Shown here one piece after another: positions 1 to 64,000 of a stretch of DNA of 64,000 nt (positions within the stretch are counted from its first letter, which is position 1; each line of letters starts with the position of its first letter). Source of the stretch: an uncultured Dehalococcoidia bacterium. Lineage in GTDB: Bacteria > Chloroflexota > Dehalococcoidia > Lucifugimonadales > GCA-2712585. The notes below the pieces were generated by a model that searched no databases, had not been told where the DNA came from, and saw only the letters and a program-made list of their open reading frames with translations. The stretch spans positions 816,459 through 880,458 of the forward strand of contig OX638324.1 of assembly GCA_951812825.1 (NCBI GenBank), written 5' to 3'. A program made the translations under genes and the position numbers.

Positions 1-47
1 CCGTCTCCGGCGTCATCCTCGTAATCTTGGGCAGTGTCCAGCTATGA
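1..47 (+). CDS. 3' end of an upstream gene (partial)
   Basis: An open frame enters from the left edge and ends at the TGA at 45-47, giving the C-terminal residues [14 protein letters not shown]. Its stop overlaps the ATG of purL by ATGA, the usual sign of translational coupling, so it is probably the gene before purL in an operon. The tail is hydrophobic and I do not recognise it. It is too short to call as purQ or purS. Confidence 0.35.
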
Positions 48-2257
48 GCTCCCGATCGAAGGAAGAACTGGCCGAACTCGCCCTCACCGAGCAGGAATAC
101 CGCCGCATCATCGACCTCCTCGACCGCGAACCCAACGACCTCGAACTCGGCATCTTCAGCGCCCTCTGGAGCGAGCACTGCGGCTACAAGCACTCGAAAC
201 CCCTCCTCCGTCTCCTCCCCTCCTCCGGCCCCCGCGTCCTCTCCGAACTCGGACAGGAAAACGCCGGCGCCGTCGATATCGGCGATGGACTCGCCGTCGT
301 CTTCAAAATCGAGTCCCACAACCACCCCTCCGCCGTCGAACCCCTCCAGGGCGCAGCAACCGGCGTCGGCGGCATCGTTCGCGACATCCTAGCCATGGGT
401 GCCCGTCCCATCGCCCTCCTCAACTCCCTCCGCTTCGGCCCCCTCGACGACCCCAACAACCGCCACCTCTTCAACGGCGTCGTCGGCGGCATCTCCTGGT
501 ACGGCAACTGCATCGGCGTCCCCGACGTCGGCGGCGAAATCGCCTTCTCCAACTCCTACTCCGGCAACCCCCTCGTCAACGCCCTCTGCGTCGGCCTCGT
601 CGAATCTGAAAGGCTCGTCAGCGCCACCGTCGGCGACCAGGGCAACCTCCTAATCCTCACCGGCTCCGCCACCGGGCGCGACGGCATCCACGGAGCTTCC
701 ACCCTCGCCTCCCGCACCTTCGAGTCCGACGAAGAGATGCGCCCCACCGTCCAGGTCGGCAACCCCTTCCTCGAAAAGGTCCTCATCGAAGCCTGCCTCG
801 AAGCCGCCGCATCCGGCCATCTCGTCGGACTCCAGGACCTCGGCGCCGCCGGCCTCAGCGGCTCCACCATCGAAGCCGCCGACCGCGGCCAACGCGGCAT
901 CCGCATCGACGTTGGACGTGTCCACCGACGCGAGGACGCCATGTCCCCCTATGAAGTCATGCTCTCCGAGTCCCAGGAGCGCATGCTCCTCGTCGTCAAG
1001 CCCGAGTCCAAGGACAAAATAACCGCCATCCTGGAAAAGTGGGACCTCCCCTGGGTGGTGCTCGGCGAATCAGAAGAAGGCCGACGCGCCCGCATCTTCG
1101 AGTCCGGCGTCCCCGTCGCCGACCTCCCCGTCCAGGCCCTCACCGAGCCAATGCTCTACCGGCTGGAGGGCGTCCCCTCCCGCGAGGCGGAAGAAGCAGC
1201 CGCTTACCCTCTCCACAGCCTCCCTCTCCCCAACTCCTCCCCCACCCAAGTCCTCCTCAACCTGCTCGAGTCCCCCAACATCGCCTCCAGGGAGTCCGTC
1301 TACCGCCAGTACGACACCCAGGTGCAGACCAACACCGTCCTCACCCCAGGCGCAGCCGACGCCGCCCTCATCCGCATCAAGGGCACCAACAAAGGCCTCG
1401 CCCTCGCAACAGACGGCAACGGACGCTACTGCTGGCTGGACCCCTTCGTCGGCGGCGCCATCGCCGTCGCCGAAGCCTCCCGCAACGTCTCCTGCGTCGG
1501 CGCAGAACCCGTCGCCCTCACCGACTGCCTGAACTTCGGCAACCCCGAACGACCAGAAATCTACCACCAGCTGGAGCAGGGAATCCGTGGCATGGCCGAA
1601 GCCTGCCGCGTCCTCAACCTCCCCGTTGTCAGCGGAAACGTCAGCCTCTACAACGAGACCCGCGGCGACGCTATCTTCCCCACCCCCATCGTCGGCGCCC
1701 TCGGCCTCACCCAAAATGTCGACCGACGCGCCGGCACAGGCTTCCGGCAGCCCGGCCACCTCGTCGTCCTTCTGGGCGCCTCCACCATCGACGCCTCAGC
1801 CGAGGCCCTCGCGGGCAGTGAATATCTCGAAGGATGCCACAACCTCATCGCGGGCCGACCCTCCATCGACCTCGACCTGGAAGCGAAAGTTCAAGCCCTC
1901 TGCCGCCACGCCATCTCCGAAGGTCTCCTCGCCTCCGCCCACGACTGCTCCGACGGTGGACTCGCCGTCGCCATCGCCGAGTCCTGCATCCTCGGCGGCC
2001 TCGGCTTCACCGCCAACTTCAACATTGAAGGACGCTGGGACGCTGCCCTCTTCGGCGAAACCCAGTCCCGTATCGTCATCTCCCTCCCACCCCAAAATCT
2101 CCCGCGCCTCCAAGCCCTCGCCAACGACGCAAACGTCCCCATCGTTAATCTAGGAAAAGTAAGCGGCGACACAATTACCCTCCCCGGCCCCATCAAACTC
2201 CCCCTCCAAGACGCCGCCTCCATCTGGCAAAACGCCCTCCCCAACGCCCTCTCCTAA
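44..2257 (+). CDS. purL: Phosphoribosylformylglycinamidine synthase subunit PurL
   Basis: Catalyses the ATP-dependent conversion of FGAR to FGAM in de novo purine synthesis, receiving ammonia from PurQ with PurS as bridge. At 737 residues it is the small PurL type with no fused glutaminase domain. Visible hallmarks are [10 protein letters not shown] near residues 43-52, the nucleotide-binding [11 protein letters not shown] segment near residues 90-100, and the two AIRS-type halves with a second glycine-rich segment at GNVSLYNET. The ATG at 44 overlaps the preceding stop (ATGA). purQ and purS are not in the window and would be expected upstream. Family assignment is secure. Confidence 0.95.
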
Positions 2258-2271
2258 CCCCCTACACCCAC

Positions 2272-2308
2272 ACGTCATCCCCAAGAGGCCCCGCGACGAA
2301 GAATCTCG
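2272..2308 (+). repeat. Family A interspersed repeat, copy 1
   Basis: First of twelve dispersed copies of a ~37-bp element with the core gaggccccgcgacgaagaat. In most copies short arms ATTCT and AGAAT flank an 18-nt interior, so the element can fold. This copy is divergent in the left arm (catcccca). All twelve copies lie on the + strand. Confidence 0.75.
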
Positions 2309-2372
2309 CGCCCGGTTGACGCTCAACCTCCCCTCTTCATCCATCCCCTCTTCCCACAACCCCACCCAACCG

Positions 2373-2397
2373 GTAGGGGCCGGTTTCAAACCGGCCC
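2373..2397 (+). repeat. Family B hairpin repeat
   Basis: A gtag leader is followed by a perfect 10-bp inverted repeat, GGGCCGGTTT and AAACCGGCCC around a single C. This is the first of a family that always begins gtagggg or a close variant, while the stem sequence itself changes from copy to copy. Confidence 0.65.
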
Positions 2398-2658
2398 TCT
2401 TACAACTCATCCCGAAAAACTACCCCCACCCTGGACAGTGACCCCTGTATGCCCCCCTCGCCCTTGAGGGAGAGGATTAAGGTGAGGGTGAAATCACTCC
2501 CACCACAATCTATTGATCACCACAAGACCCCTCTGCAATTCCTTATTCATAAGAATAACCAAGCTGCGCAAAGGTGTCCTCGAAGAGGGAAGATTTGAGC
2601 CTGTCCACCGAAGGGGCGGCTCGCAAGCCACCCGTTCCTCTCTACCCGCGCAAAACCC

Positions 2659-3117
2659 CTACACCCAACTACCCAGATCCGTCCCCCGATGCGGCTTCCA
2701 CGCCCCCTCCAGATTCTCGTGAAACTCCCGCGGATTCAGCGGATACAGCCGGACCATCCCACCCTTCACCCGTATAAGCTGAATCTCCGTCCCCAACGGG
2801 TGCATCTTCACCACAATCTCCCGCACCTCCGAATAAGGCACCACCTTCACCCGCGGCCTCCCGTACACCACCACCAACTCCTCCTCGTAAATCTCATACC
2901 GGCGCGCCGCCCAAAGCCAGTGCCCCCCCGCCAGCACAGCCCCCAGCGCCAGCAGAATCGCCCCGTCAAATACCCTGGCGTCCCACGAATTCGACCCTAG
3001 GGCGGCGGCGGGAATAGCCACCACAAGCAACGCCACCCCCAAATACCAGATGAAGTTGGAAAGGAACGTCGTTCGGTGTCTTTCGCTATATATCGGCCCA
3101 GAATCAGTCACGCCCAT
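2659..3117 (-). CDS. Small membrane protein with bacterial PH-like domain
   Basis: 152 residues. Two hydrophobic segments (about residues 21-42 and 50-68) are followed by a soluble beta-rich part with the pattern YEIYEEELVVVYGRP and VVPYSEVREIVV, which resembles the bacterial PH (bPH/DUF304-type) domain found behind two membrane helices. It therefore probably sits in the cytoplasmic membrane with the PH-like domain inside. Substrate and partner are unknown. The start is the ATG at 3117, with no good ribosome binding site; a TAGAAT lies immediately before the ATG. It is convergent with purL and divergent from ppdK. Confidence 0.6.
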   Translation of the reverse strand: MGVTDSGPIYSERHRTTFLSNFIWYLGVALLVVAIPAAALGSNSWDARVFDGAILLALGAVLAGGHWLWAARRYEIYEEELVVVYGRPRVKVVPYSEVREIVVKMHPLGTEIQLIRVKGGMVRLYPLNPREFHENLEGAWKPHRGTDLGSWV

Positions 3118-3229
3118 ATTCTAGCACAACAACTCCCCCTCCTTGCTTCTGCGAAGGCAGAAGCCATTACTCTAACCCCACATCTCCCCCACCTGGCACC
3201 CAACTCCCCCAAAACTCCCTTCCCCGGTA

Positions 3230-3251
3230 GGGGCTGGTTGAAACCAGCCCC
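3230..3251 (+). repeat. Family B hairpin repeat
   Basis: GGGGCTGGTT and AACCAGCCCC form a perfect 10-bp inverted repeat. Compared with the copy at 2373 the stem has changed on both sides (GCCGG/CCGGC to GCTGG/CCAGC), which preserves pairing. Confidence 0.65.
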
Positions 3252-3330
3252 CTTCCCCCAACTACCCTATTCCCCCCGTTTCGGTTACAATTTCCTCACC
3301 TAATTTCCATCCTCAGGAGTTTCTACACCT

Positions 3331-6090
3331 ATGAGCGAAGACACCAAGTATATCTATCGCTTCAGCGAAGGCAACGCCAGCATGCGCAACCTCCTGGGCG
3401 GCAAGGGCGCCAACCTCTCCGAAATGGTCAGCCTAGGCCTCCCCGTCCCCCCAGGCTTCGTCATCACCACAGACGTCTCCCTCACCTACTACGACCTCGG
3501 CAAGCGCATGCCTGACGGCCTCTGGGAAGACATCCAGGCCAACATGCACCTTCTTGAAGCCGATGTCGGCCGCAACCTCGGCGACGTCGATAACCCCCTC
3601 CTCCTCTCCGTCCGCTCTGGCGCCCGCATCTCCATGCCCGGCATGATGGACACCATCCTCAACCTCGGCATCAACGACCAGGTCGTCGAAGGCCTCGCAG
3701 AGCAGATGAACGACCGTCGTCCCGCCTTCGACGCCTATCGACGCTTCATCCAGATCTTCGCCGACGTCGCAATGGAAGTCCCCGGCCAGATCTTTGAAGA
3801 CATACTCGAAGAACACAAAGAACGTGCTGGCGTCACCCTCGACCACGAACTCCAGGTGGGACACCTCCTCCCTCTCATCGACGAATTCAAGGCCGCCGTC
3901 GTCAAGCACTCAGGCCGCGAAATCCCCACCGACCCCTGGGAGCAGCTCCGACAGGCCGTCCTCGCAGTTTTCGAAAGCTGGAACAACCCCCGCGCCTTCC
4001 AATACCGCGACTACCACGGCATCCCCCACGACTACGGCACCGCCGTAAACATCATGACCATGGTCTTCGGCAACACCGGCCCCGATAGCGGCACCGGCGT
4101 CCTCTTCACCCGGGACCCCTCCACCGGCGCCCGCCGCATCTACGGCGAGTACCTCGCCAACGCCCAGGGAGAAGACGTCGTCGCCGGCGTTCGCACCCCC
4201 CAACCCGTCGCCCAGATGAACGAGACCCATCCCGAGGTTTACGAGCAGCTCATGGGCCTCGCCCAGCTCCTCGAGACCCACTATCGCGACATCCAGGACG
4301 TGGAATTTACCATCGAGCAGGGCCGCCTCTTCATCCTGCAGACCCGCAACGCCGCCCGCACTCCCGCCGCCTCCGTCAAGGCCGCCGTGGACATGGCTGG
4401 CGAGGGCCTCATCAACCAGACCGAAGCCATCCAGCGCGTCCAGCCCGACGAAATCAACCGCCTCCTCGTCCCCCGCTTCGACCAGCAGGCCCGCGCCGAT
4501 GCCGTAGCCGCCGGTTCCCTCATCGCCCGCGGCACCCCCGCCTCCCCCGGCGCCGCCGCCGGCACTGTCTATTTCAACGCCAACGAGGCCGCCGACGCCG
4601 GTCGCGCCGGCGAAAAGGTCATCCTCGTCCGCCCCGAGACCAACCCCGACGACATCAACGGCATCCTCCAGTCCATGGGCATCCTCACCAGCCGCGGCGG
4701 CACCACCAGCCACGCCGCCGTCGTCACCCGCGGCCTCGGCAAGGCCTGCATCGTCGGCACCGAGGAAATCAGTTTCAGCCGCGACGGCTCCCATTTCCAG
4801 TCCCGCGGACAGACCGTCCGACAGGGCGATAAGATAAGCATCGACGGCGCCACCGGCGAAGTCTTCCTCGGCGAAATCGGCACCGTCAGCCCTGACCTCG
4901 ACGAACTCGACGAAGCCCGCCAACTCCTCTCCTGGGCCGATGACCGGCGCAAGCTCGGCATCATGGCCAACGCCGACACTGAGTCCGACGCCGCCCGCGC
5001 CCTCTCCCTCGGCGCCGAAGGCATCGGCCTCTGCCGCACTGAGCACATGTTCCTCGGCCCCGAACGCGTCGCCGTCGTCCAGCAGGTCCTCCTCAACGCC
5101 GCCGAAGTAGAGCGATGGGAGCGCGAAAACCCAGACGTGGACGTCGCTTCTATGGGCGAGGCCCTCTCCGAGGACCTGCCACCCGCCGTCCACACCTACT
5201 ACCGAGCCCTAAGCCAGCTTGAGCAACTTCAGGAGGATGACTTCCGCAAGATCCTCGGCGTCATGGGCGACCGCCCCGTCATCATCCGTCTCCTCGACGC
5301 CCCCCTCCACGAGTTCCTTCCCCGCTACGAAGAACTCGTCCGCAACATCGCCGAACTCCGCGCGTCAGGCGCATCTTCGGAGACCCTCGCAAAGGATGAA
5401 GAAATCCTGGACCTCCTTGAAAGGTCCCGCGAGGCCAACCCCATGCTCGGCCACCGCGGCTGCCGCCTCGGCATCACCTTCCCCTCCATCTACCGCATGC
5501 AGATCAAGGCCATCATCGCCGCCTGCTGCGACCTCATCGAGTCCGGCCTCACCGTCCAGCCCGAGGTCATGATCCCCCTCACTTCCCACGCCAACGAGAT
5601 GAACCTCCTTCGCCGCCGCCTCGTCAAAGTCGCCGACGACATTCAGAAGGAACGCGGCGTCGACGTTCCCTACAAGTTCGGCACCATGATCGAAGTCCCC
5701 CGCGCCGCCCTCACCGCCGGCGAGGTGGCCGAAGAGTCCGACTTCTTCAGCTTCGGCACCAACGACCTCACCCAGACTACCTTCGGCTACAGCCGCGACG
5801 ACGCCGAAGGCAAGTTCCTCCGTTCCTATATCGAAGACGGCATCCTCCCCCTCGACCCATTCGTCACCATCGACACCGACGGCGTAGGCGAACTCATCCG
5901 AATCGGCACCGAAAAGGGCCGCAGCCTCAAGCCTGACCTCGAAGTCGGCATCTGCGGCGAACACGGCGGCGACCCCGACAGCATCGACTTCTGCCACCGC
6001 GTCGGCCTCGACTACGTCAGCTCCTCCCCCTTCCGAGTCCCCGTAGCCCGCCTCGCTGCCGCCCAGGCCGCCCTCCGCCACTCCAAATAA
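3331..6090 (+). CDS. ppdK: Pyruvate, phosphate dikinase
   Basis: Interconverts pyruvate, ATP and phosphate with PEP, AMP and pyrophosphate in the cytoplasm, and can run in the gluconeogenic or the glycolytic direction. At 919 residues it is somewhat longer than typical PPDK (about 870-900). The N-terminal ATP-grasp part shows GGKGANLSEM and SVRSGARISMPGMMDT. The phosphohistidine is H461 in the GGTTSHAAVVTRG motif. The C-terminal PEP/pyruvate barrel ends with GICGEHGGDP. An AGGAG at 3316-3320 precedes the ATG at 3331, and a TACAAT at 3286-3291 could be a -10 box, though I see no -35. Confidence 0.96.
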   Translation: MSEDTKYIYRFSEGNASMRNLLGGKGANLSEMVSLGLPVPPGFVITTDVSLTYYDLGKRMPDGLWEDIQANMHLLEADVGRNLGDVDNPLLLSVRSGARISMPGMMDTILNLGINDQVVEGLAEQMNDRRPAFDAYRRFIQIFADVAMEVPGQIFEDILEEHKERAGVTLDHELQVGHLLPLIDEFKAAVVKHSGREIPTDPWEQLRQAVLAVFESWNNPRAFQYRDYHGIPHDYGTAVNIMTMVFGNTGPDSGTGVLFTRDPSTGARRIYGEYLANAQGEDVVAGVRTPQPVAQMNETHPEVYEQLMGLAQLLETHYRDIQDVEFTIEQGRLFILQTRNAARTPAASVKAAVDMAGEGLINQTEAIQRVQPDEINRLLVPRFDQQARADAVAAGSLIARGTPASPGAAAGTVYFNANEAADAGRAGEKVILVRPETNPDDINGILQSMGILTSRGGTTSHAAVVTRGLGKACIVGTEEISFSRDGSHFQSRGQTVRQGDKISIDGATGEVFLGEIGTVSPDLDELDEARQLLSWADDRRKLGIMANADTESDAARALSLGAEGIGLCRTEHMFLGPERVAVVQQVLLNAAEVERWERENPDVDVASMGEALSEDLPPAVHTYYRALSQLEQLQEDDFRKILGVMGDRPVIIRLLDAPLHEFLPRYEELVRNIAELRASGASSETLAKDEEILDLLERSREANPMLGHRGCRLGITFPSIYRMQIKAIIAACCDLIESGLTVQPEVMIPLTSHANEMNLLRRRLVKVADDIQKERGVDVPYKFGTMIEVPRAALTAGEVAEESDFFSFGTNDLTQTTFGYSRDDAEGKFLRSYIEDGILPLDPFVTIDTDGVGELIRIGTEKGRSLKPDLEVGICGEHGGDPDSIDFCHRVGLDYVSSSPFRVPVARLAAAQAALRHSK

Positions 6091-6110
6091 CCCCTTCCCC
6101 CTCCACCCAC

Positions 6111-6147
6111 ATGTCATTCTGAGGAGGCCCCGCGACGAAGAATCTAG
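6111..6147 (+). repeat. Family A repeat, copy 2
   Basis: Near-consensus copy with ATTCT and AGAAT arms, ending aatctag instead of aatctcg. It starts 20 bp after the ppdK stop. Confidence 0.75.
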
Positions 6148-6265
6148 CCCCCGGTGTCGCGGCCCCTCTCTTTTCCTTTTCCCTCTCCCACCTCGATGGG
6201 GGAAGGTTGAGATGGGGTGAGCATTCCCGCCCCCTCGCGCAAGCGGGGGCCCACTCTTGCCCCAC

Positions 6266-6302
6266 ATGTCACTCTGAGGAGGCCCCTCGGCGAAGAATCC
6301 CG
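6266..6302 (+). repeat. Family A repeat, copy 3
   Basis: Variant copy with left arm ACTCT and interior cctcggcg in place of ccgcgacg. Confidence 0.7.
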
Positions 6303-6656
6303 CCCCAACCACGCCCAACTCCCCTGCCCTATTTTGCCAACATTCCCTTGCCGTAGGACGCCCTCCCCTGCTAACCTCGTCCCATGCGCAAATCCCCCAA
6401 CCCACACACCACCCGCCTCACCCAAACCTACCTACTCCTAGCCGATACTGCTTCTCATAATTTTCGCCCAATTCCCCACGAATCTGCCAAAACGAGTCCT
6501 CTACAACCAAAACTCCTGATTTCACGCCTGCATCCACCCAATACACCTCCATACTCGTCCTGCAAAACGAGAAATCCACACGCCTGACCATCCTGGAACG
6601 AGTCACTCGTTTCCCACTCGTTTCAGACTCGTTCCTGATATTCCATACAAATAAAA

Positions 6657-7115
6657 TCACCCACCCCCGAACCTCAATAACGGCCAGTACCGAAACCACA
6701 CCCGACCCTTCATCCACGACCCCCGAATCGGCCCCAACCGACGGCTGTCCAGACTAGACCCAAGGTTGTCCCCCAGCACGTACCACTCATCCTCCCCCAG
6801 CGCCCACTCTACATCCCACACCACGTCCTCCCGCCACTCGTTGCCGCCCGCATCCACAATCATCCGCCCCTCCACCATCCCTACTCTCTCCCCCGGCAGC
6901 GCCATCACCCGCTTCAACATCAACCGGTCCTCGACGCTGGGATGGGAGAATACCACCACGTCCCACCGCCGCAAGTTCTCATTGCCGCCACAGACAATGA
7001 GAAAATCCCCCTCGCGAAGGCCCGGCTCCATACTCCGACCCTTCACCCGGTAGACCCCAACCCGTCTCAATCGGCGCAACAGACCGACCCCGGGCAGCCC
7101 ATCAAAAACTCCCAT
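6657..7115 (-). CDS. sodX: S26-family peptidase, likely Ni-SOD maturation protease
   Basis: 152 residues related to signal peptidase I. The nucleophile region GRSMEPGL places the serine at residue 28. The general-base region LKRVMALPGERV places the lysine at residue 68. A late GDNLGSSLDSRRLGPI segment matches the family's GDN...SDSR box. No clear transmembrane anchor precedes the serine. The gene is divergent from sodN, whose product needs a leader removed to expose its N-terminal histidine. That arrangement, known for sodN-sodX, is the reason for assigning it as the SOD-processing protease rather than a general LepB. The start is the ATG at 7115. Confidence 0.82.
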   Translation of the reverse strand: MGVFDGLPGVGLLRRLRRVGVYRVKGRSMEPGLREGDFLIVCGGNENLRRWDVVVFSHPSVEDRLMLKRVMALPGERVGMVEGRMIVDAGGNEWREDVVWDVEWALGEDEWYVLGDNLGSSLDSRRLGPIRGSWMKGRVWFRYWPLLRFGGG

Positions 7116-7274
7116 CAGCAGCCCTCAACTCCCATCTTCATTCACTCCTCCAATACCCATTATCCCCCAATACAAAACCCCTCTCCACATCCCCATTCCC
7201 GCGAACGCGGAAATCCACCTTTCCCCACAGGCACAACCCTCGTGGTCGTCCATCCCCCCCACAACCAACCTCCG

Positions 7275-7303
7275 TTGGCAGCAATCCCAATTTGCAGTAT
7301 ACT
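7275..7303 (+). promoter_or_regulatory. Sigma-70-type promoter of sodN
   Basis: TTGGCA at 7275-7280 and TATACT at 7298-7303 are separated by exactly 17 bp. They lie about 40 bp before the sodN start, giving a leader of about 30 nt that contains the Shine-Dalgarno sequence AAGGAGA at 7325-7331. Confidence 0.7.
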
Positions 7304-7340
7304 CCAACCATCTGAACCACACATAAGGAGAGCGCAACCA

Positions 7341-7841
7341 ATGTCCCCTCTGAACCTGAAGTCCCTCATTACTCCCCAGGATGCCCACGCCCACTGCGAC
7401 GTTCCCTGCGGCATCTACGACCCCCACCTCGCCCAAATCGCCGCCCATACCGTCGTCCGAATGTCTACCCTGATTTGCGAACTTGAAAAGCCCGGCCCCG
7501 ACGCTTCCCAGGACGAGGCGCAGATCTATAGCCACAAGATCGCCCGCATGACCGCCGTCAAAGAGCACCACGCCGAACTCGCCAAGCAGGAGCTCCGCAT
7601 CCTCTGGGGCGACTACTTCAAGCCTGAGCACCTAGACGCCTTCCCCAACCTCCACGACACCTTCTGGAACGCCATGAAGGCAGCCTCCGAGGCCCGCGTC
7701 CACCGCAATGTCGACGCCGCCAATGGCCTTCTCACCGCCACCCTCGACATCGCCGAGATGTTCTGGCAGAGCAAGGGCGTCACCCCAGTCCGACAGCCCT
7801 CCCGCCAGACCACCGGCGGCGAGCTCGTCTACCCCTCCTAA
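7341..7841 (+). CDS. sodN: Nickel superoxide dismutase precursor
   Basis: Disproportionates superoxide with a nickel centre held by the N-terminal hook. The diagnostic hook HCDVPCGIYDP is at residues 18-28. After removal of the 17-residue leader ending in DAHA, His1, Cys2 and Cys6 of the mature chain become the nickel ligands. The mature length is about 149 residues, longer than the ~117 of Streptomyces SodN. An open frame extends further upstream, but the Shine-Dalgarno at 7325-7331 and the family's short leader fix the ATG at 7341. It is transcribed divergently from the putative processing protease gene. The Ni-SOD call is secure because the hook is essentially family-specific. Confidence 0.95.
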   Translation: MSPLNLKSLITPQDAHAHCDVPCGIYDPHLAQIAAHTVVRMSTLICELEKPGPDASQDEAQIYSHKIARMTAVKEHHAELAKQELRILWGDYFKPEHLDAFPNLHDTFWNAMKAASEARVHRNVDAANGLLTATLDIAEMFWQSKGVTPVRQPSRQTTGGELVYPS

Positions 7842-7854
7842 CCATCGCTTAATC

Positions 7855-7880
7855 GGGCGGGGGGCACACCACCCCCGCCC
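7855..7880 (+). terminator. Terminator-like hairpin after sodN
   Basis: GGGCGGGGG pairs with CCCCCGCCC (9 bp, 8-nt loop) 13 bp after the sodN stop. It is followed by a C/T-rich run and not a true T tract, so termination is plausible but unproven. Confidence 0.4.
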
Positions 7881-7953
7881 TCCCCCTCCCCTTCTTCACC
7901 CTTCCCCCTTGATGGGGGAGGGTTTGGATGGGTGTGACTCCCCCTCAACCCAC

Positions 7954-7990
7954 ATGTCATCCTGAGGAGGCCCCGCGACGAAGGATCTCG
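7954..7990 (+). repeat. Family A repeat, copy 4 (covarying arms)
   Basis: The left arm reads ATCCT and the right arm AGGAT: both have changed together relative to ATTCT/AGAAT, so pairing is kept. Copy 10 (40397) shows the same pair. Confidence 0.75.
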
Positions 7991-8192
7991 CCCTCATAAT
8001 CGCTAAGCCCTCGTTCCTCTTGTTCCCGCGAAGACAGGATCCCACTCCCTCCCCACGCCCAATCTTCCCTCGTCCTCGCAAATGCGGAAATCTACCCATC
8101 CCCCTTCCCCAGTTTTGACTTTGCCCGATGGCGTGAGACCGGAGGAGAAAACTCCAGAGCCGTCGTCAATGACATGGACTTCACAGGCTTGA

Positions 8193-9139
8193 TGTTCGGC
8201 CTCCCGCGCCGACACTGTAACCGTCACAGGCCCCCTCAGCCCCGTGGGACAGGGTGAGGATATCCCCTCTGAAGGACTCGAAGGCAAAGTCGCCTGGTTC
8301 CAACCGGAGAATCCCATACTGGCCGACAAGCAGTCCCTGCAAGCCTTGCAGGAGAACGTTAAAAAGCAGCCAAAGCCGGAGCGGTAGCTGCCGTCATCTC
8401 CGGCGACCTGGGCTTCGATAGCTATTCCCTGCTTCTGATTGTCGAATCGTCAATTCCGGCCCTGCTCTTCCGGTCAGACGTGGAAGAATCCTGGATCCAG
8501 TCCTTGTCCGGCGGCCAAATGGACATGTCCGTAACCGTTGAAGTGGGAAATCTGGAGTCCCAAAACATAGTCGCAGAAATGAGGGGCGCCGGTAACGACC
8601 TCGTCATCGTTGGCGCTCACTACGACATTGTCCCCACTACCCCGGCCGGCGCCAACGACAACACTTCCGGCGTCGCTATTATCCTCTCACTGGCGAAAGC
8701 TCTGGCCTGACATTCCCTTCCATACACCGTCAGATTCGTCGCCTTCGGGTCGGAAGAACTCGGACTCTACGGCAGCCGTCACTACGTCGCATCCCTCTCC
8801 GAAGCGGAACTGTCCCGCATCAAAGCAATGCTGAATTTCGACGTAGTCGGCTCCGGCCCACGCCTCGAGGCCGTCGGTCCCCAGACTTTGCAGAATCAGG
8901 CCCTGAGCATTGCGGATGATCCGGAAGTCGAAGCCCAACCGGGCACTCTCCCCCCGGGAGCCGCCAGCGATCACGTCCCGTTCCAAGACAAGGGCATCCC
9001 AGCCTTGCTGCTGTTCGGTCCGGACATCTCCCGCATCCACACCCCGGAGGACGTGCTGGAATTCATCAACCCCGAACTCCTGGGCGGCGCCTACCTGATC
9101 TCCCTAGCCATCCTCGAATCCGATCAGTTCGGCCGGTAA
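8193..9139 (+). pseudogene. Broken M28-family metallopeptidase gene
   Basis: Remnant of a secreted zinc aminopeptidase with a protease-associated (PA) domain. Recognisable pieces in order: PA-domain text LEGKVAWFQPENP then KAGAVAAVISGDLG; the metal site VIVGAHYDIV and GANDNTSGVA; the catalytic glutamate region FGSEELGLYGSRHYVASL; and the C-terminal SDHVPFQDKGIPALL. Three lesions are visible. The N-terminal part before the PA domain is missing. A one-base loss in the A run at 8361-8365 shifts the frame between ENVKK and AAKAGA. An in-frame TGA at 8708-8710 sits where related proteins usually have glycine (one change from GGA). A sequencing error could explain the homopolymer shift but not all three. 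Confidence 0.8.
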
Positions 9140-9160
9140 CGACGCCGATACACGTCCCCC

Positions 9161-10303
9161 CTACCCATCCTCCTTCAACGCCGGTATAACCTCCGTCCCC
9201 CACAGCTCTATCGACCGCATCACGTCCTTGTGCGGCATCGGCCCCTCGTGCCCGTAAATCAGCAGATATCCCGCCTTCAACTCTTTCCGAATCCGACGCA
9301 GCGTCGCGATCACCGTGTCCGGACTCCCCACAATCAGGTTGTCCATCCCGATTAGATCGTCGTACGTCCAACTCCCGAACCCCGGCTGCACCCGCCGCGA
9401 AGCAATCTTCGCCGCGTCCCGGCTCCGGTACCCCGGCGGGTCCGCGTGCTCCTCGATGGACTTGAACCGGTACTTCTCGTTCCACATGAAGTGTTTGCCC
9501 ATCTCGTAGGCCCGCTCGTCCGTATCCGCCACAAACGCCCGGATCAGGTATCCGTAATGCTCCGGCCCCGTGTCATGCCCCGCGGCGCGGGCCGTCTTGT
9601 GGTAAAGCTCGTTCGTCTGCACCGCCACGTCCAGCAGGCTCCCCAGGCTCATGTACGCATAACCTCGCTCCGCCGCCCACACCACGCTCTCCACGCTCGA
9701 AGTCCCCGGATACCATATCGGCGGATGCGGCTTCTGAATCGGCTTCATCCACGGATTCACAATCCGGTTGTGGTAATACTTCCCCTCCCACCGGAACGGC
9801 CCGTCCGTGGTCCACGTTTTGATGATAAGGTCGTGCGCCTCCTCGAACCGCTCCATGTTCTCCGCCGGGTTGATATTCGCCTGTAGACTCTCCACCGGCG
9901 TCCCTCGCACAAACCCGGAAATCACCCGCCCGCCGGAAATCACGTCCACCATCGCAATCTCTTCCGCCAGACGCACCGGATTCGTCGTCACCGGTATCAC
10001 GTTCCCCAGAATCGCAATCTTGCAATTCTTCGTCACCTTCGCAATCGCCGTCGCGTCGATGTTCGCCGAAGGCTTCATGCACCACCATGCGTTGTGGTGC
10101 TCGTTCGTCATTATCCCGTCGAATCCCACCTCATCTGCGAACGCATACTGCTCGTGATACTCGTTGTACAACTGGTGCGCCTTCATCGGATCGAAGAACC
10201 GGTTGCTCAACGTGAAATAGGACTCATCCTGGTGCTCTGCCAGCACGTCTTCCGTCGTAAAACTATATGGCTGCTCCGTAAACCAATGCACCTGAACGGA
10301 CAT
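9161..10303 (-). CDS. LLM class flavin-dependent oxidoreductase
   Basis: Luciferase-like monooxygenase fold, 380 residues. It probably uses FMN or F420 and acts on an unknown organic substrate. Seen: the early GFDGIMTNEHHNAWW segment, the VIPVTTNPVRLAEEIAMVDV and SGGRVISGFVRG motifs typical of the family's flavin-binding barrel, and the late GSPDTVIATLRRI segment. The open frame extends to a TTG at 10321, but AAGGAGG lies just upstream of the ATG at 10303, which I take as the start. It faces an alpha/beta hydrolase and another LLM gene on the same strand, which suggests a small catabolic group. Confidence 0.87.
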   Translation of the reverse strand: MSVQVHWFTEQPYSFTTEDVLAEHQDESYFTLSNRFFDPMKAHQLYNEYHEQYAFADEVGFDGIMTNEHHNAWWCMKPSANIDATAIAKVTKNCKIAILGNVIPVTTNPVRLAEEIAMVDVISGGRVISGFVRGTPVESLQANINPAENMERFEEAHDLIIKTWTTDGPFRWEGKYYHNRIVNPWMKPIQKPHPPIWYPGTSSVESVVWAAERGYAYMSLGSLLDVAVQTNELYHKTARAAGHDTGPEHYGYLIRAFVADTDERAYEMGKHFMWNEKYRFKSIEEHADPPGYRSRDAAKIASRRVQPGFGSWTYDDLIGMDNLIVGSPDTVIATLRRIRKELKAGYLLIYGHEGPMPHKDVMRSIELWGTEVIPALKEDG

Positions 10304-10342
10304 CGCCTGCCTCCTTACCAATAATTACCTGAACCACTCCTC

Positions 10343-10362
10343 ATTCCCGCGAAGGCGGGAAT
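10343..10362 (+). repeat. Family C hairpin repeat
   Basis: ATTCCCGC, loop gaag, GCGGGAAT: a perfect 8-bp stem with a 4-nt loop. It resembles the widespread ATTCCC-N8-GGGAAT type of intergenic repeat. It is the clearest copy of a family found about 19 times in the window. Confidence 0.75.
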
Positions 10363-10389
10363 CCTTCTTGTCCTTCCCTCTCCACCCAC

Positions 10390-10426
10390 ATGCCATTCTG
10401 AGGAGGCCCCGCGACGAAGAATCTCG
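10390..10426 (+). repeat. Family A repeat, copy 5
   Basis: Near-consensus copy (tgccattctg at the left), 27 bp after a family C hairpin; the two families often travel together. Confidence 0.75.
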
Positions 10427-10498
10427 CCACCGGTTGACGCCATCCCCAATCCTCACTCCCGCAAAGCCGCGCGTTGGGGGCGACTCCCCCACCAACCC

Positions 10499-11290
10499 CT
10501 ACTCCCCTCGCAAAAACGGCACAACCGCCTCCAGAAACTCCTGCGGCTTCTCCACCTGCGGAATATGACCGCACCGCTCAATTATATGCACCCGCGAATT
10601 CCTGATAGCCCGCCGGTACAATTCCGCGCACTCCACCGGCACAATCGCATCCTCCCGACCCCACACAATCAGCGTCGACGTCGACACCCGTTGCAGATAA
10701 TGCGGCAGGTTCGGATTATGCATATACGGACTCCAGCACCACCGGGTCGCCGTCTCCCGGTTGTTCCGCTCCTGGTCCGCCTGCTCCCTGGTCATCGGTT
10801 GGCCGTAAGTTTCCTCATAGTTGGGCACCTGCGACGTATCGAAGAACCGCATCCCCGCCACCGCTTCCCTCGCCACCGTGAATAGCTCCGCGATCTCCCC
10901 CTCCTCAGGCTTGATCCCCACCCCCGAGCCGATAACCAGCTTGTCCAGACAGTGCGGACTCATTGCCGCCATCTCCGCCGCCATCCAGCCTCCCATGGAA
11001 AATCCAAGTAGCGAATACCGCTCCACCCCCATATCCTCCATCAGCCCCAGGTAGAAGTGTGCTACGGCGTCAATGGAATCAATCCAGTCAGGGCGCGTGG
11101 ACTTCTCGTAACCGGGATGCGAAGGAGCATAGACGGTAAACGACTTCGCCAGTTCCTCGTGATACCCCATCCACGCTGGATTGCCAGCGGCGCCGTGCAG
11201 CACCAGCAAAGGCGGGCCCTCGCCACCCTTCATCATCTGAAGCCTCGCCCCTCCGTACTCCCGGCACTCTTCTACCCAAGTTTGACCCAT
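10499..11290 (-). CDS. Alpha/beta hydrolase
   Basis: 263 residues with the complete catalytic triad of the fold: S98 in the nucleophile elbow GFSMGG, D214 in WGREDAIVP and H242 in RCGHIPQVEKP. The oxyanion-hole loop LHGAAGNPAW is near residues 31-40. A cytoplasmic esterase, C-C hydrolase (meta-cleavage type) or dehalogenase-like role all fit; the sequence does not decide. It lies between two LLM flavin enzymes on the same strand but is separated from each by repeat-bearing gaps, so co-transcription is uncertain. Confidence 0.85.
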   Translation of the reverse strand: MGQTWVEECREYGGARLQMMKGGEGPPLLVLHGAAGNPAWMGYHEELAKSFTVYAPSHPGYEKSTRPDWIDSIDAVAHFYLGLMEDMGVERYSLLGFSMGGWMAAEMAAMSPHCLDKLVIGSGVGIKPEEGEIAELFTVAREAVAGMRFFDTSQVPNYEETYGQPMTREQADQERNNRETATRWCWSPYMHNPNLPHYLQRVSTSTLIVWGREDAIVPVECAELYRRAIRNSRVHIIERCGHIPQVEKPQEFLEAVVPFLRGE

Positions 11291-11337
11291 ATATCCACCT
11301 ACTCTAGAACCTCAATTTCGCACTAATCTAATCCGTC

Positions 11338-11357
11338 ATTCCGGCGGAAGCCGGAAT
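11338..11357 (+). repeat. Family C hairpin repeat (covarying stem)
   Basis: ATTCCGGC, loop ggaa, GCCGGAAT. Relative to the copy at 10343 one base pair of the stem has changed on both sides and the 8-bp pairing is intact. Confidence 0.7.
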
Positions 11358-11386
11358 CCAGTCCCCTCCCTTCCCCCTCCACCCAA

Positions 11387-11423
11387 ATGTCATTCTGAGG
11401 AGGCTCCGCGACGAAGAATCTCG
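11387..11423 (+). repeat. Family A repeat, copy 6
   Basis: Copy with aggctccgcg in the interior, shared with copy 10; 30 bp after a family C hairpin. Confidence 0.75.
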
Positions 11424-11452
11424 TGGCCCACGCTCAAGCCTCATTCGTCCCC

Positions 11453-12325
11453 TCACCGCGTCACTTCCCTGAACCGACGAATCGCGTCAATATGCTCCTG
11501 CGGCGACCCAAAGCCGGAGTTCATCGTGTTGAACGTCACGTGCGTAGCCCCGTAGCTCTTCCAATCGGCCACGGTGTTCGCCCAGTCCTCCGGCGAATCC
11601 GAACCTGCGTTAATCGTCCCTTCAAGCCCAATCTCGGAAGGATCACGCCCCGCCTTTCGTGCGTGTTCGTGAATCCGCTCCACCATCCCTCGAAATTCGT
11701 CGTTCAGCCCCACCTGCCGCGTCGTCGTAATCCACCCATCCCCCGTCTCTCCAATTCGCTTCAGCACCTGCTCCGAGCCTCCCCCGAACCACACCGGAAT
11801 CGGACGCTGCACCGGCAGCGGCTTCAATCCCGCCCGCACAACCCGGTTCCACTTCCCCTCGAAGGTCACAACCTCCTTGGTCCACAACTCCCGCATCAAC
11901 GCTATCTGCTCCTCGCTCCGACGACCCCGATTTCTGAAATTCTCCCCTAGTGCGTCGTACTCTACGTAGTTCCACCCAATCCCGATGCCTAGGCGCAGCC
12001 GCCCTCCGCTCAACACGTCCAGCGCCGCCGCCTGCTTCGCCACCAGCGCCGTCTGACGCTGCGGCAGTATAATTATCCCCGTCGTAAACTCAATGCTCTG
12101 AGTCAACCCTGCCATGAATCCGAACAGCACGAAGGGCTCGTGAAACGCGTCCTCCAGCCTGTACGAACCCGTCCAGTTCCCGTAATAGTCCGCGTCCGCC
12201 CCCAACACGTGGTCGTACGCCAGAATATGGTCGTACCCCAACGATTCCGCCGCCTGCGCGTACTCCCTGATTGCTCCCGGATCACTCCCGATCTCCGTCT
12301 GGGGAAAAACTACGCCCACCCTCAT
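11453..12325 (-). CDS. LLM class flavin/F420-dependent oxidoreductase
   Basis: 290 residues from the ATG at 12325, which follows a CGGAGGAGG ribosome binding site; the longer open frame to 12394 is unlikely. It begins MRVGVVFPQTEIG and has SLGYDHILAYDHVLG, EFTTGIIILPQRQ, LSGGRLRLGIGIGWN and GRRSEEQIALMRELW, the pattern of F420-type LLM proteins (Rv2161c-like probable F420-dependent oxidoreductases). Substrate unknown. It is more distantly related to the 9161-10303 gene than to F420-dependent members, judged by the YDHV and GIGWN signatures. Confidence 0.86.
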   Translation of the reverse strand: MRVGVVFPQTEIGSDPGAIREYAQAAESLGYDHILAYDHVLGADADYYGNWTGSYRLEDAFHEPFVLFGFMAGLTQSIEFTTGIIILPQRQTALVAKQAAALDVLSGGRLRLGIGIGWNYVEYDALGENFRNRGRRSEEQIALMRELWTKEVVTFEGKWNRVVRAGLKPLPVQRPIPVWFGGGSEQVLKRIGETGDGWITTTRQVGLNDEFRGMVERIHEHARKAGRDPSEIGLEGTINAGSDSPEDWANTVADWKSYGATHVTFNTMNSGFGSPQEHIDAIRRFREVTR

Positions 12326-12691
12326 ACGCGCCTCCTCCGAATAGTGCATTGCTGAAGCCAGTATCTTATCATCCCTCTTTACTGTCAAACCCACCCCCCC
12401 AATCCTTGTTCCTGCGAACGAGGGCCCGTGCCCGCGGAGGCGGGTACAGGAACACGTCCTCTCCCGCCAACCGCCTTAGCCGCAACATACCACCTCCTCC
12501 CCTCTTCAACCTTCCCCACCCCCACTCCGTCATTCTCGCGAAGAGCTTGCCCCAGTGCAGACGGGGACGGGAATCCAGTGGGGTATGGGTGGTGCGCCTG
12601 AACCAGCATCCTCCCCCCTTACCCACGCCAACCCTCCCTTGGGTGTATAATTGCTTACCTTAAAACCTGAAACAGGACGAATTACCCAGCA
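12326..12691. other. Intergenic stretch before leuS with composite family C repeats
   Basis: Two composite family C elements lie here (about 12409-12450 and 12531-12578). The second contains a nested arm pair, gccccagtgcagacggggac, inside the outer cattctcgcg...gggaatcc. A TATAAT at 12646-12651 is a likely leuS -10 box; no convincing -35 is seen. No gene. Confidence 0.5.
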
Positions 12692-15163
12692 ATGACCACC
12701 ACTTCAAGACGCGTCGACGTTAGGTACCCCGCCACCGAAATTGACAGGAAATGGCAGCAGCGTTGGGACCAGGACCGCATCTACCACACCCCCAACGACG
12801 ACCCACGCCCCAAGTGGCACGAGCTCACCATGTACCCCTACCCCTCCGGCGACCTCCACATCGGCCACTGGTACGTCATGGCCCCCTCCGACTGCCACGC
12901 CCGCTTCCGCCGCATGCAGGGCTACAACGTCCTCCACCCTATGGGCTTCGACGCCTTCGGCCTCCCCGCCGAAAACGCCGCCATCCGCAACCGAATCCAC
13001 CCCCACCCCTGGACCCTCGGCAACATCGAAAACATGCGCCGTCAGCTCCGCTCCATGGGCCCCGTCTACGACTGGGACCGCGAAATTATCACCTGCCTCC
13101 CCAATTACTATCATTGGAATCAGTGGCTCTTTCTTGAATTCTACAAGCACGGCCTCGTCTACCGCGACGAAGCTCCAGTAGTCTGGTGCCCCTCCTGCAA
13201 CACCGTCCTCGCCAACGAGCAGGTCCTCAACGGCGCCTGTGAACGCTGCGACACCCTCGTCACCCGCCGCTCCCTCAAGCAGTGGTTCTTCCGAATAACC
13301 CAGTACGCCGACGAACTCCTCGACTTCAGCGGCCTCATCGAATGGCCCGAAAAAATCCTCACCATGCAGCGCAACTGGATCGGACGCAGTGAAGGCGTCG
13401 AAATCGCCTTCGACATCTCCCACTTCGACCTCGAAACTAAAGAACTCCGCACCTTCACCACCCGCATCGACACCATCTACGGCGTCACTTTCATGGTCCT
13501 CGCCCCCGAACACCCCCTCGTCGACAGCCTCACCGCTCCCGAGCAAAGGGACGCCATCCAGGCCTACGTCGAACAGGCCCGCCGCGCCACCGAAATCGAT
13601 CGCCTCTCCACCGAACGCGAAAAGACCGGCGTCCCCCTCGGAACCTACGCCATCAACCACCTCAACGACGAGCAGATCCCCCTCTATATCGCCGACTATG
13701 TCCTCACCACTTACGGCACCGGCATCGTCATGGGCGTCCCCGCCCACGACCAGCGCGACTACGAGTTCGCCCGGAAGCACGGCCTCCCCATCCGCACCGT
13801 CATCGGCGCCCCCGCGGGCGATGAACCGGAACCCGGCCGCGCCTTCACCGGCAAAGGCGTCATGGTCAACTCTGCCCCCTTCAACGACATGCCAAGCCCC
13901 GAAGGCGCCAACGCCATCGCCGACCTCGTTGAAGAGAAAGGCTGGGGCAAGCGCACCGTCTCCCACCGCATCCGCGACTGGCTCGTCTCCCGTCAGCGCT
14001 ATTGGGGCACCCCCATCCCCTTCGTCTACTGCGACGACTGCGGCACCGTTCCCCTCCCCAACGAACAGCTTCCCGTCCTCCTCCCCCTCGACGCGGAGTT
14101 CAAGCCCACCGGCGAATCCCCCCTCGCCATCAGCGACGACTTCGTCAACACCACGTGCCCCGGCTGCGACGGCCCCGCCAAGCGCGAGACCGACACTATG
14201 GACACTTTCGTCGACTCCTCTTGGTACATGTTCCGCTTCGCCAGCCCCGCCGAGGACGGTGCCCCCTTTGATCCTGACCTCCTCGGCCAGTGGCTCCCCG
14301 TAGACCAGTACACCGGCGGCGCCGAACACGCCGTCATGCACCTCCTCTACTCCCGCTTCTTCACCAAGGCCATGCGCGACATGGGTATGCTCAATTTCGA
14401 CGAACCCTTCCTCCGCCTCTTTAACCAGGGCACCATCATCGCCGGCGGCTCAAAGATGAGCAAGTCCCGCGGCAACGTCATCAGCCCCGACGCCTACGTC
14501 GAAGTCTTCGGCGCCGACGTCGTCCGCGCCTACCTCATGTTCCTCGGCCCCTGGGACCAGGGCGGAGACTGGACCGACACCGGCATCAACGGCATCTCCC
14601 GCTGGACCAATCGCCTCTGGGACCTCTTCCAGCGTGACCCGTCAGAACTCCCCAACGCCGTCAACGACTCCGACGCTGCCGACACCCGCCGAAAGCTCCA
14701 CCAGACCATCGAAAAGGTCCACACAGACCTCGACCGCTTCAAATTCAACACCTCCATCGCCACCCTCATGGAGTTCACCAATCACCTCTCTCAGGCGTGG
14801 AACAGCAACTCCGTCGACGCCCAACTCTGGCGAGAATGCACGGAAAATTTCCTGCTCCTCCTAGCCCCCTTCGTCCCCCATCTCGCCGAAGAACTCTGGG
14901 AGCGAAACGGCCACCCCTACAGCATCCACAATCAGTCGTTCCCCAAGTGGGACCCCGCCCTCACCGCCGAGGAGACAATCACCCTCGTTATCCAGGTAAA
15001 CGGAAGACTCAGAGACCGTCTCCAGGCCCCCGCCTCAATCACCGAAGATGCCGTCAAGGAAATAGCCCTCGCCAGCCCCCGCGTCCAGACCCACACCCAG
15101 GGCAAACAAATCCGAAAGCTCATCTACGTCCCCGGCCGCCTCATCAACATAGTCGCCACCTAA
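12692..15163 (+). CDS. leuS: Leucyl-tRNA synthetase
   Basis: Charges tRNA-Leu in the cytoplasm. 823 residues, normal bacterial length. Class I signatures are present: the HIGH box as PYPSGDLHIGHWYVM near residues 49-63 and the KMSKS box as SKMSKSRGNVI near residue 588. The Zn-ribbon CPSCNTVLANEQV and the CP1 editing domain with TRIDTIYGVTFMV are in place, and the C-terminal anticodon domain ends with the short family-specific tail. The start is the ATG at 12692 after AGGACGAATTACCCAGC. It is flanked by repeats on both sides and so probably monocistronic. Confidence 0.97.
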   Translation: MTTTSRRVDVRYPATEIDRKWQQRWDQDRIYHTPNDDPRPKWHELTMYPYPSGDLHIGHWYVMAPSDCHARFRRMQGYNVLHPMGFDAFGLPAENAAIRNRIHPHPWTLGNIENMRRQLRSMGPVYDWDREIITCLPNYYHWNQWLFLEFYKHGLVYRDEAPVVWCPSCNTVLANEQVLNGACERCDTLVTRRSLKQWFFRITQYADELLDFSGLIEWPEKILTMQRNWIGRSEGVEIAFDISHFDLETKELRTFTTRIDTIYGVTFMVLAPEHPLVDSLTAPEQRDAIQAYVEQARRATEIDRLSTEREKTGVPLGTYAINHLNDEQIPLYIADYVLTTYGTGIVMGVPAHDQRDYEFARKHGLPIRTVIGAPAGDEPEPGRAFTGKGVMVNSAPFNDMPSPEGANAIADLVEEKGWGKRTVSHRIRDWLVSRQRYWGTPIPFVYCDDCGTVPLPNEQLPVLLPLDAEFKPTGESPLAISDDFVNTTCPGCDGPAKRETDTMDTFVDSSWYMFRFASPAEDGAPFDPDLLGQWLPVDQYTGGAEHAVMHLLYSRFFTKAMRDMGMLNFDEPFLRLFNQGTIIAGGSKMSKSRGNVISPDAYVEVFGADVVRAYLMFLGPWDQGGDWTDTGINGISRWTNRLWDLFQRDPSELPNAVNDSDAADTRRKLHQTIEKVHTDLDRFKFNTSIATLMEFTNHLSQAWNSNSVDAQLWRECTENFLLLLAPFVPHLAEELWERNGHPYSIHNQSFPKWDPALTAEETITLVIQVNGRLRDRLQAPASITEDAVKEIALASPRVQTHTQGKQIRKLIYVPGRLINIVAT

Positions 15164-15177
15164 CCCCCTCCCCCTAC

Positions 15178-15215
15178 ATGTCATTCTGAGGAAGGCCTCG
15201 CGACGAAGAATCTCG
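15178..15215 (+). repeat. Family A repeat, copy 7
   Basis: One base longer than consensus (gaggaaggcctcgcgacg); ATTCT and AGAAT arms intact. It starts 15 bp after the leuS stop. Confidence 0.72.
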
Positions 15216-15405
15216 CAGCCGCCTCACGCCCAATTCCATCCCCATCCTTGTCCCAGCAAACGAAGGCCCGTGCCCGCGGAGAGCCTGCCCCCGCGAAGGC
15301 GGGGGCGGATACTGAAACCCACTCTCTACCCAATGTACCCCAAGCGCAGCCCGCCAATTCCTCTCTACCACCCCAAATTCAATGCTCTCGCCTCCCATTT
15401 CGTCG

Positions 15406-15423
15406 CCCCTGCAAAAGCAGGGG
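15406..15423 (+). repeat. Family C hairpin repeat (variant stem)
   Basis: CCCCTGC, loop aaaa, GCAGGGG: the stem differs from ATTCCCGC/GCGGGAAT on both sides but pairs perfectly over 7 bp. Confidence 0.65.
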
Positions 15424-15461
15424 CCCACGGAGGGCAGTGGATGGCCGCGGATTCCCATTCC

Positions 15462-15670
15462 CTCCCCATCCCACCCAAACCCCGCACCCCCTACCCTATG
15501 GCATCGCCTTCCCATGCCAATACAATATAGGACAACTCCGTTCTACCCTGCCGAAGCGCCCCCAACCCCCCGGTGAGAAGCCGTGCAACCCAAATCCAAA
15601 AATCCGCTCTTCAACGTCATCAGAAACCGGAACTTCCAGTTTCTCCTGACCAACGGCAGCATCTCCACCA
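15462..15670 (+). repeat. 209-bp direct repeat, left copy
   Basis: Matches 16793-17001 at a constant offset of 1331 bp with about five mismatches, four of them clustered near 15512-15517. The block covers the promoter, leader and first 29 codons of the MFS gene. Identity stops abruptly at 15670/17001. The two copies bracket a 1.1-kb segment holding a lipoprotein gene and a ribbon-helix-helix gene. Confidence 0.88.
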
Positions 15671-15717
15671 CCGCACGGACTCAGGTTCGGGTAGTGTCTC
15701 GGTCAAAAAACAAGTAA
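15583..15717 (+). pseudogene. Truncated 5' copy of the MFS exporter gene
   Basis: The GTG at 15583 corresponds exactly to the GTG start at 16914. The first 29 codons are identical in sense (KSKNPLFNVIRNRNFQFLLT...), then the frame runs into unrelated sequence and ends at the TAA at 15715-15717 after 44 codons. It retains the duplicated promoter region, so it might be transcribed, but it encodes no transporter. Confidence 0.8.
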
Positions 15718-15730
15718 GTGTCATCAGTCA

Positions 15731-16156
15731 TTATCGGCCACTCCCTCGCATGGATCCTTCCATATACAGATCTTCGAGGTCGTACAGCGAGCATATGACT
15801 TCTCGGTCGTCTACGTCTTCCCACGAACCCCGCGTGGGGGAAAATACCTCGATGTCGAGAGCCGAGTCTAAGTAGGGAGTCCCGACAAACTCGTCGAAGC
15901 GTTCCAAGCAGAGGTTCAACGCCACCTCCTCCACGCGGGCAGAACCCGGGAACGGCAGTCCTGCGGCCACATCTATCGAGACGACAGCATACGCCTCACG
16001 CTGATGTGGATCATCGCACGATACAAAGTCTACATCCGTTATCTCCTCAGACTCCTCGTAGTTGAAGCAATCCCCTTCTCCGACGTCGGACACATTGCCA
16101 CCACCACATGCCGCCAAAAAGGCCAGCACAAACCCGATAATCACAATCAATTTCAT
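15731..16156 (-). CDS. Predicted lipoprotein with Septum_form-like domain
   Basis: 141 residues. A lipoprotein signal peptide ends in the lipobox LAAC with the modified cysteine at residue 17. The remainder has four cysteines in the pattern GDCFNYEE, VSCDDPHQREAYAV, LCLERFDEF and VICSLYDL, resembling the septum-formation (Septum_form) domain of actinobacterial secreted proteins, where C..PH..E is characteristic. Probably an extracytoplasmic lipid-anchored protein of unknown role. GGAAGGA precedes the ATG at 16156. It lies inside the segment bracketed by the 209-bp repeat and has lower GC and less C bias than its surroundings, so it is probably acquired. Confidence 0.6.
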   Translation of the reverse strand: MKLIVIIGFVLAFLAACGGGNVSDVGEGDCFNYEESEEITDVDFVSCDDPHQREAYAVVSIDVAAGLPFPGSARVEEVALNLCLERFDEFVGTPYLDSALDIEVFSPTRGSWEDVDDREVICSLYDLEDLYMEGSMRGSGR

Positions 16157-16167
16157 CTTGATATCCT

Positions 16168-16194
16168 TCCATACTACAGCCTTCTACCTGTCAA
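16168..16194 (-). promoter_or_regulatory. Possible promoter of the lipoprotein gene
   Basis: Reading the minus strand, a perfect TTGACA (16194-16189) is followed after 15 bp by TATGGA (16173-16168). The spacing is short, so this is tentative. Confidence 0.3.
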
Positions 16195-16437
16195 CTTATG
16201 TTGGGCTACCAATAGAGTTCTATCCACGCCCTGGAAGATGGCAACCAATTCGCTGCGGTTAGTCACCAGTTGCAGGATGTCGTCGCAATCGCGGTCTTGC
16301 GTTTCTTTTTTTGTCTACCCGGCCATCAACGTCCGGTAGAATGCTGGAGACTCTGGGAACTGATACATTTTACCCTAGACAGTCGATCAGCCCTTGTCAA
16401 AGAGAACATCCGAGTTGCGTTCGTGTCCAGAAGACCC

Positions 16438-16818
16438 TCATACTTGGCGCCAGTCGTCAACCCCGCCACGATCCTTCCTCGATATGTCGGCCACGTCCTC
16501 TGGCCCAATCACCCTTTCCCTCGCCCTCTGCTCCCCAAACTGGAACAGCCTCCTCCACTCGCATTCTTCCATGTCCCTCAGCAACGCCTCGCGCACGAGT
16601 GCACATCTGGACTTCCCCTGCTGCCTCATCTCCTCGTCCACCCGCTCCGCCATCTCCGGAGACATTGAGAATGTAATCGTCCTTGTAGATCGTGGCCTCC
16701 TGGCCGTCCTATTCCCGAATCTTACTCCACCTTTGCGACACCCCAAGACATCTATCAACCACCAACATCCCTCCACCCCCAACTCATCCTTACTCCCCAT
16801 CCCAACCAAACCCCGCAC
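16438..16818 (-). CDS. Ribbon-helix-helix (CopG/Arc-type) protein
   Basis: The C-terminal ~80 residues have the RHH pattern: a basic strand RSTRTITFSMSP, then helices PEMAERVDEEMRQQG and SRCALVREALLRDM. Such proteins bind DNA as dimers and often act as antitoxins or autoregulators. The conserved core begins near residue 46. The residues before it are poor in family character and partly lie in the duplicated block, so the true start is probably internal (a TTG or GTG near 16755) and the coordinate given is the longest frame. No toxin gene is recognisable next to it. Confidence 0.5.
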   Translation of the reverse strand: MRGLVGMGSKDELGVEGCWWLIDVLGCRKGGVRFGNRTARRPRSTRTITFSMSPEMAERVDEEMRQQGKSRCALVREALLRDMEECEWRRLFQFGEQRARERVIGPEDVADISRKDRGGVDDWRQV

Positions 16819-17001
16819 CCCCTACCCTATGGCATCGCCTTCTCGCCCCAATACAATATAGGACAACTCCGTTCTACCCTGCCGAAGCGCCCCCAACCCC
16901 CCGGTGAGAAGCCGTGCAACCCAAATCCAAAAATCCGCTCTTCAACGTCATCAGAAACCGGAACTTCCAGTTTCTCCTGACCAACGGCAGCATCTCCACC
17001 A
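16793..17001 (+). repeat. 209-bp direct repeat, right copy
   Basis: Right copy of the block described at 15462. This one continues into the full-length MFS gene, so it is the ancestral location and the left copy is the derived fragment, or the gene was re-formed at the right end of an insertion. Confidence 0.88.
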
Positions 17002-18356
17002 GTGGGGACATGACCGAGCTCCTCGTCATGGGTTGGCTCATCTTCCAGATTACCGAGTCCCCCTGGCAGGTCGCCCTCGTCGGCCTCGCCCGCACCGTTG
17101 CCATGTTCTCCTTCACCCTCATCGGTGGTGCCATCGGCGACCGTCAGGACCGCCGCCACGTCATCATGGCCTCCAACTTCGTCACCCTAGTCGTCGTCTC
17201 CACCGTCCTCGGCACCCTCCTCTTCGGTACCGTGGAGCCTTACTACCTCTTCATCGCCGCCGCCCTCCGCGGGGCCACCCGGGCCTTCGACAACACCAGC
17301 CGCCGCGCCCTCATGTTCCACGTCGTCGGACAGGGCAACCTCGTCCAGGCCATCTCCATGGAACAGCTCGGATTCAGCGCCGGTAGAATCATAGGCCCCC
17401 TCGCTGTCGGCGCCCTCCTCCAGTTGACCGGTACCGCCGTCAGCGCCTACGCCCTCCTCACCAGCCTGTACTTCATCGGCTTCCTCTGCATCTTCTTCCT
17501 CAAGATCCCCCCCGTCATCGCGCCCCGGGCTCAACGCTCAGTCATCAGAAGTATCGGCGAGGGCATGAAATACGCCTACACCACCCCAGCCATTGCCGCC
17601 ACCCTCACCGCCAGCGTGGTCATGAACGTCATGTTCCAATACCACCTCTTCATCCCCGTCATCGCCGATGAACATCTCCACGTCGGCCCCGGCCTTATGG
17701 GCCTCCTCGCCGCCGCCGACGGTATCGGATTCGTCATCGGTTCCCTCATCATCGGACTCCTCGGAGCACGTGTCAGAATCAGCGGCAGAATCTTCCTCGG
17801 CGGCTGCATCGGCGTCTCCATATTCCTCCTCGCCTTCGCCCTTTCCCCCTGGTTCCTCCTATCCTTCTGCATCCTCATCGCCACGGGCACCTTCCAGAGC
17901 GGATTCTCCACAATGCAGAGCGGCATCCTCCTCACCAGCAGCCCCGCGAGCTTCCACAGCCGCGTCTTTGGAGCACAAGGCATGGCCGTCAGCAGCGGAC
18001 AGATGGGCAACGTCGAAATCGGTGCCCTCGCCTCCATCCTTGGCATAAGCGCCGCAATAGCCGTTAACGCCGCGGCGGGCCTGGTCCTTCTCCTCCTCAT
18101 CACCCTCTTCATGCCCGCCCTTCGACGCCCCATCGTCAGGGTAGACGATACCCCCGAAGAACCTCCCGAACCGCCCCTACCCAAACCCGACCAGCGAGGC
18201 GTCTTCCGCAAACCGCCCTCTATCCTGAGCAGAAGACCCTGGCGACGAAGATCCCCTAACCACCGACGAAGCATCCTCCGCCGCAAGTTGGACGATTTAC
18301 GCCAACACCGCCCCCGCAAACCGGATCCACCCGCGGACCCCAAATCACCTCCATAG
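16914..18356 (+). CDS. MFS transporter, enterobactin-exporter (EntS/MFS_3) type
   Basis: 480 residues, about twelve hydrophobic segments, with the loop GGAIGDRQDRRHVIMAS between helices 2 and 3 that marks the major facilitator superfamily. The N-terminal NPLFNVIRNRNFQFLLTNGS and the overall pattern are those of the MFS_3/EntS-like drug and siderophore exporters. The C-terminal ~60 residues are a very basic and proline-rich cytoplasmic tail (RRPWRRRSPNHRRS). The start is the GTG at 16914 with GGTGAG upstream. Substrate unknown. Its 5' end is duplicated 1331 bp upstream. Confidence 0.85.
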   Translation: MQPKSKNPLFNVIRNRNFQFLLTNGSISTSGDMTELLVMGWLIFQITESPWQVALVGLARTVAMFSFTLIGGAIGDRQDRRHVIMASNFVTLVVVSTVLGTLLFGTVEPYYLFIAAALRGATRAFDNTSRRALMFHVVGQGNLVQAISMEQLGFSAGRIIGPLAVGALLQLTGTAVSAYALLTSLYFIGFLCIFFLKIPPVIAPRAQRSVIRSIGEGMKYAYTTPAIAATLTASVVMNVMFQYHLFIPVIADEHLHVGPGLMGLLAAADGIGFVIGSLIIGLLGARVRISGRIFLGGCIGVSIFLLAFALSPWFLLSFCILIATGTFQSGFSTMQSGILLTSSPASFHSRVFGAQGMAVSSGQMGNVEIGALASILGISAAIAVNAAAGLVLLLLITLFMPALRRPIVRVDDTPEEPPEPPLPKPDQRGVFRKPPSILSRRPWRRRSPNHRRSILRRKLDDLRQHRPRKPDPPADPKSPP

Positions 18357-18398
18357 ACGCGTACTTTGTGGTCGCCCGTTCCCATTCACTTTCCAGTT

Positions 18399-18416
18399 CC
18401 CCCGCAGACGCGGGGG
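18399..18416 (+). repeat. Family C hairpin repeat (variant stem)
   Basis: CCCCCGC, loop agac, GCGGGGG; a perfect 7-bp stem. A family B-like element (gtaggggcagctcgcgagcc) follows at 18443-18465. Confidence 0.6.
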
Positions 18417-18545
18417 CCCACTCTTCACTCCCATCTCCCCGTAGGGGCAGCTCGCGAGCCGCCCCCCCTCTAACAACACACCAACCTAACCCCCACCGCC
18501 CATCTTCCCATCCCCCTCATCCCATCCATTCGGCCTGCGTGACAC

Positions 18546-18576
18546 AAAAAAAGAGGCAGGCCCTCAAAACCTGCCC
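18546..18576 (-). terminator. Intrinsic terminator of the EVE gene
   Basis: Read on the minus strand, GGCAGG and CCTGCC (18575-18570 and 18560-18555) form a stem around a 9-nt loop, followed by TC and seven T residues (18552-18546). It lies about 60 bp past the EVE stop codon. Confidence 0.7.
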
Positions 18577-18634
18577 CAAGCTGTACCCCAATCCAATTTC
18601 GTGGGCGAATCCCACCCCGCCCTAGGCCAAAACT

Positions 18635-19108
18635 CTACTCCGCCACACTTTTCCCCATCTGCACCACCACACCCCACTCACCCTCCGTCACCGGCTGAAT
18701 CGACAACCGCGCCCCCCGACGTAACACCATCATCTCCTTCAACTCCGGCTCCGACCTCAACATGTCCCGGGTCACCGGACGCAGAAACCGCGTCGTCGCC
18801 TTTATGTCAACCATGTACCAGATGGGATTGTCCGGCGTGCTCTTCGCGTCCGGGTGCTCCGACTTCGGGTCCCACGCCGTGGAATCCGGGTATCCTTCCT
18901 TCACCACAACGGCGGTGCCAATTACCGCCAGGGGCTTCGTACTGCTGTGATAGAACAGTATCTCGTCCCCCTCCTTGATGTCGTCCCGCAGCAAGTTGCG
19001 CGCCTGGTAGTTCCGCACTCCGTCCCACTCCGCCACGCCGTCCTCCACCAGATCGTCGAAGGAATACGCGGAAGGTTCCGACTTGAAGAGCCAATACCTC
19101 TTAGCCAT
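18635..19108 (-). CDS. EVE domain-containing protein
   Basis: 157 residues forming a single EVE (thymocyte nuclear protein 1-like) domain of the PUA-like fold. The diagnostic start KRYWLFKSEPSAYSFDDL is followed by WDGVRNYQARNLLRD, GDEILFYHSS and the conserved aromatic segment PIWYMVDI. EVE domains bind modified bases in DNA or RNA; the partner and target here are unknown. The ATG at 19108 follows a GAGATATGGC context with GAGGATGAG upstream. It is transcribed toward its own terminator and lies downstream of, but separate from, the sdh operon. Confidence 0.92.
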   Translation of the reverse strand: MAKRYWLFKSEPSAYSFDDLVEDGVAEWDGVRNYQARNLLRDDIKEGDEILFYHSSTKPLAVIGTAVVVKEGYPDSTAWDPKSEHPDAKSTPDNPIWYMVDIKATTRFLRPVTRDMLRSEPELKEMMVLRRGARLSIQPVTEGEWGVVVQMGKSVAE

Positions 19109-19227
19109 ATCTCATCCTCATTGAGATTGAATCAAAACCCTCAATTCGTCATTCCGGCGAAAGGCCTGCCCCCATGCAGACGGGGCCGAAATCCGGTCCC
19201 GCCTCCACTGCACCTGCCTCACAAGTT

Positions 19228-20148
19228 CTATGCCTTCACCTCGACGCCTATACCCAGCTCTTCCTCGATAGACTTCGTGGAAACCAGGTGCCTCTGCAGA
19301 TTCATCTCCTTCGGCGTGAACCCCAAAGCCAGCCCCACCAGCTGCGGCAGATGGAACACCGGCATGTCAATCTCCTCTTGCTTGTGCGCCTCCGCGTCCG
19401 CCTGCTTCCCGTCCAGTTGCAGGTGACACAGCGGGCAAGGAGTCACCATTGCCTTTACCCCCTTTGCCTTCGCGTCCAGCGTATGGTCCCCCAACATCGC
19501 CATGGAGTTGTCCTCGTTCGACGTCAAAATAGGAAAGCCGCAGCATTTGCCCCTGCCGGAAGTCTTCACCGCCTTGCCGCCCAGCGCCTCGATAACGTCC
19601 TCAAGCGCCGTCTTCCGAGTCTTTGCGAACTCCTTTGGCACCATCAACTCCGGCGGACGCTTCATGTAACATCCGTAGAAGTGGGCGATGGGCAGCCCAT
19701 TCAAGGGACGCTTCACCATCGATTTCAGCTTGTCCAGACCGAAGTCCTCCACAATGGCCCAAAGCATGTGACGTATAACCGTCGTTCCCTTGTATTCCAA
19801 CCCCTCCTCCGCCAGGAAATCACGATTGATCATCGCCCGGTATTCTTCGTCCTTCAACCGGTGGTGGGCCTGCGTCATAATCCCCTGGCAGGTGCTGCAA
19901 ATCGTCATTATCTCAAGCCCCGCCGCCTCTGCCATGGCGAATGTTCGGGCGTTAATGGGGTCCGAAACCTCTTTGCTCAACACGCCCGCGCCGGTGCAAC
20001 CCGCGCTCTCCAGCGCCTTGTCGTCAAGTTCGAACCCCAGCTTCTCCGCCACCTGCACAACCGCTTCATACAGCTCCGGGCAGCCGCCCTTGGACACGCA
20101 CCCAGGATAAAATGCGTACTTCGTCTTCACTTGCCCGTTGGTAGTCAT
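19228..20148 (-). CDS. CCG-domain (HdrB/SdhE-like) subunit of succinate dehydrogenase/fumarate reductase
   Basis: 306 residues with two CCG-type cysteine regions. The second is canonical: HFYGCYMKRPPE, GKCCGFPILTSNED and CPLCHLQLD. The first is degenerate, YPGCVSKGGC, SAGCTGAG and ICSTCQG, with CT replacing the CC. Such subunits bind Fe-S clusters and replace the cytochrome b anchors in non-classical SDH/fumarate or thiol:fumarate reductases, and are related to heterodisulfide reductase HdrB. AGGAGG lies 7 nt before the ATG at 20148. It is third in the operon sdhA-sdhB-this gene; no SdhC/SdhD anchor is nearby. Confidence 0.88.
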   Translation of the reverse strand: MTTNGQVKTKYAFYPGCVSKGGCPELYEAVVQVAEKLGFELDDKALESAGCTGAGVLSKEVSDPINARTFAMAEAAGLEIMTICSTCQGIMTQAHHRLKDEEYRAMINRDFLAEEGLEYKGTTVIRHMLWAIVEDFGLDKLKSMVKRPLNGLPIAHFYGCYMKRPPELMVPKEFAKTRKTALEDVIEALGGKAVKTSGRGKCCGFPILTSNEDNSMAMLGDHTLDAKAKGVKAMVTPCPLCHLQLDGKQADAEAHKQEEIDMPVFHLPQLVGLALGFTPKEMNLQRHLVSTKSIEEELGIGVEVKA

Positions 20149-20191
20149 TCAGCGCCTCCTGATATTGATGTCGATTTTAGATGCCGGCCGG

Positions 20192-21157
20192 TTAGCCCTT
20201 CGATTCCCACTTCTCGAATATCCTCTTGATTTGCTCGTGCCCGGGCCGCTTCTTGTGAAGCATATAGGGCATCGGATGCTTCCCCTTCAACCCCGCCTTT
20301 ACAGCTAAGGGAAGCAGCTTCATCAGCCCCTTCACGTTCGTGAACCCCTCCGTCTCAATCGCCAGACGCCCCTCGTCCAGCCACCCATGCGCCTTCACCG
20401 ACGCGGCAAAGCTCTTGTAATGGTGCACCACCTTCGGCGGCCCGGCCTCAGCCTTTATGGCCATATCGTGAAGGTCGAAGATCCGGTCCGTCGGCTCAAT
20501 GTACTTGGGACAGTGCTCACTGGCCTCGAAGCAGTGGGTGCAGTCCCACATCCCTCGCGGCAGGCTCAACTTGTCCAACCGCTGTCGCTTCCGGCTGTCC
20601 CGCTCGTCCGCAACCACGCGGTACGCCTTCGTCAACGCCGCCGGCCCCACAAAAGTCTTGTCCACCACCAGCACCGTGCAGCCCTGGTCGCACAGCCCGC
20701 ACTGGGTGCACCTCATCGACTCCGTCAAGTGCTTGTCATGGCCCCCCGGAACCAGGTGCTCCCCCTTCTCGGGGGGCTGCACCGGGTCCACCCACGGCTC
20801 CACCGCCCTGAACTTGTTCCAGTGGAACTCCCTGGCGTTATACACCAGGTCCTTCATCTGACGGCTCATCTTCAACGGCTCAAGCTCAATGGCCCCGTCC
20901 TCCGCCCCGTCCCACGCCTTCTTCACCTTCGTCCGGCACGCAATGGCGCCCTTCCCGTTCACCGTCATGGTGCAGTCGCCGCAGAACCCCGTCCGGCAGC
21001 TGCCCCGAAACGCCAGCGTCGGGTCCTGCTCGTCCCGAATCTGCAGCAGCGCGTCCAGCACCATGTCCCCCTCGTCAACCTCCGCTGTGTACGTCTGCGT
21101 GGATTTGTCCGCGTTCGTTATTGGATCGTATCGCTTTACCGCAAATTTAACTTCCAT
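20192..21157 (-). CDS. sdhB: Succinate dehydrogenase/fumarate reductase iron-sulfur subunit
   Basis: 321 residues. The N-terminal [2Fe-2S] ferredoxin domain has SCRTGFCGDCTMTVNG plus IACRTKV. The C-terminal domain carries the cysteine sets CTQCGLCDQGC and CTHCFEASEHCPK for the [4Fe-4S] and third cluster. It passes electrons from the flavoprotein to the CCG subunit. AAGGAG eight bases before the ATG at 21157 decides the start over an in-frame TTG at 21163. A C-terminal extension of roughly 70 residues beyond the last cluster motif is longer than in E. coli SdhB. Confidence 0.92.
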   Translation of the reverse strand: MEVKFAVKRYDPITNADKSTQTYTAEVDEGDMVLDALLQIRDEQDPTLAFRGSCRTGFCGDCTMTVNGKGAIACRTKVKKAWDGAEDGAIELEPLKMSRQMKDLVYNAREFHWNKFRAVEPWVDPVQPPEKGEHLVPGGHDKHLTESMRCTQCGLCDQGCTVLVVDKTFVGPAALTKAYRVVADERDSRKRQRLDKLSLPRGMWDCTHCFEASEHCPKYIEPTDRIFDLHDMAIKAEAGPPKVVHHYKSFAASVKAHGWLDEGRLAIETEGFTNVKGLMKLLPLAVKAGLKGKHPMPYMLHKKRPGHEQIKRIFEKWESKG

Positions 21158-21249
21158 CCTCAAGACTCCTTCCTGTCTATGACGGCAGATTGCCGATTGC
21201 CTGCCCTAACTTTCCGTCAATCCTGCTCTCTAGATTCTCTTGGCCCCGC

Positions 21250-22896
21250 CTATCCGGCCTCCACCGGCTCGTAGTCCAGCTTCGGCCCGTCCTCCGAATG
21301 CATTGCGACGATTCGCTTCATCCAGTTCTCATCATCCCGCGCTTCGAAATCAGACCTGAAGTGACAGCCGCGGCTCTCCTGTCGCGCCTCTGCGCTGCCG
21401 ATTATCACCTGCGCCACGTCCAACATGTTCCCCACCTCCCTGATGGCCCTGAGTTCCACGTTGTACGCGCCGCTCTTGTCCCTGATCCCCAGCGCCCCGA
21501 AACGCTCCTGCAGTTTGGCCACCGAATTGGCCGCCTTCCTCAGACCCCTCAGGTTCCGCACCATCCCCACGTTCTTGTCCATGATCTCGCCCAGGTCCCG
21601 CCGGATTGCGCCGGCAGTGTCGCTATTGGCGTCCTTGGCCGTCACCTCATTGAGCATCTCCTCCTGCTCCCGCACCAGGTCGGCTGTCGCCGGACTCCAT
21701 GTTGCGCCCCGGACATATCGGCTCGCCGACTCTCCGGCTCTGCGACCGAAGACAATGCAGTCCAGCAGCGAGTTGCCGCCCAGCCGGTTGGCCCCGTGGG
21801 CCCCCGTGGAAGCGCACTCCCCTGCGGCATACAACCCCGGCGTCCCCGTATCTCCGAAGGTGTCGATCTTGATGCCCCCCAGAGGCCGGTGCATTCCCGG
21901 CTTTACGGGAATCAGGGCCTCGGAAGGATCAAGCCCTTCCAGATCGTCCATTAACCACAACGTTTCCTGAAGCCTGGCCGTCATGCGAGCCTTGTCCAGG
22001 TGCCGCATGTCCAGGAAAACGTGACCCTTGTCCCCCCTGTTCTTCCGCACTTCCGTCATCGCCGCCCTGGCGACTACGTCCCGCGTCGACATCTCCATGG
22101 CCTCGGCGTCGTACCGCTCCATGAACCGCTCGCCCTTCTTGTTCACCAGGTGAGCGCCCTCGGCCCGCACACCTTCCGTAATCAGAATTCCCCTGTCCGC
22201 CAGCGTAGTCGGATGGTACTGCACCATCTCCATGTCGATAAGAGGCACCCCCGCCCGGTACGCCAGCGCCACTCCGTCCCCCGTCCCCGTCAGCGAGCAC
22301 GTCCCGCCGTTGTACATCTGGCCCAGGTTCCCCGTGGCCATTACCACCGCCTTGGAGTGGAATGGATGAAGCTCTCCCGTCCGCAAGTCCCTCGCAATCA
22401 CCCCCTTGCACATCCCGTCCTCCATCAGCAGCGATGCGGCGAACCACTCGTCGTAGATGCGAATCTCACTCCGTACTATCTGCTCGAACAGGACCTGCAG
22501 AATTACATGCCCCGCCGAGTCTCCAACAAATGCCGTCCGAGCTTGGGACGAACCCGGGAAAGTCGTAACGTCTATCCTGCCCTCTTCATCTCTATTGAAG
22601 ATAACCCCCATGTGCTCCAGCGCCACCACGTCCTCCGCGGCGCTCTGGCACATTACCTCCACCGCACTCCGGTCCGACAGGTCGCCGCCCGCGGCAATAG
22701 TGTCCTTGGCGTGGGTCTCCCATGAGTCCCCCGACTTCAGTGCGGCATTGATTCCGCTGTGTGCTCCCGACGAGTGACTTCGCATCGGATGCACCTTGGA
22801 AAGTATCCCCACGTCTGCGCCGGACGCCCGAGCGCCCAGGGCCGCCCGCAGTCCCGCAAATCCGCCGCCAACTACTAATACGTCATGTTGAGGCAA
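21250..22896 (-). CDS. sdhA: Succinate dehydrogenase/fumarate reductase flavoprotein subunit
   Basis: 548 residues. The N-terminal dinucleotide fold is VLVVGGGFAGLRAAL. The flavin-attachment region is SKVHPMRSHSSGAHSG, where H41 corresponds to the histidine that covalently binds FAD in SdhA/FrdA. Substrate-site motifs are QYHPTTLADRG, ILITEGVRAEGA and HRPLGGI. The C-terminus has the RSDFEARDDENW-type helix typical of the family. The start is a TTG at 22896 with GAGGAGGG upstream. It is first in the operon sdhA-sdhB-CCG subunit. The direction (succinate oxidation or fumarate reduction) cannot be read from the sequence. Confidence 0.94.
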   Translation of the reverse strand: MPQHDVLVVGGGFAGLRAALGARASGADVGILSKVHPMRSHSSGAHSGINAALKSGDSWETHAKDTIAAGGDLSDRSAVEVMCQSAAEDVVALEHMGVIFNRDEEGRIDVTTFPGSSQARTAFVGDSAGHVILQVLFEQIVRSEIRIYDEWFAASLLMEDGMCKGVIARDLRTGELHPFHSKAVVMATGNLGQMYNGGTCSLTGTGDGVALAYRAGVPLIDMEMVQYHPTTLADRGILITEGVRAEGAHLVNKKGERFMERYDAEAMEMSTRDVVARAAMTEVRKNRGDKGHVFLDMRHLDKARMTARLQETLWLMDDLEGLDPSEALIPVKPGMHRPLGGIKIDTFGDTGTPGLYAAGECASTGAHGANRLGGNSLLDCIVFGRRAGESASRYVRGATWSPATADLVREQEEMLNEVTAKDANSDTAGAIRRDLGEIMDKNVGMVRNLRGLRKAANSVAKLQERFGALGIRDKSGAYNVELRAIREVGNMLDVAQVIIGSAEARQESRGCHFRSDFEARDDENWMKRIVAMHSEDGPKLDYEPVEAG

Positions 22897-23469
22897 GGGC
22901 CCTCCTCTCGCTTCCCCGCAAGGCTGACCATACCCTCTACGAGGTAAAGTTGGATAGCGCCACCGCCGGCCCGAATAAGGTCAAACATCCCCACGAAGGG
23001 TTTGCATCAAATCGCGCCTGCCTCCTATCCCGGCAAGCCCCCTTCAAACCCACCGCAGTACAAGCGGCAGTGGAGCCTTCGCCCATTGTAATCAGCCCAT
23101 TCTACACTGTCAATTTACAACACTCCCTCCTGTTCCTGCGAACGAACACCTTCCCCCGGTTCTCCCTTCCCCCTACACAAACATGTCATTCTGAGGAGGC
23201 CCCGAGGCGAAGAATCTCGCCCCCATTCACGCCCATTTCACCCAAATCCCCCAACCGACGCTCAACTCATAGAAGCCTCCCAATCCTCCCGTGTCCCCGC
23301 GGATGGGGGGACCCGCTCCTCATCCACACTCCCCCACACCTCCCCTTAGGTAACCCCACCCTCCGTCACCCCGTACACGCTTCCGTGCAAAAACTCCCTA
23401 AATCGAAACGCCCCCCATTCCTCCCTTCCCCCTTCATCCTCCCCGTGCTAACATCCCCCCTGACAACCC
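22897..23469. other. Divergent intergenic region between sdhA and ybeY
   Basis: Should contain the sdh operon promoter, but no clear -35/-10 pair is visible on the minus strand. It holds family A copy 8 (23183-23219) and C-rich filler; no gene. Confidence 0.5.
23183..23219 (+). repeat. Family A repeat, copy 8
   Basis: ATTCT/AGAAT arms intact; interior gaggccccgaggcg, similar to the altered interior of copy 3. Confidence 0.72.
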
Positions 23470-23991
23470 ATGCCCACACGCCAAGTCCACGTCACCATCC
23501 AGGAAGGTCTCTCCTTCCCACCTCCCGAAGACCTCCTCCGAAGGGCCGCCCTCGCCGCCCTAGATGCCGCCTTCCCCGACAGCCGCTGCCAGCTCACCCT
23601 AGCCCTCTGCGACGACCCCGCTATCCGAACCCTCAACGCCCGCTATCGCGGCGACGACAAAGTCACCGACGTCCTCGCCTTCTCCCCCACCCACTCCGGT
23701 CCATGGCAGGGCGACGACGATTCCCAATCCGCCCCGAACGGACCCGACGCCGTCTTCCCAACGCCCCCCAACGAACCTCCGGACCTCGGCGACGTTGTCG
23801 TCTGCCTCCCCCAAGCCCTCCGTCAAGCCGCCGAAGCCCGTCGCTCCGTCCAGCACGAAATAGCCCTCCTCGTCATCCACGGCATCCTCCACCTCCTCGG
23901 CCACGATCACTACGACGAACAGGAAAAAGCCCTCATGTGGTCCCTCCAGGACCAGGCCCTAACCGCCCTCTTAGGCCCCTCCAGCCCCTGA
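23470..23991 (+). CDS. ybeY: Endoribonuclease YbeY (rRNA maturation factor)
   Basis: 173 residues. The zinc motif HGILHLLGHDH is present with H137, H141 and H147, as in YbeY/UPF0054 enzymes that process 16S rRNA 3' ends. The upstream family segments LNARYRGDDKVTDVLAFS and DLGDVVVCLPQA are clear. Between them lies a proline- and acid-rich loop (about residues 73-103) some 20 residues longer than usual. The start is the ATG at 23470, without an obvious ribosome binding site. Repeats separate it from dnaX downstream. Confidence 0.93.
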   Translation: MPTRQVHVTIQEGLSFPPPEDLLRRAALAALDAAFPDSRCQLTLALCDDPAIRTLNARYRGDDKVTDVLAFSPTHSGPWQGDDDSQSAPNGPDAVFPTPPNEPPDLGDVVVCLPQALRQAAEARRSVQHEIALLVIHGILHLLGHDHYDEQEKALMWSLQDQALTALLGPSSP

Positions 23992-24015
23992 TCCACCATC
24001 CCTCACTCCCTCCAC

Positions 24016-24050
24016 ATGTCATTCTGAGGAGGCCCCGCGACGAAGAATCT
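24016..24050 (+). repeat. Family A repeat, copy 9
   Basis: Consensus core with arms ATTCT/AGAAT, ending aatctcctcg; 63 bp before a family C hairpin at 24079. Confidence 0.74.
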
Positions 24051-24078
24051 CCTCGCCGTGACGCATACCCCAACCGTC

Positions 24079-24098
24079 ATTCCCGTGAAGGCGGGAAT
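24079..24098 (+). repeat. Family C hairpin repeat
   Basis: ATTCCCGT, loop gaag, GCGGGAAT; the closing pair is a T-G wobble, the rest perfect. Confidence 0.65.
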
Positions 24099-24286
24099 CC
24101 ATCTTCTCTCTTCCCCCTCGATGGGTGAATCTTAAAGCCCGCCCCGTACTTGTTGAAGGGATGGGGGTGACCCTCCCGTCCCCTCGCGAATGCGGGCCCA
24201 CTCCCCTCCTGGGGACGGTCCCGGAACCCCCCTCCACTGACAACTTTCACCTCCCCCACATTCCCCAAAACTGGTACAATCATCCT

Positions 24287-25909
24287 ATGACCTCCCAAGT
24301 CCTCTACCGAAAGTGGCGGCCCCGCCGTTTCTCCGACCTCGCCGGTCAGGAGCACGTCACCACCGTCCTCCGGCAGGCCGTCCTCCAGGACCGCATCTCC
24401 CACGCCTACCTCTTCTGCGGCCCCCGCGGCACCGGCAAGACCACCACCGCCCGCGTCCTCGCCCGCACCCTCAGCTGCCTCAGCCCCCAGGACGGCGAGC
24501 CCGACAACGCCTGCTCCCTCTGCCAGAACATCGACGCCGGCCGCGCCATGGACCTCATCGAAATGGACGCCGCCAGCAACCGCGGCATCGACGAAATTCG
24601 CAGCATCCGGGACCGCGTAAACTTCTCTCCCGTCGAAAGCAAGTACAAGGTCTACATCGTCGACGAAGCCCACATGCTCACCGAGGCCGCCTCCAACGCC
24701 TTCCTCAAGACCCTGGAAGAGCCGCCTCCCCACGTCATCTTCGTCCTCTGCACCACCGAACCCCACAAGATCCTCCCCACCATCATCTCCCGCTGCCAGC
24801 GCTTCGACTTCCGCCGAATCTCCACCGAGACCATCGTCGAACGCCTCCGATTTATCTGCGAGCAGGAAGGCATCGAAGCCGACTCCGCCGTCCTCGGCGC
24901 CCTTGCCAGAGCTGCAGGCGGTAGTCTCCGCGACGCCGAAAATCTCCTGGAGCAGGCGGTTGTCTCCTTCGGCCAGAACCCGGACATCAACTCCCTCCAG
25001 GATATGCTCGGCCTCTCCCACTCCCGGGAGGCCCAGGCCCTCGTCGCCCACTTCCTTCTCGGCAACACCTCCGGCGCCCTCGGAGTCATCGGCAAGGCCG
25101 CCAGCGAAGGCGTTGACCTCCGGCAGGTCCACCGCCAGTCCGTAGAACTCCTCCGGGCCGTCCTCCTAATCAAGTCCGGCGCCGCCGACACCCTGGACCT
25201 CGGCGAAGAGACCCTCAACGAAATGGCCGCCCTCGCCCGCAAAGTCCAGCTCACGACGGTTATGCGCTGTCTCAAGGCCCTCGGCGAAATCAACATGCGG
25301 CTGGACTCCACCAGCAGCCTCCCCCTTGAACTCGCCGTCGTCGAGACCTCCCTCGCTCAGGAAGCCCAGCCCTCCAGGCCCGCCGCCCCCACAAGAACCG
25401 CCCCCGTTCGCGACAACAGAAGGCCCTACTCCACCGACCGCCAGACCTCACCCTCCCAACCCCGGCCCCAACGTCAACCCACCCGACCCACGCAGCCCGC
25501 CCCGGCGGACGCTCCCGCGCCCACGCCCGTAGCCCAAGTAGATGGCGAGCCCATCGCTCCCGCCATCTGGGACCAGATAGTCCGCTCCCTCCGACGTCAG
25601 AAGGGCAAGCGCTTCTTCCTCGGCGCCCTCCTCAATGACTGCCGCAGCCCCCACCTGGAAAACGGCTCCGTCGTTCTTCCCTTCAGATACCCCTCCAACC
25701 TCGAGCGCATGGAGGGCGAGCTCCGCGAAGCCGAAGGAAACGCCGCCATCAAGAACGCCATCAACCACTACCTGGGCAAGCCCTACGAAGTTAGACTCAC
25801 CCTCCTCGACAACGCCACCAACCGCCCCGCCGCCGTTAGCAGCCCCCTCGTGCGCGCTGCCAGGCAGATGGGAGGACGAATTCTAGACGAGAGGAACATC
25901 GAACCTTGA
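24287..25909 (+). CDS. dnaX: DNA polymerase III subunit gamma/tau
   Basis: Clamp-loader ATPase of the replisome, 540 residues. It starts MTSQVLYRKWRPRRFSDLAGQEHV, which fixes the ATG at 24287 although the frame is open further upstream. Walker A GPRGTGKTTTARVLART, the zinc-module cysteines in CLSPQDGEPDNACSLC, the DEAH-type Walker B VDEAHMLTEAASNAFLK and the SRC-box SRCQRFDFRR are all present. A proline-rich linker (about residues 370-420) precedes the tau-type C-terminal domain. TACAAT at 24275-24280 lies only 6 nt before the ATG, so transcription may be leaderless. The stop overlaps ybaB (TGATG). Confidence 0.95.
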   Translation: MTSQVLYRKWRPRRFSDLAGQEHVTTVLRQAVLQDRISHAYLFCGPRGTGKTTTARVLARTLSCLSPQDGEPDNACSLCQNIDAGRAMDLIEMDAASNRGIDEIRSIRDRVNFSPVESKYKVYIVDEAHMLTEAASNAFLKTLEEPPPHVIFVLCTTEPHKILPTIISRCQRFDFRRISTETIVERLRFICEQEGIEADSAVLGALARAAGGSLRDAENLLEQAVVSFGQNPDINSLQDMLGLSHSREAQALVAHFLLGNTSGALGVIGKAASEGVDLRQVHRQSVELLRAVLLIKSGAADTLDLGEETLNEMAALARKVQLTTVMRCLKALGEINMRLDSTSSLPLELAVVETSLAQEAQPSRPAAPTRTAPVRDNRRPYSTDRQTSPSQPRPQRQPTRPTQPAPADAPAPTPVAQVDGEPIAPAIWDQIVRSLRRQKGKRFFLGALLNDCRSPHLENGSVVLPFRYPSNLERMEGELREAEGNAAIKNAINHYLGKPYEVRLTLLDNATNRPAAVSSPLVRAARQMGGRILDERNIEP

Positions 25910-26208
25910 TGAATCGAAAGATGATCAAACAGGCCCAGAAGCTCCAGGCCCAGCTTCAGAAAGCCCAGCGTGACCTCGAAGATTCCACCGTCGTCGGCAC
26001 CGCCGGAGGCGGCGTCGTCAGGGTGGTAATGACGGGTAAGCAGACCGTCGAGTCCGTCGAAATCGACCCCGAAGCCGCCGAAGACATAGAACTCCTCCAG
26101 GACCTCGTAACCGCCGCCGTCAACGACGCCGCAGCCAAGGTTCAGGAAATGGCCGCCCAAAAGCTGGGTGGCCTCGCCGGCGGACTCAATATCCCCGGGC
26201 TCATGTAA
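25909..26208 (+). CDS. ybaB: YbaB/EbfC nucleoid-associated protein
   Basis: 99 residues, typical size. It starts MNRKMIKQAQKLQAQLQKAQ, with the family's GGGVVRVVMTGKQTVESVEID and the C-terminal AAAKVQEMAAQKLGGLAGGL. It binds DNA as a homodimer. The ATG shares one base with the dnaX stop (TGATG), so the two are translationally coupled. In most bacteria recR follows ybaB; here the next gene is a CoA-transferase and base composition changes at once, which makes this a likely break point. Confidence 0.94.
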   Translation: MNRKMIKQAQKLQAQLQKAQRDLEDSTVVGTAGGGVVRVVMTGKQTVESVEIDPEAAEDIELLQDLVTAAVNDAAAKVQEMAAQKLGGLAGGLNIPGLM

Positions 26209-26368
26209 CCCATAACCCCTCCCAACTCGATGGGATTCACGTACCGACGATATGGGTCATGGCATTCCGAGGAGATATATTCCCACCCCCGAGCCGGCGA
26301 GGACAAGCCCTGCGTCAAAACAACGTTGGCTGGGAACATTATGGTGATGGTTTGTCAGGACAGAAATA

Positions 26369-27796
26369 ATGGCTGAGAGGTTGAGCCGGGAGTTGATGGC
26401 CCTGCGGGTCGCGGCGGAGCTGCGTCCTCGGGAGGTGGTGAACCTCGGCATCGGCATGCCCACCCTGGTGGCGAACTACGTTCCCGATAGTCGCGGGGTG
26501 GTCATGCACTCGGAGAACGGCATCCTGGGCTACGGGGCCTACGCCGCAGAGGGCGCGGAGGACCTCGACCTGATCAACGCCCGCGCCGAACACGTCAGGT
26601 GGCATCCGGGCGGCGCCGCCATTAGTCACACCGACGCCTTCAGCATCGTTCGCAGCGGCAGGTTGGACGTGGCGGTGCTGGGTGCGCTCCAGGTGTCGGA
26701 ACGGGGAGACCTGGCCAACTGGATGGTGCCTGGCAAGGGCGTGGGAAGTCCGGGTGGAGGCCTCGACATGGCCGCCGGAGCAAAGCGCCTCATCGCCATA
26801 ACGGAGCACTCCAACCAGGGAAAGCCGAAGATACTGCGCGAGTGCAGCTATCCCTTGACCGTCGCGGGCAGGGTGAATCTCATCGTTACCGATATCGCCG
26901 TCATCGAGGTGACGACGCAAGGGTTGGTGTTGAAGGAACGTGCGCCCGGCTGGTCAACCGGGGAAATCCAATCGGAGACGGAAGCCCGGTTGCGGCAGGT
27001 TGCGCCGGTGAAGGAGATGGAGTTCATCATTCCCGAAACGTCGCCTCCCGGTAAGGTGCTTCCTGATGCGGCAGCCGCGGTGGCGGATATACCCGACGGA
27101 GCCACCATTCTGATGGACGGCTTCGGCGGTATAGGAGGAATGGCCCACTATCTGATGCTTGCGCTGCGAGACCACGGGGCGCGCGACTTGACCGTAGTGG
27201 GCAACACCGTAGGCATCGCGCGGGTGTCAACCTTCGGGCAGCCGCCTTCCCCGGGGCTCCAGGCCATCGACCACGCCATCCTCGTGGAGAAGGGACAGGT
27301 AAAGCACGCAATCGCCTCCTTCCCGGTATCGCCGTCACCTTCCAGGCCATCGGCCTTCGAGCAGGCGTACCAGCGGGGAGAGGTGACGTTAGAGGTTGTG
27401 CCCCAGGGTACGTTGGCGGAGCGTCTGAGGGCGGGAGGCGCGGGGGTCCCCGCATTCTTCACGCCCACGGGTGCTGGCACAGTCGTGGCCGAGGGGAAGG
27501 AGACGAAAATAATCCATGGGCGGGAGTACGTGCTGGAGCAGGCCATTCGTGGAGACTACGCGTTCATCCGTGCCCACAAGGCGGATACGGCGGGAAATCT
27601 CGTCTACCGGGGAACCTCGCGCAACTTCAACGCCGCCATGGCAACGGCGGCGCGAATTACCATCGCCGAGGTGAACGAGATTGTGGAAGCGGGAGCCCTG
27701 GACCCGGACGAAATCGTAACGCCCGGGCTGTACGTGGACAGAATTGTCCAGAGACCGGAAGGGTTTTCCCCCTTCAGGCCCGTTGAGGAGGGTTAG
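26369..27796 (+). CDS. Fused 3-oxoacid CoA-transferase (B subunit then A subunit)
   Basis: 475 residues. Residues 1-215 are a CoA-transferase B subunit (ELRPREVVNLGIGMPTLVANY, HSENGILGYG with the catalytic-type glutamate, SERGDLANWMVPGKGVG). Residues 225-475 are an A subunit (IPDGATILMDGFGGIGGMAHYL, TLAERLRAGGAGVPAFFTPTG, GREYVLEQAIRGDYAFIRAHKADTAG, VTPGLYVDRIV in short stretches). The usual natural fusion (SCOT) is A then B, so the order here is reversed. It probably moves CoA between a 3-oxo acid or similar acid and succinyl- or acetyl-CoA. It is followed after one base by another B-type gene. Confidence 0.88.
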   Translation: MAERLSRELMALRVAAELRPREVVNLGIGMPTLVANYVPDSRGVVMHSENGILGYGAYAAEGAEDLDLINARAEHVRWHPGGAAISHTDAFSIVRSGRLDVAVLGALQVSERGDLANWMVPGKGVGSPGGGLDMAAGAKRLIAITEHSNQGKPKILRECSYPLTVAGRVNLIVTDIAVIEVTTQGLVLKERAPGWSTGEIQSETEARLRQVAPVKEMEFIIPETSPPGKVLPDAAAAVADIPDGATILMDGFGGIGGMAHYLMLALRDHGARDLTVVGNTVGIARVSTFGQPPSPGLQAIDHAILVEKGQVKHAIASFPVSPSPSRPSAFEQAYQRGEVTLEVVPQGTLAERLRAGGAGVPAFFTPTGAGTVVAEGKETKIIHGREYVLEQAIRGDYAFIRAHKADTAGNLVYRGTSRNFNAAMATAARITIAEVNEIVEAGALDPDEIVTPGLYVDRIVQRPEGFSPFRPVEEG

Positions 27797-27797
27797 G

Positions 27798-28463
27798 TTG
27801 CAGAAGGAGCGGCTGCCCAGAGACGTCATTGCCATGCGGGTGGCGAAGGAGCTTCCTGCCGGTGCGGTAGTGAATCTCGGCATCGGCATACCCACGCTGG
27901 TGTCCAATTATCTGGAGGGCGAGCAGTCGGTCTTGTACCACAGCGAAAGCGGCGTGCTGAATTACGGGCCTCTGGCTGAAGAGCACGAGAAGGACTACGA
28001 CCTGATCAACGCGGGCGGCCAGTTCTTGAGATGGGTGCCCGGTATGGCCTTCTTCAGCTCCGACGAGGCCTTCGCCATGATCCGGGGTGGACACGTAGAA
28101 GTTACGGTATTGGGCGCACTGCAGGTGTCGGAACACGGAGACTTGGCAAACTGGATGCTCCCCCAGCGTGGCGTCGGGAACATAGGCGGCGCCATGGACC
28201 TGGCCGTCGGCGCGAAGCGGGTAATAGTTGCGATGGAACACACGGACCGCCAGAACCGTCCCAAGGTGGTGAAAGAGTGCACCTTCCCCCTCACGGGTAA
28301 GGGATGCGTCAGCCTCGTGGTGACGGACCTGGCCGTCATTGAGGTTACTCCTGACGGCATGGTCCTGCGAGAGGTCGCGCCCGACTGGTCCGCTGCGGAA
28401 GTGCAGTCGTTGACAGAGGCAAAACTCCAGGTTGCCCCGGACTTGAGGGAATACGAGCTATAG
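27798..28463 (+). CDS. 3-oxoacid CoA-transferase B subunit, second copy
   Basis: 221 residues, clearly paralogous to the N-terminal half of the preceding fusion (shared VVNLGIGxPTLVxNY, VLGALQVSExGDLANWM, VVTDLAVIEVT). The catalytic loop reads HSESGVLNYG where the fusion has HSENGILGYG: the glutamate is kept, the following asparagine is serine. The start is the TTG at 27798 with GGAGGG at 27787-27792, one base after the previous stop, so it is coupled. No A subunit follows. It may pair with the fusion's A half or with the orphan A subunit at 39506-40180. Confidence 0.87.
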   Translation: MQKERLPRDVIAMRVAKELPAGAVVNLGIGIPTLVSNYLEGEQSVLYHSESGVLNYGPLAEEHEKDYDLINAGGQFLRWVPGMAFFSSDEAFAMIRGGHVEVTVLGALQVSEHGDLANWMLPQRGVGNIGGAMDLAVGAKRVIVAMEHTDRQNRPKVVKECTFPLTGKGCVSLVVTDLAVIEVTPDGMVLREVAPDWSAAEVQSLTEAKLQVAPDLREYEL

Positions 28464-28733
28464 AGGCTTCACCCCCATCCCAACCCTCCTCCGTTGTACG
28501 GACCGGAGACACGGTTACACACGTTCGGGGAGGTGGGTTACACCTATTGGCATGGAAGATTGCCCATGTGTGTCGCCATGCCTTGGATAGAAGAAAACCT
28601 CATGTCCCGATGTAAGTGGTTCGTGGGACGGCATAACATCCTCAAGAAAGACACCAATGACTCAATGTCCGAGTTGGTGATACGAAGTGAGTGTAAGAGG
28701 TTAAGATACATAGACTTGATAAGGAGGTAAGAG

Positions 28734-29108
28734 ATGACCCTGGAGACAGTAGCTTTGTGGGCCAATATCATCACTGGGGCATTTGCAGTTGTAGCAGGAT
28801 TAGGAGGTTTCTTCTGGTGGCTTGGTGCAAGAAAGAATCGTGAGAAACAGTTGCGCTTCTACATAGAAGTTCTGAAAAAGCTTCGCGAAAAATATACTGA
28901 TTCCGACCAAAAGACACTGCAGATCCTGCAGGATTCTACTGCAGATATACCTCGACAAACTTTAGTTACCTTGACAAGCATCAATTCCAATCTAGGGTCT
29001 CTTTATAGGTTAATCGCGATGCATTCTGCCTATTCTGTGGCAGGAGCTTATGAGGAGCAGGAATGGAAGTTGCGGTCGCCTATTGCGAAGAAGGGAAATG
29101 AGAGTTAG
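28734..29108 (+). CDS. Small membrane-anchored protein of unknown function
   Basis: 124 residues. It starts MTLETVALWANIITGAFAVV, with a single N-terminal transmembrane helix (about residues 8-30), then GARKNREKQLRFY and an amphipathic, charged cytoplasmic part. I recognise no family. A perfect AAGGAGGT at 28721-28728 fixes the ATG. GC content is visibly lower than in its neighbours, and the preceding 270 bp are also atypical, so this gene looks like an insertion between the CoA-transferase and MmgE/PrpD genes. Confidence 0.55.
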   Translation: MTLETVALWANIITGAFAVVAGLGGFFWWLGARKNREKQLRFYIEVLKKLREKYTDSDQKTLQILQDSTADIPRQTLVTLTSINSNLGSLYRLIAMHSAYSVAGAYEEQEWKLRSPIAKKGNES

Positions 29109-29142
29109 CAATACTTGGGAATAGTTTTAGGAAGTTTGTCGA

Positions 29143-30522
29143 ATGACGTTTACTGAAGTCATGGCCGAGTTCGCCTTCTCACTGACGCTTCAGGACGTGT
29201 CGGGCGAGGTCGAAAAGGCCGCCAGGAAGTACCTGGCGGATACCGTGGCTTGCATGATCGGCGCCTATCCCAGCGAACCGCCCAGGGCGCTCCGTCGTTG
29301 GCTTGCGGAGCAACGAAGCGTCGCCGAATCCACCATCATTGGCAGCGACCAAAAGGTGTCAACGGATAAGGCCGCGCTGGTGAACGGGACCATGGTCCGC
29401 TATCTGGACGCCAACGACATTCTGTACGAACCGGGTGGCAGAGGAGGCCACTTCAGCGACGCAACACCCAGCCTGCTGGCAATGGCGGAGAAGCATAGTC
29501 GTTCGGCCGATGAGCTCATCACCTGCATCGTCGCCTCCTACGAGCTGCAGGCCGCTCTGAACCGCGTCTTTCCGTTCATGGCGCGCGGCTTCCACGCCCT
29601 CACCCAGGTGACCTGGGTTGCGCCGATTCTGCTTGTCCGGCTGGCGGGCGGGACTCCCGCGCAGGCGGTCCACGCGGCCGGCCTTTCCGGCGCCACCGGC
29701 ATGGTGCTCAACACCTGGCTCAAACCCTCGCACAGCATCCCCTGGATTAAGGCCGTCTCCGTAGGCATGGCCGGCCAGCGCGCCGTTGACTCGGCGGAGA
29801 TGGCCATGCTGGACGTGACTGCATCCGAGGACGCCCTTGAGACCGCCATAGCGACCCTGGGCCCCGCCGCCGCTGAGGATGTGGACGTGAACGGCATGGC
29901 CCATCTGGGCAAGCAGTGGCACACCACCCGGAACATCATTAAGGCCTATCCGTCGCAGATTTTCACCCAGGCGGCGGTGCAAGCATCCATAGAGCTTCAC
30001 CGCCGGGGAGTGCGGGCCGATAGGGTCAGGAAGATTACTCTACGCGGTCACCGAAACGTGGCGTCGGGTGTACAGGGGTCCACGGAGGCTTACAGGCCCG
30101 CCAATAGAGAATCAGCGGACCACAGTACGCCCTACGTGATGTCAATGGCGCTGCTGCGGGGCAAGCTCACTCCCAGAGAATTCGAGGGCGCTCCGTGGAC
30201 GCGTCCCAACGTGCAGGCGTTGATGGACAAGGTCCACCTCGTCCTCGATCAAGACCGGGATTCGGCCTTCATGGAAAGAGGCGTCCTTGGCGTTCGTGTA
30301 GAGGCAGAATTAGCTGACGCTCAAACCCAAGTGGTCGAGATTCATCAGCCCAGAGGCCATCCCGATGCGCCATTCAGCCAGGAAAATCTGAAGCAGAAGA
30401 TAGAGTGGTTGGTTGAGGATGTGGCGAAACAGGAAACGGCGGGCCGTCTCATCGAGATATGCAACGAAATGTCAACGAAGGGTGACCTGACAGCTTTGAT
30501 TGAGGCTTCCAGGGTAGCGTAG
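29143..30522 (+). CDS. MmgE/PrpD family protein
   Basis: 459 residues, the normal length for 2-methylcitrate dehydratase-like proteins. Seen: VEKAARKYLADTVACMIGAYPS near residue 24, KAALVNGTMVRYLDANDI, GRGGHFSDATPSLLAMAE, YELQAALNR and a late WHTTRNIIKAYPSQ, which match the family's all-helical domain and lid. Members dehydrate tricarboxylic hydroxy acids (2-methylcitrate, citrate) or process cis-aconitate, but many have other substrates. Its position after CoA-transferases suggests an organic-acid degradation group. A second, divergent family member is at 61954-63345. Confidence 0.88.
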   Translation: MTFTEVMAEFAFSLTLQDVSGEVEKAARKYLADTVACMIGAYPSEPPRALRRWLAEQRSVAESTIIGSDQKVSTDKAALVNGTMVRYLDANDILYEPGGRGGHFSDATPSLLAMAEKHSRSADELITCIVASYELQAALNRVFPFMARGFHALTQVTWVAPILLVRLAGGTPAQAVHAAGLSGATGMVLNTWLKPSHSIPWIKAVSVGMAGQRAVDSAEMAMLDVTASEDALETAIATLGPAAAEDVDVNGMAHLGKQWHTTRNIIKAYPSQIFTQAAVQASIELHRRGVRADRVRKITLRGHRNVASGVQGSTEAYRPANRESADHSTPYVMSMALLRGKLTPREFEGAPWTRPNVQALMDKVHLVLDQDRDSAFMERGVLGVRVEAELADAQTQVVEIHQPRGHPDAPFSQENLKQKIEWLVEDVAKQETAGRLIEICNEMSTKGDLTALIEASRVA

Positions 30523-30525
30523 GGA

Positions 30526-33090
30526 TTAACTTATCCAGGCGGTGGAGGCGCCGTCCCGCTTCTGGACTTCGATGCGGACGGGAAAATAATCTTTCAACTC
30601 CTCCAGGTGAGTAATGACGATGATGCACTTGAAGTCCTGCTCCAACGTGGAAAGCACGTCGAGGATCTGCTCCCTGCCCGCCGAGTCCTGCGTCCCAAAC
30701 CCCTCGTCGATGAAAAGCGTCGGCAGCGGCGCGCCGCTGCGGTTGGCAAGAACCTTGGAAAGGGCGATTCGCAGCGCTAGGTTGATGCGGAAGGCCTCGC
30801 CCCCGCTGAACATTTCGTAGCTGCGATGGCCCAGTTCATCGCCGACCCTGATTTCCAGGGTCTCCGCGAACTGGCCCTTGCGCGACTGCAACCGACGCTG
30901 GCTCTCCAGCTTCAGGTGCATCCGGCCTTCGGTCATCCGGGCAAGAAGGCCGTTCGCTTCGGCCTCTATCTGGGGGAGAATGGTGTCGATGAGCAGCGCC
31001 TGCACACCTTCCCTCCCGAAGGCCACCCGCAATTCTTCATAGATGGCCTGCTCCTCACGCAGACGGCGCAGTTCGCGCGTCTGACGGTTTACCTGCCCCT
31101 CAAGCTCTTCGATCCGTTGGAGGCTTCCCTGCAGTTGACCCCGGCGGGCTAGCAGGTTATTGTGCCGCGATTCCAGACCGGCTATGTCCACCGAGAGGCG
31201 TGACAGTTGCTGGCTGACTTCGGCAAGCCGAACTTGGTCGCTGTCCATAGTGGAAAGGAACTCGCCCATCTGGGAAAGCCGCTCCCCACGTTCCTGAACG
31301 GCCTGCCGGACTTGGGCCAGGCCCTCTTGCTCCTGGGGCAGGCTGCGCCTCGCTTCCGATATCTGCTGGTTGAGCAGTTGGTACTTTTGTAGCTCCTGAA
31401 GTCTGCGGGACAGTTCCGTATGGCGATCTGGAGAGTAGTCTAGGGATTCGAGAGCCGCCTTCCTGGTCTTGAGTTCTGCCTGCTCCACCGCCGCGAATTG
31501 GTTGTTTCGGATTGTGCTTTCCAGCTGCTTTAATTCCTGTCGCACCTTTGCCGCCTCCTCTCCGGCACGTCGTGAATCTTCCAGCTGCCGCTCAACGATG
31601 GTGATGTGGCGTTGGGCTTCCCTCTGGCTTCGGCGTAGGGTGGATTCGTCGCTCTGGAGCTGTCTTTCAAGATGGCTTCTCTCGGCTTCTACCTTGCTGA
31701 GGACAGTTTCGTTTTCCCTGTACTGCCTCCTTTTTTCCTTGATGGCTTCCTTATAGCTTTGTTCCAGTCGCAGGCATCCGTCCAGCCCTAGGGAAGTGTC
31801 GCAAAGGGGACAACGAGTGTCCTTGTGTGACGAGTCCAGCAGGTCAAGCTTGCCCCGGACCTCCTTTCCCTCACTTAGCAGGCGCTGCTGATTGTCTCTG
31901 AGAGTGGCCTCTGCGCCGCTTAATTCTTGAAGTTTGTCCTTCTTTTCAGACAGAGCCTTCTCTTCCCCGTCCAAGGCTGCGATGCGAGCCGCGGATTGGA
32001 CCAGCTGCTCTTCCAGCGCAGGAGCCTTTCGCACGACCGGTTCCAGGTCCGATTCCAGGCGACGCTTCTGGCTCAGGCGCTGTTCTTCCAGTCGGGCCTT
32101 CGTCTGCGCGATGGCTTGCTGGAGCAAGTTGACGTATCCGGTGAGTTCGTCGAACCGGGCACGTGCGTCGTTTAGCCGTTCGCTCTCCTCCAACGAGTGC
32201 TGGTACCGGGTAAAACCTTCTTCGATGGCCGGCTGGCGATCTATCAGTTCCTGATAGCCTTGGATTCGCGCGGAACGCTGCCGGGCGTCAGCTTCGTACT
32301 GAGAGATTTCGCCTTCCATCTGAGGTATGCGCCGTTGTATTTCTTCGGCCTCGGCGGTGCGTCGTTCCAGGCTCAGAATCTCCTGCCGTAACTTCTGGGC
32401 CTCCATGTTCTTCTGTTCCAGCTCTTCGGACAGGGTGCGAACACTTCCCAGGACGTCGTCCAGGTCCTTCTGGTGCTCCGGCTTGGCGGCGGTCTCCTGC
32501 CGCTTGTATTCAATCTCACCCTCCAGAAAGTTGCCGCGCTCCCGTCGTTCCCGTGCTCTGTCACGGCTCCGCCGCTGGAGTTCGTTGAACCGGTCCAGCC
32601 CGATAATCTTGCCCAGCACTTCCTTCCGTTCGGCGGGGGTCTTGTTGGTGAACTCGTCGGCCCGGCCCTGAATTAGAAATGCGCTGTTGATGAAGGTGTC
32701 GTAGTCCATGCCTATAATGCTGTTGATCTTGGCTTGGGACTCCCGAATGCTGTTGCCGGTGATGGGATGAAAGCCGGCGGGGCCCTTGAGCTGAAGCTGC
32801 AGGTCGCTCCCCCGGTGACTTTGATAGCGCCGGGTGACGCGATAGTGGGCGTCCGCGGCCAGGAACTCCAGCTCCACCCACATGTCGGAGCGTCCGTAGT
32901 GGATGAGGTCGGCGTGACCGGAGCCGCGGGCCTTCCCCCAGAGCGACCAGGTGATGCTGTCGAGGAGGGCGGACTTGCCGTGGCCGTTGTTTCCGCACAG
33001 GCAGGCGACGCGAATGCCGCTCAGGTCCAGGGTGTGGTTGTCGTCCCGATAGCAGAGAAAGTTCTGAAGGGTCAGCTTGAGAGGAATCAT
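30526..33090 (-). CDS. sbcC: SbcC/Rad50-type SMC-like ATPase
   Basis: 854 residues. The N-terminal Walker A is GNNGHGKSALLD (residues 33-44). Long coiled coils, rich in E, Q, R and L, flank a zinc hook CPLC at about residues 427-430. The C-terminal half has the signature FSGGEAFRINLALRIALSK and Walker B LPTLFIDEGFGTQD near residue 786. With the nuclease SbcD/Mre11 it processes DNA ends and hairpins. No sbcD is in the window. The ATG at 33090 matches the family N-terminus (MIPLKLTLQNFLCYRD); the frame open to 33525 overlaps ffh and is a shadow. A TACAAT lies 11 nt before the ATG. Confidence 0.92.
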   Translation of the reverse strand: MIPLKLTLQNFLCYRDDNHTLDLSGIRVACLCGNNGHGKSALLDSITWSLWGKARGSGHADLIHYGRSDMWVELEFLAADAHYRVTRRYQSHRGSDLQLQLKGPAGFHPITGNSIRESQAKINSIIGMDYDTFINSAFLIQGRADEFTNKTPAERKEVLGKIIGLDRFNELQRRSRDRARERRERGNFLEGEIEYKRQETAAKPEHQKDLDDVLGSVRTLSEELEQKNMEAQKLRQEILSLERRTAEAEEIQRRIPQMEGEISQYEADARQRSARIQGYQELIDRQPAIEEGFTRYQHSLEESERLNDARARFDELTGYVNLLQQAIAQTKARLEEQRLSQKRRLESDLEPVVRKAPALEEQLVQSAARIAALDGEEKALSEKKDKLQELSGAEATLRDNQQRLLSEGKEVRGKLDLLDSSHKDTRCPLCDTSLGLDGCLRLEQSYKEAIKEKRRQYRENETVLSKVEAERSHLERQLQSDESTLRRSQREAQRHITIVERQLEDSRRAGEEAAKVRQELKQLESTIRNNQFAAVEQAELKTRKAALESLDYSPDRHTELSRRLQELQKYQLLNQQISEARRSLPQEQEGLAQVRQAVQERGERLSQMGEFLSTMDSDQVRLAEVSQQLSRLSVDIAGLESRHNNLLARRGQLQGSLQRIEELEGQVNRQTRELRRLREEQAIYEELRVAFGREGVQALLIDTILPQIEAEANGLLARMTEGRMHLKLESQRRLQSRKGQFAETLEIRVGDELGHRSYEMFSGGEAFRINLALRIALSKVLANRSGAPLPTLFIDEGFGTQDSAGREQILDVLSTLEQDFKCIIVITHLEELKDYFPVRIEVQKRDGASTAWIS

Positions 33091-33130
33091 GGGGCAGGCG
33101 TATTGTAGCATAGGGTGAACGCTCTTCTGC

Positions 33131-33159
33131 TTGACCGCCCATGCGTGCCTGCCTAGAAT
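33131..33159 (+). promoter_or_regulatory. Promoter of ffh
   Basis: TTGACC (33131-33136) and TAGAAT (33154-33159) are separated by 17 bp. The start codon is only 10 nt beyond the -10 box, so the transcript would be leaderless or nearly so, unless the GGAGAC at 33161-33166 serves an upstream transcript. Confidence 0.55.
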
Positions 33160-33169
33160 TGGAGACGAT

Positions 33170-34501
33170 ATGTTTGAAGCGCTGACAGACAAACTCACCG
33201 GAGTCCTCGACCGTCTCACAAGTCGTGGCCGGCTCTCAGAGAAGGACGTGGACGACGCTCTCCGGCAGGTGCGTCTGGCCCTGCTGGGCGCCGACGTGAA
33301 TTTCAAGGTGGCCCGGGAGTTTGTGGCGCGGGTCAGGGAGCGGTCCGTGGGTCGCGAGGTGCTGGAATCGATAACCCCGGGCCAGCAGGTCGTCAAGATT
33401 GTCCACGAGGAGTTGACCGAGGTTCTCAGCGCCGGGGAGCATAAGCTGACTGCTTCCGACAGAACCCCCACCACCATCATGCTGGTGGGGCTCCAGGGCT
33501 CCGGCAAGACGACCTCGGCGGCCAAGCTCGCGGCTCACTTGAGACGTCAAAGCCAGAGTTCTTTGCTGGTGGCGGCGGACCTCAGGCGGGCGGCGGCCGT
33601 GCAGCAGCTGGTGTCCTTGGGCAAGCAGATGGCCATCCCCGTCTTCAGCCACGAATCCGCGAAGAATGCGGTCCAGGCCGCGTCGGCGGGGCTTGAGCGG
33701 GCGGAAGAGCTGGGCAGCCAGTGGGTGATTGTGGACACCGGCGGCCGGATGCACGTGGAAGAGGAGATGATGGCGGAGTTGGAGGAGCTGCATAACCGCA
33801 TTTCTCCCCACGAAGTGATTCTCGTGCTGGACGCCATGACCGGTCAGGACGCAGTGCAGGCGGCGGAAGAGTTTCACCGTCGCGTGCCCTTGTCGGGAAT
33901 CATCATGACGAAGCTGGACGGCGACGCGCGGGGTGGGGCTGCCCTCTCGGTGACGAAGGTCACGGGCGTGCCCATCAAATTCCTGGGCACGGGCGAGCGG
34001 GTCGACGCCCTGGACCCCTTCTATCCGGACAGGCTTGCGTCGCGGATTCTGGGCATGGGGGACGTGCTCAGCCTCGTCGAAAAGGCCCAGCAGGTGGTCG
34101 ACAAGAAGAAGGCGAAGGAGATGGAGCGGAAGCTCCGCCGCGCCGACTTCGACCTGGAGGACTTCCTCGAGCAGCTACAAAGCGTGAAGCGCATGGGCTC
34201 TCTGGGCCAGTTCATGGACATGATTCCCGGGTTCTCCAAAATGAGCAAAAAACTCCCCCAGGGGGCCATCGACGACGGCGAACTGAAGAAAGTCGAGGCC
34301 ATCATCCGGTCTATGACGCCCCAGGAACGTCGCAGTCCCAACATCATCAACGGCAGCCGCAGACGTCGAATCGCCCTCGGAAGCGGGACAAAGCCCCAAG
34401 ACGTGAACCAGCTGCTGAACCAGTTCGGGCAGGTGCAGAAGATGATCCGCCAGGTCACCAGCGGAAAGGGGACACGAAGCCTGGAGCGGCTGTTCAGGTA
34501 G
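33170..34501 (+). CDS. ffh: Signal recognition particle protein Ffh
   Basis: GTPase that binds 4.5S RNA and signal sequences and docks ribosomes to FtsY at the membrane. 443 residues. N domain MFEALTDKLTGVLDRLTSRG; G1 GLQGSGKTTSAAKL near residues 107-120; G3 VDTGGRMHVEEEMM; G4 TKLDGDARGGAA; methionine-rich M domain with MGSLGQFMDMIPGFSKM and the RNA-binding RRSPNIINGSRRRRIALGSG. The ATG at 33170 matches the family start; an in-frame TTG at 33131 would fall inside the -35 box. Divergent from sbcC. Confidence 0.96.
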   Translation: MFEALTDKLTGVLDRLTSRGRLSEKDVDDALRQVRLALLGADVNFKVAREFVARVRERSVGREVLESITPGQQVVKIVHEELTEVLSAGEHKLTASDRTPTTIMLVGLQGSGKTTSAAKLAAHLRRQSQSSLLVAADLRRAAAVQQLVSLGKQMAIPVFSHESAKNAVQAASAGLERAEELGSQWVIVDTGGRMHVEEEMMAELEELHNRISPHEVILVLDAMTGQDAVQAAEEFHRRVPLSGIIMTKLDGDARGGAALSVTKVTGVPIKFLGTGERVDALDPFYPDRLASRILGMGDVLSLVEKAQQVVDKKKAKEMERKLRRADFDLEDFLEQLQSVKRMGSLGQFMDMIPGFSKMSKKLPQGAIDDGELKKVEAIIRSMTPQERRSPNIINGSRRRRIALGSGTKPQDVNQLLNQFGQVQKMIRQVTSGKGTRSLERLFR

Positions 34502-34510
34502 GGATTGGCC

Positions 34511-35449
34511 CTAAGGGTTAAGAATATCGCCGGGAAGAAGTCCCCGTCGAAGGGCCGCGAACAGGTAGGTGGTGTACAGGGAGCGCCACGGCGCCCATCC
34601 TTCGGAGAATTCCTCCAACTCAGCAACCGTTAGCTCCTTCCCCTTGAAGTAGAGTCCCGCCACGACCCGACGCAGGGCCAGGTCGCCCGCAGGGAATGCG
34701 TCCATTCTTCCCAGCGCCCTCAGCAGCAGCCAGTGGGCCGTCCACGGCCCGACGCCACGCAGGGCAAGAAGCCGCTTTGTTGCTTCTTCGTCAGGCAGAT
34801 AACGGAGTCCCTCCATATCAAGAGACCCGTCCACGACGGCGGCTGCCACGTCCAGAATGTATTCCGCCTTACGATTGCTCAGCTTGATGGCGCGGAGACC
34901 GGGAATCCCCTCGGGCAGCAGAGCCGCCGGGGTCGGAAAGGCGTAGTAGATGTCCCCCTTGTGGCTGATTGTAGACCCGTAATTCTCCAGCAGCAGACTC
35001 CCGATGATTCGCGCCACGTTGGTCGCAATCTGCTGGCTGAAGATGGACTGGACGAAGGCCTCGAAAACGCTCGGCGTCTGGCTGATCTTGAGGCCGTAGA
35101 GCTGTTTTACCAGCGGCGCGAGAACGGGGTCCCGTCGGGCGGCGGCGTAGAACTCTTGCAACGGCGTGTCCCCGCCGAGCACCCATGCCAGGGTGCCGTG
35201 GACATATTCAAGGGTTTGATCGGTGATCTCTTCGCCATGGACGGTCACGTCAAGACGCGGGGCCTCGACCGTGCCTGCGGACTGGACCTCGGTCAGAAGA
35301 GTCTTGCCTTCCACCTCAAGAAGCCTGCTGTACCGCCCGTCTTCAAAGACGTTGACCCTGGCGCCGGTGCCGAATGAGGCCAGGTGCCCCATGGTCAGAC
35401 GGAAGTCGTAGGGTGGTGTGGGAGTCAGGACCAGGCTGCGTTGCTGCAC
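34511..35449 (-). CDS. HhH-GPD DNA glycosylase (AlkA/Ogg-like)
   Basis: 312 residues. The N-terminal ~110 residues look like the TBP-like fold that precedes the catalytic part in AlkA/Ogg1-type enzymes. The helix-hairpin-helix is LLALRGVGPWTAHWLLLR (about residues 227-244), with the catalytic aspartate D256 in AFPAGDLALRR. No lysine is present at the usual Ogg position in the hairpin (GVGPWTA, not GVGxKVA), so a monofunctional alkyl-purine glycosylase is more likely than a bifunctional OGG. No C-terminal Fe-S cysteines are present. The start is the GTG at 35449. It is last in a four-gene minus-strand operon. Confidence 0.88.
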   Translation of the reverse strand: MQQRSLVLTPTPPYDFRLTMGHLASFGTGARVNVFEDGRYSRLLEVEGKTLLTEVQSAGTVEAPRLDVTVHGEEITDQTLEYVHGTLAWVLGGDTPLQEFYAAARRDPVLAPLVKQLYGLKISQTPSVFEAFVQSIFSQQIATNVARIIGSLLLENYGSTISHKGDIYYAFPTPAALLPEGIPGLRAIKLSNRKAEYILDVAAAVVDGSLDMEGLRYLPDEEATKRLLALRGVGPWTAHWLLLRALGRMDAFPAGDLALRRVVAGLYFKGKELTVAELEEFSEGWAPWRSLYTTYLFAALRRGLLPGDILNP

Positions 35450-35460
35450 AGAACGTGCAC

Positions 35461-36066
35461 CTACTGAGTTGAGAGTCCAGATGCGTTGAGAAGTCTCGCC
35501 TCACCCAGCGACCGGTACACGGCGCCCTGTGGGGTTAGGGTGCTGTGGATAAGGTGGATTTTTTCCACGACCCACTGAAGTTCCCCCACGCTGGCTTCCT
35601 CTCGCAACGCGGCTCGGACAAGGTCGCGTTGGGATTCAGGCAGGGTTCGGCGAACGCGGCCAAGTGTAAGGTGCGGAGTGAAGCCCCGGCGGTCGGGTTC
35701 GAAGCCTAGGAACTGACACTGCCCTTCCACGGACGCCTGAAGTCGGGCAAGCGGCGAAAGGTCTCCGTTTAGCCCAACCCAGAGAATGCGGGGGTCGTTT
35801 GGGTTGGGGAAGACCCCAAGGTTGCCAAGCCCGAGGGTGAAAACATGATGACATCCAGCGGCGGATTCGATGGCGTCTAGGAGCAGAGCTACCGTGGAAG
35901 GCGGAACGTCTCCCAGAAACTTGAGCGTCAGATGGATGCCGCCGGGCTTAACCCACCGGACGCCGGACAGCCCCCGACCTTTCAGGCTTTCAATAGAGGT
36001 CGATAGCGCCTCTTTCACGTCGGAGGGAAGGTCAATGGCGATGAAACTGCGTATTCCTTCGTTCAT
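35461..36066 (-). CDS. thpR: RNA 2',3'-cyclic phosphodiesterase
   Basis: 201 residues of the 2H phosphoesterase family (LigT/ThpR). The two HxT motifs are HLTLKFLG (H45) and HLTLGRVR (H132), spaced as expected, with the start SFIAIDLPSDVKEAL. It opens 2',3'-cyclic phosphates on RNA ends to 2'-phosphates; the in vivo role is unclear. The ATG overlaps the mug stop (ATGA, 36063-36066), so translation is coupled. Confidence 0.93.
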   Translation of the reverse strand: MNEGIRSFIAIDLPSDVKEALSTSIESLKGRGLSGVRWVKPGGIHLTLKFLGDVPPSTVALLLDAIESAAGCHHVFTLGLGNLGVFPNPNDPRILWVGLNGDLSPLARLQASVEGQCQFLGFEPDRRGFTPHLTLGRVRRTLPESQRDLVRAALREEASVGELQWVVEKIHLIHSTLTPQGAVYRSLGEARLLNASGLSTQ

Positions 36067-36596
36067 AGCTCAATGAGGCAGTCGCGAAGTTTCTTGAGTT
36101 CTTGGAACCAGCAGACCAGAGTATCCAGGGAGTATTGGGCGTTGGCGGGACTGGGGTTGGGCACTACAAAGACCCGCGACGCACCGATGTTGTGAGGTTG
36201 GAGGCCAAGCTCGGCCTTCAGCTTCAGTCCTTCGGCGTATCGCAGGTAGTTGGCGTAGACTGTAAGCCCCTGGAAACAGACTATTGCAGGCTGACATTTC
36301 AGCAGCTTCTCTTTAAGGATCGGCGCGCCCTCCCGGTAGTCTTTGGCCCGTAGAGCCGATGCCTGTCTGGAGGGTCGCTTGACCAGGTCCGTAAAGCCGA
36401 TGCCGTGGTCGAGGAGCTTGTAGTCTTCCTCCATCCCCACGGCGAATTCAACAAGACCGGACTGGTTGAAGGCGCGCCAGAAGCGATTGCGTGGGTTAGC
36501 GAAGTAGTGGCCACGCTCCACCGAGACCTGGGAGGGGTTCAGGCCCACGAGAACAATGCCTAAATCTTCCGCCATGTAGTCTGGAAGCGTGTTCAT
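36063..36596 (-). CDS. mug: Mismatch-specific uracil/thymine-DNA glycosylase
   Basis: 177 residues. Motif 1 is VLVGLNPSQVSVERGHYFANP; the asparagine N20 corresponds to the water-positioning N18 of E. coli Mug (GINPG there, GLNPS here). Motif 2 is VVPNPSPANAQYSL. It excises uracil or thymine from mismatches opposite guanine, such as those arising from deamination of cytosine. It overlaps the upstream amidohydrolase gene by 4 nt and thpR by 4 nt. Confidence 0.9.
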   Translation of the reverse strand: MNTLPDYMAEDLGIVLVGLNPSQVSVERGHYFANPRNRFWRAFNQSGLVEFAVGMEEDYKLLDHGIGFTDLVKRPSRQASALRAKDYREGAPILKEKLLKCQPAIVCFQGLTVYANYLRYAEGLKLKAELGLQPHNIGASRVFVVPNPSPANAQYSLDTLVCWFQELKKLRDCLIEL

Positions 36597-37432
36597 AGGT
36601 TCAGAAGACTCTGACCGTTTTTACCGAGAATCAGACGCTTCTCTCCGTCGGTCAAATTACTGCCGTGCACCTGCCTGAGGAGGCGAGCTTGGGTCAGCAG
36701 GGGGTAGTCGGTCCCCAGGAGAATGCGTTCGGCCCCTGTTATGCTGGCGACGGACTCAAAGACGTCGGGTGTGTAGAGAAAGGGCGAGGCCGCCGTGTCA
36801 AAGTACACATTCTCCAGGCCCTCGCGCACCTCCGGCATAAGTGCGTAGAAGGGAAGGCCGCCGCCCCAGTGGGCGCAGACGATCCTGTTGTCAGGGAAGT
36901 TCTGGATGAACGACCAGAGCTTGTCGGGAGTGGTCTTGCCCTTGCCTGCGTAGCAGTGGCCTACCGGTTCTGAGCTGTGTACCAGCACAATGAGGCCCAT
37001 TTCGCGGGCGGCGTCCATGATGGGGGCCATCAAACCCTCGTCAGCAATGTCGAAGCCTTGCGTGTCCGGGTGAAGTTCGCCTATGCCGCGAGCCCCCCGC
37101 TCGACGCACCGCTCTATCTCTCGTAACGCGTCCCTGCCCCAGTTGGGGTTGACGGAGCAGAATGGTACTAGGCGACCGTCGCTGGAAGCTGCCGCGCGGA
37201 GAATATACTCGTTGGCCTCCCGAGCAACGCTCCGGCTTGTCCAGCCAAGGCCGAGTACGACGGTAACGTCCACCTTGGCCTTGTCCATGGCAAGAAGGAG
37301 TTCCGGCGCGGACGCGATCCTCGCCTTCGGGTTGCCGAAAAGCAGCGCGAAGGTCTCGTCCCGGGCAATTATCTCCTCCCGGCGAACCATAAAGGAAGGC
37401 GGATACAGGTGGGCGTGAAAGTCAATTATCAT
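36593..37432 (-). CDS. Amidohydrolase (amidohydrolase_2 family)
   Basis: 279 residues of the metal-dependent TIM-barrel type. Metal-site signatures: DFHAHLYPP (H6, H8), GIGELHPDTQGF, VLVHSSEPVG, VCAHWGGGLPF and LLGTDYPLL with the catalytic aspartate. The family includes decarboxylases and hydrolases of small acids; a TatD-type nuclease role is less likely because the motif spacing fits amidohydrolase_2 better. It is first in an operon with mug, thpR and a HhH-GPD glycosylase, each overlapping or 11 bp apart. A TATAAT (37447-37442 on the minus strand) lies 9 nt before the ATG, suggesting a leaderless transcript. Confidence 0.82.
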   Translation of the reverse strand: MIIDFHAHLYPPSFMVRREEIIARDETFALLFGNPKARIASAPELLLAMDKAKVDVTVVLGLGWTSRSVAREANEYILRAAASSDGRLVPFCSVNPNWGRDALREIERCVERGARGIGELHPDTQGFDIADEGLMAPIMDAAREMGLIVLVHSSEPVGHCYAGKGKTTPDKLWSFIQNFPDNRIVCAHWGGGLPFYALMPEVREGLENVYFDTAASPFLYTPDVFESVASITGAERILLGTDYPLLTQARLLRQVHGSNLTDGEKRLILGKNGQSLLNL

Positions 37433-37469
37433 GTCCCTTGCATTATAGTGAGGTAGAAGGGCCGAATGC

Positions 37470-37498
37470 TAGACAGTGGTTTGGGGCGTTGCTATAAT
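37470..37498 (+). promoter_or_regulatory. Promoter of the transketolase genes
   Basis: TAGACA (37470-37475) and a perfect TATAAT (37493-37498) with a 17-bp spacer. Transcription would start near 37505, about 90 nt before the ATG at 37595. Confidence 0.7.
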
Positions 37499-37594
37499 GC
37501 CCCTTCGAGAAGGATTGAAAGGGGCGCGGGCGACGATTGCATAGTAATAACGGAGCTTGCCGGGATACTGCGGTTGCCGTTGAGGCGTTTATTC

Positions 37595-38413
37595 ATGACT
37601 AGGGGCGCGGCCATAGCGGAGTTGCCGGGGATTGCCAGGGAATCTCGGCGGAACATTCTCAAGATGATTTTCGAAGCGGGCAGCGGCCATCCCGGCGGGT
37701 CCCTTTCCGAAATTGACATCCTGACGGCCCTATACTTTCGCGTCATGCGGGTGGACCCGCGGAACCCCAGGTGGGAAGGCAGAGACCGGTTCATCCTAAG
37801 CAAGGCCCACGCCTGTCCGGGGCTCTATGCGACCCTTGCAGCCCGCGGCTTCTTCCCCGTGGCAGACCTGCTCACCTTCCGTAAGATCAACAGCCGTTTG
37901 CAGGGGCACGCCCACGTAATGACGCCCGGCGTGGAAATGAGCGGCGGGTCCTTGGGCCAGGGGCTCTCTTTCGGCGTTGGGTGCGCACTGTCGGCGCGGC
38001 TGGATGGCCTGGACCACCGGGTCTTCGTCATGCTGGGCGACGGTGAGTGCGACGAAGGGCAGGTCTGGGAAGCGGCCATGTCGGCCTCCCACTACGGGCT
38101 CGACAATCTCGTGGCCATCGTAGACCGTAACCGCATCCAGAACGACAGGTTCACCGACGATGTGATGAAGCTTGAACCCCTCGCACAAAAATGGGAGGCC
38201 TTCGGTTGGAAGGCCCTGGAAATTGACGGCCACGACATGGAAGCCGTCGTGGAGGGGCTGGAGACGGCGGCTACCGTTCAGGGGCAGCCGGCGGTGGTCA
38301 TCGCCAGGACGGTGAAGGGCAAGGGCGTCAGCTTCATGGAAAACAACCCCGCCTTTCACGGCGCCGCCCCCAACGAAGAAGAATTCCAAAATGCGCTGGC
38401 TGAACTGGCCTGA
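37595..38413 (+). CDS. Transketolase, N-terminal (ThDP-binding) subunit
   Basis: 272 residues. The ThDP domain is shown by GSGHPGGSLSEIDILTALYF, SKAHACPGLYA, GSLGQGLSFGVG and the ThDP/Mg motif GDGECDEGQVWEAAMSASHYGLDNL (in parts: GDGECDEGQVWEA, then LVAIVDRNRIQND). It forms a two-subunit transketolase with the next gene. The frame is open to 37466, but the promoter at 37470-37498 rules out those starts; the ATG at 37595 fits, though its ribosome binding site is weak. The stop is 9 nt before the GTG of the C-terminal subunit gene. Confidence 0.9.
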   Translation: MTRGAAIAELPGIARESRRNILKMIFEAGSGHPGGSLSEIDILTALYFRVMRVDPRNPRWEGRDRFILSKAHACPGLYATLAARGFFPVADLLTFRKINSRLQGHAHVMTPGVEMSGGSLGQGLSFGVGCALSARLDGLDHRVFVMLGDGECDEGQVWEAAMSASHYGLDNLVAIVDRNRIQNDRFTDDVMKLEPLAQKWEAFGWKALEIDGHDMEAVVEGLETAATVQGQPAVVIARTVKGKGVSFMENNPAFHGAAPNEEEFQNALAELA

Positions 38414-38424
38414 GGGTATTTGAT

Positions 38425-39372
38425 GTGACCCAATCGTTGCCCAAAGTCGCAACCCGCGAAGCCTACGGACAGGCCCTCGTTGAGCTGGGCCGCGAGAATC
38501 CCGACATCGTCGTCTTGGGAGGCGACCTCAACAAGTCCACCTTCGTCCATCTTTTCGCCGCCGAGTTTCCCGACCGGTTCTTCGACTTTGGTCCGGCGGA
38601 GCAGAACATCATGGGCGTAGCGGCGGGAATGGCCGCTTCCGGCAAAGTCCCCTTCGTCAGCACCTTCTCCGTGTTTGGCATGTGCCGTCCCTTTGACCAG
38701 GTGCGCGTCGGCATTGCACAGCCCCATCTGGGCGTGAAGATCGTCTGCACCCACGCCGGAATTCTGACCGGCGAGGACGGTATGTCCGCCCACGGCATAG
38801 AGGACCTGTCCCTGGCGTGTTCCCTGCCCGGCTTCACCGTAGTCGCTCCTTCCGATGCCGTAGAGGCGGTCGCGGCGGTTCGCGCCGCTGCGAAAACGCC
38901 AGGTCCCTTCTACGTGCGCCTCTACAGACCGGCCACGCCCGTAATGCACTCCGAGGACTATGAATTTAGGCTGGGCGTGGGAGATGTGGTGCGACAGGGG
39001 AAGGACGCTTCGATCATAGCCACCGGGGTGATGGTCGCAACGGCATTGGAAACGGCGGATGCCCTGACGTCAAGGGGTGTCTCCTGCCGGGTGATAAACA
39101 TTCACACCCTTAGCCCCTTGGACGAGGATGTCATTGCGACAGCCGCCCAGGAGACCGGCGGGGTGGTTACCGTGGAGGAGCACCTCTCCCACGGAGGCCT
39201 TGGCAGCCGCGTAGCCCAGGTGTTGGGTAGAAAGGCCCCGGTGCCTTTGGAGATGGTGGCGCTGCAGGGGTACACCGAGTCAGGAGACCCGGCTCTCCTG
39301 ATAAAGAAATATCACCTGGCAGCGGAAGACGTGGAAGCTGCCGTCTGGCGCGTCTTGGAGCGTAAGAGCTAG
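38425..39372 (+). CDS. Transketolase, C-terminal subunit
   Basis: 315 residues with the pyrimidine-binding and C-terminal domains. Hallmarks: TREAYGQALVELGRENPDIVVLGGDL, DFGPAEQNIMGVAAGMAASG with the conserved ThDP-activating glutamate, HAGILTGEDGMSAHGIEDL and TVEEHLSHGGLGSRVAQV, each quoted in part. The start is the GTG at 38425, 12 nt after the previous gene's TGA, with TGAGGG as ribosome binding site. Split transketolases are common in archaea and in Chloroflexi and Firmicutes. Last gene of the G/C-balanced block. Confidence 0.91.
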   Translation: MTQSLPKVATREAYGQALVELGRENPDIVVLGGDLNKSTFVHLFAAEFPDRFFDFGPAEQNIMGVAAGMAASGKVPFVSTFSVFGMCRPFDQVRVGIAQPHLGVKIVCTHAGILTGEDGMSAHGIEDLSLACSLPGFTVVAPSDAVEAVAAVRAAAKTPGPFYVRLYRPATPVMHSEDYEFRLGVGDVVRQGKDASIIATGVMVATALETADALTSRGVSCRVINIHTLSPLDEDVIATAAQETGGVVTVEEHLSHGGLGSRVAQVLGRKAPVPLEMVALQGYTESGDPALLIKKYHLAAEDVEAAVWRVLERKS

Positions 39373-39505
39373 ACCTCCCTGGCCTCGCCGCACGTCCCAC
39401 CCATTCCCTCCAATTCCTTCTGTTTTCCCGCCAAGAGAGCCCTTTGCACAACCGTCATTCCGGCCCACGGGCAGGAATCCACCTTCCCCTCCTCCCACAC
39501 CCCCC

Positions 39506-40180
39506 TCACTCCGCAACCACAATCCGGTCCACGTAAATCCCCGGCGTCACCACCCGCTCCGGGTCAATCGACCCCACCTCCACCAACTCCCGCACCTCCG
39601 CCACCGTAACCTTCGCCGCCGACGCCATCGTCGGATTGTAATTCCGCTGCGCCAGACGGTACGTCAAATTCCCGAGCCTGTCCGCCCGATGTCCCCCAAT
39701 CAGCGCAAAGTCCGCGCCCAGCGGCGATGCCAGCACATACTCCCGCCCGTCAAACATCCGCGCGTCACTCTCCTCAAACACCGTCCCCACGTAATTCGGC
39801 ACGTACACCCCACCCAGTCCCGCGCCCGCCGCCCGCATCCGCTCCGCCAGCACACCCTGAGGAATAACCTCCACCTCCAGCTTCCCCTTTCTCCACAACT
39901 CCAGCGCCGGAATCTCCTGGTTCGGACGACCGAAAAAAGTCGTAATCACCTTCCGTACCTGTCCCCGCTCCACCAGACGCGCCACGTCATATTCGTCAGG
40001 CTTCGGCTCAAAGCAAGTGTTGCTGATGGTCGTCAACTCCTTGGGGCCCAACTCCATCAGAGCCTTCACTAACGACTGAGGAAGCCCCGGCGCTCCGAAG
40101 CCCCCCAGCATGATGACGGCCCCGTCGAACACGTCCTCCAACGCCTCCACCCCAGACGAATACACCTTCCCTTGAGCCAC
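39506..40180 (-). CDS. 3-oxoacid CoA-transferase A subunit (orphan)
   Basis: 224 residues. The A-subunit CoA-binding glycine loop is VIMLGGFGAPGLPQSLV; NTCFEPKPDEYDVARLVERGQVRK, PQGVLAERMRAAGAGLGGVYVPN and TPGIYVDRIV match the family (quoted in parts). There is no B subunit next to it. Possible partners are the second B subunit at 27798-28463 or a gene outside the window. It lies at the left edge of the renewed C-rich composition. The ATG at 40180 has no strong ribosome binding site. Confidence 0.88.
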   Translation of the reverse strand: MAQGKVYSSGVEALEDVFDGAVIMLGGFGAPGLPQSLVKALMELGPKELTTISNTCFEPKPDEYDVARLVERGQVRKVITTFFGRPNQEIPALELWRKGKLEVEVIPQGVLAERMRAAGAGLGGVYVPNYVGTVFEESDARMFDGREYVLASPLGADFALIGGHRADRLGNLTYRLAQRNYNPTMASAAKVTVAEVRELVEVGSIDPERVVTPGIYVDRIVVAE

Positions 40181-40396
40181 GAATGAAGCCTCCCGAAATC
40201 AACGCTCCCCGCATTCTACCAGCCCCCGCCCCTCCCACCAACACCATCCCCTCCCCTCGTTCCTGCAAAGGCAGGAAACATCCCTCAACCCACGCCCGAA
40301 ATCCCCCCATACCCACCCAACTCCCTCTCACCCCCATTTCATCCTGACTTGCGTAGGGGCTCTACCCTTGTGGTCGCCCCCCACTTGCACAGCCGC

Positions 40397-40433
40397 ATGT
40401 CATCCTGAGGAGGCTCCGCGACGAAGGATCTCG
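40397..40433 (+). repeat. Family A repeat, copy 10 (covarying arms)
   Basis: Arms ATCCT and AGGAT, the same paired change seen in copy 4, with the aggctccgcg interior of copy 6. Confidence 0.75.
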
Positions 40434-40543
40434 TCTCCATAACGTACCTCTCCCCTACCGTTTTCCCGGCCCCCGAACCGCAATCCAGCCTCCCAATAAC
40501 TACGTTGCATCCGCTCTCCTCTAACCCAACAAGAACCCCACCC

Positions 40544-40570
40544 GTAGGGGCGGGTTTCAAACCCGTCCTT
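40544..40570 (+). repeat. Family B hairpin repeat
   Basis: gtagggg leader, then CGGGTTT and AAACCCG around a single C. Confidence 0.62.
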
Positions 40571-40908
40571 ATCCTTCAACCACACCATCACACCACCCGA
40601 AATCACCCTGAAACAAACGCGAAATGAAACCACCCATTGAGACCACTTTCACGCCTGAATTATGGAAATGAACCCGAAATAATCGAAGAAATACTCACCG
40701 CATCCAACACACGAGGAACCGGCGAATGTTCACCGCGCAGAAACGTAAATCGCTACACCCTTAGCACTGGGGTCCACAGTATCCGGCAAACGATGAATAA
40801 GCAACGTCCGAAAGTTGGAATCGTCAAAATCCCAACGACCTATGCCTTGTGAGTCTATATTCTCATCGCAGAACACACCCGGGGCCCCCAAATCAAGGCA
40901 CCCCCCAC

Positions 40909-40942
40909 AAAAAAGAAGGGCGGCCCAACCGGGCCGCCCTTC
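40909..40942 (-). terminator. Intrinsic terminator of groEL
   Basis: On the minus strand, GAAGGGCGGCCC and GGGCCGCCCTTC form a perfect 12-bp stem with a 4-nt loop, followed directly by six T residues. It is 38 bp past the groEL stop. Confidence 0.9.
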
Positions 40943-40980
40943 TTCATCCCCGCTCCCTCAGGGAGCGAAAACTCTCTTCT

Positions 40981-42612
<1,632 letters not shown>

Positions 42613-42664
42613 TCAAAATTTCTGAATTGAAAATGTCGAAAGTTGTCGAGCTTTGCCGTCCGGC

Positions 42665-42955
42665 CTATCTGTTCACCTTGGCCAGAACGTCGCTCTCGCG
42701 GAGAATCAGGTACTCCTGACCCTCGTCCTTGTACTCCGTACCTGCGTACTTGGAGTAGATGATCCTGTCCCCGGTCTCCACCTCCATCGGCACGCGCGCG
42801 CCGTCGTCGGTCACCCGACCAGGCCCCACAGCTACAACCTCACCCTCCTGCGGCTTCTCCTTGGCAGTATCCGGAAGGATTATTCCTGAAGATGTGGTCT
42901 GTTCTTCCTCCAGTGGCTTGACTATCAACCTTTCTCCTAAAGGCGTGAATTTCAC
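42665..42955 (-). CDS. groES: Co-chaperonin GroES
   Basis: 96 residues, forms the heptameric lid on GroEL. It starts [20 protein letters not shown], has the mobile-loop region [15 protein letters not shown] and the C-terminal [14 protein letters not shown]-type roof. GGAGG upstream favours the GTG at 42955; an in-frame TTG at 42958 is possible. First gene of the groES-groEL operon. Confidence 0.96.
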
Positions 42956-43018
42956 CAATGCTTCCTCCTATAAATTTGGTGTATTATCGGGTCTGCCTTC
43001 ATCGTTATGACTACTAAA

Positions 43019-43045
43019 TTAGCAGTCTAGTCTTCTGAGTGCTAA
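43019..43045 (-). promoter_or_regulatory. CIRCE operator for HrcA
   Basis: Read on the minus strand: TTAGCACTC, nine bases, GACTGCTAA. The left arm is perfect and the right arm differs from GAGTGCTAA at one base. It lies 64 bp before the groES start, so the operon should be repressed by HrcA and induced by heat. Confidence 0.92.
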
Positions 43046-43140
43046 AATCAACGCGTATGATAAACTACGCTCCTAATACTGTCAATAGACCAATTTTTCA
43101 GCGAAAATCGTAACCCAAAGCCCTTGTTTTCCCCCTGCTT

Positions 43141-43920
43141 ATGTCGATTCGCAATAACATCCGCCTCGAAATCCACGACACCATTGCCGTCATACGCCTG
43201 CATATCCCCAACGACGATGCCCCTCCATACCCCACCTCCGCCGAGCACCTTGTCGATATCTGCCAAACCCTCAACGAAGACCCCACCCTCCGCGCCATAA
43301 TCCTGACCAACACCGCCGGAGCCTTCTGGCGCGAAAACCCCAACCCCTTCTCCCAAAGCGCCCCCGACGAAGACCCAGAATCCGCCCTCCAGCGCCGCCG
43401 CGTCGCCTCCCACGTCGCCAACCTCAAAACCCCCACCATCGCCGCCCTCCGGGGCCGGGCGTGGAATCAGGGCCTGGAGCTTGCCCTCGCCTGCGACCTT
43501 CGCCTGGCCGCCGAAGACTCAACCCTCGGTTTCTCATTGCTGTCCGAAGGCTTCATCCCCTGGGACGGTGGCACCCAGCGACTCCCCCGAATCATCGGTC
43601 GCGCCCACGCCCTCGATCTCCTCCTCACCGGACGCTCCCTCTCCGCCCGGGAAGCCCTCGAAATCGGTCTCCTCAACGCCATCGCCCCCGAAAAAGACCT
43701 GGAAAGCGCCGCCCTGAACCTCGCCCAGACCATCTCCCACGCTGCCCCCATAGCTGTCCGCTACCTCAAAGAGGCCGTCCACAAGGGCCTCGACATGCCC
43801 CTACCCCAAGGCCTCAACCTCGAAGCCGACCTAAGCTTCATCCTCCAGACAACCCAGGACCGACAACGCGGCATCGACTCATTCCTCAACAAAACCACCC
43901 CAGAATTCACCGGCCAATGA
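43141..43920 (+). CDS. Enoyl-CoA hydratase/isomerase family protein
   Basis: 259 residues, crotonase fold. Oxyanion-hole and catalytic positions are kept: GRAWNQGLELALACDLRLA (the glutamate corresponding to rat E144) and LLSEGFIPWDGGTQRLPR (E164 equivalent), so hydratase activity is possible. The A1 helix region is unusual: where typical members have GxxFCAGxDL it reads TNTAGAFWRENPNPFSQ. That may alter substrate binding. It diverges from groES across the CIRCE region. A paralogue lies at 44836-45585. Confidence 0.85.
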   Translation: MSIRNNIRLEIHDTIAVIRLHIPNDDAPPYPTSAEHLVDICQTLNEDPTLRAIILTNTAGAFWRENPNPFSQSAPDEDPESALQRRRVASHVANLKTPTIAALRGRAWNQGLELALACDLRLAAEDSTLGFSLLSEGFIPWDGGTQRLPRIIGRAHALDLLLTGRSLSAREALEIGLLNAIAPEKDLESAALNLAQTISHAAPIAVRYLKEAVHKGLDMPLPQGLNLEADLSFILQTTQDRQRGIDSFLNKTTPEFTGQ

Positions 43921-43933
43921 CCTTACTCCTCTT

Positions 43934-43953
43934 GTCCTCGCGAAGGCGGGGAC
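43934..43953 (+). repeat. Family C hairpin repeat (variant stem)
   Basis: GTCCTCGC, loop gaag, GCGGGGAC; 8 bp including one T-G wobble. Confidence 0.65.
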
Positions 43954-43972
43954 CCCATCTTGTCCCACGTAC

Positions 43973-43992
43973 GGCCGGTTCGCGAACCGGCC
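43973..43992 (+). repeat. Family B palindrome
   Basis: GGCCGGTTCGCGAACCGGCC, a perfect 20-bp palindrome 20 bp after a family C hairpin. Confidence 0.65.
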
Positions 43993-44044
43993 TCCTTAGA
44001 ACACAACTCAACACCCAGACTCTTACAAAATTGGACTCGCTTCT

Positions 44045-44839
44045 ATGGAAAAACAACTAGCCGTCAATCGCAACAACTGGAATGAGCGCACACCCGTCCA
44101 CGCGGCCTCAGCCTTCTACGACGTAGCGAGCTTCAAGAAGGGCCGCATTACCCTGAACCACATCGAGCGTCGCGAGGTCGGCGACGTGTCCCGCAAGACC
44201 CTTCTCCACCTTCAATGCCATTTCGGGATGGACACCATCTCCTGGTCGCGCCTGGGTGCAAAGGCCACAGGTGTTGACTTCTCCGACGCTGCCATAGACC
44301 TGGCCCGTGTCCTGAACAATGAGGTAGGCGCCAATGCCAGGTTCATCCGCTCCAACGTGTACGACCTGCCCGAAGTTCTGAACGAAGAGTTCGACGTCGT
44401 CTTTACCTCAATCGGCGTCCTGAGTTGGCTTCCGGATCTGGACAAATGGGCCTCCGTCATCCACTGCTTCCTCCGAACTGGCGGCGCCTTCCATATCCTA
44501 GACAAACACCCCCTCATGGGCATGTTAAGGGAGTCCGAAACTGGCGATATCCGCCCTGCGTCCAACTACTTTAGCCACGAGCGATTCTTCGAAGGCAACA
44601 GCCCCACCTACACCGACGGCCAACCCATCGCCAGTCCAACCTACGAGTGGCAGCACAGCCTCGGCGACATAGTCACCGCTCTGGCCAAGGCCGGCCTCAC
44701 CATTCAGTACCTCCACGAGTTCTCCGTCTCCGCCTATCGCGTTTTCCCCTGCATGACAAAGCACCACGATGGCTGGTGGCGGTTCCCAAAGCACAACCAT
44801 TCATTCCCACAGCTCTTCTCAATCAAGGCCGTCAAATGA
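44045..44839 (+). CDS. Class I SAM-dependent methyltransferase
   Basis: 264 residues. The SAM motif I region is LLHLQCHFGMDTISWSRLG, followed by ATGVDFSDAAIDLAR (acidic ribose-binding position), ARFIRSNVYDLP and FDVVFTSIGVLSWLPD (motif IV). The HLQCHFG variant is shared by a known group of uncharacterised bacterial methyltransferases. Substrate unknown. The stop overlaps the next gene by ATGA, so it is co-translated with an enoyl-CoA hydratase. Confidence 0.87.
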   Translation: MEKQLAVNRNNWNERTPVHAASAFYDVASFKKGRITLNHIERREVGDVSRKTLLHLQCHFGMDTISWSRLGAKATGVDFSDAAIDLARVLNNEVGANARFIRSNVYDLPEVLNEEFDVVFTSIGVLSWLPDLDKWASVIHCFLRTGGAFHILDKHPLMGMLRESETGDIRPASNYFSHERFFEGNSPTYTDGQPIASPTYEWQHSLGDIVTALAKAGLTIQYLHEFSVSAYRVFPCMTKHHDGWWRFPKHNHSFPQLFSIKAVK

Positions 44840-45585
44840 CACTCCCCACCCAAACCATCATTTACGAAAAACACGGCCCCGTCGCCCATGTCCGCCTCAA
44901 CCGCCCCCACGTCCACAACGCCTTCAACACCGCCATGCGCGACGACATCTACCAGGCCCTCGAAGCCTCCCGCGACGACTCCGACGTGCGCGCCATCCTC
45001 CTCTCCGCCACGGGCAAAAACTTCTGCGCCGGCGCAGACCTCACCGAATTCGGTACCGCCCCCTCCATCGCCGACGCCCGCGACGCCAGGTGGAACCGCG
45101 ACCTCTGGGGCCTCTTCTTGGCTCTGGAGAAACCCATCCTAGCCGCCATCCACGGCCACTGCATCGGCTCCGGCCTCGAAATGGCCCTCCTCTGCGACCT
45201 CCAAATCGCCTCCTCCGACGCCTCCTTCTCCATGCCGGAAGCCCGCCTCGGCCTCATCCCCGCCGCCGGTGGCACCCAGACTCTCCCCCGGATCCTCGGC
45301 CCCTCCAAAGCCCTCCACCTCCTCCTGGCCGGACGACCCATCTCCGCCCGGGAAGCCCTCAACCACGGCCTCGTCACCCGTCTCATACCCCCAACACGGT
45401 TGCAACAAGACGCCCTCGACCTCGCCAACCACCTCACCTCCCTCAACCCACATACCGTCAAAACCCTCAAGCAGTCCCTGAACCTCGGCTGCGACCTACC
45501 CCTCCCCCAAGCCCTCCAACTCGAATCCCGCCTCGCCCTCAAACTAGCCCACCACCCCCGCTCCCCCACAACATCTCCCCCATAG
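44836..45585 (+). CDS. Enoyl-CoA hydratase/isomerase family protein
   Basis: 249 residues from the ATG at 44836; the longer open frame is inside the methyltransferase gene. Typical crotonase motifs: SATGKNFCAGADLTEFG (first oxyanion NH), HGHCIGSGLEMALLCDLQIA and SMPEARLGLIPAAGGTQTLPR; both catalytic glutamate positions are present. Probably a beta-oxidation-type hydratase or isomerase. Coupled to the methyltransferase by a 4-nt overlap. Confidence 0.9.
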   Translation: MTLPTQTIIYEKHGPVAHVRLNRPHVHNAFNTAMRDDIYQALEASRDDSDVRAILLSATGKNFCAGADLTEFGTAPSIADARDARWNRDLWGLFLALEKPILAAIHGHCIGSGLEMALLCDLQIASSDASFSMPEARLGLIPAAGGTQTLPRILGPSKALHLLLAGRPISAREALNHGLVTRLIPPTRLQQDALDLANHLTSLNPHTVKTLKQSLNLGCDLPLPQALQLESRLALKLAHHPRSPTTSPP

Positions 45586-45606
45586 GGGCGACCCTGGTGG
45601 TCGCCC
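45586..45606 (+). repeat. Family B hairpin repeat
   Basis: GGGCGACC, ctggt, GGTCGCCC. It overlaps the last base of the preceding stop region and is followed by a family C element at 45609-45628. Confidence 0.65.
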
Positions 45607-45661
45607 TTGTCCTAGCGAAGGCGGGGACCCACTCTTCCCCCCTACCCATCCGATCTGGTAG

Positions 45662-45681
45662 GGGCGACCGGCGGGTCGCCC
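45662..45681 (+). repeat. Family B hairpin repeat
   Basis: GGGCGACC, ggcg, GGTCGCCC, again with the gtag leader. A degenerate family A-like string (atccttatcgcagcgaagc) follows at about 45700-45735. Confidence 0.65.
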
Positions 45682-45835
45682 TCTTCTTGCCCGCACATCA
45701 TCCTTATCGCAGCGAAGCAGAGCCGAAGAATCTGCCACCTCCAAGCCCCTTCTCTCCCCCACAAATGCACACAGACGGGACCTTCCCAAAGGAATATAAT
45801 GAATAGCCCCCAACGCCCTTAAAGGAGAAAAAAGA

Positions 45836-46228
45836 ATGCCCACAGCCCGCGGCTCCTTCACCGTCCACATCAAGCCCGATCCACCCTACCTCGACCAGGA
45901 CGGCATCAAGCTCAACCGAAATTTCGTATCCAAGGAATACTCCGGTGACCTGATAGGCGTCGCAGAAGCGCAGATGCTCGCCGCCTACGCAAATACCCCG
46001 GGTTCCGCGGGCTACGTGGCCATCGAGCACTTCACCGGCTCAATTGGCGAAAGGCAAGGCTCCTTCGTCCTTCAACACCACGGAATCATGAACAAGGGCG
46101 ATGGCCAACTCACCGTCACAATCGTTCCCGACTCCGGGACTGGAAAGCTGTCCGGCATCTCCGGCGCCCTGCAAATCGATATCCACGAAGGTCAGCACTC
46201 CTACACCCTCACATACAGTCTCCACTAG
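45836..46228 (+). CDS. DUF3224-like beta-barrel protein
   Basis: 130 residues. The pattern FTVHIKPDPP, SKEYSGDLIGVAEAQMLAAY, GSAGYVAIEHFTGSIGERQGSFVLQH (in parts) and GTGKLSGISGALQIDIHEGQHSYTL fits DUF3224, a small avidin-like beta-barrel family of unknown function. Soluble, no signal peptide. AAAGGAG precedes the ATG at 45836, and a TATAAT at 45795-45800 is a likely -10 box. Confidence 0.82.
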   Translation: MPTARGSFTVHIKPDPPYLDQDGIKLNRNFVSKEYSGDLIGVAEAQMLAAYANTPGSAGYVAIEHFTGSIGERQGSFVLQHHGIMNKGDGQLTVTIVPDSGTGKLSGISGALQIDIHEGQHSYTLTYSLH

Positions 46229-46336
46229 ACTCCCATCCCCTCCCTGCGTCTCACAATCATCTGGTAGGGTCGGTTCGCGAACCCCCCGCCTGCTCTACCC
46301 ACAATTGATCTCAACCGCAGCGCCCTCCCCTACCGT

Positions 46337-46356
46337 GTCCTCGTGGATACGGGGAC
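46337..46356 (+). repeat. Family C hairpin repeat (covarying stem)
   Basis: GTCCTCGT, loop ggat, ACGGGGAC. Compared with the copy at 43934 the loop-closing pair has changed from C-G to T-A on both sides. Confidence 0.65.
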
Positions 46357-46458
46357 CCATCTTACTCCCTTCCATGTAAGCCTCACCCTGGGATTGGCCA
46401 TCCTCGCACACCCCCCACATCCCACCCCCAAACCGCTATAATACCCCCGTCCAACGCC

Positions 46459-48039
46459 ATGAACATCCTGGAATTCCTCACCATCGCCAGCGCCATCGTC
46501 CCCGACCGCACGGCCATCATCTTCGAAGGCCGCCGCATCACCTTTCAGCAGCTGCAACAGCAAGTCAACCGCCTCGCCAACGCCCTCTCCCAACTCGGCC
46601 TCCAACCCGGCCGGCGCGTCGCCTACATGGACGTCAACACCCCGGCACTCATCCAGACCTACCTTGCCTGCACCCAGCTGGACGCCATCTTCGTCCCCCT
46701 TAACTACCGCGCCCGCGCCCAGGAAATCTCTCAAATGCTCCAGACCTGCCAGCCCTCCCTCCTCTTCGCAGGCTCGCGATACCAGGACCTCATCGCCTCC
46801 GTCACCCAAGACGCTCCATCCATCCAACACGTCATAGCCCTGGAAGAAGCCCCCACCAACGACTGGCTCTCCTTCGACGACCTCCTATCCTCCGCCTCCG
46901 ACCACGAACTCCACTTCCCCGCATCCACCGATGCCGACACTTCCCTTCTACTGTTTACATCCGGCACCACCGGCGCCCCCAAGGCCGTAATGCTCACCCA
47001 CAACAGCTTCAGTTCCTACATGCTCTCCAGCGTCGAGCCCGCAGACCCCGAGGTGGAGGAACGAAACCTCCTTTCCCTCCCCATGTACCACGTCGCCGGC
47101 ATCCAGTCCGCCCTCGCCGCCATCTACGGTGGCCGCACTCTCCTCCTTGCCCGCCAATTCGAAGCCCGGCAGTGGATGGAACTTGTCCAGCGCGAAAAGG
47201 CCCACCGCGCCGGAATGGTCCCCACCATGCTCAAGCAGGTCCTCGACCATCCCAATTTCCCCGACTACGACCTCTCCAGCCTGCGCATCATCAGCTACGG
47301 CGCCGCTCCCATGCCCCTGGAGGTCATCCGAAAGGCCATCGAAGCCCTCCCCCGCATCCACTTCATCAACGCCTTCGGCCAGACCGAGACCGCCTCCACC
47401 ATCACCATGCTTGCCCCGGAAGACCACGTCCTCGAAGGCGTCCCCGATGAAATCGAAAAACGCCTCCGCCGCCTCACCTCCGTCGGCAAAGCCCTGGACG
47501 ACGTTGAAATCGCCATCCTCGACGAAAACGGCGTTTCCATCCCCCAGGGACGCGAAGGCGAAGTCGCAGCCCGCGGCCCCCGCCTCATGTCCGGCTATTG
47601 GAGCGACGAACAGGCCACCCGCGACGCCTTTCAGGACAATTGGCTCCTAACCGGCGACCGCGGCTACCTCGACGAGGACGGCTATCTCTTCCTCTCAGGC
47701 CGCTCCAAGGACTTCATCAAGCGTGGCGGCGAAATGATCTCCCCCCAGGAAGTGGAAGACGTCCTCCAATCCCATCCCAACGTTCAGGAAGCCGCCGTCA
47801 TCGGCGTCCCCGACCCCCAATGGGGAGAACGCGTCCGCGCCCTCGTCGTCGCCTGTCACGGCGCAACCCCATCCGCCGATGACCTCATCCGGCACTGCCA
47901 TGACCGACTCGCCAGCTTCAAACGCCCGGAATCCGTCGTCTTCGTCACGGAAATCCCCAAAAACCCCATGGGCAAAGTCCTCAAGCGCGTCCTCCGCGAC
48001 CAGTACGGCTTCCCCTTCGACGACGCCGCTTCTGAATGA
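46459..48039 (+). CDS. Acyl-CoA synthetase (AMP-forming, class I adenylate-forming)
   Basis: 526 residues. P-loop LLFTSGTTGAPKAVMLTH; A5 motif NAFGQTETAS; A7/A8 TGDRGYLDEDGYLFLSGR and FIKRGGEMISPQEVE; the C-terminal catalytic lysine is in KNPMGKVLKR. It activates a carboxylic acid to its CoA thioester via an acyl-adenylate. The neighbouring hydratases suggest a fatty or aromatic acid substrate. TATAAT at 46437-46442 lies 16 nt before the ATG and no ribosome binding site is visible, so the leader is very short. Confidence 0.92.
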   Translation: MNILEFLTIASAIVPDRTAIIFEGRRITFQQLQQQVNRLANALSQLGLQPGRRVAYMDVNTPALIQTYLACTQLDAIFVPLNYRARAQEISQMLQTCQPSLLFAGSRYQDLIASVTQDAPSIQHVIALEEAPTNDWLSFDDLLSSASDHELHFPASTDADTSLLLFTSGTTGAPKAVMLTHNSFSSYMLSSVEPADPEVEERNLLSLPMYHVAGIQSALAAIYGGRTLLLARQFEARQWMELVQREKAHRAGMVPTMLKQVLDHPNFPDYDLSSLRIISYGAAPMPLEVIRKAIEALPRIHFINAFGQTETASTITMLAPEDHVLEGVPDEIEKRLRRLTSVGKALDDVEIAILDENGVSIPQGREGEVAARGPRLMSGYWSDEQATRDAFQDNWLLTGDRGYLDEDGYLFLSGRSKDFIKRGGEMISPQEVEDVLQSHPNVQEAAVIGVPDPQWGERVRALVVACHGATPSADDLIRHCHDRLASFKRPESVVFVTEIPKNPMGKVLKRVLRDQYGFPFDDAASE

Positions 48040-48105
48040 TCCCTTGCTCCCCACCAGCAACCCATCTGGGGATCCCCAACGCCCGCATATCCACGAAATT
48101 TCCCG

Positions 48106-48134
48106 TTGACATGACTAGCCGTCCTGTCTAAACT
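48106..48134 (+). promoter_or_regulatory. Promoter of the P-loop kinase gene
   Basis: A perfect TTGACA (48106-48111), 17-bp spacer, TAAACT (48129-48134). Leader about 35 nt, with AGGAG at 48161-48165. Confidence 0.72.
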
Positions 48135-48175
48135 CACAAACCGCAATCACTGGCCACGTTAGGAGCTTTTCTGCA

Positions 48176-48859
48176 GTGCCCGTTACCAACATACTCGCCG
48201 AGTCCCCCTCCACGTCCACCGCTCCCTCAGCCCTCCTCACTCCTCCCAAACCCACCAAGTCCCTCATCATCCTCCTCGCCGGCGTCCCGGGCACGGGCAA
48301 GACCACCCTCGGCAACGCCCTGCTTGGCAATCTTGGCCTCACCCACCACATCAGCACCGGCTTCCTTCGCGCCGCCATAGATCCCTACCTCCCGCCCCAC
48401 CAGTCTCGCCTTCTACGTCGCCACGCCTTCGACGCCTACGAGCTCCTCGACCCCACCACCCTCCATCCCGACAACTACGTCATCCAGGGCACCATCGCCC
48501 AAACCGACCTGCTCCGCCCCGTGATCCGCACCTGCCTTGAACGCGCCCGCAGAGAGGGCATCGGTCTCATCATGGAAGGCAGCCACTTCATCCCCGGCAT
48601 CATCGACCCGGAGGAGTTTGGCGTAGACCTCCTCTGTGTCCTGGACGTCCCCAATCGAGACGAACTCAAGGCCCGCGCCCTCAGCCCCAACCACCAGAAC
48701 CGCCACCTCTCCTCGTGGGACCTCGATCGCCTGATAATCCTGCAAGACCAGCTCCTTGCCATGGCCCGCCGCCACGACCATCCCATCGTTCCCAACGTCG
48801 ACCTGGACCGCGCCGTCAAAGAAGTCACCCACCTCGCCCTGAACAACTCCCCCGGTTAA
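48176..48859 (+). CDS. P-loop kinase, 2-phosphoglycerate kinase-like
   Basis: 227 residues. Walker A LLAGVPGTGKTTLGNALL near residues 34-51, then THHISTGFLRAAI, YVIQGTIAQTDLLRP and LIMEGSHFIPGII, which together resemble archaeal-type 2-phosphoglycerate kinase and related small-molecule kinases. The first ~28 residues are a Ser/Thr/Pro-rich extension. The start is the GTG at 48176 with AGGAG ten bases upstream and a strong promoter. The exact substrate cannot be read from the sequence; a 2-phosphoglycerate kinase would feed cyclic-2,3-diphosphoglycerate, a solute known mainly from archaea. Confidence 0.7.
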   Translation: MPVTNILAESPSTSTAPSALLTPPKPTKSLIILLAGVPGTGKTTLGNALLGNLGLTHHISTGFLRAAIDPYLPPHQSRLLRRHAFDAYELLDPTTLHPDNYVIQGTIAQTDLLRPVIRTCLERARREGIGLIMEGSHFIPGIIDPEEFGVDLLCVLDVPNRDELKARALSPNHQNRHLSSWDLDRLIILQDQLLAMARRHDHPIVPNVDLDRAVKEVTHLALNNSPG

Positions 48860-48974
48860 CCGTCCCAACCCTCGTCCAAGGGGCTTCCACTGGAATTCCT
48901 TGTCTCAGGCGTATCCATGTGCTAAACTTATGCTCGAATAAATACCCGCAATTTAGCCTTGGTGGAAAGCAAAT

Positions 48975-49730
48975 ATGGGAAACCCGGTAGTGCACTTCGA
49001 AATCGCGGGCCCGGATGGACCTGCCCTGCAGCAGTTCTATCGCGATCTATTTGGATGGAATATTGACGTGCTGGGCAAAGAGATGCTCAACTACAGTTTG
49101 GTGCAAGCAAACGAAGGCGGCATCGGTGGCGGTCTGTTTCCTACGCCCGACGATATGGAGCCGCGAAGCTACGTCACCTTCTACGTGCAGGTTGACGACC
49201 TTCAAGCAGCGCTGGATAAGCTGGCCGCTATGGGTGGAACTCCCATCATGCAACCCACCGAGATTGCCCCGGGCATGGGGGCGGTTGCCATGTTCGTCGA
49301 CCCCGGCGGCAACACCATAGGGCTGTATTCGCTGCCCAATGAATCGGACGGAGAGTCGCCCCCAAAGGGCAACGCTCCGCCGGTGGTGCATTTCGAAGTT
49401 GGGGGTAGCGACGGAGCCGCGCTTACCGATTTCTACATCGGAATGTTCGGCTGGGAAGTACAGCTTCATGAGGAGATGAACTACCGTCTTGTCCAGCAAG
49501 AATCCGGCGGAATCGGCGGCGGCATCTTCGAGCACACGGAGGGCATGCCGCCCAATCATCCATCCGTCGCCGTGATGGTCGACGACTTGCAAGCCTATCT
49601 TGATAGGGCAGTGAACCTGGGCGGCAAGATCATGATGGCTCCTATGGAAATTCCCGGCGGATTTGGTTCCTTTGCCCTGTTCACTGACATTGCCGGAAAT
49701 CGCATCTCACTATTCAAGGATCCCCAGTAA
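48975..49730 (+). CDS. VOC family protein with two glyoxalase-like domains
   Basis: 251 residues made of two homologous halves: VVHFEIAGPDGPALQQFYRDLFGW and VVHFEVGGSDGAALTDFYIGMFGW (each shown in part) start the beta-alpha-beta-beta-beta modules, and each half ends with a metal-site-like VDPGGNTIGLYSLP or TDIAGNRISLFKDP. It resembles the Streptomyces-type two-domain VOC proteins (glyoxalase/bleomycin resistance/extradiol dioxygenase superfamily). Ligand unknown. The coding strand is not C-biased like its neighbours, so it may be a recent arrival. Confidence 0.88.
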   Translation: MGNPVVHFEIAGPDGPALQQFYRDLFGWNIDVLGKEMLNYSLVQANEGGIGGGLFPTPDDMEPRSYVTFYVQVDDLQAALDKLAAMGGTPIMQPTEIAPGMGAVAMFVDPGGNTIGLYSLPNESDGESPPKGNAPPVVHFEVGGSDGAALTDFYIGMFGWEVQLHEEMNYRLVQQESGGIGGGIFEHTEGMPPNHPSVAVMVDDLQAYLDRAVNLGGKIMMAPMEIPGGFGSFALFTDIAGNRISLFKDPQ

Positions 49731-49791
49731 GACTCGTAACGCTCCCAGGCTTGGAACCAACATCGCCTGGGCGCAGATAGGAAGACCCTCC

Positions 49792-51492
49792 CTACCCCGC
49801 CGTCGGCTGTTTGTCCTTGAGCACGTCCGCCGCCCGCGCCGGGTACGGCAGCTCATCCGGGTCCACCGGCACCTCAATCAGCGAGGGCCCGCCCGACGCC
49901 AACGCCTCCGACATAGCCTCCGTCAGTTCACGCTCGTCCGACGCGTAGAACCCCTTGCCCCCAAACAGGTCCATCAGCTTGTCCAGCCGCGGGTTGGTGA
50001 TATCCGCCTCAATGTACCGCTCCCCGTAGAAGAATTTCTGGTACGCCTTCTCGGACCCCCACGAGTCGTTGTTCATCACTATCGCCACCACCGGAATATT
50101 CCACCTCACCGCCGTCTCCATCTCCTGCACGTTCATCAGAAATCCCCCGTCGCCGTTGATGCTTATCACCGGCCTGTCGGGACACCCCATCTTCACCCCC
50201 AACGCCATCGGATAACTGATGCCGATGCACCCCAGGTCCAGCGGGCTGGTCAAGCTGTACGGACGATTGAAGTCCAGCCTGTCGTAGGCGTACCCGGACG
50301 CCGCTCCTGCCTCGATGACTGTCAGCGCGTCAGCGGGATAGATCCGACGCAGCACGTGATAGACTTCCTGCGGCTTCAAAATCTTCCCGGCCCGAGGCCC
50401 CTCCCCATCCAACCGCTCCCGACGCTTTCGACGCAGCTTCGCCGCCTCTCCCAACCGCGCCTCTCCCCCCGGCGGTGCCCCCAACTCCCGCACCAACTCC
50501 AACAGCGCCCGCGACACCGCCCCCACGTCCCCCAGAATCCCCACCTCCACGGGGTGGTTCCTGCCCAGTTCCTCCTCGTCTATCTCCACCTGCACAATCT
50601 TCGCTTCCCGCGGTATGAACCTGTTGTCATAGAACGTCGTGAAGTGCGATAGCCTCGTCCCCAGCGCCAGCACCACGTCCGCCTGCTGCACCAGTTCCGC
50701 CGCCTCCGGCGCCCCCGCCCGACCCAGCATCCCCACGTACAGCCGCTCGTCGTTGGGTATCGAGTCCACCCGCCCGTAGGACGCCACCATCGGCGCGGCC
50801 AGCGCCTCCGCCAATGCGACGACCTCCTCGTGCGCCCGGCCCCACTTCACCCCGCCGCCAGCCACAATCACCGGAAACTTCGCGTCCCTGAGCACCTCCG
50901 CCGCCCGACGCAGCAGCGCCGGGTCCCCCGCCGATGCCTGCGACTGCCGTACCGGCCCCAGCATCCCCTCGTCCGCCTCCACCTCCATCTCGTTCTGAAT
51001 ATCCCGCGGAATATCCACCACCACCGGCCCCATTTTCCCCGAGGACGCCACCCGAAACGCGTGCAGCAGAGTGTCCGGTATCCGACCCGCGTTCGGCGCC
51101 ATCACCGACGCTTTCGCCACCGGACGAAACACCCCAACGTGGTCCACCTCCTGAAACGACCCGCGCCCCATATGCTCCGTCGAAATCCCCCCAATCATCG
51201 CCACCATCGGCGCGTGGGTCACCTGCGCCCCCGCCACCGGCGTCACCAGGTTCGTCGCCCCCGGCCCGTTCGTCACCAGGCACACCCCCGGCCTGCCCGT
51301 CGCGTGGGCATACCCCAGCGCCATGAATCCCGCCCCCTGCTCGTGACGCGTCCCCACGTACTGGATGTCCTCCAGCCCGTACATCGCGTCCATAATCTCC
51401 AGAAACGCCGACCCCACAACCCCGTACACGTAGCGCACCCCCTGAGACCGCAGCACCTCCACCACCCACTTGCCCGCCGACATCTTAACCAT
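49792..51492 (-). CDS. Thiamine-diphosphate-dependent enzyme (acetolactate synthase-like)
   Basis: 566 residues of the POX/ALS family. The catalytic glutamate E51 is in GTRHEQGAGFMALGYA; TNGPGATNLVTPVAGA follows. The ThDP/Mg motif is GDGGFLMNVQEMETAVRWN plus NND. The TEHMGRGSFQEVDHVGVFRP segment recalls sulfoacetaldehyde acetyltransferase and related decarboxylases. No small regulatory ilvN gene is adjacent, so a catabolic decarboxylase or lyase is at least as likely as acetolactate synthase. The ATG at 51492 is used; a second in-frame ATG at 51483 is possible. Confidence 0.86.
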   Translation of the reverse strand: MVKMSAGKWVVEVLRSQGVRYVYGVVGSAFLEIMDAMYGLEDIQYVGTRHEQGAGFMALGYAHATGRPGVCLVTNGPGATNLVTPVAGAQVTHAPMVAMIGGISTEHMGRGSFQEVDHVGVFRPVAKASVMAPNAGRIPDTLLHAFRVASSGKMGPVVVDIPRDIQNEMEVEADEGMLGPVRQSQASAGDPALLRRAAEVLRDAKFPVIVAGGGVKWGRAHEEVVALAEALAAPMVASYGRVDSIPNDERLYVGMLGRAGAPEAAELVQQADVVLALGTRLSHFTTFYDNRFIPREAKIVQVEIDEEELGRNHPVEVGILGDVGAVSRALLELVRELGAPPGGEARLGEAAKLRRKRRERLDGEGPRAGKILKPQEVYHVLRRIYPADALTVIEAGAASGYAYDRLDFNRPYSLTSPLDLGCIGISYPMALGVKMGCPDRPVISINGDGGFLMNVQEMETAVRWNIPVVAIVMNNDSWGSEKAYQKFFYGERYIEADITNPRLDKLMDLFGGKGFYASDERELTEAMSEALASGGPSLIEVPVDPDELPYPARAADVLKDKQPTAG

Positions 51493-52305
51493 CTCTCTAC
51501 CCCCTCAGACTCAGTTCCCAGACCTGCCCCCATCCTCCCACACCCACCCCCTCCCGTCCACCGCTGGCATCGTTGATGATCTCAACCACCACATCCATAA
51601 TGCTCTGTACCCCAATTCATGAGAAGCGCAACCGGATGTCCGACTCTTCCTTCCCAGAATCTCTCAAAGAACATGCTTTGAGTAATCTGGCGCAATACGC
51701 GGATTCTGAACGACTTGAATATCGGCTAGCCAGAATTAGGCTATTCGATGTGTAGAAAGTTGAGCGTCGGGAAGCTCTACCCTAAGCGCTCATCGCGAGG
51801 CTTCTCAATCCTCGCGGTTCTCACGGTCTGCGCGACTACCTTCGGCGCAAATTCGCACCAATTCTGTAATTGCAATGAAAAGTTGAGGTATTCCTGAGGA
51901 GTCGAACTGGATGCAGGTGCTTAGCGCAGTACAACAGTCACTAGATTTGGATTGTGGGACACGTCTATTGGTTCGAGTCCACCCCGGTGGGGATGGAGAC
52001 GGTCGAAGATGCCGGACTAGCCGAATTAGATATGCAATTACACGGAACCCGGCGTGACCAGGCGGCTGCCTGGAAAGGATTCCTTTCCTTTGACCACTAG
52101 ATCGGCGCCGCTGGCTGCGAGACGTCCGTATTCGATCGACACACTCACCTGAGGGGCGCCGGGGCCCCCTTCAATTCTTGCATTGCGGAGCGCAGTTTTC
52201 ATTCTTCAGAGCCATTCCTCTTTTGCGAGTAGTCCTTAATAGAGGGAATGGCAGAACGAATCCCACCTGCCTATTTGGAGATTGTCGCCCCAGTACCAGT
52301 CAGGT
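51493..52305. other. 813-bp region without a clear gene
   Basis: Composition becomes less C-biased here. A 39-codon frame (ATG 51636 to TAG 51755) has plausible codon use but no family and a weak ribosome binding site. At 51901-51995 a string with ctagatttggatt and ggttcgagtcc resembles the anticodon arm and T-loop of a leucine-type tRNA, but the stems do not pair, so at best it is a decayed tRNA. Nothing else is recognisable. Confidence 0.4.
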
Positions 52306-53565
52306 TCAGCTATAAGGCTCCACTTCCTTCCGAAAAGGGAATTCGCAGTAGGCGCATAAGGTTGCTGAAGGCTGATTCTCGAACTCGCACTGGGGGCACA
52401 GGACAACGTCCCGAACGGTTCCTCGTTTCACATGATTTCTTAGCCATACTGCCAAGAAGGCAGGCAATGCAAAGGCCGCAACTTTTACTAGCAAGTCCGG
52501 AATTGCCGCGTGAAGCCACACAAAGAAGAACACCACTATAATGACAGCCGACAGCACAATTGTACCTATTACTTCACGCCAATAGCTAAGCATTCTCCAG
52601 GAGACTGCCATAGATGCAATTGCAAGGGCGAATGCCACCATCGAAAATGGGAAAAACCACTTGGCATATGCGCTCCTTGGGTCGGCGTCCGACCCGCCAA
52701 ACATCAAGACTAACGAGCCCGAAATTATCAGGGAGAATGTGCCTATCGAAATCAGCGCGGCAGTACGCCACTCATTTCTCTGGTTCATCTCCCAAATGCC
52801 CAACGCAACTGCGACCGGCACGAACAGGTTAAGGCCGGGAATGGAAAAGAATATGAGGTACATGAGCAAAAGAATGGCCCCTACAACGAAGGCCATGGGA
52901 AGTGTCTTCCAGTTCACTATGGACCGGGACCGAGAGAGGGCCAGCGCCGCACCTGCCCAGGAGACTGAAAGAACAATCACCACCGTCCAGAATTCCAGAC
53001 TCGAAAACAAGGCCCGACTCTTGGATTCGATGGAGAAGTCCGTTGGCGCATAGCGTCCCACGCGAGCGTGTGTCCACCTTCCGTCGGGAGTTCCAACAAC
53101 AACTCCCTGCAGCCCTAAGGCCACAATAACATTGCCGGAGTCACTGTCGTAGATCATCGACATGGGATCCGAACCAAGCCGCCGCTCCCCATGATGTCCA
53201 GTGTCCTCAGCCTGCATCCACACGTTTGAACTGTCCCGGAAAAGCTCCGTCGAAAAAACAACTTCCCGCCACCCATCAGGACCCTCTCGCAAAATTCTGG
53301 ATCCGTCCAGAGAATATCGTCCCCTTGGAGTTTCAATCTCCTGGTCTCCTGTCCCAGGTAGTCGCGAGGTCAGTCTCGGAATCCAGGTAAAACCGCCATC
53401 CCTACTGATATAACGAATGTCACTGTCCGGCTCCGCAACTGCATATATGGGACCATTTTCTATGATGCCAAGTTTGGTAACGCCTCTTTCCAATTCCCCG
53501 TTACTGAAAGCGAAAGTTACTAGTGCAACTGCCACCGCCGTCATCAACATCGTCCACATTCTCAT
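52306..53565 (-). CDS. Unrecognised membrane protein: Asp-box domain, six helices, zinc ribbon
   Basis: 419 residues from the ATG at 53565 (an ATG at 53559 has better spacing to AGAGGA). In order: an N-terminal signal-anchor (MWTMLMTAVAVALVTFAF); an extracytoplasmic ~170-residue part with an Asp-box/BNR motif SRDGGFTW and the repeated-blade feel of IRYISRDGG...VFSTELF...IVALGLQG; about six transmembrane helices (about residues 195-385); and a C-terminal cytoplasmic zinc ribbon CPQCEF...CAYCEF. I do not recognise the whole architecture. Lower GC and no C bias suggest acquisition. Upstream on the same strand is a small membrane protein gene. Confidence 0.6.
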   Translation of the reverse strand: MRMWTMLMTAVAVALVTFAFSNGELERGVTKLGIIENGPIYAVAEPDSDIRYISRDGGFTWIPRLTSRLPGTGDQEIETPRGRYSLDGSRILREGPDGWREVVFSTELFRDSSNVWMQAEDTGHHGERRLGSDPMSMIYDSDSGNVIVALGLQGVVVGTPDGRWTHARVGRYAPTDFSIESKSRALFSSLEFWTVVIVLSVSWAGAALALSRSRSIVNWKTLPMAFVVGAILLLMYLIFFSIPGLNLFVPVAVALGIWEMNQRNEWRTAALISIGTFSLIISGSLVLMFGGSDADPRSAYAKWFFPFSMVAFALAIASMAVSWRMLSYWREVIGTIVLSAVIIVVFFFVWLHAAIPDLLVKVAAFALPAFLAVWLRNHVKRGTVRDVVLCPQCEFENQPSATLCAYCEFPFRKEVEPYS

Positions 53566-53852
53566 TCCTCTGCCGGAAACCGACAACCGGCGACAAGAAC
53601 GCATTAGGCGATGCGCCTTCAGGAGTGGAAACGCAATAGACTGGGAGGTTGCGTGATGAGTTGATCCAGACGCGGATCCCGTACAGATATCGCTGTTCGG
53701 AAAGGGTTCTCGTATCGAATTACGCCTATCAGACCGTGCGGACATGTATCGATACTAGCATGAGCGCATCCACATTGCCACTGTTATTATTGCTTGTGCC
53801 GGCAACTATTCCCATTCTACATAAACGCTGGACACAACCTGTCCTGCGTGTA

Positions 53853-54098
53853 TCAGCCATCTGATAGAGCTCTGATTAAGCTGGATAGAAGGAACGCAGA
53901 AACGGAAATCACCATTCCCGCAACGGCTACTTCAACGCCTTTTCCTTGTTTCCTGTTCTTGAAGTGTCCAATAATGGAAAGTACGAGTCCAACCACGGCG
54001 CAGGGCATAGAAAGAAATAGCCCAAGGGAGGGTACAAAGGCATATACCAAAGCAAAAATCCCGAATGAGAGTCCCGCGACAGCCATGATGTGTGCCAT
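53853..54098 (-). CDS. Small DUF4190-like membrane protein
   Basis: 81 residues with two or three hydrophobic segments: MAVAGLSFGIFALVYAF, LGLFLSMPCAVVGLVLSIIG and VAVAGMVISVSAFLLSSL. The G-x-x-x-G/PCAVVGLVLSIIGHFKNR pattern fits DUF4190-type small membrane proteins, whose function is not known. The start is the ATG at 54098. It shares strand and composition with the 52306-53565 gene, 290 bp away. Confidence 0.6.
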   Translation of the reverse strand: MAHIMAVAGLSFGIFALVYAFVPSLGLFLSMPCAVVGLVLSIIGHFKNRKQGKGVEVAVAGMVISVSAFLLSSLIRALSDG

Positions 54099-54759
54099 TG
54101 TAGCAAATCATCCCCAACGGCACAGAAATTCCTCCAAGTGATCGGCGTAGCTTGGCGGGATGGGTTTTGTTCATATCTTGGCCGGATTCCAACCTTCGCT
54201 GGTCGGCTTGTCCGCTTCCAGAATTGTCACCCACGGCGACGCTGCGGGCGCTTCCCAGAGGGGTCTCCAACCGGCAACTATAGAACCAGGGGACTCCCCC
54301 GTTAACCCCTCCCCCAAACTGACATCCAGCCCGTTGCCACCAACCCTCTCCTCCTGCTAACCTTCCTCCCATGAAATCTATAGAACAAATCTACAGAAGA
54401 ATAGAATGTCCACTGAACCCCTCCTCCGCATCGTCAATCCCTCGCCGGACTCACCCTCGTCCACAGTGCATACGCCTAATGGTAAAATCCCCCATTCGTT
54501 TTCACTACAGCAAATTACGATTCCCCGATTACGAAGGAAAATACCATTCGTTTCCACCACAGAAAATAACGAATGCCCCAAAAACGAATAAATCCTACAA
54601 CAACAGCCGGCCTTGACCGCTCTCCCCAACCCATCCTCACCCTCCCCCACTACCCACCCCCACCCCATTCCCCCTATAATGTCCCCAATATCCCACGGCA
54701 GGGGTGGGTTCCAAACCCGTCCTTCTGCTAGCCAACCAACCATACCCGAAGGTGAATGA
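54099..54759. other. 661-bp region without a clear gene
   Basis: AT-richer in the middle; attcgtttccaccac-like and ttcgttttcactac words recur between 54490 and 54570 without forming a regular array. A family B hairpin (54696-54723, GGGTTccAAACCC core) and a TATAAT at 54675-54680 precede the SDR gene. No RNA or protein gene recognised. Confidence 0.4.
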
Positions 54760-55497
54760 ATGCGACTCAAAGGCAAAATAGCCCTCATATCCGGCGCCGC
54801 CCGCGGCATGGGCGCCTCCGAAGCCCGCCTCTTCGCCAGCGAAGGCGCCAGCGTCGTCCTCGGCGACGTCCTCCACCAGCAAGCCCAAGCCGTCGCCGAC
54901 GAAATCAACAACTCCGACGGCCACGCCCTCGCCGTCACCCTCGACGTTACCAGCGAGCAAAGCTGGCGCAACGCCGTCAACGCCGCCGAGCAGCGCTTCG
55001 GCAATATCAGCGTCCTGGTCAACAACGCCGGCATCCTCGTCCGCGAGGAGCTGGAGGAAGGCACCGACCCTGGCTGGGACAGCACCATGAACGTCAACGC
55101 CAAGGGCGTCTACCTCGGCATGAAGCAGACCGTCCCCTCCATGCTCAGGGCCGGCGGCGGCTCCATCATCAACATCTCCAGCATCTCCGGTATCGTCTCC
55201 CTCGGCTACCCCGCCTACAACGCCTCCAAGGGCGCCGTTCGCCTCCTCACCAAGAATGTCGCCATCCGGTATGCCGACAAAAACATCCGCGTCAACTCCA
55301 TCCACCCCGGCGTCATCAACACCGCCATGATGGACGGCGACACCCGCTCTGACGAAGATTGGGACCGCATGATCCCCCTCGGACGCTTCGCCGAAGCCAT
55401 CGAAGTCGCCTACGGCGCCCTCTTCCTTGCCTCCGAAGAGTCCTCCTTCATGACCGGCTCCGAACTCGTCATCGACGGCGGCTTCACCGCCCAATAA
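54760..55497 (+). CDS. SDR family oxidoreductase
   Basis: 245 residues, classical short-chain dehydrogenase. The cofactor motif is SGAARGMG (residues 11-18) with VVLGDV after it, where an aspartate at the end of strand 2 favours NAD(H). NNAG is at 88-91; the catalytic set is S141 or S143, Y153 and K157 in YPAYNASKGA. The C-terminal segment SSFMTGSELVIDGGF is typical of 3-alpha/20-beta-hydroxysteroid and related dehydrogenases. Substrate unknown. A close paralogue follows on the same strand. Confidence 0.92.
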   Translation: MRLKGKIALISGAARGMGASEARLFASEGASVVLGDVLHQQAQAVADEINNSDGHALAVTLDVTSEQSWRNAVNAAEQRFGNISVLVNNAGILVREELEEGTDPGWDSTMNVNAKGVYLGMKQTVPSMLRAGGGSIINISSISGIVSLGYPAYNASKGAVRLLTKNVAIRYADKNIRVNSIHPGVINTAMMDGDTRSDEDWDRMIPLGRFAEAIEVAYGALFLASEESSFMTGSELVIDGGFTAQ

Positions 55498-55524
55498 CCC
55501 ATGCAAATTCGCCTGTGCACCCAC

Positions 55525-55595
55525 CGTAGGGGCGACCGGCTGGTCGCCCTCCCACCGACACCGACCTCATATTACATACGAGCGGTTCGCGAACC
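55525..55595 (+). repeat. 71-bp direct repeat containing family B hairpins, copy 1
   Basis: Consists of a family B hairpin (GGGCGACC ggct GGTCGCCC), a linker ccaccgacaccgacctcata and a second palindrome around GGTTCGCGAACC. It recurs 138 bp downstream almost unchanged. Confidence 0.75.
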
Positions 55596-55662
55596 TCCCG
55601 TCCCTTCTTTCCTACTCTCCCATCATGGGAGAGGATTGAGGTGAGGGTGAAATCCCCCATCC

Positions 55663-55733
55663 CGTAGGGGCGACCGGCTGGTCGCCCTCCCACCGACACC
55701 GACCTCATATTACATACGGGCAGTTCGCGAACC
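55663..55733 (+). repeat. 71-bp direct repeat containing family B hairpins, copy 2
   Basis: Second copy; differs from the first only near the distal palindrome (gagcggttcg versus gggcagttcg). The 67 bp between the copies carry the recurrent catgggagaggattgaggtg phrase. Confidence 0.75.
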
Positions 55734-55771
55734 CCACCCCCAACACCACCAATCTCACCCAAAGGAGAAAA

Positions 55772-56512
55772 ATGCGACTCCAAGACAAAGTAGCCATCAT
55801 CACCGGCGCCGCCCGCGGCATGGGCGCCTCAGAAGCCCGCATCTTCGCCAACGAAGGCGCTAAAGTCATCCTCGCCGACATCCAGGTCGAAGACGGCAAC
55901 CACGTCACCAAAGAAATCATCGACGCTGGCGGTCAAGCCCTCTTCGTCGAAATGGACGTCAGCAGCCAGGCCGATTGGGACCGCACCATCGAAGCCGCCA
56001 TATCCAACTTCGGCAAAATCAACGTCCTCGTCAACAACGCCGGCATCATCGAACGCGACTCCCTCGAGGAGACCACCGAAGAGACCTGGGACAAGATCAT
56101 GGCTGTCAACGCCAAGGGCGTCTTCCTAGGCACCAAGGCCGTCATCCCCCACATGCGCGCAGCCGGTGGTGGTTCCATCGTCAACATCTCCTCCATCTCC
56201 GGCATGATCTCCGTCGGCTACCCCGCCTACAACTCCTCCAAGGGCGCCATCCGCGTCTTCACCAAGTGCGCCGCCGTCGAACTGGCCCGCGACAACATCC
56301 GCGTCAACTCCATCCACCCAGGCACCATCTGGACCTCAATGTCCACCTACAAGCGAGCATTCACCCGCGAGGAAAGGGCAAAGACCATCCCCATGCAAAG
56401 AGTCGCCGAGCCCGAGGAAATCGCCTACCCTGCCCTCTTCCTCGCCTCCGACGAGTCCTCCTACATGACCGGCAGCGAACTCGTCATCGATGGCGGCGCA
56501 ACCGCCGAATAA
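55772..56512 (+). CDS. SDR family oxidoreductase
   Basis: 246 residues, strongly similar along its whole length to the gene at 54760. TGAARGMG is at 11-18, the strand-2 aspartate in VILADI, NNAG at 88-91 and Y153/K157 in YPAYNSSKGA; the C-terminus is YMTGSELVIDGGATAE. AAAGGAG lies 6 nt before the ATG. The pair probably arose by tandem duplication followed by divergence mainly in the substrate-loop region (residues 190-215). Confidence 0.92.
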   Translation: MRLQDKVAIITGAARGMGASEARIFANEGAKVILADIQVEDGNHVTKEIIDAGGQALFVEMDVSSQADWDRTIEAAISNFGKINVLVNNAGIIERDSLEETTEETWDKIMAVNAKGVFLGTKAVIPHMRAAGGGSIVNISSISGMISVGYPAYNSSKGAIRVFTKCAAVELARDNIRVNSIHPGTIWTSMSTYKRAFTREERAKTIPMQRVAEPEEIAYPALFLASDESSYMTGSELVIDGGATAE

Positions 56513-56552
56513 CCCCTCCTGTCCTCCCTTCTCCCTCCCCCCTTTCCCCCAC

Positions 56553-56589
56553 ATCTCATTCTAAGGAGGCCCCGCGACGAAGAATCTCG
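56553..56589 (+). repeat. Family A repeat, copy 11
   Basis: tctcattctaaggagg variant, arms ATTCT/AGAAT intact; 40 bp after the second SDR gene. Confidence 0.73.
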
Positions 56590-56630
56590 CTCCCATCCAC
56601 GCCCAACTCCCCTACGAAAGGCCAGACACC

Positions 56631-57455
56631 ATGCCCACCCCTGAATCCGCCCAGAATTGGCTCGCAATGATCCGCGCCGAACACGCCCAGACCGAACGAC
56701 TCCGCGACCATCCCAACCCCCACGACGACCACTGGCACGGCATGACCGTCAGCTTCCGCTCCGACCCCCACCGCACCGACGACCCCCTCCTCAACCGCCT
56801 CGCCCGCGAAGTCCAACCCCACCACACCCTCATCGACGTCGGCTCCGGCCCCGGTCGCCTCGCCTTCCCCCTCGCCCTCCGTTGCAAGCACGTCACCGCC
56901 GTCGAACCCTCCCCCGCCATGGCCGAAGCCTTCCGGGAAGAAGCCGCCGCCCACAACATCAAAAACGTCACCCTCGTCGAGTCCATGTGGGAAGACGCTG
57001 AAGTCGGGCCCGCCCACGTCGTCCTCTGCTCCCACGTTATCTACACCGCCCGCCACGTAGACCAATTTGTCCGAAAGCTCACCCACCACGCCAATGCAAA
57101 AGTCCTCGTCATCCTCCACTGGGACCCTCCCCAACACCGCGCATACCGCCTCTGGCCCGACGTTCACGGCGAAACTCGACTCCCCCTGCCCGCCGGTCCC
57201 CAGCTCCTGGAAGTCCTCGACGAAATGGGCATCTCCTATAACGTCGAAGACCTTCCAACCCCCGACTTCCACGGCTTCCAAACCTCCGACGAAGCATGGC
57301 AGCAAACAAGGGGAATGCTCTTCCTCACCGAAGGCAGCGAAAAAGACAACCTCCTCCGCTCCGCCATCAAAAACCACCTGGAAGAGCGCAACGGCCAACT
57401 CTACCTCAAAGACTCCAAACCCATGCGCCCCGTCCTCATCACCTTGCCCCCCTAA
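56631..57455 (+). CDS. Class I SAM-dependent methyltransferase
   Basis: 274 residues. SAM motif I is TLIDVGSGPGRLAFPLAL (about residues 63-80), then VTAVEPSPAMAEAFREEA with the acidic ribose ligand, VTLVESMWEDAEVG and HVVLCSHVIYTARHVDQF (motif IV and post-motif helix). An N-terminal ~45-residue extension rich in His and Asp precedes the fold. Substrate unknown. The start is the ATG at 56631. It lies between the SDR pair and two acetyltransferase genes. Confidence 0.85.
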   Translation: MPTPESAQNWLAMIRAEHAQTERLRDHPNPHDDHWHGMTVSFRSDPHRTDDPLLNRLAREVQPHHTLIDVGSGPGRLAFPLALRCKHVTAVEPSPAMAEAFREEAAAHNIKNVTLVESMWEDAEVGPAHVVLCSHVIYTARHVDQFVRKLTHHANAKVLVILHWDPPQHRAYRLWPDVHGETRLPLPAGPQLLEVLDEMGISYNVEDLPTPDFHGFQTSDEAWQQTRGMLFLTEGSEKDNLLRSAIKNHLEERNGQLYLKDSKPMRPVLITLPP

Positions 57456-57467
57456 CCCCCATTTCTA

Positions 57468-57485
57468 TCCTCGCGCAGGCGGGGA
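57468..57485 (+). repeat. Family C hairpin repeat
   Basis: TCCTCGC, loop gcag, GCGGGGA, 12 bp after the methyltransferase stop. Confidence 0.6.
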
Positions 57486-57525
57486 CCCATCTTCTCTTCC
57501 CAACAATCCCTCTAGGAGCAATCCA

Positions 57526-57930
57526 TTGATCACATACAGTGAATCACGAGACCTTCCACTTGATTCCCTTCTGCGTCTCTATTCGGCAAATGCGTGGTCT
57601 GCAGCTGAGAAACCCGTAGTTCTCCGCAACGGCCTTCTGAACTCAGACTCTCTGCAGACGGCTTGGGACTGTGACCGTTTGGTGGGACTTGGCAATGCGA
57701 TTACGGATGGCCATCTTGTAGTGTACTACCCACACTTGTTGGTAGCCCCAGAGTATCAGGGGCAAGGAATCGGCTCGCAATTGATGACAAGATTGATGTC
57801 AAAATATGAAGGCTTCCATCAGCAGATACTTGTGGCGGATGGAAGGGCAATCGAGTTCTACAAGAAATGCGGATTCGTCCGGGCCGGCATGACGGAACCG
57901 ATGTGGATTTACTCCGGCCAGGACCACTAA
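57526..57930 (+). CDS. GNAT family N-acetyltransferase
   Basis: 134 residues. The acetyl-CoA site is LLVAPEYQGQGIGSQLMTRL (motif A, Q/R-x-x-G-x-G/A as QGQGIG), with the C-terminal IEFYKKCGFVRAG strand-helix typical of the superfamily. The frame is open further upstream inside the methyltransferase gene, but AGGAG at 57514-57518 seven bases before a TTG fixes the start at 57526. GC is lower than in neighbours and the repeat-type C bias is absent, suggesting acquisition. Acceptor unknown. Confidence 0.85.
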   Translation: MITYSESRDLPLDSLLRLYSANAWSAAEKPVVLRNGLLNSDSLQTAWDCDRLVGLGNAITDGHLVVYYPHLLVAPEYQGQGIGSQLMTRLMSKYEGFHQQILVADGRAIEFYKKCGFVRAGMTEPMWIYSGQDH

Positions 57931-58032
57931 ACCCGCCGTCTACTGTCATCATATATACTAAGGCACAAAGCCGAAGAACAGCCAACGCAGCGGCATCGGA
58001 AATTCTATCTTGAAGTGCCTGGAATTCTCTAG

Positions 58033-58527
58033 ATGGACAATTATCAACCAAATCGCAACACCCTGGAGATCCGCCAAGCTTGTCTTTCAGACGTGGATGG
58101 ATTGTTGTCCTTGGTCGCTGGATTCAGAGAAGTCTTAGGGCGAGGTGATCCAAAAGACGAGACTCTCATCGCGAGCCTCAAGAAGTTGTTGGCGAGCGAC
58201 GATACGGAATTTTTCCTTGCCGTCGGCGAAGCCTCAGGGTGCCTTGGTTATATTCAGCAACGCTACCGACACTCTATCTGGTTGAGCGGGCTGGAAGCTA
58301 CCCTTGAAGACCTGTATGTGTCCCCGGACCGTCGAACGATGGGTATCGGGACTAGGCTCGTTCAATTCGCCGTTAAACGAGCCAGAGAAAACGGGTGCAA
58401 GGCCATAAAGCTGGATACCAACGAGTCAAACCGTGCTGCCATAAGCTTATATAGAAGGCTGGGCTTCTCCTCAGGGAATTCCCTCTTTTCGAGCTCACGT
58501 CAACTGCTTTTTGAGAAGAGCCTTTGA
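58033..58527 (+). CDS. GNAT family N-acetyltransferase
   Basis: 164 residues. IRQACLSDVDGLLSLVAGF at the N-terminus, motif A as LEDLYVSPDRRTMGIGTRLVQ (in part), and the C-terminal NRAAISLYRRLGFSSGN. It resembles aminoglycoside N-acetyltransferase-type and RimI-type GNATs equally; the substrate cannot be assigned. Composition matches the preceding GNAT, and the two may have been acquired together. Confidence 0.87.
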   Translation: MDNYQPNRNTLEIRQACLSDVDGLLSLVAGFREVLGRGDPKDETLIASLKKLLASDDTEFFLAVGEASGCLGYIQQRYRHSIWLSGLEATLEDLYVSPDRRTMGIGTRLVQFAVKRARENGCKAIKLDTNESNRAAISLYRRLGFSSGNSLFSSSRQLLFEKSL

Positions 58528-58556
58528 GGCCTTTTACTGAAGGTGAATTCCCTCCC

Positions 58557-60017
58557 CTACACCCCCTCCACCTCCGCCCGCTCCCGAATACCCCTCATCA
58601 TCCGATGGATGAAAAATGCCCCCATGCAGAACGCCACGGCGCATACCAACAGCATCACGTAATATCCCGAATGCTCCTGGATCCCGTTCAAAAAGTCCAC
58701 CAGCGGCCCCCCCAGCCGCGAAGCCGCCAGTCCGCCCACCAGCGCAAAATTCGCCAGCCCCATCTGCAGCGCCGCCCGGTTCTCCGACACCATGTCCGTA
58801 ATCAGCGCCCGCCCCGCCGAGAAGAACAACCCCGCCGCCACTCCCAGCACTATCCCGATCAGCACCACGTGCAACAGGCTCTGCGCCAGGTAGAATAGCA
58901 GCGTGCCTCCCCCTCCCAACACCGACGACACGTACAACAGCGGCGCTCGCCCCACCCGGTCCGCCAGCACCCCTGCCGGCCACAGAGTCAATATAATCGC
59001 CAGACCCGCCGTCGCCGCCAGCCACGACATCCCCGAAGCTGGCTTCTCCAGCGCCACCACGTCCTGCAAAAAGTAGAAGGTATACGCCATCAGAATTCCG
59101 CCTGCCAGCGTGTAGGAGAAGGCCGCCGACAGCATGGTAAGGTTCCGCTTCGAGACCCCCAACGCTGATATGAGGGACCGCAGCCTCCCTTCCCCGCCGA
59201 CCTCCGCCTTCGAATCTGGACTCCCTTCAGCATCTCCCGTCTCCGCCGCCTCTTCTGCCCTCCCCGATATCTCCTCCGATGAAGCCCGATCGTCCCTGAC
59301 CAACACCAGCGTCCACACCGCCGTAATCGCCAGCACCGCCGTCGGAATCCCCAACGATATCCACAGCCAAACGTCCCGCGTCCCCTGCACGTGATAGTCC
59401 ATCATGAACCCCGTCACCAGCAGCAACAGCACCGCCCCGGCAGCCCCCGCAATCGCCCGCACCGACGACATCTTCCCCCGCTGGTTGTGAGGTACCTGGT
59501 CCTTCAGCATCGCGTCATATGGCGTCTGCGACACGTTGATGAACAGCTGCACCAGCACCGCCGATACAAGTAGTCCAACAAAGTTCACCGCCGCCCCCAC
59601 CCCAACCATCAGCCCCGTCGCCACAAGTGATCCCAAAGCAATGTAGGGCCTACGTCGTCCCCACCCCCACGTTGTCTTGTCGCTCAGATACCCGATGGCT
59701 GGCTGAATCAGCATCGCCCCGCCCATCCCGATGAACGTCAATATCCCCAGGTACGTATTCTTCAAAGACTCAGGCGCCACGTCCAGCACCCGAAGCGGCA
59801 GTATTATGTACCCCAGACTGGTCGAAATAGCCGCAATGCCAAAGGCCAGTACGCTGAAGTTGACATACCCCAGCACCCCCGAGATACCCTTCCCGTCCGG
59901 TCCCTCAACCCTGCCGCCACCCTCGTCGGCTACACCCCCATTGGCAGGGGCAGCTTCCTCCCCCGCCTCTCCGGCGTCCACCGCCGGCCTTCTATCTTCC
60001 AAGGTGCTTTCGTCCAT
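58557..60017 (-). CDS. MFS transporter, SLC45/glycoside-pentoside-hexuronide-like
   Basis: 486 residues with about twelve hydrophobic segments. A 45-residue acidic N-terminal tail precedes helix 1. The loop 2-3 motif is GYLSDKTTWGWGRRRPYI, where GRRRP is characteristic of sucrose/SLC45-type and related cation symporters. A long acidic central loop (about residues 245-280) separates the halves, and the second half repeats ADRVGRAPLLYVSS. Probably a proton- or sodium-coupled importer of a sugar or other solute. It converges with the GNAT genes (30 bp). Confidence 0.84.
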   Translation of the reverse strand: MDESTLEDRRPAVDAGEAGEEAAPANGGVADEGGGRVEGPDGKGISGVLGYVNFSVLAFGIAAISTSLGYIILPLRVLDVAPESLKNTYLGILTFIGMGGAMLIQPAIGYLSDKTTWGWGRRRPYIALGSLVATGLMVGVGAAVNFVGLLVSAVLVQLFINVSQTPYDAMLKDQVPHNQRGKMSSVRAIAGAAGAVLLLLVTGFMMDYHVQGTRDVWLWISLGIPTAVLAITAVWTLVLVRDDRASSEEISGRAEEAAETGDAEGSPDSKAEVGGEGRLRSLISALGVSKRNLTMLSAAFSYTLAGGILMAYTFYFLQDVVALEKPASGMSWLAATAGLAIILTLWPAGVLADRVGRAPLLYVSSVLGGGGTLLFYLAQSLLHVVLIGIVLGVAAGLFFSAGRALITDMVSENRAALQMGLANFALVGGLAASRLGGPLVDFLNGIQEHSGYYVMLLVCAVAFCMGAFFIHRMMRGIRERAEVEGV

Positions 60018-60122
60018 TCCCCGTCCAATTCATCCTTCACCCCAACTTCTCCTGAAACGACGCCCCAAGAATCTAAGTGAATCCGCCCCCATATGCAAGC
60101 GCTGCCCCTATACCCCTTCTCC

Positions 60123-60148
60123 CGTAGGGGCGACCCTTCTGGTCGCCC
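60123..60148 (+). repeat. Family B hairpin repeat
   Basis: gtag leader then GGGCGACC, cttct, GGTCGCCC, about 80 bp before the hydantoinase-like gene. Confidence 0.62.
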
Positions 60149-60227
60149 GTCTTATCCCCTCCCACACCAAACGTGCCAACCCGCTCATTCTCCCCTATAA
60201 TACCCCCATCCCTTTAGGAGGCGCACC

Positions 60228-61646
60228 ATGGCAGACATCAGAGTGGACACCATCATTGCAGGCGGTAAAGTCGTCACTTCCTCCGACGTTTTCGACGCCG
60301 CCATAGCCATCTCCGGCGAGAAGATCGCCGCCATCGGCCCCGAAAATCTCCTCCCCACCGCCGACCGCTACATCGACGCCTCCGGCAAGTTTGTCCTCCC
60401 CGGCCTCATCGACTGCCACGTCCACCTTGACCGCTGCGACTCCTACGAGCTCGGCTCCATCGCCGCCGCCCACTCCGGCCTCACCACCCTCCTGCCCTTC
60501 GGCACCTACGACGTCGAAGCAGAAGAAACCCTCCCCTCCGCCATCAACCGCCACCGCGAGGAAATCGAGTCCACCGCCGTCGTCGACTTCGCCTTCCACT
60601 ACATCCTCAACAACCGCCCCTACATCCTCAAGAGCCTCCCCGAGGCCCTTGAAATGGGCGTCACCTCTTTCAAGATGTTCATGTCCTACAAGAAGAACCA
60701 GGTCCGAATGTGCACCGACGACTTCATCTGCCAGGTCATGGAGACCGTCTCCAGGGCCGGCGGCATCGTCCAACTCCACTGCGAAAGCGGCAACATCATC
60801 GACTACCTGGAAAACCAGCTCATCGACCAGGGTTGCGTCCACCCCACCGACTTTCCCTCCGCCTGCCCCGACTGGGCAGAGGAAGAGGCCATCAACCGAG
60901 CCATCAAGATGGGCGGCGTCACCAACTGCCCCGTCTACGTCGTCCACCTCAGCACCCACGTCGGCATGGAGCGCATCAAGCAGGCTCAGGCCGAAGGGCA
61001 GCGCGTCTGGACCGAGACCTGCCCCCAGTACCTCCTTCTCTCCGACGAGGAGATGGCCAAAGTAGGCCCCCTCGCCAAAATCGGCCCGCCCCTGCGTCCC
61101 AAGGACGGCCCCGACCAGCCCGCCATGTGGAAGGGACTTGAGCTTGGCTACATCTCCACCCTGGGCAGCGACCACGCCCCCCACTTCAAACACCTGAAGG
61201 CCCCCGGCTGGAAGAACATCTTCGTCAACCCGGACGGCTCTCCCGTCCCCTTCGGCTCTCCCGGCGTCGAGACCATCGCCCCCCTCGCCTTCAGCGAAGG
61301 CGTCCTCGGCCGGGACCTCCCCGTCACCTGGCTCGCCCGCATCATGTCGGAAAACCCCGCCCGCATCTTCGGCATCTACCCCGAGAAGGGGTCCCTCCAG
61401 GTCGGCACCGACGCCGACATCACGATTCTCGACCCCGAAGGCGAAACCGTCGTCCGCGCCGAAGACCACCACGGCAACTCCGGCTTCACCCTCTACGAGG
61501 GCTGGAAGGTCAACGGCAAGCCCTGGATGACCTTCCTCCGTGGCCAGACCCTCCTCAACCAGGGCCGCCTCGAGCAGAAACCCGGCTACGGACGCTTCCT
61601 CAGAAGCGGCAGCCCCACACCCCCCCTAGGCGGCCCCGTCCGCTAA
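60228..61646 (+). CDS. Dihydropyrimidinase/D-hydantoinase-like amidohydrolase
   Basis: 472 residues of the cyclic amidohydrolase family. The dinuclear metal site is complete: DCHVHLD (H64, H66), the bridging carboxylated lysine K149 in SFKMFMSYK, H184 in QLHCESGN, H240 in VVHLSTH and D315 in GSDHAPH. It hydrolyses cyclic diamides such as dihydropyrimidines, hydantoins or allantoin; the stereochemical gate loops do not identify which. TAGGAGG lies 9 nt before the ATG, and a TATAAT at 60196-60201 with GTGCCA 17 bp upstream forms a fair promoter. Confidence 0.9.
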   Translation: MADIRVDTIIAGGKVVTSSDVFDAAIAISGEKIAAIGPENLLPTADRYIDASGKFVLPGLIDCHVHLDRCDSYELGSIAAAHSGLTTLLPFGTYDVEAEETLPSAINRHREEIESTAVVDFAFHYILNNRPYILKSLPEALEMGVTSFKMFMSYKKNQVRMCTDDFICQVMETVSRAGGIVQLHCESGNIIDYLENQLIDQGCVHPTDFPSACPDWAEEEAINRAIKMGGVTNCPVYVVHLSTHVGMERIKQAQAEGQRVWTETCPQYLLLSDEEMAKVGPLAKIGPPLRPKDGPDQPAMWKGLELGYISTLGSDHAPHFKHLKAPGWKNIFVNPDGSPVPFGSPGVETIAPLAFSEGVLGRDLPVTWLARIMSENPARIFGIYPEKGSLQVGTDADITILDPEGETVVRAEDHHGNSGFTLYEGWKVNGKPWMTFLRGQTLLNQGRLEQKPGYGRFLRSGSPTPPLGGPVR

Positions 61647-61789
61647 CCCAGCCCCGTCATTCCCGCGTAGAGCCTGCCCCCGCGAAGGCGGGGGATGGGG
61701 GTTGATCCCTGTCACCGAAACCCTCTCTCTCCGTAGGGGCGATTCGGGAACTGCTCGTCTACGATACCCTCGACACACAAGCTTTGTAA

Positions 61790-61810
61790 GGTCGGGTTTC
61801 AAACCCGACC
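61790..61810 (+). repeat. Family B hairpin repeat
   Basis: GGTCGGGTTT, C, AAACCCGACC: a perfect 10-bp stem, again with a stem sequence unlike the other copies. Confidence 0.65.
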
Positions 61811-61871
61811 CCTTCCCCCCCACACCCTTGCCATCTCTCCCTGTTCATGTCATCCTGAACACAATCCCCAC

Positions 61872-61909
61872 CTGTCATTCTGAGGAGGCCCTGCGACGAA
61901 GAATCTCGC
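61872..61909 (+). repeat. Family A repeat, copy 12
   Basis: Consensus arms; interior aggccctgcgacg with one change. Confidence 0.74.
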
Positions 61910-61953
61910 CGCCCGCTGGCCCCCATCCCCACCACCCCCAAGGAGCCCCCACC

Positions 61954-63345
61954 ATGCCCAACTACCTTGACCAACTCGCCGAATTCGCCTCCCGGGTCTC
62001 CTACCACCGCCTCTCAGACTCCGCCCGCACCGCCGCCGCCGATGTTCTCATGGACACCATCGGCGCAATCATCGGCGGCAGCCGCATCTCCGAAAATGCC
62101 AACCTGGCCCGCCTCGCCGCCGGCAACTCCAACACGGGCTCAGCCACCCTCCTTGGCCACAACCTCAAGGCCCAACCTCCCATGGCCGCCCTCGCTAACG
62201 CCACCGCCGGCGTCTCCCTCGAAATGGACGAAGGCACCCGACTTGGCGGCGGTCATCCCGCCATCCACGTCCTCCCCGGGGCGCTGGCAGTTGCCGAAGA
62301 CCTGGGCTGCAGCGGCCCCCGGCTTGCCGAGGCACTAATCGCCGGCTACGAGGTCTCCTCCCGCATCGGCGGCGCCACCAAGACCCTGCCCAACGTCCAC
62401 TCCCACGGCACCTGGGGCACCATCGGCACCGCCGTCGCCGCCGCCAGACTCATGGACTTCAACCCTCATCAGATGCGCGGCGTCATCAACCTCTCTGCAT
62501 CCATGAGCCCCGCCAACACCTGGACCCCCTGCTTTCAGGGCGCCACCATCCGCAACGTCTACCCCGGTCGCTCGGGAATGCAGGGCGTCCTCGCCCCCCA
62601 GCTTCTCCTCTGCGGCTTCACCCCGCCCTCCGACGCCCCTACCGACGTCTATACCACCATTCTAGGCGACGAATTCCACCCCGAAGCAACTGTTGCGGGA
62701 CTGGGCAGCGGCCCCCTCCGCATCGAGCAGAACTACTTCAAGTTCCACGCCTGCTGCCTCTACAACCACCCCGTCCTCGACGCCGTCGAGGCCATCGCTG
62801 CCCGCGAAAACCTTCAACACGCCGACATCCAGAACGTCAACGTCACCACCGTTCCCTTCGCCCAGCGCATGGCCCAGGACTACCCCCCAAACATGCTATC
62901 CGCCAAGTTCCACGTCCCCTACGCCGTTGCCGCCCTCCTGGTATCCGGACGCTCCGACATAACCGCCTTCTACCAGAATTCCGTCGACAACCCAGCCATC
63001 CAGTCCCTCGCCGACCGCGTCTCCATCATCTCCGACCCCTCAATGGACCTTCAGAATCCCGATAAACCCTGCGCCCGCGTCGACGTTGCCCTGTCAGACG
63101 GACGCACCTTCTCCGAGTCCACCACTTTCCACCGGGGCGACTTCCAACGCAGACGAAGCCGAGTAGAGCTCGAAAACAAATTCCGCTTCCTAACCTCCCC
63201 AACCCTCAGCCCCGACCAAACCGAATCCGTCATCCGCACAACCGCGAACTTCGCCAATCTGGAAAACGTCCAAACCCTAACCGCCCTCCTCCAACCACCC
63301 CCATCCCGTGTCCTCGCAAACGCGGGAACCCATCCCTCCTCGTAG
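61954..63345 (+). CDS. MmgE/PrpD family protein
   Basis: 463 residues from the ATG at 61954, which follows AAGGAG; the open frame to 61702 crosses repeats and is not coding. Family text: SARTAAADVLMDTIGAIIGG, MAALANATAGVSLEMDEGTRLGGGHPAIH (in parts), AEALIAGYEVSSRIGG, HGTWGTIGTAVAAARL and FKFHACCLYNHPVLDAVEAI. The H-rich GGGHPAIH and the KFHACC segments correspond to the lid/active-site regions of 2-methylcitrate dehydratase-like proteins. The last ~15 residues are translated from a decayed family C repeat, so the C-terminus has been extended by repeat DNA. Confidence 0.88.
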   Translation: MPNYLDQLAEFASRVSYHRLSDSARTAAADVLMDTIGAIIGGSRISENANLARLAAGNSNTGSATLLGHNLKAQPPMAALANATAGVSLEMDEGTRLGGGHPAIHVLPGALAVAEDLGCSGPRLAEALIAGYEVSSRIGGATKTLPNVHSHGTWGTIGTAVAAARLMDFNPHQMRGVINLSASMSPANTWTPCFQGATIRNVYPGRSGMQGVLAPQLLLCGFTPPSDAPTDVYTTILGDEFHPEATVAGLGSGPLRIEQNYFKFHACCLYNHPVLDAVEAIAARENLQHADIQNVNVTTVPFAQRMAQDYPPNMLSAKFHVPYAVAALLVSGRSDITAFYQNSVDNPAIQSLADRVSIISDPSMDLQNPDKPCARVDVALSDGRTFSESTTFHRGDFQRRRSRVELENKFRFLTSPTLSPDQTESVIRTTANFANLENVQTLTALLQPPPSRVLANAGTHPSS

Positions 63346-63555
63346 GGGCCGTTCGCAAACTAACCTCCCCCAAAAGACGCCGGTGCCGCAAGTCCAACCC
63401 CGCAGGTTTGGAGCCGCTACAGGACCAGGTAGCGCATCTATGTCTTCTGGAACAGGGACAACTCTTCAACGGTCAGGCAATGGACCTATTCCGCCTTTCC
63501 CGCCCAACCTTCCGTCATTCCCCCGTAGGCGGGAATCCAGTCCCCTCCCTGCCCC

Positions 63556-63774
63556 CTACCTCCTCCGTCTCTTCCGCAGCCACCGGTTATACACAAACCC
63601 GTAGGCAACTCCAAAAATCGTCCCGAAAATCAGCGTGTGCCGGACCAATCCGCCCAAAGTCAGATCATCGTTCAACAAGCCGTTAATCACCCCGCTTATG
63701 ATGCCGGCCACAATCCCAACAGGCAGGTAAATCAGAATATCTCGAATCAGCGGGACCCGTGGCTCTTCATTCAT
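63556..63774 (-). CDS. Small membrane protein of unknown function
   Basis: 72 residues with two predicted transmembrane helices (IYLPVGIVAGIISGVINGLL and TLIFGTIFGVAYGFVYNRWL) and a very basic end (RKRRRR). No family recognised. Its ATG overlaps the stop of the upstream LLM gene by ATGA, so it is co-translated with it. Confidence 0.55.
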   Translation of the reverse strand: MNEEPRVPLIRDILIYLPVGIVAGIISGVINGLLNDDLTLGGLVRHTLIFGTIFGVAYGFVYNRWLRKRRRR

Positions 63775-64000
63775 AGCAAAACCCCCTCCACCAGCGGCAT
63801 CACCCGCTCGGCAAACTCCTCCATCACCCCCACCGTCTCCGCAACCTCATCCCTCCGGAAATCAAACACCAGATGACCAACCCCAACACCCGCAAACTCC
63901 GCCACGTCCGACGCAATCTGCTCCGCCGTCCCCATGAACGGCTGCGACCTGTCCTCAGCCGCCCCCAGCAGATACCTCGGCGGCCTGTACGCCACCCCAA
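63771..64000 (-). CDS. LLM class flavin-dependent oxidoreductase, C-terminal part
   Basis: The frame is open through the right edge of the window, so only the last ~76 residues are seen. PFMGTAEQIASDVAEFAGVGVGHLVFDFR is in the usual style of the LLM C-terminus (GTPEEIAERLxxYxxAGVDHxxL). The third LLM-type gene in the window. The stop overlaps the start of the small membrane protein gene by 4 nt. Confidence 0.7.
   Translation of the reverse strand, partial: GVAYRPPRYLLGAAEDRSQPFMGTAEQIASDVAEFAGVGVGHLVFDFRRDEVAETVGVMEEFAERVMPLVEGVLL

Follow-up and report, generated by a model that had tools for sequence, protein, structure and literature searches.

REP palindromes are thought to be miniature mobile DNA. 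Among them, the CGTC super-family includes the neisserial dRS3 repeats (Di Nocera et al. 2013, PMC3733652). CGTC REPs are tagged by CGTC, or by the variants TGTC and CCTC, and feature stems which start with A-T and T-A pairs and run uninterrupted for 8–9 bp, loops of 4–5 nt, and a tail fitting CCA in most; they occur mostly as head-to-head dimers, and the authors report no transposase (PMC3733652). HUH Y1 transposases of the IS200/IS605 group act on single-stranded DNA (ssDNA), with the lagging-strand template as their insertion target (PMC6006769).

The repeats analyzed here, called family A, were not found in any published description by sequence-motif searches of the literature. Like CGTC REPs, they carry GTC preceded by T, an A-T/T-A stem start and a short unpaired tail; they are intergenic and multicopy, with no known transposase of their own. 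Sibling repeats in the same region, of the form CGTCATTCC..GGAATCCA, are of the CGTC type, and a 29-nt core is mostly arranged head-to-head elsewhere. Unlike CGTC REPs, family A elements have stems longer than 8–9 bp and broken by G.A/A.G blocks, 6-nt loops and the tail CTCG instead of CCA, are not head-to-head dimers in this genome, and are strictly locked to one strand. Given these differences in stem, loop, tail and arrangement, family A fits best as a variant of the CGTC/TGTC-tagged REPs, and not as a plain member. The original prediction had set the folded element against a decaying transposon end; this contrast is unsupported, as the best fit is among REP palindromes.

Family A may also be compared to GTAG REPs and REPINs, which are moved by RAYT enzymes (TnpA-REP, Y1 HUH). 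All are short imperfect tagged hairpins with conserved internal mismatches, non-coding and dispersed, for which an ssDNA substrate is proposed. Unlike GTAG REPs, family A is tagged by TGTC, with no GTAG or GTGG, in a genome with no RAYT gene. Hairpin-recognising IS200/IS605 elements (IS608, ISDra2), in which two subterminal hairpins flank a TnpA gene, use ssDNA, and their insertion into the lagging-strand template would give a strand lock of the kind described below; unlike them, family A is a single repeated hairpin, with neither transposase nor a left/right end pair.

Repeats in the 64-kb window

The window is a 64-kb stretch corresponding to bases 816459–880458 of a single contig of 2,472,204 bases (2.47 Mb). 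The twelve copies originally predicted were all found, and all are on the + strand; a fuzzy scan of both strands of the window gave nothing convincing on the minus strand. The consensus is matched with at most 3 mismatches by nine window copies, and by none in 100 dinucleotide shuffles. No Rfam match was found in the window. The features are as follows (window coordinates; CM, covariance model).

2272..2308, + strand, family A copy 1; 5' arm degenerate, ATCCC; CM match 818720
6111..6147, + strand, family A copy 2; CM match 822559
6266..6302, + strand, family A copy 3; arm ACTCT, change unpaired; CM match 822714
7954..7990, + strand, family A copy 4; compensated arms ATCCT/AGGAT; CM match 824402
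10390..10426, + strand, family A copy 5; flanked by two minus-strand genes; CM match 826838
11387..11423, + strand, family A copy 6; flanked by two minus-strand genes; CM match 827835
15178..15215, + strand, family A copy 7; 1-base insertion in the loop region; CM match 831626
23183..23219, + strand, family A copy 8; in a divergent gap; CM match 839631
24016..24052, + strand, family A copy 9; intergenic, ybeY / dnaX; CM match 840464
40397..40433, + strand, family A copy 10; compensated arms ATCCT/AGGAT; flanked by two minus-strand genes; CM match 856845
56553..56589, + strand, family A copy 11; CM match 873001
61872..61908, + strand, family A copy 12; CM match 878320
11334..11361, + strand (as family A), sibling-class CGTC-type palindrome CGTCATTCCGGCGGAAGCCGGAATCCAG
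24075..24102, + strand (as family A), sibling-class CGTC-type palindrome
63513..63540, + strand (as family A), sibling-class CGTC-type palindrome

A further sibling CGTC-type palindrome resides at 39453–39482, and all the window siblings are on the + strand. The paired change ATCCT/AGGAT noted earlier is confirmed at 7954 and 40397; the 5' arm is degenerate at 2272, and an arm is changed without compensation at 6266. The segment from about 26000 to 40300, within a strongly skewed region, has no GC skew and hosts no family A copy. This segment, which looks like a recent acquisition, encodes a CoA-transferase, an MmgE/PrpD protein, an SbcC-like ATPase and transketolase halves.

Structure and genome-wide census

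The exact-arm pattern CATTCTGAG-N(2-16)-CGAAGAATCT is matched 61 times genome-wide and its reversed control never; the family A core is found, with at most 3 mismatches, at 60 places. A covariance model built from the window copies retrieved 144 genome matches, which include family A and its relatives. About 75 are family A proper (at least 45 bits). The others are sibling forms with different inner stems, such as CATTCTGAGCGCAGCGAAGCGGAGTCGAAGAATCTCG, the arms of which include ACCCT/AGGGT, ATTCC/GGAAT and others. Elements measure about 40–50 bp. In a truncated subfamily, found at genome positions 345457, 350166, 2342701, 2417917 and others, a T run replaces the tag and the first arm (CTCTTTTTTCTGAGG...AGAATCTGGCGG).

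Family A elements are organized as tag, stem, symmetrical mismatch blocks, loop and tail. The tag TGTC (positions 12–15) is conserved at each base (T 67, G 65, T 63, C 67 of 70 copies). It is followed by the 5-bp stem ATTCT/AGAAT, the first two pairs of which are A-T in 68/70 and T-A in 67/70 copies, then by G.A/A.G blocks around single G-C pairs, a loop of about 6 nt, and the tail CTCG. Upstream lies a C/T-rich leader of 20 nt (positions -20 to -1: C 0.56, G 0.05); it has specific conserved letters, and looks like a part of the element.

The third arm pair of family A is T-A in 58 copies genome-wide, C-G in 7, C-A in 4 and T-G in 1, and the two sides covary (Fisher p 2e-6). Taking copies as they stand, shared descent included, 247 of 260 arm cells are paired in 65 distinct sequences (mean 223, maximum 230 in 2000 shuffles of the 3' arm), and 86 of 96 pairs are kept in the inner stems of the relatives, the sequence of which is free to vary (shuffle maximum 77). 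Several loop backgrounds show the same compensation. Compensatory stem changes are thus strong, and the claim that covariation points to selection on a folded form is supported. The stem was not recovered by minimum free energy folding of single family A copies, because G.A pairs interrupt it, and covariation was used instead; folding is good for those forms whose inner stem is long (z -3.4).

Orientation of the repeats and GC skew

The original prediction described every copy as being on the + strand, which is correct for the window but not for the genome, where 100 copies are on the + and 44 on the minus strand, sorted into 13 same-strand runs vs 62 expected (z -9.7). Orientation is therefore not random, and tracks GC skew. 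The window lies in a domain with a skew of -0.3. In skewed DNA (beyond 0.05), 134 of 135 copies have the element on the C-rich strand; copies in one skew domain are not independent, and the agreement holds across about ten sign changes. As the covariance model contains C-rich flanks, the test was repeated with flank-free patterns on all the CGTC-type palindromes in sampled stretches (about 1.12 Mb of the genome). Concordance with the C-rich strand in skewed DNA was 57/57 for the CTGAG class, 32/32 for the CATTCC class and 31/32 for the others. CGTC-type palindromes of this genome other than family A obey the same rule in 63 of 64 cases, and near-perfect palindromes of the CCSG class also are on the C-rich strand. 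Copies per 5 kb increase with skew (rho 0.48, in stretches partly chosen around copies).

Copies identical to the core consensus (15/15) and copies with 1–2 changes (34/34) are all concordant; hence the bias exists from insertion, or from shortly after it, and was probably not acquired by loss. These figures bear on the idea that copies were inserted in both orientations and that a hairpin stable in one strand was later deleted, or selected against, when in the lagging-strand template. Stable hairpins on the lagging template are deletion hot spots, and the two strands of the element differ in having G.A vs T.C mismatches. Loss would not account for the fact that perfect copies are already fully locked, nor for near-perfect CCSG palindromes obeying the rule, and the two strands of the short form are predicted to fold equally weakly as DNA (-1.9 and -1.7 kcal/mol). 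We consider a later loss of wrong-way copies quite improbable.

In skewed regions the two strands carry about equal numbers of genes (130/133 and 71/87), and the sign of third-codon skew is that of the chromosome strand for genes of either strand. Skew is accordingly replication-like, not transcriptional. Family A copies are mostly intergenic, as REPs are. Within unidirectional gaps, the gene strand carries 25 copies and the opposite strand 13; 18 reside in convergent and 9 in divergent gaps. The view that copies lie after + strand stops or minus-strand starts holds in part: gene ends are favoured, but opposite-strand and divergent copies also occur. On the basis of third-codon skew and gap counts, gene direction was rejected as an explanation of the strand rule.

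Family A might work as a transcribed RNA, forming 3' ends or stabilising mRNAs. Compensatory stem changes, the mild same-strand excess in unidirectional gaps and the excess in convergent gaps would fit this role, which we regard as very improbable given the opposite-strand and divergent copies, the dependence of orientation on the chromosome strand in 134/135 cases, and a window devoid of Rfam matches. Since orientation is set by the chromosome strand and not by genes, ssDNA is favoured over an RNA which ends or stabilises transcripts; the alternative of the original prediction, a fold of either RNA or ssDNA, is tilted by the strand rule to the latter.

Repeats in other genomes

The 16S gene of the host is 88% identical to that of OY282565.1, 87% to that of OY282494.1 (closed, uncultured Dehalococcoidia), and 78% to that of an Anaerolineae genome, so that a Dehalococcoidia-like bacterium of the Chloroflexota is the most likely host. 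In OY282565.1, 100 of 106 CTGAG copies are concordant with the C-rich strand, and most of the exceptions are the minus members of pairs arranged head-to-head at a distance of about 39 bp. Eight stretches near listed copies and twelve evenly spaced ones were sampled in this genome, and the latter agree. In a genome of the same family (G004), 22/22 copies follow the rule.

A genome of the same genus (G001) has little GC skew, except for one patch near 900 kb, and no CTGAG-type copies. It hosts many CATTCC-class palindromes, arranged in head-to-head clusters of + copies followed by minus copies with no overall skew, and CCSG-class palindromes with C/T-rich upstream flanks (C 0.54, T 0.27). Genes of G001 are only about 70–80% identical to those of the host, and the intergenic regions of the two genomes fail to align.

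A search of the other species in the genome collection found no family A element with its own loop. The 29-nt core TGTCATTCTGAGCGNAGCGAAGAATCTCG, identical apart from one free base, is found in many phyla, including Planctomycetota, Verrucomicrobia, Bacteroidota, Cyanobacteria, Acidobacteria, Aquificae, Armatimonadetes, Nitrospirae, Omnitrophota and Patescibacteria. In other phyla the CTGAG core has head-to-head neighbours in 52/70 cases, and CTGAG-class copies lack a C-rich leader (C 0.27, G 0.20). Family A copies here are singletons or same-direction pairs (among neighbours no more than 300 bp apart, 6 are same-direction and 1 is head-to-head), and the head-to-head habit is lost in this chromosome. 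Across phyla, the 29-nt core shows no orientation preference relative to the 8-kb skew (68:65; 10:4 where skew exceeds 0.1). As the strand rule holds in some genomes and not across phyla, the lock is a property of certain genomes, not of the sequence alone.

RAYT/Y1 was considered as a mobiliser, and rejected. The genome has 0 matches to Y1 transposases (RAYT/Y1_Tnp). Y1 genes are rare in the order (18/250 genomes), and none of its 21 Y1 loci is flanked by copies. Two weak matches to the Y1-protein HMM (loci L204 and L315) lie kilobases from the nearest copy.

How family A may spread

Family A may represent a lineage-specific, REP-like expansion which spread via ssDNA and inserted on only one of the arms of the replication fork, a reading that we hold with slightly better than even confidence. 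The element would move as a non-autonomous hairpin through ssDNA, mobilised by a trans-acting enzyme or by a replication-coupled process, and with insertion limited to one fork arm every copy would end with the hairpin strand on the C-rich strand of the chromosome. The G+T-rich strand usually is the leading strand; if this is the case here, the complement of the element would lie in the lagging-strand template. We infer that skew marks the direction of replication, and that insertion, not later loss, sets orientation. Denser copies where skew is higher, and an empty skew-free segment between 26 and 40 kb, are expected if both copies and skew accumulate under the same strand asymmetry.

Several observations count against fork-restricted insertion: the lack of Y1 transposases in the genome, and of copies beside the Y1 loci of the order; the indifference of the 29-nt core to skew in other phyla; and the C-rich leader of family A, as target preference could contribute. 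The main rival is a passive preference, in which elements insert beside a pyrimidine-rich strand and orientation follows skew with no fork-specific step, since strongly skewed intergenic DNA offers pyrimidine tracts on one strand only. The composition of the leader fits, and so do the C/T-rich sequences upstream of CCSG-class palindromes in low-skew G001, which lie in head-to-head clusters. The leader, with its conserved letters, looks nevertheless like a part of the element, and CTGAG repeats elsewhere lack it, so that we deem passive preference unlikely.

A selected polar DNA signal, KOPS- or Chi-like, would need one orientation relative to the fork. Polarity is near-perfect and has several switch points, as such a signal would require. 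Yet several unrelated palindrome classes follow the rule, spacing is irregular with long gaps, copies are mostly intergenic, and G001, of the same genus, has no CTGAG-type copy; a polar signal appears barely credible.

Skew domains and replication origins

GC skew swings gradually between -0.3 and +0.3, completing about five cycles over the contig; its sign changes near 55k, 0.2M, 1.0M, 1.33M, 1.42M, 1.59M, 1.82M, 2.25M, 2.29M and 2.40M. The two contig ends agree in skew. Such gradients speak against misassembly, and against a small number of recent inversions; overlapping inversions accumulated over a long time may have produced them. OY282565.1 features the same kind of multi-domain skew, up to 0.5. 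A bacterial chromosome is generally considered to have a single origin (PMC4403523). Several origins with scattered termination would give a gradual skew of multiple signs, and, as a tentative and rather doubtful proposal, this chromosome could be replicated from several origins, the strand-locked palindromes recording the same fork directions. The dnaA gene, at 1548352, is away from the nearest rising skew crossing, and no DnaA-box clusters were found at skew up-crossings in the stretches sampled.

Significance

CGTC-type palindromes have been known since 2013 with neither mobiliser nor mechanism. The near-total lock, observed in three genomes and for several palindrome classes, limits the possible mechanisms to strand-specific ones, the simplest candidate being ssDNA at the fork, and points to where an enzyme should be looked for. 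The data suggest that family A spread through single-stranded DNA, and that it is a possible marker of replication direction. If skew marks fork direction, the strand of the copies would independently record the direction of replication in uncultured Chloroflexota, and whether some bacterial chromosomes have several origins would become a testable question.
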